Shown here one piece after another: positions 1 to 25,367 of a DNA stretch of 25,367 bases. How positions within the stretch are numbered: the stretch's first letter is position 1; each line of letters begins with the position of its first letter. Origin of the DNA: a virus. The DNA lies in the IMG/VR virus record IMGVR_UViG_3300046007_003085, positions 1 through 25,367 of that record. One strand, written 5' to 3'. The notes below the pieces were generated by a model that was not told the origin of the DNA, ran no database searches, and saw only the letters and a program-made list of their open reading frames with translations. Both the position numbers and the translations under genes were made by a program.

Positions 1-2
1 AG

Positions 3-860
3 ACATCGCCGAACGACGGAACGGGGACGCCGCTGCGTACGGCATTCCAGTACACGAACAGCAACTTCAGCGAGCTGTACACGGCTGTCGGCCCGAGCGG
101 CAACAACATCGTCGTACCGGGAGCCGCCACCATCACCGGCGACCTGACGGTGGACACCTCGACGCTGAAGGTGGACAGCGCGAACAATCGGGTGGGTATT
201 GGGACGGCGAGTCCGTTAAATGCACTTCATGTTTTAGGATCTACTACTGGAAATGTCGGTAGAATTGTTGGTGGCGGTTCTGGTCAGCCTTTGTTCTTGT
301 ATTCTGACAACTCTGGATCTGGTGTTAACAATGGATCTAATGGCAGTTACGGAACTGGATTGTATTTTAGCAACGCAAGCAACTTCCTAGCGTTTTACAC
401 AGATACAGGTAGCGGTGGAACCGAAAAGGCTCGCATCGACTCCACCGGCAACGTCGGCGTGGGGCGTTCTCCTTCATATCGTTTACAAGCATCTTCTGGA
501 ACCAAAACGACGACCGCTTCTCTTGCTACCGTCGCAGGAATCACAACGACCGATGCGGATGACTTCGGCATTTACTTCCGACTCAAGACGGATGCCACCG
601 GAGCGAATCGTTACGCCGCAATCACTTCGTTCGACAACGGTTCCGGAAACGGTGCGCGTGACTTGGTGTTGCAGGATCTTGGCGGCAACGTCGGCATCGG
701 GGTTAGCACGTTTGGAACATCTGCCGCTAAGGTTCTCGGTCTTGCAAACGCTACCGCTCCCAGCACTTCTCCTGCTGGAATGGGTCAGCTCTACGTCGAA
801 GCCGGTGCGCTGAAGTACCGTGGATCTTCCGGCACCGTCACCACAATTGCCAACGCCTAA
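3..860 (+). CDS. Tail fibre protein, C-terminal part (5' end outside window)
   Basis: The reading frame is open from base 3 with no stop before 860, so the gene begins left of the window; the GTG at 150 lies inside it and is not a real start. The visible 285 residues are low-complexity, Gly/Ser/Thr/Asn-rich beta-structure typical of phage tail fibres. They include the fibre motif [10 protein letters not shown] followed by [11 protein letters not shown], a second copy-like NVGVGRSPS and a third NVGIGVSTF. The C-terminus ([19 protein letters not shown]) is a common end for phage fibre proteins. Bases about 200-420 are clearly poorer in GC (42-48%) than the flanks (62-68%), which suggests a swapped receptor-binding module. 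A gene for a small protein follows six bases downstream. The exact receptor is unknown. Confidence 0.8.
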
Positions 861-866
861 TCTACC

Positions 867-1262
867 ATGAACATCTCTTGGATCATCGAACGCCTTCTCG
901 TTAAGCCGACCGAAGGCACTCTCACCGATGTCGTCATCACCGCCGACTGGAGGTGCAACGGCACCGAGACAACCGGCAGCGAAGACACCGAGCAGACCTA
1001 CAGCGGCACCTGCTACGGCTCCTGCTCGTTCGCGCCTCCTACGGAGGGCTTCACGCCGTACGACCAGCTCACCGAGCAGCAGGTTCTGGACTGGTGCTAC
1101 GCCAACGGCGTCGATCAGAAGGCCATCGAAACCAACGTGGTCATCCAAATCGCCAACCAGATCAACCCGCCCGTGGTTGCTTTGCCGCTGCCGTGGGTGC
1201 CGGTTGTTGAGCCGGTTGTTGTTGCGAATGATGCGTCTGTCGCCGATGCTTCGGCGGCATGA
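867..1262 (+). CDS. Hypothetical phage protein after the tail fibre
   Basis: Encodes 131 residues. It has a short N-terminal segment, a Thr/Cys-rich middle (WRCNGTETTG and CYGSCSF) and a conserved-looking C-terminal half with YDQLTEQQVLDWC, then QIANQINPP and LPLPW. I recall short phage proteins with the same sequence logic (a Tyr-Asp-x-Leu-Thr-Glu segment followed by Gln-Ile near a proline pair) next to tail-fibre genes in several aquatic phages, but I cannot name a function. The last 25 residues are Ala/Val-rich and probably flexible. The gene starts six bases after the fibre stop and its TGA overlaps the next ATG (ATGA), so it is translated as part of the same operon. A virion-associated or fibre-attachment role is inferred from position only. 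Confidence 0.7.
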   Translation: MNISWIIERLLVKPTEGTLTDVVITADWRCNGTETTGSEDTEQTYSGTCYGSCSFAPPTEGFTPYDQLTEQQVLDWCYANGVDQKAIETNVVIQIANQINPPVVALPLPWVPVVEPVVVANDASVADASAA

Positions 1263-1423
1263 TTACAATCCAACTAACGACCGAACAAGTTAACAACCTA
1301 CTGCAACTCATCGACATCGCCATCAAGGCTGGCGGCTTTCAGAACGCTAAGGTCGGAGTACCTCTGGCCGACTTGATTCTGGAAGCCGCCAAATCTTCGC
1401 AGCAGATTGAAATAGCCAAGTAA
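1259..1423 (+). CDS. Small hypothetical protein (54 aa)
   Basis: A 54-residue frame starts at an ATG overlapping the preceding stop (ATGA) and ends with TAA at 1421-1423. The product begins MITIQLTTEQVNNLLQLIDI and appears to be two amphipathic helices with no membrane segment, cysteine or recognisable motif. The tight overlap on the left and the eight-base gap on the right make it a convincing member of the small-gene chain that runs to the terminator at 2669. Its function is not recognised. Confidence 0.6.
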   Translation: MITIQLTTEQVNNLLQLIDIAIKAGGFQNAKVGVPLADLILEAAKSSQQIEIAK

Positions 1424-1431
1424 ATCATCCC

Positions 1432-1614
1432 ATGACTGAATCCCACTTCATGCGAGACATGCTTGCTGCGGTAAGTGGGCCAGCCATCGGAATACTCGGG
1501 AACGCGGTTTTCTCAGACCCGAACCTCAAGACGGCATCGCTCGCGTTCGGTGCCGTCACTGCTTTTATTGTCTGCCTATCCAAAGCAATCGACCTGTACC
1601 GAAAGTTCAAATGA
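1432..1614 (+). CDS. Small two-segment membrane protein, holin-like
   Basis: Encodes 60 residues with two hydrophobic stretches, about residues 10-28 (AAVSGPAIGILGNAVF) and 33-52 (KTASLAFGAVTAFIVCL), and a basic C-terminal end (DLYRKFK). That is the size and pattern of a class II holin or antiholin. The stop overlaps the ATG of the next gene (ATGA), which encodes another holin-like protein, so the two could work as a holin/antiholin pair. There is no clear Shine-Dalgarno upstream of the ATG. The membrane assignment is read from sequence; the lysis role is inferred from size, topology and neighbours. Confidence 0.6.
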   Translation: MTESHFMRDMLAAVSGPAIGILGNAVFSDPNLKTASLAFGAVTAFIVCLSKAIDLYRKFK

Positions 1615-1799
1615 ACCCCAATCTTACCTCTCTCATCCGCCATCTTCTATCCGCCGCTGGTGGTTTCCTCGTCGCCAAAGGTTTGGCTAGTGCCGATCAG
1701 GTCGCTGAACTTGCCGGTGCCACCGTGAGCATCATCGGCGTTGCTTGGTCGATCTTCAATAATAAGAGCAAGAAGGCCGAGAGCGAGAAGCCTGAGTGA
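1611..1799 (+). CDS. Putative holin (Pam3-gp28-like)
   Basis: Encodes 62 residues. An N-terminal helix ending in AAGGFLVAKGLAS is followed by a short polar turn (ADQVAEL) and a second hydrophobic helix (AGATVSIIGVAWSIF), with a lysine-rich tail (NNKSKKAESEKPE). This matches my memory of the Pam3-gp28 family of small phage holins, which share the GG-x-hydrophobic-x-x-KG segment and the basic tail. A holin would make lesions in the inner membrane to start lysis. It overlaps its neighbours at both ends (ATGA and TGATG), in keeping with coupled translation. No endolysin lies beside it in this window, so the murein-degrading partner must be elsewhere. Confidence 0.65.
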   Translation: MNPNLTSLIRHLLSAAGGFLVAKGLASADQVAELAGATVSIIGVAWSIFNNKSKKAESEKPE

Positions 1800-1978
1800 T
1801 GAACTTTCTGGCCGACTTGGTGATGAAGCTGGTCATCTGGCTTCATGCGCTGACCAAGGAGGATGTCTCAAGTGAAGACGCCAAGAAACAACCTGATCTT
1901 AAGCGCGGTCTGCTTGCTCGCATTGATGAGCATGAGCGTGAGCTGCGCGAGCCGGGTGATTTACGTCCCCCACGGTGA
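1799..1978 (+). CDS. Small protein, possible inner-membrane spanin component
   Basis: I start this at the ATG of the TGATG overlap at 1799; a GTG lies one codon upstream. The 59-residue product has an N-terminal amphipathic or membrane helix (about residues 3-17, LADLVMKLVIWLHAL), then a charged helical region ending in LARIDEHEREL and a Pro/Arg-rich tail. The 3' half is overlapped out of phase by a lipoprotein gene, as in the Rz/Rz1 arrangement of inner and outer spanins. The hydrophobic segment is short for a transmembrane helix, so the spanin assignment is weak; it could be a peripheral membrane protein. Confidence 0.5.
   Translation: MNFLADLVMKLVIWLHALTKEDVSSEDAKKQPDLKRGLLARIDEHERELREPGDLRPPR
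1856..1862 (+). promoter_or_regulatory. Strong ribosome binding site deciding the lipoprotein start
   Basis: The sequence AAGGAGG sits directly against an ATG at 1863 (no spacer) but nine bases before the in-frame GTG at 1872. It is one of the strongest Shine-Dalgarno matches in the window, and it lies inside the preceding gene. The spacing favours the GTG at 1872 as the true start. Confidence 0.6.
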
Positions 1979-2102
1979 GCCTGTACGCCTCGCTGAGAGC
2001 GTTGAGGCGCGAGTGTGGACTGTTGACGCCAGCGGCAAAACGGTGCGTAGTAAGAACCGAATTACCATCCATGAGGGTTGGTACGCATTGCCGAAGGAAT
2101 GA
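1872..2102 (+). CDS. Small lipoprotein, possible outer-membrane spanin (Rz1-like)
   Basis: Starting at the GTG at 1872 the product has 76 residues: a basic N-terminus (KTPRNN), a hydrophobic core (LILSAVCLLALMSM) and a lipobox SVSC, with Cys at about residue 24 as the predicted lipidation site after signal peptidase II cleavage. The ATG at 1863 would add three residues but leaves no spacer after AAGGAGG. The mature part (SRVIYVPHGEPVRLAESV, then RITIHEGWYALPKE) resembles small phage and bacterial lipoproteins I have seen. It overlaps the upstream gene by over 100 bases in another frame, as outer spanins often do. A lipoprotein implies a host with an outer membrane. The lipobox is clear; the spanin role is inferred. 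Confidence 0.65.
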   Translation: MKTPRNNLILSAVCLLALMSMSVSCASRVIYVPHGEPVRLAESVEARVWTVDASGKTVRSKNRITIHEGWYALPKE

Positions 2103-2257
2103 AAAAGAACGTCCCAACGAACAAGTCGCTTTACAGCAAGATGAAGGCGGCGGCGAAAGCCAAGTTCGACGTTTATCCGAGTGCGTACGCCAATGGCTGG
2201 CTTGTTCGCGAGTACAAGCGGCGTGGCGGCAAATACAAGGTTGCCGATGTCAGGTAA
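2099..2257 (+). CDS. Small basic protein with YPSAYANGW motif (52 aa)
   Basis: A 52-residue frame starts at an ATG overlapping the lipoprotein stop (ATGA) and ends with TAA at 2255-2257. The product is strongly basic, with LYSKMKAAAKAKFDVYPSAY followed by NGWLVREYKRRGGKYK. From memory, this signature (a Lys-rich helix, Tyr-Pro-Ser-Ala-Tyr, then a helix ending in Arg-Gly-Gly) recurs in small proteins of phages and of large algal viruses. There it is sometimes fused to the domain encoded here by the next gene. A nucleic-acid-binding or virion-packaged role is possible but unproven. It overlaps the next gene by 11 bases. Confidence 0.65.
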   Translation: MKKNVPTNKSLYSKMKAAAKAKFDVYPSAYANGWLVREYKRRGGKYKVADVR

Positions 2258-2519
2258 TAAGCCGCAGAGGGGAGGACTTGGCCGATGGTTCGCCGAGAAA
2301 TGGGTGGACATCAAAACCGGCAAGCCGTGCGGTCGTCAGGAGGGTGAGGAGCGCGCCGGATATCCCGCTTGCAGGCCGACAAAGCGCATCAGCGAGAAGA
2401 CCCCGAAGACTCTTGGTGAGATGAGTAGCGCGGAGAAGGCTCGATTCAAGCGCGAGAAAACCAGCTTCCAGAAGATCGGTTACCAGCATAGGATGCGGAA
2501 GAAGAAGGAAAAAATATGA
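2247..2519 (+). CDS. Small basic protein with GLGRWFAEKWVD motif (90 aa)
   Basis: I start this at the ATG at 2247, six bases after AAGG (2237-2240). The frame stays open farther upstream (ATG at 2181), but that extension would overlap the preceding gene deeply and lacks the family's usual N-terminus. The 90-residue product has GLGRWFAEKWVDI at residues 10-22, then PCGR, YPACRP and a Lys/Arg-rich tail ending in RMRKKKEKI. The same order of motifs occurs in small basic proteins of phages and giant algal viruses as I remember them, always without an assigned function. The two cysteines (about residues 28 and 42) could bind a metal. It shares an ATGA overlap with the next gene. Confidence 0.65.
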   Translation: MSGNKPQRGGLGRWFAEKWVDIKTGKPCGRQEGEERAGYPACRPTKRISEKTPKTLGEMSSAEKARFKREKTSFQKIGYQHRMRKKKEKI

Positions 2520-2662
2520 GCCATAACGCACCATATCGCGGTTCGCCGTCAGTCTCACGACCTAGCGGAAGCGGACCTTACAAACAGTCGCCGCCGCCGA
2601 AGCCTCCGGTAAAGCCGGTTACAAAGCCGGTTCCGAGCGGTAGCGGTCCTTATCGGAAATAA
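2516..2662 (+). CDS. Proline-rich small protein with SGSGPY repeats (48 aa)
   Basis: A 48-residue frame begins at an ATG overlapping the previous stop (ATGA) and ends with TAA at 2660-2662. The product is Pro/Ser/Gly/Lys-rich and disordered. It has two copies of SGSGPY (in PSGSGPYKQ and PSGSGPYRK) on either side of a PPPKPPVKPVTKPV linker. It is the last gene before the terminator hairpin. I do not recognise it; its overlap, upstream A-rich leader and position support it as real. Confidence 0.5.
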   Translation: MSHNAPYRGSPSVSRPSGSGPYKQSPPPKPPVKPVTKPVPSGSGPYRK

Positions 2663-2668
2663 ACGAAA

Positions 2669-2700
2669 ATCCCCCGGTGGCTTCGAAACCATCGGGGGAT
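2669..2700. terminator. Bidirectional intrinsic terminator
   Basis: A 12-base-pair stem with one G-T wobble pairs ATCCCCCGGTGG with CCATCGGGGGAT around the eight-base loop CTTCGAAA. It lies between two converging genes, seven bases after the plus-strand stop at 2662 and seven bases before the minus-strand stop at 2708. Both sides are A/T-rich, so RNA from either direction would carry a U-containing tail. It closes the plus-strand tail/lysis operon and the minus-strand head operon. Confidence 0.85.
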
Positions 2701-2707
2701 AATTGTT

Positions 2708-3877
2708 TCAGCGTCCTAACGACTTCAGAACGCTCGCAACGAAGTCCTCGCTCTTGGCAGAATTTACATTGGCCGACTTGAAGCCAGGATTCGTCGCCTT
2801 CGAGCTGACTCCCGGCTCGCTGCCACGATACTTCGCCAGTTCGGCTTGCAAGCGTTTGTTTACCTCAACCTGAGAATAGAGAAGCTCGCGGTACTTCGGC
2901 GCGGCAGCAGCCCAAAGAGCGGCTTTGGCGAGGTCTTCTTCGCTGTTTTCACCATTGAAGATCTGCTGCGCGAGGCTGAGACGCTGGTTCAGCTCGCCAT
3001 TCCATTCTTCATCTCCCTCACGCGGCTCGAAGATTTCAAGTGCGCGAGCATTCTCGCTCACCTTAGCCCAGGTTTTACTGGCCGACTCCAACGCAGCCTT
3101 CGTACCCTGCTCGTTGTCCTGCTGATACTTCGAGATGATGGCGTCGTAATCGGACTTAGCCTCGGACATCTCCGCAGCCCTATCGCCGTTAATCTCGTCG
3201 TAGCGAACGATTAGCGCGCCGAGCTTGGCTTTCTTGGATGGCGAAAGACCTTCAACGATGTCATCGATCTGCGAGTTCCGGTAGTCGCTCTCAGGCGACT
3301 TGAGTAGGCCAACAAGTCGTTCTCCATCGGTGCCGACAAGACCCTTCACCGATTCGAAAACTCCGTTAATCTTGCCCTCGTACTTCTTGACGAACTCAGG
3401 ATGACGCTCGATGTCCAGCAATCGAACACGCTCGGAAAGCGCGTCACGCTCCTCCTGCAAGGTCTTGAGCTGCGCCTCGAAGTTAGGATTGGTGGTCTTG
3501 CCAGCTTTCAGCTCGTCCAATTGCTTCGCAAGTTGCGCCTTCTCCTCCTTGATCTTGCGGAATGCGTCAGCGGCTTTCGTAGACTTGATCGTCTCGGGGA
3601 TATCGGAATCAGCGTCCGTAGAAGTCGGAGCTTCGGCGGCCTGCTTCTTCGAAGATCCGAACAAACGCTCGATGTCCTTCTCGGATTTGCTGGCAGGCTT
3701 GGTCGTTTCGGCGGCTGGCGTAGCTGCCTTCTTGGCAGGGTTAGGCTCCTCGGTAACCGGAGTCGATACGCCTTCATCGGCTTCGGCCCCCATGCGGTTG
3801 AATGCGTCGAGAATCGAGTTGCCAAAGTCAGGTTGCGACGCCGGATTTGTCAGCGGAGAATTCAGTGGTTCGTCCAT
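2708..3877 (-). CDS. Putative capsid scaffolding protein
   Basis: Encodes 389 residues that are acidic overall, rich in Ala, Glu and Lys, with no catalytic motif. Residues 1-100 are low-complexity (PAKKAATPAAETTKPASKSE), residues about 101-157 form a predicted coiled coil (FRKIKEEKAQLAKQLDELKA), and the rest is helical with a basic C-terminus (VASVLKSLGR). This composition and the position downstream of portal in the terminase operon fit a head scaffolding protein, which guides capsid assembly and then leaves or is cleaved. The ATG is preceded by the A/T-rich leader CAAATT. The operon ends right after it at the terminator, so a major capsid gene does not follow as it would in most phages. Confidence 0.6.
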   Translation of the reverse strand: MDEPLNSPLTNPASQPDFGNSILDAFNRMGAEADEGVSTPVTEEPNPAKKAATPAAETTKPASKSEKDIERLFGSSKKQAAEAPTSTDADSDIPETIKSTKAADAFRKIKEEKAQLAKQLDELKAGKTTNPNFEAQLKTLQEERDALSERVRLLDIERHPEFVKKYEGKINGVFESVKGLVGTDGERLVGLLKSPESDYRNSQIDDIVEGLSPSKKAKLGALIVRYDEINGDRAAEMSEAKSDYDAIISKYQQDNEQGTKAALESASKTWAKVSENARALEIFEPREGDEEWNGELNQRLSLAQQIFNGENSEEDLAKAALWAAAAPKYRELLYSQVEVNKRLQAELAKYRGSEPGVSSKATNPGFKSANVNSAKSEDFVASVLKSLGR

Positions 3878-3883
3878 AATTTG

Positions 3884-4138
3884 TTAGTATTGCTTTTCGA
3901 AGGTTGCTTCAGGTTCCTTAGTTGTTTCATTCACCGACAATTTTCGAAGGTTTTCAAGACAATGCGCGTAGCCAGCGGTTACACCGGCAGCGAAAATGAT
4001 GTCAGATTCCTTCGCTCCATGAGACGGCATCGGCACCGGCATGGATTCAGCAACGATGCGGATTGCCATGCGTAAGAGCGGAGTCTGTAACAGCTTTGAG
4101 AATTCAGCACTCTCACCGCTTGTCATCCAGTCCGCCAT
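3884..4138 (-). CDS. Small hypothetical protein next to scaffold (84 aa)
   Basis: I start this at the ATG at 4138, which has GAGGTGA at 4141-4147 just ahead of it. The frame also allows an ATG at 4207, but that would overlap the preceding gene by 62 bases and has no ribosome binding site. The product has 84 residues: a helical N-terminal part (FSKLLQTPLLRMAIRIV), a Pro/Met stretch, then a helix-rich segment (KESDIIFAAGVTAGYAHCL) and a charged tail. There is no recognised domain. Placement between a GH130-like gene and scaffold suggests a minor head or assembly protein, but this is inference. Confidence 0.6.
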   Translation of the reverse strand: MADWMTSGESAEFSKLLQTPLLRMAIRIVAESMPVPMPSHGAKESDIIFAAGVTAGYAHCLENLRKLSVNETTKEPEATFEKQY

Positions 4139-4140
4139 AT

Positions 4141-4147
4141 TCACCTC
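4141..4147 (-). promoter_or_regulatory. Ribosome binding site for the 84-residue gene
   Basis: On the minus strand the sequence GAGGTGA precedes the ATG at 4138 with two bases between. It overlaps the stop codon of the upstream gene, so termination and re-initiation are probably coupled. It supports the internal start at 4138 over the upstream ATG at 4207. Confidence 0.55.
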
Positions 4148-5489
4148 AGGCAGATTCTTCAGGTCCGATTTCTGGGTCTTCGTTGAGCCTTTCAGCCAAT
4201 TTATCATACTTTGTTTTCTTGTTTCGTTTCAGTTTATGCCTCTGCGGAATTGGGTCGAGAACCTCGTCTAATTTAGGCGGATTAGCCTTATTTACGACAT
4301 CACGCTTAGGTCGAATCACCTTCGTCACTTCCAACATGTCGGCCAATGGCAGCTTGATGTAGCCGCAATCAACGTCGTTGATGCCGTATGACACGACGAA
4401 ATGATTCTTCGCGCTGTCGTAGAACGCTCCGCATGGGAACACGACCGCAGGCAATCCCGGCCACCAGTCTTGCTGATTTGTGCCGGTGAGAAGCGGCAGC
4501 GTCGTCATGCGGACGATTCGGAATGGAGCCTTAGCCTCGAAGGCGTAAGCCCCCATGTAGTAGCGACGCTTCTTGTTGATCCAAGGAAGCGAGCTGTGGA
4601 AGAAGGTCCAGTACAAGCCATCGACCAGAATGGGATTCGATCCGCCGCGCACCTCGCCAAACTTCCAGAGCGGATTGAACTCGTCGGTGACATACTCCGC
4701 TTCCTTCTCAAGACGCCCATTAAGGCGCACTACGACATGAGGATTGGCCGAATACACCATGTGTGGCGTGTTGTCGTGGACGAAGTAGAGCCAGTTCTTC
4801 TCATGGCCATCGTTCACCATCGCCTGCGCGTAGTTGTTGCCATAGATCGGATCGAATCGAGCGACATTCAGGAACTGCTTGTCCAAGACGAACATTGCCT
4901 GATGCGCGTAGCTCTTGAATGGGACGAACGTGCAGCAGCTTAGTCCGTACTTGTCGCCAAACTTGACGATGCGCGGATCTTCAAACTGCTCTCCCGGCAT
5001 GTGCGAGGTAAGTGTCAGCAACGCCTTCTTGATGGCCCCAAGATCCTTGGTCAGCTCAAAGACAACGATGTCGTTCTTCTCAAGGTAAACGTCCTCATCC
5101 TTCTCGCGCTTGTTGCGGCAGCGTCGGGCGAAAAGCAGGATCTGACCGCTCGGTTCCTGAATGATTGCAGGGTTGAAGTAGTAGGTTCCAACCTCCTCAG
5201 GAAGCGTGATTTTGCCAACCTCCCAGTCGCACTGTTCGGCCAGCTTGGGTACGTCGTTCTTTGCGTAGCTCATTAGAAACTCGGCTGCGAATTTGATTTC
5301 GTCGTATTGAGCAAGCCAATGGTCGCGCTCCTCGCGGACCTCGGTGAGATGCTCTTCGTTTTCTTTGGTTCGAATCTCAAGCGTCTTCTGCAAATCCTCG
5401 ATCTGCATGAGCAAATCGGCCTGACCATCACCGCCATTTGCGAATCGTTTGAGAGCTTTAAGAGACAGACTTCGGATGATGTCTTTCAT
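4146..5489 (-). CDS. GH130-like glycosidase/phosphorylase fold with N-terminal coiled coil
   Basis: Encodes 447 residues. Residues about 25-70 are a charged coiled coil. The body (about 95-390) has the repeating pattern of a GH130 five-bladed beta-propeller: YYFNPAIIQEPSGQILLFAR at 103-122, FEDPRIVKFGDKYGLSC at 169-185, RGGSNPILVDGLYWTFFHSS at 281-300, and FPCGAFYD at 351-358 with SYGINDVDCGY at 367-377. GH130 enzymes are beta-mannoside phosphorylases or hydrolases; the EDPR motif that carries the catalytic Asp in that family is kept here (Asp171). The C-terminus is basic and unstructured (RHKLKRNKKTKYDK). It overlaps the upstream glycosyltransferase stop by one base. The fold call is fairly strong; activity and substrate are unknown, and the coiled coil may tether it to another protein. 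Confidence 0.7.
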   Translation of the reverse strand: MKDIIRSLSLKALKRFANGGDGQADLLMQIEDLQKTLEIRTKENEEHLTEVREERDHWLAQYDEIKFAAEFLMSYAKNDVPKLAEQCDWEVGKITLPEEVGTYYFNPAIIQEPSGQILLFARRCRNKREKDEDVYLEKNDIVVFELTKDLGAIKKALLTLTSHMPGEQFEDPRIVKFGDKYGLSCCTFVPFKSYAHQAMFVLDKQFLNVARFDPIYGNNYAQAMVNDGHEKNWLYFVHDNTPHMVYSANPHVVVRLNGRLEKEAEYVTDEFNPLWKFGEVRGGSNPILVDGLYWTFFHSSLPWINKKRRYYMGAYAFEAKAPFRIVRMTTLPLLTGTNQQDWWPGLPAVVFPCGAFYDSAKNHFVVSYGINDVDCGYIKLPLADMLEVTKVIRPKRDVVNKANPPKLDEVLDPIPQRHKLKRNKKTKYDKLAERLNEDPEIGPEESA

Positions 5490-6118
5490 TATGGATACAA
5501 TTTTGTGTTCTCCTGCGTAGCAAGCCTCGGAAGAATCCCGTAAAAGTTCATCCTAGGCATCGAATCGACCAGCATCTGGATGTCGATTGGACCCCAAACC
5601 TTCTGATTCGTTTCGAGTAGTTTGCAGACACCTTCGTAATTTACAAGGTAAGCATGCGTACACATGCCTCGGACCAGCTTGTAAAGATTCGACGCGATGT
5701 AGCCGTGGTCTTCAATCGGGTCGGCGCAGCAGCTTCCGATGTAGACGACATGCCAGTCGCTCGGCAGATAGTCCAGATTGTCGGCCAGCTTTGCCTTCCA
5801 ATCGGCGCATGTGAACTCAACGTCGTCCTCGACAATCAGAAACGTCCGATGATCAGTCACCTTCGACTCAACCATCCACTTGATGGCCGACCAGACGGAG
5901 AAATGACTGAGTCCGGCGACGATTGTTTTGACCTTTGCCTTCTCCTTCTCGCGTGTGTGGTAGTAGTCGGTCGAGATGCCACAGTTCTCAGCTCTGAATC
6001 CATACATCGGAACCGCATCGATTCCGAATGTCTTCATGTAGCGGATGCAACGTCTTTCCTTCTCGCTTTCAGGCTTCGAGACGATGAAGCACGGCGTCTT
6101 TTCGAGCTGTAGTTTCAT
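5489..6118 (-). CDS. GT25-family glycosyltransferase (copy 2)
   Basis: I start this at the ATG at 6118, which overlaps the upstream stop (ATGA); the frame could extend to 6163 but that adds only residues overlapping the previous gene. The 209-residue product has the GT25 pattern: an N-terminal strand (CFIVSKPESEKERR), GLSHFSVWSAIK at 69-80, and FLIVEDDVEF at 93-102, where EDD is the expected metal/nucleotide-sugar site. It then has DWHVVYIGSCCA at 121-132 and GPIDIQM at 176-182. GT25 enzymes transfer hexoses, mostly galactose or glucose, to LPS or to hydroxylysine in collagen. It is a paralog of the gene at 6710-7312 and sits in the same operon. The acceptor is unknown. Confidence 0.75.
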   Translation of the reverse strand: MKLQLEKTPCFIVSKPESEKERRCIRYMKTFGIDAVPMYGFRAENCGISTDYYHTREKEKAKVKTIVAGLSHFSVWSAIKWMVESKVTDHRTFLIVEDDVEFTCADWKAKLADNLDYLPSDWHVVYIGSCCADPIEDHGYIASNLYKLVRGMCTHAYLVNYEGVCKLLETNQKVWGPIDIQMLVDSMPRMNFYGILPRLATQENTKLYP

Positions 6119-6705
6119 CGGTTCGGGAGGATGTAGATGATGCCGCGACGCGCACCTACGCATCGGCTGGGATGGTTGTAGTAGAAGCTGTAGCCGTACT
6201 TCTGCGTCAGGGTCTTGGCCTTATAAATTGCGTCCAGCTTTTCCTTGATGTAGCCGAGGCAGATGTCGTGGCCGTTGTAGCTGTCGTATCCAAGCTGTCC
6301 GGTCGGCTCCTTGAAATCGTGGATGGCAATGACTGGATGCAGGTCGTATCGGTTGATTGCCTCAAGCTCTTCGAGGAGCGGCAGGTAGTCGTTCCAATGG
6401 GCGTCGAGAAAGAAAATCGTGTCGTGTCCAATTCCGTGATGCGGGATGAACCAGTTCATGCAGGCATCGCTGCTGCCCTCGAACATTTCGACGTAGACCT
6501 TCTCGCGCTTAAACTTCTCCTTAGCTCTCTCAACCAAGTCGTGGTTCAGCTCGCATGAAACGGTCTTGAGGAAGTTTTTGGCCAACCAAACGGTAGTGTC
6601 CGCTTCGTGAGTGCCGGTTTCGACAGCAGTCGTCAGCTCGAAGCGTTCTTTGAGGTAAAGAAACTCCTGCTCGATGAATGTGTCTCCATTGAAAGGTGAA
6701 CCCAT
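6115..6705 (-). CDS. Class I SAM-dependent methyltransferase-like protein
   Basis: Encodes 196 residues. TAVETGTHEADTT at 26-38 looks like the SAM-binding glycine loop of a class I methyltransferase. VSCELNHDLVERAKEKF at 49-65 fits the acidic residue that holds the ribose, and DTIFFLDAHW at 95-104 with VIAIHDF at 125-131 resembles the strand-4/5 motifs of sugar or small-molecule methyltransferases. It lies between two GT25-type glycosyltransferase genes, with a four-base overlap to the one downstream, so O-methylation of a transferred sugar is a reasonable guess. The start is preceded by the A/T leader AAAATT. The substrate cannot be read from the sequence. Confidence 0.65.
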   Translation of the reverse strand: MGSPFNGDTFIEQEFLYLKERFELTTAVETGTHEADTTVWLAKNFLKTVSCELNHDLVERAKEKFKREKVYVEMFEGSSDACMNWFIPHHGIGHDTIFFLDAHWNDYLPLLEELEAINRYDLHPVIAIHDFKEPTGQLGYDSYNGHDICLGYIKEKLDAIYKAKTLTQKYGYSFYYNHPSRCVGARRGIIYILPNR

Positions 6706-6709
6706 AATT

Positions 6710-7312
6710 TTAGTCGGCTAAAGGACAGTCCTCTTGATCCGCAACTCGCGGGAAAATTGTGAAGCATTTCAGATGCTGGCGGCTCTTGAAGTACATCTGC
6801 AAATCGATTGGCGCGAAGACCTCTTCGTTCGTTTCGATGAGAGTCTTGAGAGCCTTTTTTCGGACGATGTAGCAGTGAGTGCAAAGCGGCATCCCCTCGA
6901 AGAGGTTGGAATCCAACTCGCTTGAGAGCTTTCCGTGCGCGCAGCAGGAGCCAGGATAGAGAATATCCCAATCCTCGGGCAGTTTTGTTAGTGCGCGTTC
7001 GATTGTTTCGCGCCAATGAGGACGGAACAGGATGTCATCCTCTAAGACCATCACCATGTCCGGCGTGGAAGGATCGAAATCCAGCGCGTTCCATAGCATC
7101 CAATGGGACATCGTGCATCCAACGTGCTTGGAGCAGATGAGGTAGCCTGAGCCGGGAGCATCCACCTCGTACGGAATGCTCGCTTTCAGACCGGACTTCG
7201 CGCCGTTCAGGCCATAGAAAATGCGATAGTCCGTGATTCCGGCGGAATCTAGGTTTCTTTGTAGGCGCGGGATGCGAGAACTACCTCGCATCGTGATAAC
7301 GACCGTTTGCAC
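6710..7312 (-). CDS. GT25-family glycosyltransferase (copy 1)
   Basis: Encodes 200 residues from a GTG at 7312, four bases after the upstream stop. An ATG seven codons in (7291) would remove the first beta-strand (QTVVITMRGSSR) that aligns with the paralog, so GTG is preferred. GT25 features are GCTMSHWMLWNAL at 65-77, MVMVLEDDILF at 86-96, LPEDWDILYPGSCCA at 111-125, CTHCYIV at 144-150 and APIDLQM at 167-173. The same motifs in the same order occur in the gene at 5489-6118, so the two derive from a duplication or were acquired together. The product should transfer a hexose to a surface or virion glycan; donor and acceptor are unknown. Confidence 0.75.
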   Translation of the reverse strand: MQTVVITMRGSSRIPRLQRNLDSAGITDYRIFYGLNGAKSGLKASIPYEVDAPGSGYLICSKHVGCTMSHWMLWNALDFDPSTPDMVMVLEDDILFRPHWRETIERALTKLPEDWDILYPGSCCAHGKLSSELDSNLFEGMPLCTHCYIVRKKALKTLIETNEEVFAPIDLQMYFKSRQHLKCFTIFPRVADQEDCPLAD

Positions 7313-7316
7313 GGGG

Positions 7317-7934
7317 TTATTTCAGTTTTCGATAGATGGCAAAAACGCTCTCGCTCAGGTCAAATCGCGAGACAAATTCGCAGCGTTTCAGGACGAACTT
7401 GAGAGCAGTCTGGGTTGATTCCCAGTTCACATCGTCCATCACGATGTAGCCACCAACCTTCAGCTTCGGAAGCCAGTTGACGACATCGCTCGTAGACGGC
7501 CATTCGGCGTGATTGGCGTCGATGTGAACCATGTCCATGTCAGGCAGGAATCGCGACGCATCCCATGACGACATGCGGCAGAACTGAATCTGCTTCACAA
7601 CCTGCGCTCGGACGCAATGACCAACGAACGATTCGTAATGCTTGTCCAGATCGAGTGTCGCCCACCAGTCCTGATTAGCACTCGTCTCGTCGTCGATGCA
7701 GTCCTCTTTCTTCCAAGAGTCGATGGCATAAACGGTTCCGCTTCCATTCAGCTTGCAGGCTTGAGCAAGAGCGAGCGTTGACTTGCCCTCGAAGACGCCA
7801 ACTTCGGCGATACGCTGCGGCTTGGTTTCGAGAACAAGTTTGGCAATTTCCAAACCTTTCTTCGGGTCGCACCAGCCGCCCATCTTCGGGAAGTTGTCGG
7901 CGATAAACTGAACGATGTTTTCTTCGTTTCCCAT
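7317..7934 (-). CDS. Class I SAM-dependent methyltransferase (Methyltransf_24-like)
   Basis: Encodes 205 residues with a clear Rossmann methyltransferase pattern. RIAEVGVFEGKSTLALA at 41-57 is the SAM-binding loop, TVYAIDSW at 67-74 carries the acidic ribose-binding residue, MVHIDANHAEWPSTSDVV at 135-152 and GGYIVMDDVNW at 161-171 match the later strands. The HIDANH-type motif with a downstream Asp-Asp is typical of the Methyltransf_24 group (CmcI/macrocin O-methyltransferase-like), which often modify sugars. It is the first gene of the carbohydrate cassette, six bases after the portal stop, and is preceded by GATAAGAATT. The SAM-binding fold is well supported; the substrate is not. Confidence 0.75.
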   Translation of the reverse strand: MGNEENIVQFIADNFPKMGGWCDPKKGLEIAKLVLETKPQRIAEVGVFEGKSTLALAQACKLNGSGTVYAIDSWKKEDCIDDETSANQDWWATLDLDKHYESFVGHCVRAQVVKQIQFCRMSSWDASRFLPDMDMVHIDANHAEWPSTSDVVNWLPKLKVGGYIVMDDVNWESTQTALKFVLKRCEFVSRFDLSESVFAIYRKLK

Positions 7935-7939
7935 AATTC

Positions 7940-10189
7940 TTATCCCTGACGCGCCAAGTTGGACTCGGCAGTTGCATTCGCTCGCTGAATATCAGCGGTT
8001 GTCTTGGCATTCCGGCGAGCCAAGTCGGCCATCGCCTTCGTGTTCTGACGCTGAATGTTGGCCATAGTCTCGGCATTCTGGCGAGCGATTTTCGCCTGAA
8101 CCTCCGCATTCATCACGGCGGTGCGAGGATCGACTCCCTGCTGGATAGCCATCGCCTGCTGTTGCTGCGCCATTGCCTGCTGCTGCTCGGCCAGCATCTG
8201 ACCAAGCTGTTCAACGGTCTGGACAAGCATCTGGAGCTGCTGCGCGTAGGCTTCGACCTGAGGACGACGAGTAGGATCGGTGGAGAGACGAGCCAGATGA
8301 TCCTGAACGTGCTGACCAATACCTTGCAGGAAGAGCATAATCTCCTGCGGATTGCCGCCCTGCTGGATCGAGGAAGCAGCTTCGTTCGCCGCCGCAAGAT
8401 GCGTGTCGATGTGAACGATGTGGTTCTGCGTATCGGTGACGATGGCCATGTTGCCCTGGCGCAGCGACGAATGCTCCAGAACAGCCAGAGCGGTCTGATC
8501 TTGAACTCGCGAAGATTGGATCTGAGTTGGCAGATAACGATCCACCATTTGTTGGCCAACCTGAGCGGCGATGTAGTCGCGCAAAAGGCTAACCTTACCA
8601 CCCTCTGGCAAAGAACCGAGAAGTCCGAGCAGAGAGCCAAGGAGCTGCTGCTTCGCGAACTGAGAACCTTGGCCAACCGTGCGAGTCGCTTCAACGAAGT
8701 CGATATCAAGCATCGCCTGAACCGGAACGCCGCGCTCAGTGCAACGACGCTGGAACTCAATCGCATCCTTATCCGATTTGGTAATCGGGTTCAGGTTGGG
8801 ATTGGAGGCTCGGTTGTACCGCTCTTCGAAGAAGGAATCGAGCTGGTTGTAATACCGGCTGAGCTGCGTCTTACCGATTGCTGACTGCTGCGCCACGATG
8901 GCTTGGATTTCAGTCGCAGTTCGTGGGTTGCCAGCCGGTTTGTTGAGCGATTGGCGATACTGAGAGAGATTGCCCTGAAGAACATTCTCAAGGTCCGCGT
9001 TGACCGCCATAGGAGCGTCCAGAACGCCAGCAATGTTCTGCTGAATGACTTCGTAGTCTGGCGGGAGAATGGCATACGGTCCTTGCTGAACGACGCTTGT
9101 TTTGCTGAGAGCGTTCGGGTTGAGGGGACGGAAGAGGATCTGGGTGCGAGCGAATGCGCTGTCCACCATCGAGCAGCGGAGCCGGTTCTTAAGCTCCATT
9201 GCCTGAAGCATCTTGATACCAAGACCCTTTACGCCGTGATGCTCGCCATCACCACGGTCGTAATACATCGGATGAATGATCTGCTCCCACCGCTTGTAAC
9301 GGCGCAGCTTCCGATACATGAAGTTCTCGCTGTCCCGCTCATCGATGATGGCATGGCTGATCTGGCCATCGAACTCCTTGTAGAAGATGTGGGACATCAG
9401 TACGACCTCTGACCGTGCGGAGAACGTGATGTCGTTTGAGCGGAGTTGACGTTGGAAGAACTCCCAATCGTACTGAACGCCGGAACGGTACGGCTCAGGC
9501 ATCGCGGCACGGATACGCTGGCGAACGTAGTCCACGTTCCAACCGGCAGCAGTCGCAGCTTTCTCGTCTTGGATCTTCTCGAACAAATCATCCACGCCCA
9601 TACGAGTGCGGACGCAGGCCACCTTCCAATCGCTGACATTGGACTTGGTGCCATCGGGGACGAGAAGATCCGTCGCCATGATGGCTTTGCACCGCCAGTT
9701 GGAGCTGTCTTCGAAGATTAGCGGACCATTTCCAATGAGGACCATCTCACGCTGCGAGAGCTGCATGATGTAGTCGAAGTCCTTGTCCAGCTTCTGGAGA
9801 CGGTCGAACTCCTCGGTGATGATCTTCGACCACTCCTCCCGCTTATCCATGTCATTGCCGTAAGCGGTACGAATTGTCGCGTAGGTCGGAACCTCGGCGA
9901 ACACATCGTAGAAGGCTGACATGGCCAACGTGAGGAATGCTTCCGACTCGCGGAAGTTGACGTTGGTACGGAACGCTTGGTTGTTTCGTCGCAACTCCGC
10001 CGGATTGTACGGAGGATTGCCGTCAACAAGACCACGGAGCTTTGCGCGGGTGCTATTCCGCAGCTCGTCGGCCATGATGAGCTTTTGGAATATCTCGCGA
10101 GCCGATGCCGCGTCGGCAATACGAGTTTCGGGAGCTTTACCCTCCTCGTTTATGGTTTCGAGCGGCAGTTGGGCTAGGTTTCCGTACAT
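7940..10189 (-). CDS. Portal protein
   Basis: Encodes 749 residues, the usual size for a podovirus portal, located directly downstream of terminase and a small Zn-type protein. Portal forms the dodecameric ring at one capsid vertex through which DNA enters and leaves. Supporting features are a helical N-terminal half containing SEAFLTLAMSAFYDVF and EEWSKIITEEFDRLQKLDKD, the central segment GNPRTATEIQAIVAQQSA (a portal-like clip/stem pattern), and a long helical C-terminus. The C-terminal 110 residues are Gln/Ala-rich (EQQQAMAQQQQAM) and end in five 11-residue repeats, like the helical barrel of P22-type portals. Its ATG overlaps the upstream gene by 16 bases and is preceded by GGAAAAAACGAC. 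Confidence 0.8.
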   Translation of the reverse strand: MYGNLAQLPLETINEEGKAPETRIADAASAREIFQKLIMADELRNSTRAKLRGLVDGNPPYNPAELRRNNQAFRTNVNFRESEAFLTLAMSAFYDVFAEVPTYATIRTAYGNDMDKREEWSKIITEEFDRLQKLDKDFDYIMQLSQREMVLIGNGPLIFEDSSNWRCKAIMATDLLVPDGTKSNVSDWKVACVRTRMGVDDLFEKIQDEKAATAAGWNVDYVRQRIRAAMPEPYRSGVQYDWEFFQRQLRSNDITFSARSEVVLMSHIFYKEFDGQISHAIIDERDSENFMYRKLRRYKRWEQIIHPMYYDRGDGEHHGVKGLGIKMLQAMELKNRLRCSMVDSAFARTQILFRPLNPNALSKTSVVQQGPYAILPPDYEVIQQNIAGVLDAPMAVNADLENVLQGNLSQYRQSLNKPAGNPRTATEIQAIVAQQSAIGKTQLSRYYNQLDSFFEERYNRASNPNLNPITKSDKDAIEFQRRCTERGVPVQAMLDIDFVEATRTVGQGSQFAKQQLLGSLLGLLGSLPEGGKVSLLRDYIAAQVGQQMVDRYLPTQIQSSRVQDQTALAVLEHSSLRQGNMAIVTDTQNHIVHIDTHLAAANEAASSIQQGGNPQEIMLFLQGIGQHVQDHLARLSTDPTRRPQVEAYAQQLQMLVQTVEQLGQMLAEQQQAMAQQQQAMAIQQGVDPRTAVMNAEVQAKIARQNAETMANIQRQNTKAMADLARRNAKTTADIQRANATAESNLARQG
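7946..8110 (-). repeat. Five 11-residue (33-base) repeats at the portal C-terminus
   Basis: Portal residues about 694-748 consist of five consecutive hendecads: NAEVQAKIARQ, NAETMANIQRQ, NTKAMADLARR, NAKTTADIQRA and NATAESNLARQ. The DNA is repeated imperfectly with the same 33-base period. Hendecad periodicity indicates a nearly straight or right-handed coiled coil, fitting an extended portal barrel projecting into the capsid. Confidence 0.85.
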
Positions 10190-10794
10190 GGTCGTTTTTT
10201 CCAGCAGTGAGCTGGCAAGTTTGCGTTCTCTGTAGCGTCCGTAAATTTATGGAGTGTTTCAATGGGAAACCACACCATGCTTCTAATGAAGCAACCACAA
10301 AATTCACAGCTTTGAAGCTGGTCGTCTAGTGGCGTTGTTCCGTGTTGAGAAAGCGTTCTAACAGCTTCCTTGAGGACGCGAGCGTTACATCCGGTGCATC
10401 CAAGCGGTTTCCGGTTGAACTGACATCCGGCGCAAATGCTCGCCCTTCGAATCGCTTCCGCCTGATCCACCTTACCGCCGCCAACGGTCAGCCCATGAAT
10501 CAGGCTCATGCTGAAGCGGATAACGTCTCCGATCTGAAGAGATTTCAAACCTTTTGGCTTAGGAATCTCAACTTCATCGTAGGAACAATCAGCACCGTTA
10601 CGGCACTGATACTCGGTGATTAAGATGTCGAGGTTGTCTGGAACTTTTACCGCGTTGGCGGCGTAATGGTTTCGGACGAACTCGCGGAGCTGTGGCAATG
10701 AACCAGCCGGTATCTCGATTCCGGTTTCAGGAACGCGGTAGTTCCATCCGCCAGGGATTACATTGTGTTCATTGAGAATCTTGTAGCCGCTCAT
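10174..10794 (-). CDS. Cys-rich zinc-binding-type protein between terminase and portal
   Basis: I start this at the ATG at 10794, which overlaps the terminase stop (ATGA); a longer frame from 10845 would run deep into terminase. The 206-residue product opens with a conserved-looking GGWNYRVPETG at residues 15-25. It carries Cys at 64 and 70, then a compact cluster C121-x2-C124, C133-x2-C136, C163-x2-C166-x-C168 and C197 and C203. CAGC, CTGC and CEFC pairs look like two structural zinc sites. It may be a small-terminase or portal accessory protein, because it sits between the packaging motor and its docking ring, but I do not recognise a named family. Confidence 0.65.
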   Translation of the reverse strand: MSGYKILNEHNVIPGGWNYRVPETGIEIPAGSLPQLREFVRNHYAANAVKVPDNLDILITEYQCRNGADCSYDEVEIPKPKGLKSLQIGDVIRFSMSLIHGLTVGGGKVDQAEAIRRASICAGCQFNRKPLGCTGCNARVLKEAVRTLSQHGTTPLDDQLQSCEFCGCFIRSMVWFPIETLHKFTDATENANLPAHCWKKRPCTET

Positions 10795-12470
10795 ACGTCC
10801 CCGTCGTAGTAAATGGAGTCTGCGTCCCTCACCAGCTTTTCCCATACCTTGTCAGCTTTTGTTGCTCGCGGTTCAAAGGAGGCGGTTTTACGCACCAGAT
10901 CAAGCAAGACTACAGCAGCGTCGGCCAAGTCAGGAGATTTACCAGTCCTTTGCTTCATCACAGTCTTCGATTCGACGGATATCTTACGCTTCCCATCGTC
11001 GAACATTCGCGCACAGAACTCCTGCAACGTCTCGATGTCCATGCCGCCGACCCGTTCCTCGACAACCCATTTACGCATCGAGAACCAGAGTTCCGTCACC
11101 TTGCGGTCGTAAGCCTCATTGCATGGCCTACTATCCTCGTCGCTGACCGGAATGGTCGATGGAGAGCCGCCGAACTCGACGCGATGAACCACACCCCATT
11201 CGCGAGTCAGAATGTCCGCAAGACCGCCACCCTCACCGCTTGAATCGAGAGCGAACTTATCGGGTGGAACACCGCGCTTGTTGCATTCCTCTTTAACTCG
11301 ATTGGCTATCTGGTAATGGACCGGCTCGGTGAGCTGTGCGTTGGGCGATATCTGGATGATGTCCTGAAAGAGAATGCTCAGCTTGTCGTTAGCGGTGCCA
11401 ACCTTGGCAAAGCGAAGGACGCATCTATCGCCGCCAAAACCCGGATCAAGACCGGCAACAATTTGGACGTTTGTAGTAAACACCAAATTTTTTGTAGGTG
11501 TGTGCGTTTCGATAAGCGACTCGGACAGCACTGTCTTGACCATGCCGTCAGGACTCCAGAATCCGCGTGTGTACTTCCAGAACGTAGGACTCTGCTCGCC
11601 CTCATGGCGCATTGCCGACAAGACCTGATCTTGAGTGATGAGATATGGGTACTTCGTTCGCCCCTCGGTGATGTTCGGCGACTTCATGCCGTCGAAACGT
11701 CGGCACATACCGCGTTCCGTCAGCCAATGCTGATCTTCAATCGTGACGCTGCGCCACCCTTTTGCCGGTGTGCAGAATCTGCCGTGCGGATCGAACTTTG
11801 ATGCCGGATTCCCGATGACCAGCATCTTGAACTCGCGGCAACCCTTGGAGAGGTTTGTACAAGCCTCGAACGCCGCTTCAGGCGTATCTGTCGCTTCGTC
11901 GATGATGACCATCACGCGTTCCGCATGGATACCCTGAATGTTGGCCACCGCCTTCGAGGTGTTACCTTCGGCGACGGCGATAGCTGAAATAGAGTGCCGG
12001 TCGTCACCTTTGACAGCCTGTAACGCCATCTTCGAATCGACCATGTTGCCGGGGAATCCTCGCGATTTCCGAACAAGATCCTGAAGATTAGCCCACATAC
12101 GCTTTCGGATCATCTTCGCGGTCGTCGATGTCAGGACAACCGTTGACTTGGCAGGGTTGGCCAACCACCAGACCGTCGCAAAAAGCGTTGCGCCAAAGGT
12201 CTTTCCGCTCGCTCCGCATCCCGCCCAGCCAACGTAGTCATGCTCGCAGAGGCTTTCGACTTGAGCTTCGAGCCATGGGTTCCAGCTCATCTTTGGCCAG
12301 AGCATTTTCGTCGCATTCTGAAAATGTTCGAAAGTACCTAGTCCACCCTCGTTTGGTTGGAGTCGGTTGCGGAAAGCGTACAGCTCCAGTTCAAGATCGG
12401 GAATCTTGACGGGAGAACGTATTCCGTACTTGTGGTCGATCAGTGGATTCTCAGACACTTGCTCTGCCAT
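10791..12470 (-). CDS. terL: Terminase large subunit
   Basis: ATP-driven DNA packaging motor and headful or cos nuclease. From the ATG at 12470 (AAGG seven bases upstream) the product has 559 residues. The ATPase domain has a Walker A GCGASGKT at 84-91 and Walker B VMVIIDEATD at 186-195. The nuclease domain has AGLDPGFGGDR at 339-349, FALDSSGEGGG at 406-416 and SPDLADAAVVLLDL at 512-525, giving the three expected acidic positions (Asp342, Asp409, Asp514 or Asp517). The frame extends to a TTG at 12536, but that would overlap the diverging gene. It leads the leftward head operon. A separate small terminase is not obvious. Confidence 0.92.
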   Translation of the reverse strand: MAEQVSENPLIDHKYGIRSPVKIPDLELELYAFRNRLQPNEGGLGTFEHFQNATKMLWPKMSWNPWLEAQVESLCEHDYVGWAGCGASGKTFGATLFATVWWLANPAKSTVVLTSTTAKMIRKRMWANLQDLVRKSRGFPGNMVDSKMALQAVKGDDRHSISAIAVAEGNTSKAVANIQGIHAERVMVIIDEATDTPEAAFEACTNLSKGCREFKMLVIGNPASKFDPHGRFCTPAKGWRSVTIEDQHWLTERGMCRRFDGMKSPNITEGRTKYPYLITQDQVLSAMRHEGEQSPTFWKYTRGFWSPDGMVKTVLSESLIETHTPTKNLVFTTNVQIVAGLDPGFGGDRCVLRFAKVGTANDKLSILFQDIIQISPNAQLTEPVHYQIANRVKEECNKRGVPPDKFALDSSGEGGGLADILTREWGVVHRVEFGGSPSTIPVSDEDSRPCNEAYDRKVTELWFSMRKWVVEERVGGMDIETLQEFCARMFDDGKRKISVESKTVMKQRTGKSPDLADAAVVLLDLVRKTASFEPRATKADKVWEKLVRDADSIYYDGDV

Positions 12471-12524
12471 AGTTTGGCCTTGCATTAGTTGTCGTTGGAC
12501 TTGAGGTTGTGCGAAAGGAAAAAT
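12471..12524. promoter_or_regulatory. Divergent intergenic region between terminase and fibre genes
   Basis: Only 54 bases separate the terminase ATG (12470) from the fibre ATG (12525). The two main late operons diverge here, so promoters for both should be in or near this stretch. I see no convincing pair of -35/-10 boxes. The only clear signal is AAGGA (12515-12519) five bases before the fibre ATG. Promoters may overlap coding sequence or be of a type that is not recognisable by eye. Confidence 0.4.
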
Positions 12525-13730
12525 ATGCCGTCGCAACTTGTTTCTTCATCCGGCTGTTGCCAGCCTTGCGACTCCGAGCCGGTAGTCGTGAATATCCCCG
12601 GTCCTCAAGGAGCAGCGGGTACAAACGGCACCAATGGCACGAACGGAATTGATTCGTTCACCTACACAACGGCTGCGTTTTTTGTTCCTGCGCTTGGTTC
12701 GAGCGTTCTTGTTTTCGTCGATAATACCGAGTTTCTGCCCGAATCAGTCGCCGGACAGTTCTTCGTTTCGATTCAGGGTCTTGGGTACATGCAGGTTCTG
12801 TCGGTTGACGGCTTGCAGCTAACGCTTCAAAACCCTGCTCCCGGTGTTCTCGGCATTGCCAATGCGATTCCGACTACGCTGATTCCTCCCGGTTCGCTCA
12901 TCACGCTAGCTGGAGCGATTGGTCCTACGGGTGCTGCGGGTGTTTCTGGCGGTGCGCCGATTGGAGCTTCCTACATTTGCCGAACAGCAGATGGAACTCT
13001 AACGAACGAGACTGCCCTCGATTCGCTTGCCGCCGGTTACATGAAGACCGCCGGATCTGGCGGTGCTGGCGTCGTCTCGACGGCTGCGACGGTGCCGGTT
13101 GGCGACATCAGCGGTACGTTGCCGATTGCCAAGGGTGGGACGAATGTTACGACCGTTCCGTCTAATGGTCAGATTCTGATCGGCAATGGAACCGGATACA
13201 CGGTGGCCAGCTTGACTCAAGGGTCTGGCATTACGATTACGCCGGGAGCTGGAACCATTTCAATCGCATCGACGGCTGGACCTGCGTTTAGCTACGTCAC
13301 GTTTACGCGCAGGGTTGATTCTGGAACGCTTCCATTTGTTAACCCATCACCTGTAAATCAAAACATTTTTAGCAGTACAAATTATCCAAGTACAAACTAT
13401 ACCGGAATTGATACTGCCTCTGGATTTAATTCTGTAAACGGAAGGTTTGTTGTTCCTTACGCTGGATACTACAGGTTAGACGCTTTGTTTATTTTTACAC
13501 CTGCTGCTGGAAGTTATGCCAACGCTTCAATTAGAAAAAACGGATCAACAACTCTTCTTCCATTAAGCGAAACGGCAACAATTTCTCCGGTTGCGATTGG
13601 GCCGTTTTTTCTTCAATACATAGATCAAGCTGTTGCCGGTGATTATTACGAGCTTGTTGTTACGTCTTTTGGATCTGGCGGAACAGTCGGAGCTAACTCT
13701 TCCTTCTCCATCCAGCGGATTCAGGCTTAA
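12525..13730 (+). CDS. Collagen-stem, C1q-like-head tail fibre protein
   Basis: From the ATG at 12525 (AAGGA five bases upstream) the product has 401 residues; a TTG at 12489 would add 12 residues that overlap terminase. It has a Cys-rich start (GCCQPCDSE), a collagen-like run GPQGAAGTNGTNGTNG at 26-41 and a second GAIGPTGAAGVSG at about 131-143. A phage tail motif block follows (SGTLPIAKGGTN, NGQILIGNGTGY) at about 186-248. Residues about 255-401 form a C1q/TNF-type jelly roll with GRFVVPYAGYYRLDALFIF in the middle. Such proteins trimerise through the collagen-like helix and bind ligands with the globular head, so a receptor-binding fibre is likely. The head is encoded by AT-rich DNA (35-43% GC) unlike the stem. 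Confidence 0.75.
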   Translation: MPSQLVSSSGCCQPCDSEPVVVNIPGPQGAAGTNGTNGTNGIDSFTYTTAAFFVPALGSSVLVFVDNTEFLPESVAGQFFVSIQGLGYMQVLSVDGLQLTLQNPAPGVLGIANAIPTTLIPPGSLITLAGAIGPTGAAGVSGGAPIGASYICRTADGTLTNETALDSLAAGYMKTAGSGGAGVVSTAATVPVGDISGTLPIAKGGTNVTTVPSNGQILIGNGTGYTVASLTQGSGITITPGAGTISIASTAGPAFSYVTFTRRVDSGTLPFVNPSPVNQNIFSSTNYPSTNYTGIDTASGFNSVNGRFVVPYAGYYRLDALFIFTPAAGSYANASIRKNGSTTLLPLSETATISPVAIGPFFLQYIDQAVAGDYYELVVTSFGSGGTVGANSSFSIQRIQA

Positions 13731-13733
13731 ACC

Positions 13734-15587
13734 ATGAGCGAACGCGCACCACGCAGGTACACGGACGGATCTGTCACCTTCGATGGTGGCATTGATGCTG
13801 GCGTGATGCCTTCTGAGGTGGACAAGAATCAGGTTGCGTTCGCCGTCAATGCCAACTTCCGCGAGGGTTTCATATCGCCTCGCCCCGGTTTTATTCAGAA
13901 GGACTACGACCTCTGTGTCACAGTCACCGCTGATAACGCCGAGATTACCGCTGACCAAACGAACGTGACGGCGGATGGTTGGTCGGAGGAGTGCTACGGT
14001 CCTCAGGGTCTAACCGGCACGTTCCAATGCGCTCTACCCTATATCTCAGACGATGGGCGCACGTTCATCCTGCTGATGATCAGTGGTAAAGTGTGGCTTT
14101 ACAACTGCGCTCAAAATAACGCTCAGAACCTCACAACCTCTCCCGACCTAGAGAATCCTTCCAACCTGCTCGATGGCTGGATGGTTCAGGCGGAGAACTT
14201 CGTCGTCATTCAGGACGGGTTTAGCAAGCCGCTGATCTTCAACGGGACAAGCCTGCGCCGAGCTAAGGACGACGAGATTAAGACCGGCAGAGTTATGGCC
14301 TACGTCAATGGCCGTATCTGGTACGCGCTTCCGAACGGATTTTCATTCCGAGCTACCGACATTGTTTATGGAGACGGTACGCGAGCCAGTGTTCTCAAAG
14401 AAACCGAGAACACCTTCCTCAATGAAGGCGGAGACTTTTCGGTTCCGTCAGATTCAGGAGGCATCACAGCGATGGCCGTCCCCGGCGACCCAGATACGTC
14501 GCTTGGTCAAGGACCGCTTCTTGTCTTCACGCCTCGATATGTTTTCAGCGTCCAAGCCCCTGTAGACCGCGATGTCTGGAAGAACCTGAACTATCCGATT
14601 CAGGCTATCAGCTTGCTGACCAGCGGTGCGTTGGGCGCACGGTCGGCCATCACAGTCAATGGCGATGTCTTTTACCGAGCTATCGACGGCATCCGCTCAT
14701 TCATTATCGCTCGCCGGTCGTTCAGTGATTGGGGCAACACGCCTATCAGCGGGGAGATGACGCCCATCGTTGAGAACGATCAGTCGAGTCTCTTGTGGGC
14801 CAGTTCAGCCGTCGTCTTCGACAATCGGGTGCTGATGACTTCTCAGCCTCGCTTCAATTCAGAGGGTGTGATTCATAAGGCCATATCTGTTCTGGATATG
14901 GAGCTTGTCACCTCGATGCGGAAGAAAGCTCCTCCAGCATGGGCTGGCATCTGGACCGGCCTGAACATCTTGCAGCTCGTCAAGACCGAGAACGCTTACG
15001 GGGACAACTGCTTCGCAATCGCTCGCGGATCGGACAACTCGATTCAGATTTGGGAAATCACCAAGTCCGAGAAGTTCGACATGAACTTGAGCGAGATTCC
15101 CAAGAAGGAAATCGAGTGGCAAGTGCAGACCCGCGCCTACAACTTCGAGGTTCCGTTCGGCCTGAAGCGGCTCGATTCCGGCGACTTGTTCATCGACAGG
15201 TTGGAAGGCGATGTCTCGTTCAATGTCACCTATCGACCCGACCAGTATCCCGGTTGGATCGAGTGGATTGACTTCGCCGAATGCGCGACTGTTACGCAGT
15301 GCTTTGATCTTTGTCCGATTACGAACTTCAAGCCGCAGTACCGGCCTAAGATGCGTTTCCCGACTCCATCGGATGCGCCGTGCAACGCGACGATCAGCAC
15401 CCCCGCTCGGAATCTTTACGAGGTTCAGGTTATGATGAACATCATCGGGTATTGCCGGATCAAGAGTCTTCGGGTTCACGCCTACGACATTCAGGAGTCG
15501 AGTGTTGGAGAGTGCCGGACGGTCTTCCCTGCCTGCACACCGCTTGATGTCTGCGATATCAACCCGCTGACCTATACGTCAGAATAG
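13734..15587 (+). CDS. Large tail protein, beta-rich (hub or nozzle candidate)
   Basis: Encodes 617 residues with no hydrophobic helices and many short beta-type segments. The N-terminal segment (FDGGIDAGVMPSEVDKNQVA, then NANFREGFISPRPGF) matches a family I remember in podovirus-like phages: a long beta-propeller-like tail protein, functionally compared with T7 gp12 or P22 gp10. The C-terminal part is Cys-rich (CATVTQCFDLCP, CRTVFPACTPLDVC). It follows the fibre gene by three bases and precedes a tail-collar-type gene, so a place in the short tail is sensible. An enzymatic role is not seen. I am sure it is a structural protein, less sure which part. Confidence 0.6.
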   Translation: MSERAPRRYTDGSVTFDGGIDAGVMPSEVDKNQVAFAVNANFREGFISPRPGFIQKDYDLCVTVTADNAEITADQTNVTADGWSEECYGPQGLTGTFQCALPYISDDGRTFILLMISGKVWLYNCAQNNAQNLTTSPDLENPSNLLDGWMVQAENFVVIQDGFSKPLIFNGTSLRRAKDDEIKTGRVMAYVNGRIWYALPNGFSFRATDIVYGDGTRASVLKETENTFLNEGGDFSVPSDSGGITAMAVPGDPDTSLGQGPLLVFTPRYVFSVQAPVDRDVWKNLNYPIQAISLLTSGALGARSAITVNGDVFYRAIDGIRSFIIARRSFSDWGNTPISGEMTPIVENDQSSLLWASSAVVFDNRVLMTSQPRFNSEGVIHKAISVLDMELVTSMRKKAPPAWAGIWTGLNILQLVKTENAYGDNCFAIARGSDNSIQIWEITKSEKFDMNLSEIPKKEIEWQVQTRAYNFEVPFGLKRLDSGDLFIDRLEGDVSFNVTYRPDQYPGWIEWIDFAECATVTQCFDLCPITNFKPQYRPKMRFPTPSDAPCNATISTPARNLYEVQVMMNIIGYCRIKSLRVHAYDIQESSVGECRTVFPACTPLDVCDINPLTYTSE

Positions 15588-15597
15588 CCTAACAATT

Positions 15598-16299
15598 ATG
15601 CCAAACCTTACGCTCATCACTCTTACTCCGCCGAGTCTGCCGGTTGGATATTGTCCGCTGAATTACCAGACGTTGGCCAACGATATCATCAGCGGCACTC
15701 AGGCGACGTTCAACAGCTCGATTGGAAACTCGTTCTTCAACTTTGGATCTTCGACGCCTGCGCTGAACAATCAGGTTTATCCGTGGCTAGATGAAGATGG
15801 TAATTGGTGGGTCTTTAACGGTGGGTATTGGAATCGAAAGCATCCGGTTTCCATAACCAGTTCCGAGCGTCGGATCTTCATTGGCACCACCAACGACTTG
15901 CTTTCGTACGATGGTGGCGATGGAACTTCTAACCCTCCTACCAATTACACCGGAGCGATGTGGGAGGTTGATACGAATTTTCAGGCTCGCTTCCCGGTCG
16001 GTGCCGGAACTTTTGCGGCGAGTGGTGTTGTCACGGTTGGCGGAACTACTACGTCAACCGCTATCGCTGGAGAGGATCAACACACGCTGACGGTTCCTGA
16101 GATACCTGCTCACACTCACAATTTCTTCCCGCTTGTCACTGCGGATGCAAATAATGGCGGAGCCAATGGCGTCCAGTACGGCACCACCGCAAATGTTGCC
16201 ACTTCATCCACTGGGGGTGGAGCGGCCCACAACAACCTGCCGCCGTTTTACGGTGTTTACTTCATCAAGCGAACCGCCCGAGTCTACTACACCAAATGA
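15598..16299 (+). CDS. Tail-collar-type fibre tip protein
   Basis: Encodes 233 residues. The N-terminal half contains PWLDEDGNWWVFNGGYWNRK at about 63-81. The C-terminal half has the phage Collar pattern ARFPVGAGTF at 130-139, EDQHTLTVPEIPAHTHN at 159-175 and HNNLPPFYGVYFIKRT at 211-226. In T4-type short tail fibres the His-x-His motif binds metal ions at the trimer axis; His172, His174 and His211 could do the same here. It is preceded by the leader AACAATT and its stop overlaps the next ATG (ATGA). Likely a receptor-contacting tail part or fibre tip. Confidence 0.75.
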   Translation: MPNLTLITLTPPSLPVGYCPLNYQTLANDIISGTQATFNSSIGNSFFNFGSSTPALNNQVYPWLDEDGNWWVFNGGYWNRKHPVSITSSERRIFIGTTNDLLSYDGGDGTSNPPTNYTGAMWEVDTNFQARFPVGAGTFAASGVVTVGGTTTSTAIAGEDQHTLTVPEIPAHTHNFFPLVTADANNGGANGVQYGTTANVATSSTGGGAAHNNLPPFYGVYFIKRTARVYYTK

Positions 16300-17267
16300 A
16301 GCTGATCGTTCAGGACATTCGCTCAACTATCGCTCGGGTCATCGGCGTATGTGTCGATGATCAGCGCGTTTACGACTACATCAATCAAGCGTGTCGAAGG
16401 CTTCTGCACAAGGGGTTGTGGGCTGGTGCGTATGGGCGATTCACGATTCATACGGTCGGCGGATGCATCACTTGGCCGCGTCAGATCGAAACCATCGAAG
16501 CTGTAGCCGATTGCTGCGGAGTCGGAACGGTTCGCAATCAATGGTTCGAGTTTCAGGAAACCGGCTATGGACTGCTCAACTCAGGAGAAGCTTGCGTCGG
16601 CAAGCAGCTTATTGACCGTGGCACTGTCGTCTCTTACCGCGACATGTCTGGTGGCCTTAACAGCTACATTCGAGTCTACCCTGGTGACGCTTCGGATGTC
16701 GGCAAGACCATCACCCTGCAAGGAGTCGATCAGAACGGTCAGTGGATTCGAACGCAGTCCGGTGGCGCATGGATTGACGGAGAGAAGCTGACGCTCGCTT
16801 TGCCCTACGTTCAGTCCACCAAGAAATTTACTCAGCTTACCGGAGTAATTCGCGAGGCGACGAACACCGCGAGCCGTTTGTACGAGTACGATGCGACTGC
16901 GTTGTCCGAACTCGATCTGGCAGTTTACGACCCTGATGAAACTTTGCCGCAGTACCGTCGGAGCCTACTGACCGACCGCTGCCACAACGACGAGGATAAG
17001 CCGGTGACGGTCATGGCAAAGATGCGCCATATCAACGCGACGAGCGTTAACGACTACCTCATTCCTCCGTGTCCTGATGCCATCAAGCTGATGGTCATGG
17101 CGATTCGCAAGGAGGAGAACGATTTGATTCAGGAAGCAGTGGCCTACGAAGCTAAAGCGGTTCAAGCTGTGCAGGAGCAGACGATGCAGTACCTAGGCGA
17201 TGCTGTCGCGACGATACGCATGGTCGGTGTAGGATTAAATGGCGGTGGATTCTCGCAATGGTTCTGA
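16296..17267 (+). CDS. Head-tail adaptor/connector candidate
   Basis: Encodes 323 residues. It starts with a helical segment (VYDYINQACRRLLHKGLWAG) that resembles the N-terminal helices of podovirus adaptor or tail-tubular proteins (P22 gp4, T7 gp11). It then has a beta-rich middle with WPRQIETIEAV and LNSYIRVYPGD, and a long C-terminal helix (EENDLIQEAVAYEAKAVQAV). No enzymatic motif is present. Adaptors join portal to tail and are often encoded just before the ejection proteins, which is the order seen here. The family match is from memory and pattern, so it could instead be another tail-tube component. Confidence 0.5.
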   Translation: MKLIVQDIRSTIARVIGVCVDDQRVYDYINQACRRLLHKGLWAGAYGRFTIHTVGGCITWPRQIETIEAVADCCGVGTVRNQWFEFQETGYGLLNSGEACVGKQLIDRGTVVSYRDMSGGLNSYIRVYPGDASDVGKTITLQGVDQNGQWIRTQSGGAWIDGEKLTLALPYVQSTKKFTQLTGVIREATNTASRLYEYDATALSELDLAVYDPDETLPQYRRSLLTDRCHNDEDKPVTVMAKMRHINATSVNDYLIPPCPDAIKLMVMAIRKEENDLIQEAVAYEAKAVQAVQEQTMQYLGDAVATIRMVGVGLNGGGFSQWF

Positions 17268-17283
17268 ACCAAAAGGATAATTT

Positions 17284-18144
17284 ATGATCGACCCGGGAAC
17301 GGCAATTTTGGGCGGAGCGGCAATCTCCGGCCTTGGAAGTTTGTTTGGTGGGCTGTTCGGTGGAAAGAAGCCGAAGGTTCCTGAGCTGAAGCCGATTGAT
17401 TTCGCCAAGGAGCAGCAGCAGGCGATTCAGCAGAACATCGCGTCGCTTGAGCCTGCTACCGAGTTGGCCAGAAAGACGACCGCCGCTGAACAGTCTCAGC
17501 TTGAGACACAGCTTCGTCGTGCGATTCCTGGTTATGACCAGCTTGTTTCTCAGGCTGGGCAGAACATTGCCGCTTCTCTTCGCGGCGAAATCTCGCCTGA
17601 AGTTTCCGCTCAGGTTCAGCGTTCTACCGCTGGACGCGCTTTGTCTGGTGGATTCGGCGCAGGATCTGGATTTGGCCGTGCGCTGACCGCTCGCGATTTA
17701 GGTCTGACCGGCATGCAGATTCAGAATCAAGGTCTTGCTCAGGCGCAGAACTTCATCCAGCAGCAGAGAGCGTTCGGCATGGTTCAGCCGTTCTCGGTGA
17801 GCAGCATGTTCATCACGCCAGCGCAGCGTATTGGGGCGATTCAGGAACAGCAGGCCAGAATGTACGGTCGTGACTTGACTGCCGCTCAGGTTGCTGCCGC
17901 TCCTTCTCCGATGCAGCAGGCGGCTCAGACTGCGTTCACGAACTTTGGAGGGACTGTTGGTGGCGCGCTGTCGCAGTATGGGATGTATCAGGGGTTGATG
18001 GCTGGCCAACGTGGGCCGTCGCCTTCGTACAATCCGATGAATGATCCTGAGCTTTACGCGATTCCCGCCACGAACACTTCCGAGCTAGGGCCGACTTCAA
18101 CGAGCTTGTTCCCAGAGTACGGCTCTTCAATCTACGGACGCTAA
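17284..18144 (+). CDS. Internal virion/ejection protein (small, Gln-rich)
   Basis: Encodes 286 residues. The first 27 are a Gly-rich hydrophobic segment (TAILGGAAISGLGSLFGGLF) that could insert in a membrane. The rest is helical and Gln/Ala-rich, for example KEQQQAIQQNIASLEPATEL, LAQAQNFIQQQRAFGM and AIQEQQARMYGRDL. This combination resembles short ejected proteins such as T7 gp14 or P22 gp7, which form the first part of the channel across the host envelope. It is the first of three consecutive large helical genes, the expected set of three ejection proteins. The start is preceded by AAAAGGATAATTT, a reasonable ribosome site. Confidence 0.6.
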   Translation: MIDPGTAILGGAAISGLGSLFGGLFGGKKPKVPELKPIDFAKEQQQAIQQNIASLEPATELARKTTAAEQSQLETQLRRAIPGYDQLVSQAGQNIAASLRGEISPEVSAQVQRSTAGRALSGGFGAGSGFGRALTARDLGLTGMQIQNQGLAQAQNFIQQQRAFGMVQPFSVSSMFITPAQRIGAIQEQQARMYGRDLTAAQVAAAPSPMQQAAQTAFTNFGGTVGGALSQYGMYQGLMAGQRGPSPSYNPMNDPELYAIPATNTSELGPTSTSLFPEYGSSIYGR

Positions 18145-18148
18145 TCTT

Positions 18149-19531
18149 ATGGCCGACCAATCTCTTCAAGCATTTCAGCTAGGCGCATCGCTGTTCGACC
18201 GCGCGCAGACGCAGCAGCGGATGATGGAGCAGTTGCAGGTGCAGACTGCTGATCAGATCATGCGTCAGCGTCAGGCTGATCTTCAGAATAAGATTCAGTC
18301 GAAGGCGTATGCGGATGCACTTGCAGAGTCGGAGGCGCAGAATCTGGAATACGACGCTTTTCAGAACTTCAACCAGCAGGTGTCTGACTTTTTGAACAGC
18401 ACCACTGAAGGCGCTGCAATGCCAGCTCTTCCGAGATTCAAATCAAAACAGTTCAATCAGCAGGCGGCTCAGATAATCAATGGTTTGGAACCTTATTCTG
18501 CTCGCGCTGAACTGATTAAAAAGCAGGCCAAACTTGCCGCATTTACTGATCAGCTTGAAGCAAAACGAATTGAGGACGCTCGAAAATACGGTGCATTAAC
18601 GCGCGCCGCTGATGGAAAGTACGTCATTGATGATGCGTTAATTGCTAAAAAACGCACAGAAGAGGAGCAGCTCGGAAAAGCGTCAAAACTTGGAGCTTTG
18701 GGTCGTCTTGGAAAAAACACCGTTCAGAGCATGATCGACTCTGGGCAGATTCCTCAAGAAATAGCACCCCAAGCTCTTCTTGCTGCCGAAAGTTTCGAAA
18801 AATCAAAGACTGGGGCAGTCGGCAAGAATACGGATCTGTTTATTGAAGCTGCAAAGGCTAAGGCGTCAGCTTCTGGACAAGAGCTTACGCCGGTCAAGGA
18901 AGCTGAACTGAGGCAGACATTTATCGGCGGCGGCGGACGGCTCAAGCCGCTTGAAGCTAAGACGGCCACAAAGCTGGAGGACGAGTTTGCCGTCATGGAA
19001 ACGATTGATTCCCTTCAAGATGGAATCGCCGCGTTTGAGAAGCAGTATCCCGGCAAAAAGTTCACGGACTTCCTTGGGGCAATTCCGGCCACTGAAGTCA
19101 AAATTCGGTCGTTGATTGAAACGGAAAAAGATCCAATGAAGCAGGAAGCGTTGGGATTGCTGGCCGACTTTATGGGGGTTGTCAATCGCACTGCAAGAAC
19201 CACCTCCGGTCTAAACGTCACCGAAAGTGAAGGCAAACGAATCGCTCAGGAAATTGGCGGATCTTTCGACAAAAACTCGCTCATTAAACTTGATCGATTC
19301 AGGAATCGAATTGAGCGGAGTGCGCGTGGAACCATTGGAAGAAACATCGACAAGGCTCTTCCGTCATTCTACGAGCGTTGGTCTACGACCCCGTTTGGGA
19401 CGCGAACCACGGCTGCATACTCCGCACCCGGTGTTTCGTTCCAATCTGCGGAGATATCGACCGACTCGATGAGTCTTGAAGATATGCAGAGCTTGATTCA
19501 GCAGTTGAAAGCAGAAAACGGACAGCAATAA
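18149..19531 (+). CDS. Internal virion/ejection protein (helical, medium size)
   Basis: Encodes 460 residues, almost all predicted helix, with a Gln-rich N-terminal 80 residues (RAQTQQRMMEQLQVQTADQI) and charged coiled-coil segments. No enzyme motif, signal peptide or membrane helix is seen. It follows the first ejection candidate by four bases and precedes the 964-residue protein by four, so the three are a tight unit. By order and character it would correspond to T7 gp15 or P22 gp20. The third codon positions and overall composition are slightly more AT-rich than in the adaptor gene upstream. Confidence 0.55.
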   Translation: MADQSLQAFQLGASLFDRAQTQQRMMEQLQVQTADQIMRQRQADLQNKIQSKAYADALAESEAQNLEYDAFQNFNQQVSDFLNSTTEGAAMPALPRFKSKQFNQQAAQIINGLEPYSARAELIKKQAKLAAFTDQLEAKRIEDARKYGALTRAADGKYVIDDALIAKKRTEEEQLGKASKLGALGRLGKNTVQSMIDSGQIPQEIAPQALLAAESFEKSKTGAVGKNTDLFIEAAKAKASASGQELTPVKEAELRQTFIGGGGRLKPLEAKTATKLEDEFAVMETIDSLQDGIAAFEKQYPGKKFTDFLGAIPATEVKIRSLIETEKDPMKQEALGLLADFMGVVNRTARTTSGLNVTESEGKRIAQEIGGSFDKNSLIKLDRFRNRIERSARGTIGRNIDKALPSFYERWSTTPFGTRTTAAYSAPGVSFQSAEISTDSMSLEDMQSLIQQLKAENGQQ

Positions 19532-19535
19532 AAAT

Positions 19536-22430
19536 ATGCCATTATCACCTGAAAAAGCTGCTTTGCTTCAACGACTTGAGGCGGAAGTCGCTAGACGAAT
19601 GGCGTCAAGCAATGCCGTTCCAAACCAACCTTCTGTTCCGCAGGTTGAAGCTGCCGCTGCTGTTGGGTCGACAGCTCAGTTGAATCAGGCGGTTCAGGAT
19701 GCGAGCAATGTAGGCCAGCAAGAAGGAGGGTTCATGGCTGGCCTGAAAGAGGTGTTCCGTGGAATAGGAACCGGAGGCGGCGGTCTGTCTGGAGGTGAAG
19801 TTCTTCGCGCTCCTGTTGCTGGAGCTGAAACCCCCGAAGGTCAAAAGTTTCGTCAGGCCGCAAGATTCCAAGCTGCTACTGGAGCTGGAATAGTTGCCCC
19901 AGAACTCCTTGCCGCAGCAGTTCCAGAAGTTGCCGCTGGAATGACCGCTGCTGGTGCAACTACAAAACTGGGTCGTTTTGGACAATTTCTTGAACGTGGA
20001 GGCGCGCAAGCACTTGGAGGTGGAACTGGTGGAGCTGCAACAGGTGCGGTAGAAGCGTTGCCTGAACTCGCTCGCGGAGAATACGGAAAAGCTGCCGAAA
20101 CGGTTGGCGAAAACATTCTTGCAGGAACAGCACTTGGCCCACTTATCAGTGAAGTTGGCGTTCCAGTTCTTGCTGCTGGAGCTAGGCAGTTTGTTAAGCC
20201 TGCAATCGCTGCAAAGGAGTTTCTTACTGGAGGTGGATTTAGGGGTGCAGCGACGACTTTCTTTCGACCTCGCTACGCTCCTCGCGTTGGCTCTCTGGAG
20301 ACTTCGCAGATTCGGGACACCATTGAGTCTTCTACTGGCGTAAGAGTTCCACTCGGTGTTGCTGAGGCGATTGGCGAACCAGGACTTGTTGAGGCAATCA
20401 AGAATGCTCCAGTTGGTGCGGAGGTTACGCCCCAACACATGGAAAGCCTCAAAAGGCTGATTGTCCTGAACGCCACCGAGCTTGGCGGAAAGAACACAGG
20501 AATTACGACCGATGAACTTGCCAAGAGTGCTGTCGACATTTTGAGGAGGCGACTTGGTGCAGTTTCAAAGCCTTACGAAGACGCAATCGGAACGCTTTCG
20601 GCGCAGTTGAAGCCTTCAATCGACAAAGGTTTGATCGATGTTCAGAACTCGGCCAATGCGCTGATTCCTGGCACTGCCGCAACACCTTCGTTTCTTGGAA
20701 ACAAGTTCCGAGAACTACAGCAAGCTGGATACGATTTCTTCAAGCAAACCGACACCAAGAATTTCAACACGCTTCGAAACGATCCTACCTATCAAAAGCT
20801 GACCGTAAAAACTCCGAGCATGTCTGAGTGGGCCAACAACATCGATGCTCAAGCGGTTCAGATGTTCAAAGGCACACCTGAGCAAGCTGGTGGACTTGTT
20901 GATGAGTTTGGATTTCAGATTCCCAAGGAAGAGGTTCTCGCGACTCGCGGAATTCCTTCAACCTATCCAAAGGGTACTCGTGAATATGTGGCTGCTATCG
21001 GCAACATGACCGAAGATCAGTCCATTGATGCGCTTAGGAGATATCGCACTCAGATTGGAGATTCCATCGGAAAGGACGACCTGCTTCCCGGCCTTTCTGA
21101 CAATGCAAAGAAGGATCTGTACAAGGCAATTACCACAGACATCGACAATGCAATTTCCAATCTCCCAACAGGAACTCTTCGAGAAAAACTCGACGTTGCA
21201 AACAAGTTCCACCGCGAAAACGTGGACAAGTTTGTTGGTCGTCAGATCCAGTCGCTGATCAAAGATGTTGGCGCAGAGGGTGGTGCTGGACCGGCGTCAA
21301 TCGCAAGCAAGCTAGAGTCTGCTGACGCCCCCACTTTTCTTGAGTCAATCAAGAGTGCTGCTCGACCGGAAGACGCTGCGGCAATCGATTCTACCGCGAA
21401 AGAGTACCTGTTCAATCAGGCCGCAAAGTCTGGTCTTGATCCGGTTACTGGTGAGATTTCTGTTTCTAAAGTCGTCAACTACATCAACGGTCTTGCGCCT
21501 GAAATCCAAGGCAAATTCTTCCCGAACGCGAAGCAAATTGCAGGTCTAGCAAAGCGGCAATCTGCGCTGTCTGGCCTTGATCCTAATAAGGTGGTTTCAA
21601 GCCTTACTGTAGATGCAAATGTTCTCTCTGATGCGCTTGGCTCAAAAGCTCCAGAGATTCAAAAGACTATTGCAGAAGCCATAAAAGCTGCTGGAGAAAG
21701 GGATAAGCAGTTTCGTGGAACCATTCTTGGAGCGCTAAAGAAAGCATCGTCAAGCGATGTAACTGACATCGTTTCTCAGAATCCTAAAAAGTTCATCGGT
21801 GGAATTGTTGATGGTTCATACACGCCAGAGCAAAGCCGAGCTGCCCTCGACATGATTGGGCGTGAAAGCCCAATGCTGGTTCAACAGCTTCAGTTTCAAT
21901 ACGTCAATGACTTGATCGAAAAGTACACCACATCGGGTGTTCTAAATTCAAAGCAGTTGGCGTCTGAACTTGCTGGAGAGTCGATTGTCGGAAAAGCGAG
22001 TGATGTTAGAAATTACGCTGATGCAATACTTGGTGGAGGAAAGGTTTCTAAACTCAAGGCAGTCTTGGACAATGTTTCAAAACTCGAAAACCTAAAGACT
22101 CCAATCGCATCGAATGATCCGCTTGTGGAGGTGATGGCCAGAACTACTGGAGCGGCGGTTGGCGCGGCGGTTGGCGGCGTCGCTCGGGTTGGTCCTATTG
22201 GGACTGCGAATCAAGCGGCCCAGATGGTTAAGTTGGCTCCTCGCGTAAAATACAAGATTGCTTCATACCTTCTTTCAACACCTCAGTTGAGAGAGCTTGC
22301 GATGAAGCCAATCGGTCGATTGTCAAAGGATGAACTGAACGCTGTTCTCCGTGGAACTGCTCAAGCTGTTGCCGCCAATGAAGGTGAGGAATCACCCGAC
22401 ATCGACGAACTTCAAAACCTTGAACGATGA
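19536..22430 (+). CDS. Large internal virion/ejection protein (964 aa)
   Basis: The longest gene here. The first 250 residues are rich in Gly and Ala, with repeated GG blocks (GIGTGGGGLSGGEV, ALGGGTGGAATGAVEA) and weakly hydrophobic helices. The middle (about 260-850) is helical and charged, and residues near 855-880 form another Gly/Ala hydrophobic stretch (GAAVGAAVGGVARVGPIG). Such very large, helical, Gly/Ala-marked proteins at the end of a podovirus ejection set correspond by position to T7 gp16 or P22 gp16. I find no lysozyme or transglycosylase catalytic signature. The start has only an A-rich leader (CAATAAAAAT) and its stop overlaps the next ATG (ATGA). Confidence 0.6.
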   Translation: MPLSPEKAALLQRLEAEVARRMASSNAVPNQPSVPQVEAAAAVGSTAQLNQAVQDASNVGQQEGGFMAGLKEVFRGIGTGGGGLSGGEVLRAPVAGAETPEGQKFRQAARFQAATGAGIVAPELLAAAVPEVAAGMTAAGATTKLGRFGQFLERGGAQALGGGTGGAATGAVEALPELARGEYGKAAETVGENILAGTALGPLISEVGVPVLAAGARQFVKPAIAAKEFLTGGGFRGAATTFFRPRYAPRVGSLETSQIRDTIESSTGVRVPLGVAEAIGEPGLVEAIKNAPVGAEVTPQHMESLKRLIVLNATELGGKNTGITTDELAKSAVDILRRRLGAVSKPYEDAIGTLSAQLKPSIDKGLIDVQNSANALIPGTAATPSFLGNKFRELQQAGYDFFKQTDTKNFNTLRNDPTYQKLTVKTPSMSEWANNIDAQAVQMFKGTPEQAGGLVDEFGFQIPKEEVLATRGIPSTYPKGTREYVAAIGNMTEDQSIDALRRYRTQIGDSIGKDDLLPGLSDNAKKDLYKAITTDIDNAISNLPTGTLREKLDVANKFHRENVDKFVGRQIQSLIKDVGAEGGAGPASIASKLESADAPTFLESIKSAARPEDAAAIDSTAKEYLFNQAAKSGLDPVTGEISVSKVVNYINGLAPEIQGKFFPNAKQIAGLAKRQSALSGLDPNKVVSSLTVDANVLSDALGSKAPEIQKTIAEAIKAAGERDKQFRGTILGALKKASSSDVTDIVSQNPKKFIGGIVDGSYTPEQSRAALDMIGRESPMLVQQLQFQYVNDLIEKYTTSGVLNSKQLASELAGESIVGKASDVRNYADAILGGGKVSKLKAVLDNVSKLENLKTPIASNDPLVEVMARTTGAAVGAAVGGVARVGPIGTANQAAQMVKLAPRVKYKIASYLLSTPQLRELAMKPIGRLSKDELNAVLRGTAQAVAANEGEESPDIDELQNLER

Positions 22431-22696
22431 AAACCTCCCTCTCCAAAAAAGGTAATACCTATCAGGGCAAGAAGGTGACGCTCAACAAGCCGTTCTACAC
22501 GCCGGGTGAGCGGAAGAAGAGCGCGGTGTACGTCAAGAATCCTGCTGGAAACGTCGTCAAGGTTCGCTTCGGCGATCCGAACATGGAAATCAAACGCGAC
22601 AATCCTGAGCGTCGTAAGAACTTCCGCGCACGGCATAACTGCGCGGAGGCTAAGGACAAGACGACGCCTAAGTTCTGGTCCTGCAAGGCTTGGTAA
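22427..22696 (+). CDS. Small basic phage protein with FGDPNMEIKRDNP motif
   Basis: Encodes 89 residues, basic, beginning at an ATG that overlaps the previous stop. The C-terminal half reads VRFGDPNMEIKRDNPERR, then FRARHNC, then TTPKFWSCKAW. This is a widespread phage motif: aromatic, basic and with two cysteines and a histidine that could bind metal. It is often found as a small protein or fused to a larger virion protein near structural genes. The biochemical role is unknown. Here it ends the ejection-protein operon together with one more basic protein. Confidence 0.7.
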   Translation: MKTSLSKKGNTYQGKKVTLNKPFYTPGERKKSAVYVKNPAGNVVKVRFGDPNMEIKRDNPERRKNFRARHNCAEAKDKTTPKFWSCKAW

Positions 22697-22725
22697 TTTT
22701 GTAGTTAAAACTCATTCTAACTGAT

Positions 22726-22911
22726 ATGGACAAGATGAAACTTGGTGGTGGCGGACGGTACGAGAAGCTCGTTGGCGAGCTTGAGAAGAAAGGCGTCAAA
22801 GATCCGGGTGCTTTGGCAGCTTCAATCGGACGCAAGAAATACGGTGCAAAACGCTTCCAATCGCTCGCCGCCAAAGGCCGTCGCCGCGCTGAACGCGAGA
22901 AGGAAAGCTAA
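22726..22911 (+). CDS. Small basic phage protein (61 aa)
   Basis: Encodes 61 residues with GGGGRYEKLVGELEKKGVKD at 7-26 and DPGALAASIGRKKYGAKRF at 26-44, followed by AAKGRRRAE. This recurrent phage small-protein pattern (Gly-Gly-Arg-Tyr, then Lys-Asp-Pro-Gly-Ala-Leu-Ala and Gly-Arg-Lys-Lys-Tyr-Gly) is familiar from many phage genomes, without a known function. It is strongly basic and may bind DNA. Its stop codon overlaps the stop of the converging primase-helicase gene, leaving no space for a terminator. Confidence 0.7.
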   Translation: MDKMKLGGGGRYEKLVGELEKKGVKDPGALAASIGRKKYGAKRFQSLAAKGRRRAEREKES

Positions 22912-24725
22912 CGCCCCCTAGAGCGTCCGCCCCACGGCTTCTTCGTCGCCGCCGCCTTATCGACTACAAACTGCTCAGGCGGTGCGTAGTCCCAAGAGAT
23001 GGTTCCGACTCCTCGTTGAATGACGATGGAGCCGGTTTTGTTTCCGTTTTTATCCTTCAGTCCTGACCTGTCTCCGCGCTTCGCCATTCCGAGCATGAAG
23101 CGTCGCGGCTGATTGAATCCAACCTCCTTCAGGACAATTACCTCTCTCGCCCAGTTGGTCAGGTCGGAGCTTCCGAATCCTGAGTAGGCCATATCTGCCA
23201 CGCTCTCCGGTTTGTCGTCCTTGCCCTTTGGCTTAGGGAAGTGATGAACAAGCACGATGACGACTCCTGTCTCCATCATAATCGGCTGGAGCAGATGCCG
23301 CGTGAAGTTCGCGCAGACCTCGATGTCCGATGGATTTCCGCCGATGTAGGAGAGCAGAGGGTCGATATAGACAATGTCTACTTTCGTTTTTCGAATAAGA
23401 CGACGCAGCATGGTCGTGAACTCCACGCCGGTTCGAACAGCTTCTCGGAAGAACAGCATGTCCGCACGACGCAATCCGTTCCGCCAATCGCTTCCGAAGA
23501 CCATCTGCGCGGCCCCTTTCAGTGCATCATGCTGATCGGCGATGTCGTTCTCAGCTTGGACGTAGGCCACCTTGAGCGGTCGTACCGGCTGACATCCGAA
23601 CCAATCTGAACCTATGGCCCACCTCAGTCCTTGATAGAATGCCATCGAGCTTTTGCCGCATCCGCTCTGACCGACAAAGATGACCGATGAACCGCGCCGA
23701 ATCCATCTGTCACCGATCAGGTTGTCAGGGTCGTTCTCAGGATCGTAGTCGATGATGCTCTGGAGCGTGAACTCCTGAGGCATGTCCTGGGACTCCAGAT
23801 AGTCCGTGAACGCATCCCAGTTCACGACGCCCACATTGATGGCGACAAGCCTCTGCTCCTTGCCATCGCGCATCACACCGGCAAGACGAGAGAACCTGCT
23901 CGCGTTCTTGTTCTTCGGATCGATGCCGAGAGCCTCCAGATGGCGATAAACAACGTCGCGACGCTCGTTCCATTCCTCCTTGTTCGCCGCTTCAACGCGC
24001 ACCCACCCATGCAGACTCTTGCCGCCGGAATCGATGACGACAGAGAGCGGCAGCTTGGACTCCTTCAGGATCGTCCATTGCTCGTCCTTCGTCTTGTCAT
24101 CCATCTCGACCAGCACATGGCGGAAGGCTGACACGCCGGAATCCGAACCTGTCTCATCCAAGCACGGGTTGACCCGTACATACGCGCCACGGCTGTCAGG
24201 ACCGTTCCACATGGAACTTATGGGCGGCGTAAAATGCTTCTCAATCCATTCGTCGCGCTTGAGGAACGTACCCTTGGACGCTGGCCTACCTTTCCCCTCC
24301 TCGTCGCAGATGATGTCATTGCAGATGCAGACAACTTCATCCGGCTCGAAGCAGGCTTTGAGAAAGTCGATGGTTGTAAATCGGCATTCCGGTTGCGGAA
24401 TTGCTTGGATCTTTTGAACGATGAACTTGCCGGTCGTGGATACCGGCGTTCCGCTCTGTGCGGATAGAAGCCATCCCTTCGGCTTGTCGTGCGTCACGGT
24501 CATCGCCTGATTCACCTTGTGGGCCAATTCGTTCGGCTTCCACGGCGGAACGCACTTCGCGTTGTACTCGCTCAGCAGCATCTCCGCGTCGGAGCGTGAA
24601 AGCTCGAAGCCGTGAACGAGAGCGGTGGCTACTGCGAAGGTTGTGTTATGACCGCCCTGACCGCTAACGGCACCGGGGGTGTTTCGAAGCCATGCTCGCG
24701 CACGGTCGATATTTGAATTGCTCAT
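22908..24725 (-). CDS. Primase-helicase fusion (AEP-type primase plus RepA-type ATPase)
   Basis: Encodes 605 residues. Residues about 5-80 form a helical primase-accessory domain (ARAWLRNTPGAVSGQGGHN, later PPWKPNELAHKVNQAM). Residues about 180-305 look like an archaeo-eukaryotic primase core, with VLVEMDD at 204-210 as the metal-binding acidic motif, DSGGKSLHGWV at 232-242 as the Ser-x-His-type motif and ASRFSRLAGVMR at 275-286. Residues about 335-560 are a RepA-type helicase ATPase, with Walker A GQSGCGKS at 352-359, Walker B VDIVYIDP at 449-456 and VIVLVHHFPK at 489-498. The protein would prime and unwind at the phage replication origin. It overlaps the upstream gene by four bases and the converging gene by four. 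Confidence 0.75.
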   Translation of the reverse strand: MSNSNIDRARAWLRNTPGAVSGQGGHNTTFAVATALVHGFELSRSDAEMLLSEYNAKCVPPWKPNELAHKVNQAMTVTHDKPKGWLLSAQSGTPVSTTGKFIVQKIQAIPQPECRFTTIDFLKACFEPDEVVCICNDIICDEEGKGRPASKGTFLKRDEWIEKHFTPPISSMWNGPDSRGAYVRVNPCLDETGSDSGVSAFRHVLVEMDDKTKDEQWTILKESKLPLSVVIDSGGKSLHGWVRVEAANKEEWNERRDVVYRHLEALGIDPKNKNASRFSRLAGVMRDGKEQRLVAINVGVVNWDAFTDYLESQDMPQEFTLQSIIDYDPENDPDNLIGDRWIRRGSSVIFVGQSGCGKSSMAFYQGLRWAIGSDWFGCQPVRPLKVAYVQAENDIADQHDALKGAAQMVFGSDWRNGLRRADMLFFREAVRTGVEFTTMLRRLIRKTKVDIVYIDPLLSYIGGNPSDIEVCANFTRHLLQPIMMETGVVIVLVHHFPKPKGKDDKPESVADMAYSGFGSSDLTNWAREVIVLKEVGFNQPRRFMLGMAKRGDRSGLKDKNGNKTGSIVIQRGVGTISWDYAPPEQFVVDKAAATKKPWGGRSRGR

Positions 24726-24946
24726 TCGATTCCAAGTTGTTTTCTCGCGAGTTCCCCAGACCTGCCAAGGTCAGTCTTGGCGATTTCCTGAAGAACAGAA
24801 TTTGATTTCTCTAATTTCTGAAAAAGGAGAGCAAGCTCTTTGGGAGTCATCAGGTACTTGCTCCATTGCTGGATGGGTATGGAGCGAGACTTGAACTTCG
24901 CAAAGAGCTGCTCTTGTGCGGCGATGTAATGGCTAGGGCTTCGCAT
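24722..24946 (-). CDS. Small hypothetical protein upstream of primase-helicase
   Basis: Encodes 74 residues, mostly helical and basic, with SIPIQQWSKYLMTPKELALL in the middle and a leucine-rich C-terminal helix. There is no recognised motif, cysteine or membrane segment. The stop overlaps the primase-helicase start, so the two are probably co-translated and the small protein could assist replication. It overlaps the next upstream gene by 14 bases. Function unknown. Confidence 0.5.
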   Translation of the reverse strand: MRSPSHYIAAQEQLFAKFKSRSIPIQQWSKYLMTPKELALLFQKLEKSNSVLQEIAKTDLGRSGELARKQLGIE

Positions 24947-25118
24947 CTATCGGCGCGAACTTGGCATTGAATTCAGCCTTAGTTCGAACGTAGACCTTTC
25001 GCTTTCCCTCACGCATGTAGGCCACGCCTTGCCACTTGGTTTCTCCGATTCGTATCTCTACGTCGTCGGAGAGGAGTTCAACCTGCACCGAGCTTTTTCC
25101 TAAGTTCTTGTATCTCAT
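24933..25118 (-). CDS. Small hypothetical protein in the replication operon
   Basis: The start is uncertain. The ATG at 25118 gives 61 residues beginning MRYKNLGKSSVQVELLSDDV and a 41-base overlap with the previous gene; ATGs at 25130 and 25169 give longer forms (65 or 78 residues) with deeper overlap. None has a good ribosome binding site. The product is basic and beta-rich (VEIRIGETKWQGVAYMREG) with no known domain. It resembles short DNA-binding or regulatory proteins only in size and charge, so no function is assigned. Confidence 0.5.
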   Translation of the reverse strand: MRYKNLGKSSVQVELLSDDVEIRIGETKWQGVAYMREGKRKVYVRTKAEFNAKFAPIDAKP

Positions 25119-25356
25119 CTTCGGAAGCATCGTCGAGATGGCCTGAACCGCTCGAATGCCAGACTTCATCCACGTTTTGCTGGGGCTTCGGCCTGCTCAT
25201 CCAACCGCGAAGAAGGGCATACTCGATCAACTGAGGGGCTTCCTTCAACAACTGTTGTCGCGTGATTTCAGATTTCATCAGGTTCGATTCGTTTGCCGCG
25301 TCGTCCGCCTGCTCGGCGCATTCCCATTTCGGTTCCGATTTCGTTGGCGAATCCAC
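25078..25356 (-). CDS. Small acidic hypothetical protein at window edge
   Basis: A 92-residue frame from a GTG at 25356, with an in-frame stop two codons upstream (25363-25365), so it is complete. An ATG at 25278 would give 66 residues (MKSEITRQQLLKEAP...) and neither start has a good ribosome site. The product is acidic and helical, with a Trp (RGWMSRPKPQ) and a C-terminal charged segment (DDASEDEIQELRKKL). It is not recognised. It heads the visible part of the leftward replication operon. Confidence 0.45.
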   Translation of the reverse strand: MDSPTKSEPKWECAEQADDAANESNLMKSEITRQQLLKEAPQLIEYALLRGWMSRPKPQQNVDEVWHSSGSGHLDDASEDEIQELRKKLGAG

Positions 25357-25367
25357 GGCGAATCAGC

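Follow-up and report, generated by a model that had tools for sequence, protein, structure and literature searches.

Exchangeable glycosyltransferase and methyltransferase genes beside a constant GH130-like gene in the terminase-portal-scaffold operon of a metagenome-only phage family

O-antigen seroconversion (Gtr) systems comprise a membrane flippase and a bactoprenol glucosyltransferase. Glycosylation of the virion itself has so far been reported, in the portions of the sources available to us, for a few mycobacteriophages, including Che8 and Rita (Freeman et al. 2023, as cited in PMC11256854 and PMC12619734), and for chloroviruses the accessible text of PMC7019647 describes changes in capsid-glycan genes that give rise to antigenic variants. 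Here we describe a phage family, known only from metagenomes, all of whose examined members keep sugar-attaching and methylating genes among the particle-building genes, within the terminase-portal-scaffold operon; these genes are often swapped between near-identical phages. A literature search returned no description of this cassette among the matches listed.

The window, that is the whole stretch of DNA analysed (25,367 nucleotides), contains five ORFs, all on the minus strand and running from 7934 down to 4146 in the order MT1, GT-A, MT2, GT-B and GHP, within the following arrangement:

10791..12536, minus strand: terminase large subunit (TerL), the operon's first gene; PHROG 2, E 1.7e-23
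7940..10189, minus strand: portal-like protein of 749 aa that bounds the variable cassette upstream; named by position after TerL
7317..7934, minus strand: MT1, SAM-dependent O-methyltransferase-like protein, 205 aa; variable cassette
6710..7312, minus strand: GT-A, GT25 glycosyltransferase, 200 aa, GTG start; variable cassette
6115..6705, minus strand: MT2, methyltransferase-like protein, 196 aa; variable cassette, weakest assignment
5489..6118, minus strand: GT-B, second GT25, 209 aa from the ATG at 6118 (open frame from 6163); variable cassette
4146..5489, minus strand: GHP, N-terminal long helix followed by a GH130/GT108-like five-bladed propeller, 447 aa; constant gene
3884..4207, minus strand: u107, constant small gene between GHP and the scaffold-like gene; no Pfam match
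2708..3877, minus strand: scaffold-like protein, 389 aa, the operon's last gene, named by position
2669..2700, no strand given: terminator-like stem of 12 pairs separating the scaffold-like gene from the convergent cluster

The junctions are short (portal/MT1 5 bases, MT1/GT-A 4, GT-A/MT2 4, with a 1-base overlap of GT-B and GHP), and if GT-B is taken to begin at ATG 6118, it overlaps the MT2 stop by 4 bases (ATGA) and has a length of 209 aa, shared with several relatives. The five tightly packed genes of the preliminary description are present, with gaps or overlaps of 1–5 bases and with a portal-like gene on one side and a scaffold-like gene on the other; u107 has to be added to them, between GHP and the scaffold-like gene. 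The head-assembly operon of that description needs narrowing: a terminase-portal-scaffold operon does hold the cassette, but the capsid-like gene lies outside it, on the strand opposite to the portal gene in 198 of 198 fetched loci holding both (overlapping loci counted).

"Portal" and "scaffold" are names taken from position after a TerL matching PHROG 2; neither gene reaches a Pfam cut-off or matches any PHROG, and the portal profile matched no chain in the PDB. The capsid-like gene, also without a PHROG match, is named from a reading of its sequence only. No sigma-70-like promoter was found ahead of the cassette, the sole minus-strand match (4232–4203) falling inside the end of GHP, and a terminator scan gave 12 matches where shuffled sequence gave 10.8; one of the 12 is a 5-pair match within GT-A. 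Judged by this position, the cassette would be expressed late, together with the portal operon. No tRNA genes were found in the two relatives scanned. One 4.8 kb contig from a Nitrosomonadales-named MAG carries GHP and scaffold-like genes, which is too little for naming a host.

The transferase assignments are of unequal strength. GT-A matches Glyco_transf_25 (PF01755) at E 1.5e-10 (41.8 bits against a cut-off of 24) and GTC reaches 87.2 bits, while GT-B alone stays under the same cut-off at 18.3 bits but is 35% identical to GT-A over 137 residues and matches PHROG 2835 (glucosyltransferase) at E 4e-7. A GT25 motif, E98 D99 D100 in L081 numbering, is invariant in 12 of 12 aligned sequences from three GT25 families; we take this EDD, a DXD-like acidic motif, to be the catalytic motif of the GT25 family. 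Methyltransf_24 is matched by MT1 (E 6e-20, 72.5 bits against 26.3) and by MT6 (62.8 bits), and TylF, with a cut-off of 23, by MT6 (31.1) but not by MT1 (14.7). Compared with solved structures, the MT1/MT6 profile has as its best match NovP (E 3e-7), a sugar O-methyltransferase, with other O-methyltransferases next, whereas MT2 shows weak general methyltransferase matches (Methyltransf_25 15 bits, under the cut-off of 27). The gene families originally proposed stand above Pfam cut-offs for GT-A, MT1 and GHP, and are weaker for GT-B and weakest for MT2.

Among the best 80 of 168 portal relatives, with portal-like protein identities of 90–100% and including some near-copies of one another, a cassette gene directly follows the portal gene in all 80 (68 complete intervals and 12 ending at the contig end). 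Head genes without the cassette, which it had put forward as a sign of passenger genes, were not met among these 80, the remaining 88 of the 168 lying outside the sample. A second relative scan covered the best 80 of 191. Gene order is kept at portal identities of 71% (L390) and 38% (L465), and GHP is followed by u107 and the scaffold-like gene in 60 of 60 portal loci on contigs reaching that far. In a pool of 83 distinct complete portal-to-GHP intervals, which includes loci fetched with GHP and GT queries, every interval has a transferase and a methyltransferase, and 82 have a GT25. A sequence pattern designed for distant relatives gave no matches. In INPHARED the portal was unmatched, TerL had remote matches only (25% identity or less among the matches listed), and GT-A matched only Burkholderia phage AP3 (two records, 26% identity).

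Purifying selection was detected on all genes tested, with dN/dS of 0.05–0.08 for the cassette genes (0.047 for MT2) and 0.22 for u107, a simple pairwise estimate made at high dS (medians 0.4–1.1). Because a cassette gene follows the portal in every one of the 80 and the genes are under such strong constraint, the passenger-gene reading is ruled out for the relatives examined, and, as judged from dN/dS and synteny, the arrangement is more than chance.

The preliminary description did not notice the hypervariability of the cassette, which is exchanged beside a constant GHP. Within a fixed frame, portal on one side and GHP, u107 and scaffold on the other, a slot of 1.2–3.1 kb (3.9 kb in L465) holds one or two glycosyltransferases and one to three methyltransferases, interchangeable and forming ten line-ups in all, the glycosyltransferases being of three GT25 families, one GT32-like and one GT2/GT7-like kind. 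On a 76-row portal tree, in which 40 of 71 inner branches are well supported, at least 28 switches occurred among nine line-ups. Close pairs (portal nucleotide identity 96.5% or more) carry different cassettes in 42 of 83 cases, and in the 7 of those 42 where it could be compared the capsid-like protein is 95–100% identical. Identity drops sharply at the portal stop and at the GHP start, and alleles may be exchanged by recombination within these conserved flanks. As the cassettes come from metagenome contigs, part of the line-up switches could be assembly chimeras.

GHP, the constant member, scores above the cut-off of Glyco_hydro_130 (PF04041, E 3.8e-9, 36.4 bits against 26), and its AF2 model has a pLDDT of 74.7 with distant homologues in the alignment and 40.5 with a shallow one. 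Against solved folds the model gave VIA Z values of 25–27 for GH130 phosphorylases, 22–23 for hydrolases and 21–22 for GT108, reaching 27 over 280–300 residues, with GH43 at most at 19.9. N106 and D171-P172-R173 are invariant in alignment A7 (16 rows, one a fragment); the motif stretch, which scores weakly alone, was aligned to Lin0857. The Asp of EDPR, the Asn of the −1 site and the Asp of the C-terminal YGxxD, all typical of GH130/GT108, are kept. H298 aligns with a histidine of GH130 phosphorylases that binds phosphate in those enzymes. The roles of GH130 active-site residues are given in the available part of PMC4599007.

With phosphorylases as its closest solved folds and with this histidine in place, GHP might be degradative, a mannoside phosphorylase or hydrolase lying beside the transferases by chance. 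We consider this improbable, since the same fold group takes in a mannoside synthase (Z 25) as well as GT108 transferases and since two further phage groups pair a GHP homologue with GT25 and methyltransferase genes: in the large, mutually alike contigs L379, L431 and L433 it lies near GT25, GT32-like and methyltransferase genes, and in L381 it lies about 1 kb from an FkbM-MT/GT25 fusion. Of these homologues and that of L465, those of L431 and L465 exceed the PF04041 cut-off of 26, that of L379 falls below it (22.9) and that of L381 has no Pfam match; INPHARED gave no match for GHP or for the homologues of L379 and L381. Matches to the propeller also lie inside giant-virus proteins named for glycan synthesis (fucosyltransferase, LicD and pyruvyltransferase), two of the three superposing only at rmsd 13.7. 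GHP accompanies every cassette, with the GH130/GT108 active-site motif preserved, and would carry out the step shared by all of them, most probably the transfer of a beta-mannoside-like unit.

Our preferred explanation, to which we give a probability of roughly 0.57, is a glycan assembly line that the phage encodes and expresses late, its enzymes exchangeable, its glycan methylated and its acceptor on the virion. The short glycan would be made in the cytoplasm by GT25, GT32 and GT2 enzymes drawing on nucleotide sugars of the host, and capped through O-methylation by the methyltransferases. The acceptor would be a capsid or fibre protein of the virion, and allele exchange would thereby alter the sugar coat of the particle while leaving its proteins unchanged. 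A compact glycosylation-methylation system, as originally suggested, is well supported by position, junctions, the lack of a promoter match for the cassette, the transferase and methyltransferase in 83 of 83 intervals and the GT25 and NovP profiles. As to its target, our best guess is that virion modification is the likeliest and host surface glycans the main rival.

That rival, in which late addition of methylated sugars to the LPS or capsule of the host, ahead of lysis, keeps progeny from sticking to debris or shuts rival phages out, appears rather unlikely to us, yet it has points in its favour. Pfam describes GT25 as a family of LPS biosynthesis, and LPS precursors on the inner side of the membrane are accessible to soluble GT25s as substrates. 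Two further observations count against the virion reading: the GT profile is matched by bacterial GT25s too (E 4e-9), and fibre and neck-appendage proteins are among the weaker matches of the GHP propeller. Pelagimyophage transferases, mostly GT8, are read in the consulted part of PMC7029224 as changing the host O-chain. Fibres are moreover less alike where cassettes differ, as co-adaptation predicts: median identity is 90% in same-cassette against 75% in different-cassette pairs for fib2 (29 and 30 pairs) and 90% against 76% for tail233 (12 and 21 pairs), the pairs not being independent of each other, and this speaks against full independence of cassette and fibres.

Against the host surface stands, firstly, the lack of any membrane or flippase-like protein, no cassette protein having a clearly hydrophobic stretch (19-residue hydropathy maxima 0.50–1.49). 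Secondly, L045 and L046 differ in cassette but have identical terminase and four identical tail/fibre proteins (fib2, tail233, tail617 and tail323), although this is one pair, with ivp286 at 77% and fib1 not comparable; in L046 and L047 the cassettes also differ and the comparable fibre is identical. Thirdly, the best solved matches of the GT25 profile are collagen-type transferases, namely mimivirus R655 and procollagen galactosyltransferase 1, R655 being only a putative collagen transferase in the section of PMC9546862 seen. That profile suggests a collagen-like acceptor, and the window contains only one such stretch, GxxGTNGTNGTNG in the fibre at 12489–13730, which is also the only one found in each of five long relatives; this acceptor stays a guess because the stretch is conserved no better than its neighbourhood (0.82–0.87 against 0.78–0.89) and is without lysine in the 22 variants read.

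Glycosylation of modified bases in the phage genome would be a further use of such transferases: the excerpt of PMC12619734 cites Pyle 2024 for phage transferases that can hypermodify DNA, and PHROG 2835 is named glucosyltransferase. We regard it as highly improbable here, as it fits poorly with a place beside portal and scaffold and with relatives among sugar O-methyltransferases, and as a Pfam scan of one relative, G003, which covered 15 proteins other than those of the fibre and cassette genes (several unmatched), detected neither a hydroxymethylase nor a dioxygenase among the exonuclease-like, helicase, SSB, HNH, CoiA and AAA domains.

Returning to the assembly line with a virion acceptor, the data suggest that these phages alter a sugar coat, their own or that of the dying host, in a manner comparable to serotype change in bacteria. 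A broader version, which we hold only tentatively and would not bet on, is that GHP is a GT108-like transferase common to phages and giant viruses, that it performs the unvarying step on an acceptor in the virion, and that the swappable GT25/GT32/GT2 and O-methyltransferase cassette is a "serotype" switched by recombination under frequency-dependent selection, largely independently of the receptor-binding proteins, the whole forming an as yet unnamed virus-borne glycan system. The question of GHP in viral glycan synthesis may then extend to giant viruses, and natural pairs such as L045/L046 offer allelic contrasts for sugar-coat function, be it masking from host surface defence, adsorption or particle stability.

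The locus differs from each of the known systems. Unlike Gtr systems with their membrane components, the cassette has no protein with a clearly hydrophobic span. GHP shares with GH130 and GT108 enzymes the fold and the three active-site residues, but differs in its 12–18% identity to solved structures, its added N-terminal long helix and its phage operon setting. Pelagimyophages also carry transferases in hypervariable regions, but according to the part of PMC7029224 at hand these are large myophages with regions of about 45 kb that include tail-fibre genes, unlike the small slot between structural genes found here. PBCV-1 A064R resembles the cassette, by description, in combining cytoplasmic virus-encoded transferase activity with a sugar O-methyltransferase, although the chlorovirus infects algae and A064R joins two transferase domains and a methyltransferase in one protein (PMC7019647, in part). 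The mycobacteriophages likewise encode glycosyltransferases; there, within the passages available, glycans are reported on capsid or tail-tube proteins and the Maravista genes are placed near the genome 3' end (PMC11256854), whereas here the transferases lie between portal and scaffold, accompanied by methyltransferases and a constant GH130-like partner, with frequent switches of line-up.

The 25,367-base IMG/VR record, which none of 50,697 phage records matches closely, carries the five cassette genes on its minus strand as the preliminary description had claimed. On that strand a portal-like gene is followed by MT1, GT25-A, MT2, GT25-B and the GH130-like propeller gene (GHP), with junctions of 4–5 base gaps or 1–4 base overlaps, and the operon ends with a small gene, u107, and a scaffold-like gene, directly past which lies a terminator-like 12-pair stem. 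On the cassette strand of the stretch scanned for sigma-70-type sites, the sole promoter-like match lay inside the end of GHP and none lay ahead of the cassette, such matches being fewer than in shuffles. The placement of these genes inside a head-assembly operon holds in part: terminase, portal and scaffold share the operon with the cassette, but the capsid-like gene, named from its size and position and without a PHROG match, does not, because it lies on the strand opposite to the portal in all 198 loci holding both (overlapping loci counted). This gene (G012, 24115–25419; G003, minus strand, 20699–21982) belongs to a cluster convergent to terminase, portal and scaffold, an unusual split of head genes. 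A second scaffold-like match, 29% identical, was seen at 54819–55718 of one double-size record (G004, 92,531 bases), possibly two phages or a chimera.

A portal scan gave 168 relatives. Among the best 80, examined at 90–100% identity, 68 had portal and GHP on the same contig and none of these 68 portal-to-GHP slots was empty; the other 12 contigs break off before the slot is complete or shortly after GHP begins, and in every one of them the portal is followed by a cassette gene. In all 60 of the 68 loci whose contig runs on, u107 and the scaffold-like gene follow GHP. More distant loci keep the order as well: in L390 portal (71%), an intact MT1 (71%), GT-A (58%) and GHP (48%), and in L465 portal (38%), GHP (39%), two small genes and scaffold (25%), the slot of the latter holding, after the portal, a 433-aa protein without a Pfam match and then GT2-like and methyltransferase-like genes, both slightly under Pfam cut-offs. 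GHP and scaffold-like genes were also found on a 4.8 kb contig (L429, CAITJF010000097.1) binned as uncultured Nitrosomonadales, a weak hint of the host.

Pooling all fetched loci gave 83 distinct portal-to-GHP sequences, a pool skewed by the inclusion of loci retrieved with GHP or GT queries, and all 83 contain at least one transferase and at least one methyltransferase, with GT25 in 82. They fall into ten line-ups built from GT25 families A, B and C, GT32-like and GT2/GT7-like transferases and methyltransferases MT1, MT2, MT5 and MT6; an eleventh, GT32-MT5-GTC, occurs in L068 and L370, which are outside the count since each has a truncated GHP or portal. Two further gene clusters, c8 and c10, proved to be wrong-frame readings over MT5 and GT32.

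The portal tree was built from the window and 75 of the 83 sequences (76 rows), leaving out 8 whose portal is incomplete or distant; on it, nine line-ups require at least 28 changes, compared with a possible minimum of 8 and 42.2 for shuffled labels. Counting only the well-supported inner branches (40 of 71), the window's line-up still needs 12 changes and GT2-MT2-GTB (7 rows) needs 7. Where two portals share at least 96.5% nucleotide identity (83 pairs), the line-up differs in 42. In L009/L010, L058/L060 and L064/L067, identity collapses where the portal gene ends and is restored where GHP begins, whereas between the window and L069 it changes only gradually. Across portal, TerL, four tail or fibre proteins and ivp286, L045 and L046 carry different cassettes despite a 99.6% identical portal and identical TerL and tail or fibre proteins, ivp286 being only 77% identical. 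Some switches could be attributable to chimeric assembly. The cassette is confirmed, and is more general and more dynamic than first described.

Median dN/dS for nine cassette gene families is 0.05–0.08 (GTC, MT6 and GT2 from 6–17 pairs), resembling TerL (0.04), portal (0.06) and GHP (0.07) and below fib2 (0.17) and u107 (0.22). The suggested compact glycosylation-methylation system is well supported by transferase and methyltransferase together in every pooled slot. The u107 gene itself (window 3884–4207) is constant in position and evolves faster than GHP or the scaffold-like gene (0.12).

MT1, GT-A and GHP each pass curated Pfam cut-offs; GT-B falls under its cut-off, yet is 35% identical to GT-A across 137 residues, and the methyltransferase likeness of MT2 is weak. 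The three GT25 families are 31–36% identical to one another, with EDD invariant in 12 of 12 aligned sequences. Against solved structures the GT25 profile best matched mimivirus R655 (E 8e-14) and procollagen galactosyltransferase 1 (E 1e-12), with a bacterial GT25 lower (E 4e-9), and the MT1/MT6 profile matched NovP (E 3e-7) and then other O-methyltransferases. The GT32-like enzyme matched Gly_transf_sug (E 1e-12) and the GT2/GT7-like enzyme scored 23.2 bits, the cut-off being 23.

The GHP model, built from 16 sequences, has a pLDDT of 74.7 (propeller blocks 59–95, mostly >83; long N-terminal helix 50–67). VIA-align Z scores were 25–27 for GH130 phosphorylases, about 25 for a mannoside synthase, 22–23 for GH130 hydrolases, 21–22 for Leishmania GT108 proteins and at most 19.9 for GH43. 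N106 and D171-P172-R173 are invariant in an alignment including distant homologues; in GH130, according to a passage in PMC4599007, the corresponding Asp is the sole candidate for the catalytic acid, and the -1 mannose is bound by the Asn, while a passage in PMC8950772 gives GT108 and GH130 a common fold and mechanism. GHP is therefore probably an enzyme, its sequence being compatible with transfer, phosphorolysis and hydrolysis alike.

GT25 and GHP profile scans reached other phages, in which the propeller again neighbours glycan genes (L432 was taken in as a GHP match only):
L379, 2496–11308: long glycan cluster with GHP homologue, GT25 and methyltransferase genes
L431, 2568–12085: the same type of cluster
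L433, 3687–14705: the same type of cluster
L381, 9056–10603: FkbM methyltransferase-GT25 fusion in a single protein, about 1 kb beyond the GHP homologue, downstream of tail genes

The first three are contigs of 52–172 kb, alike one another, which we read as T4-like from a clamp-loader-like AAA gene. GT32-like and MT5-like genes also lie near the GHP homologue in L431 and L433, L431 adding a DegT (sugar) aminotransferase, and L379 has a GT32-like gene, a different methyltransferase gene and a sulfotransferase. In L381 (193 kb) the homologue, downstream of a baseplate-J gene, is 24–28% identical, without a Pfam match and apparently lacking the last motif. Among predicted viral structures the propeller matched two uncultured tailed-phage proteins, pithovirus and mimivirus proteins, parts of giant-virus proteins with the database names fucosyltransferase, LicD and polysaccharide pyruvyltransferase (rmsd 6.7–13.7) and, more weakly, proteins including fibre and neck-appendage proteins. 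On balance, these associations outside the phage family point to glycan synthesis.

The best-supported account is a cytoplasmic glycan assembly line made together with the packaging genes, in which the transferases would make a short glycan, the methyltransferases would cap it and GHP would carry out a common step. A change of cassette leaves GHP and the structural genes as they are, so one would expect all cassettes to share the acceptor and exchange to affect the sugar alone. The main rival, a late change of the host surface, has been proposed for pelagimyophage transferases (PMC7029224), and pairs with different cassettes have, on average, less similar fibre proteins, so that cassette and receptor binding may be linked to some degree; a classical seroconversion system is opposed by the lack of a clear membrane span in any cassette protein. 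Both the place in the operon and the kinship with GT25s that glycosylate proteins speak for an acceptor on the virion. DNA modification by the cassette enzymes is unlikely, because a scan of 15 further proteins from one relative showed no base hydroxylase. Apart from the cassette, a second variable zone comprises two fibre-like genes (window 12489–13730 and 15598–16299), strongly variable among near-identical relatives; the first holds a short collagen-like stretch, GPQGAAGTNGTNGTNG (12600–12653), which recurs with minor differences in 22 variants among relatives although the fibre varies elsewhere; the stretch is no better conserved than its neighbourhood.

Our literature search results showed no phage description of a constant GH130/GT108-like partner. 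Virus-encoded enzymes can glycosylate virions, as in mycobacteriophages (as cited in passages of PMC11256854 and PMC12619734) and likewise in chloroviruses (PMC7019647). Virus-encoded glycosylation is thus known in general, and the cassette is a variant of it with a constant GH130/GT108-like partner.
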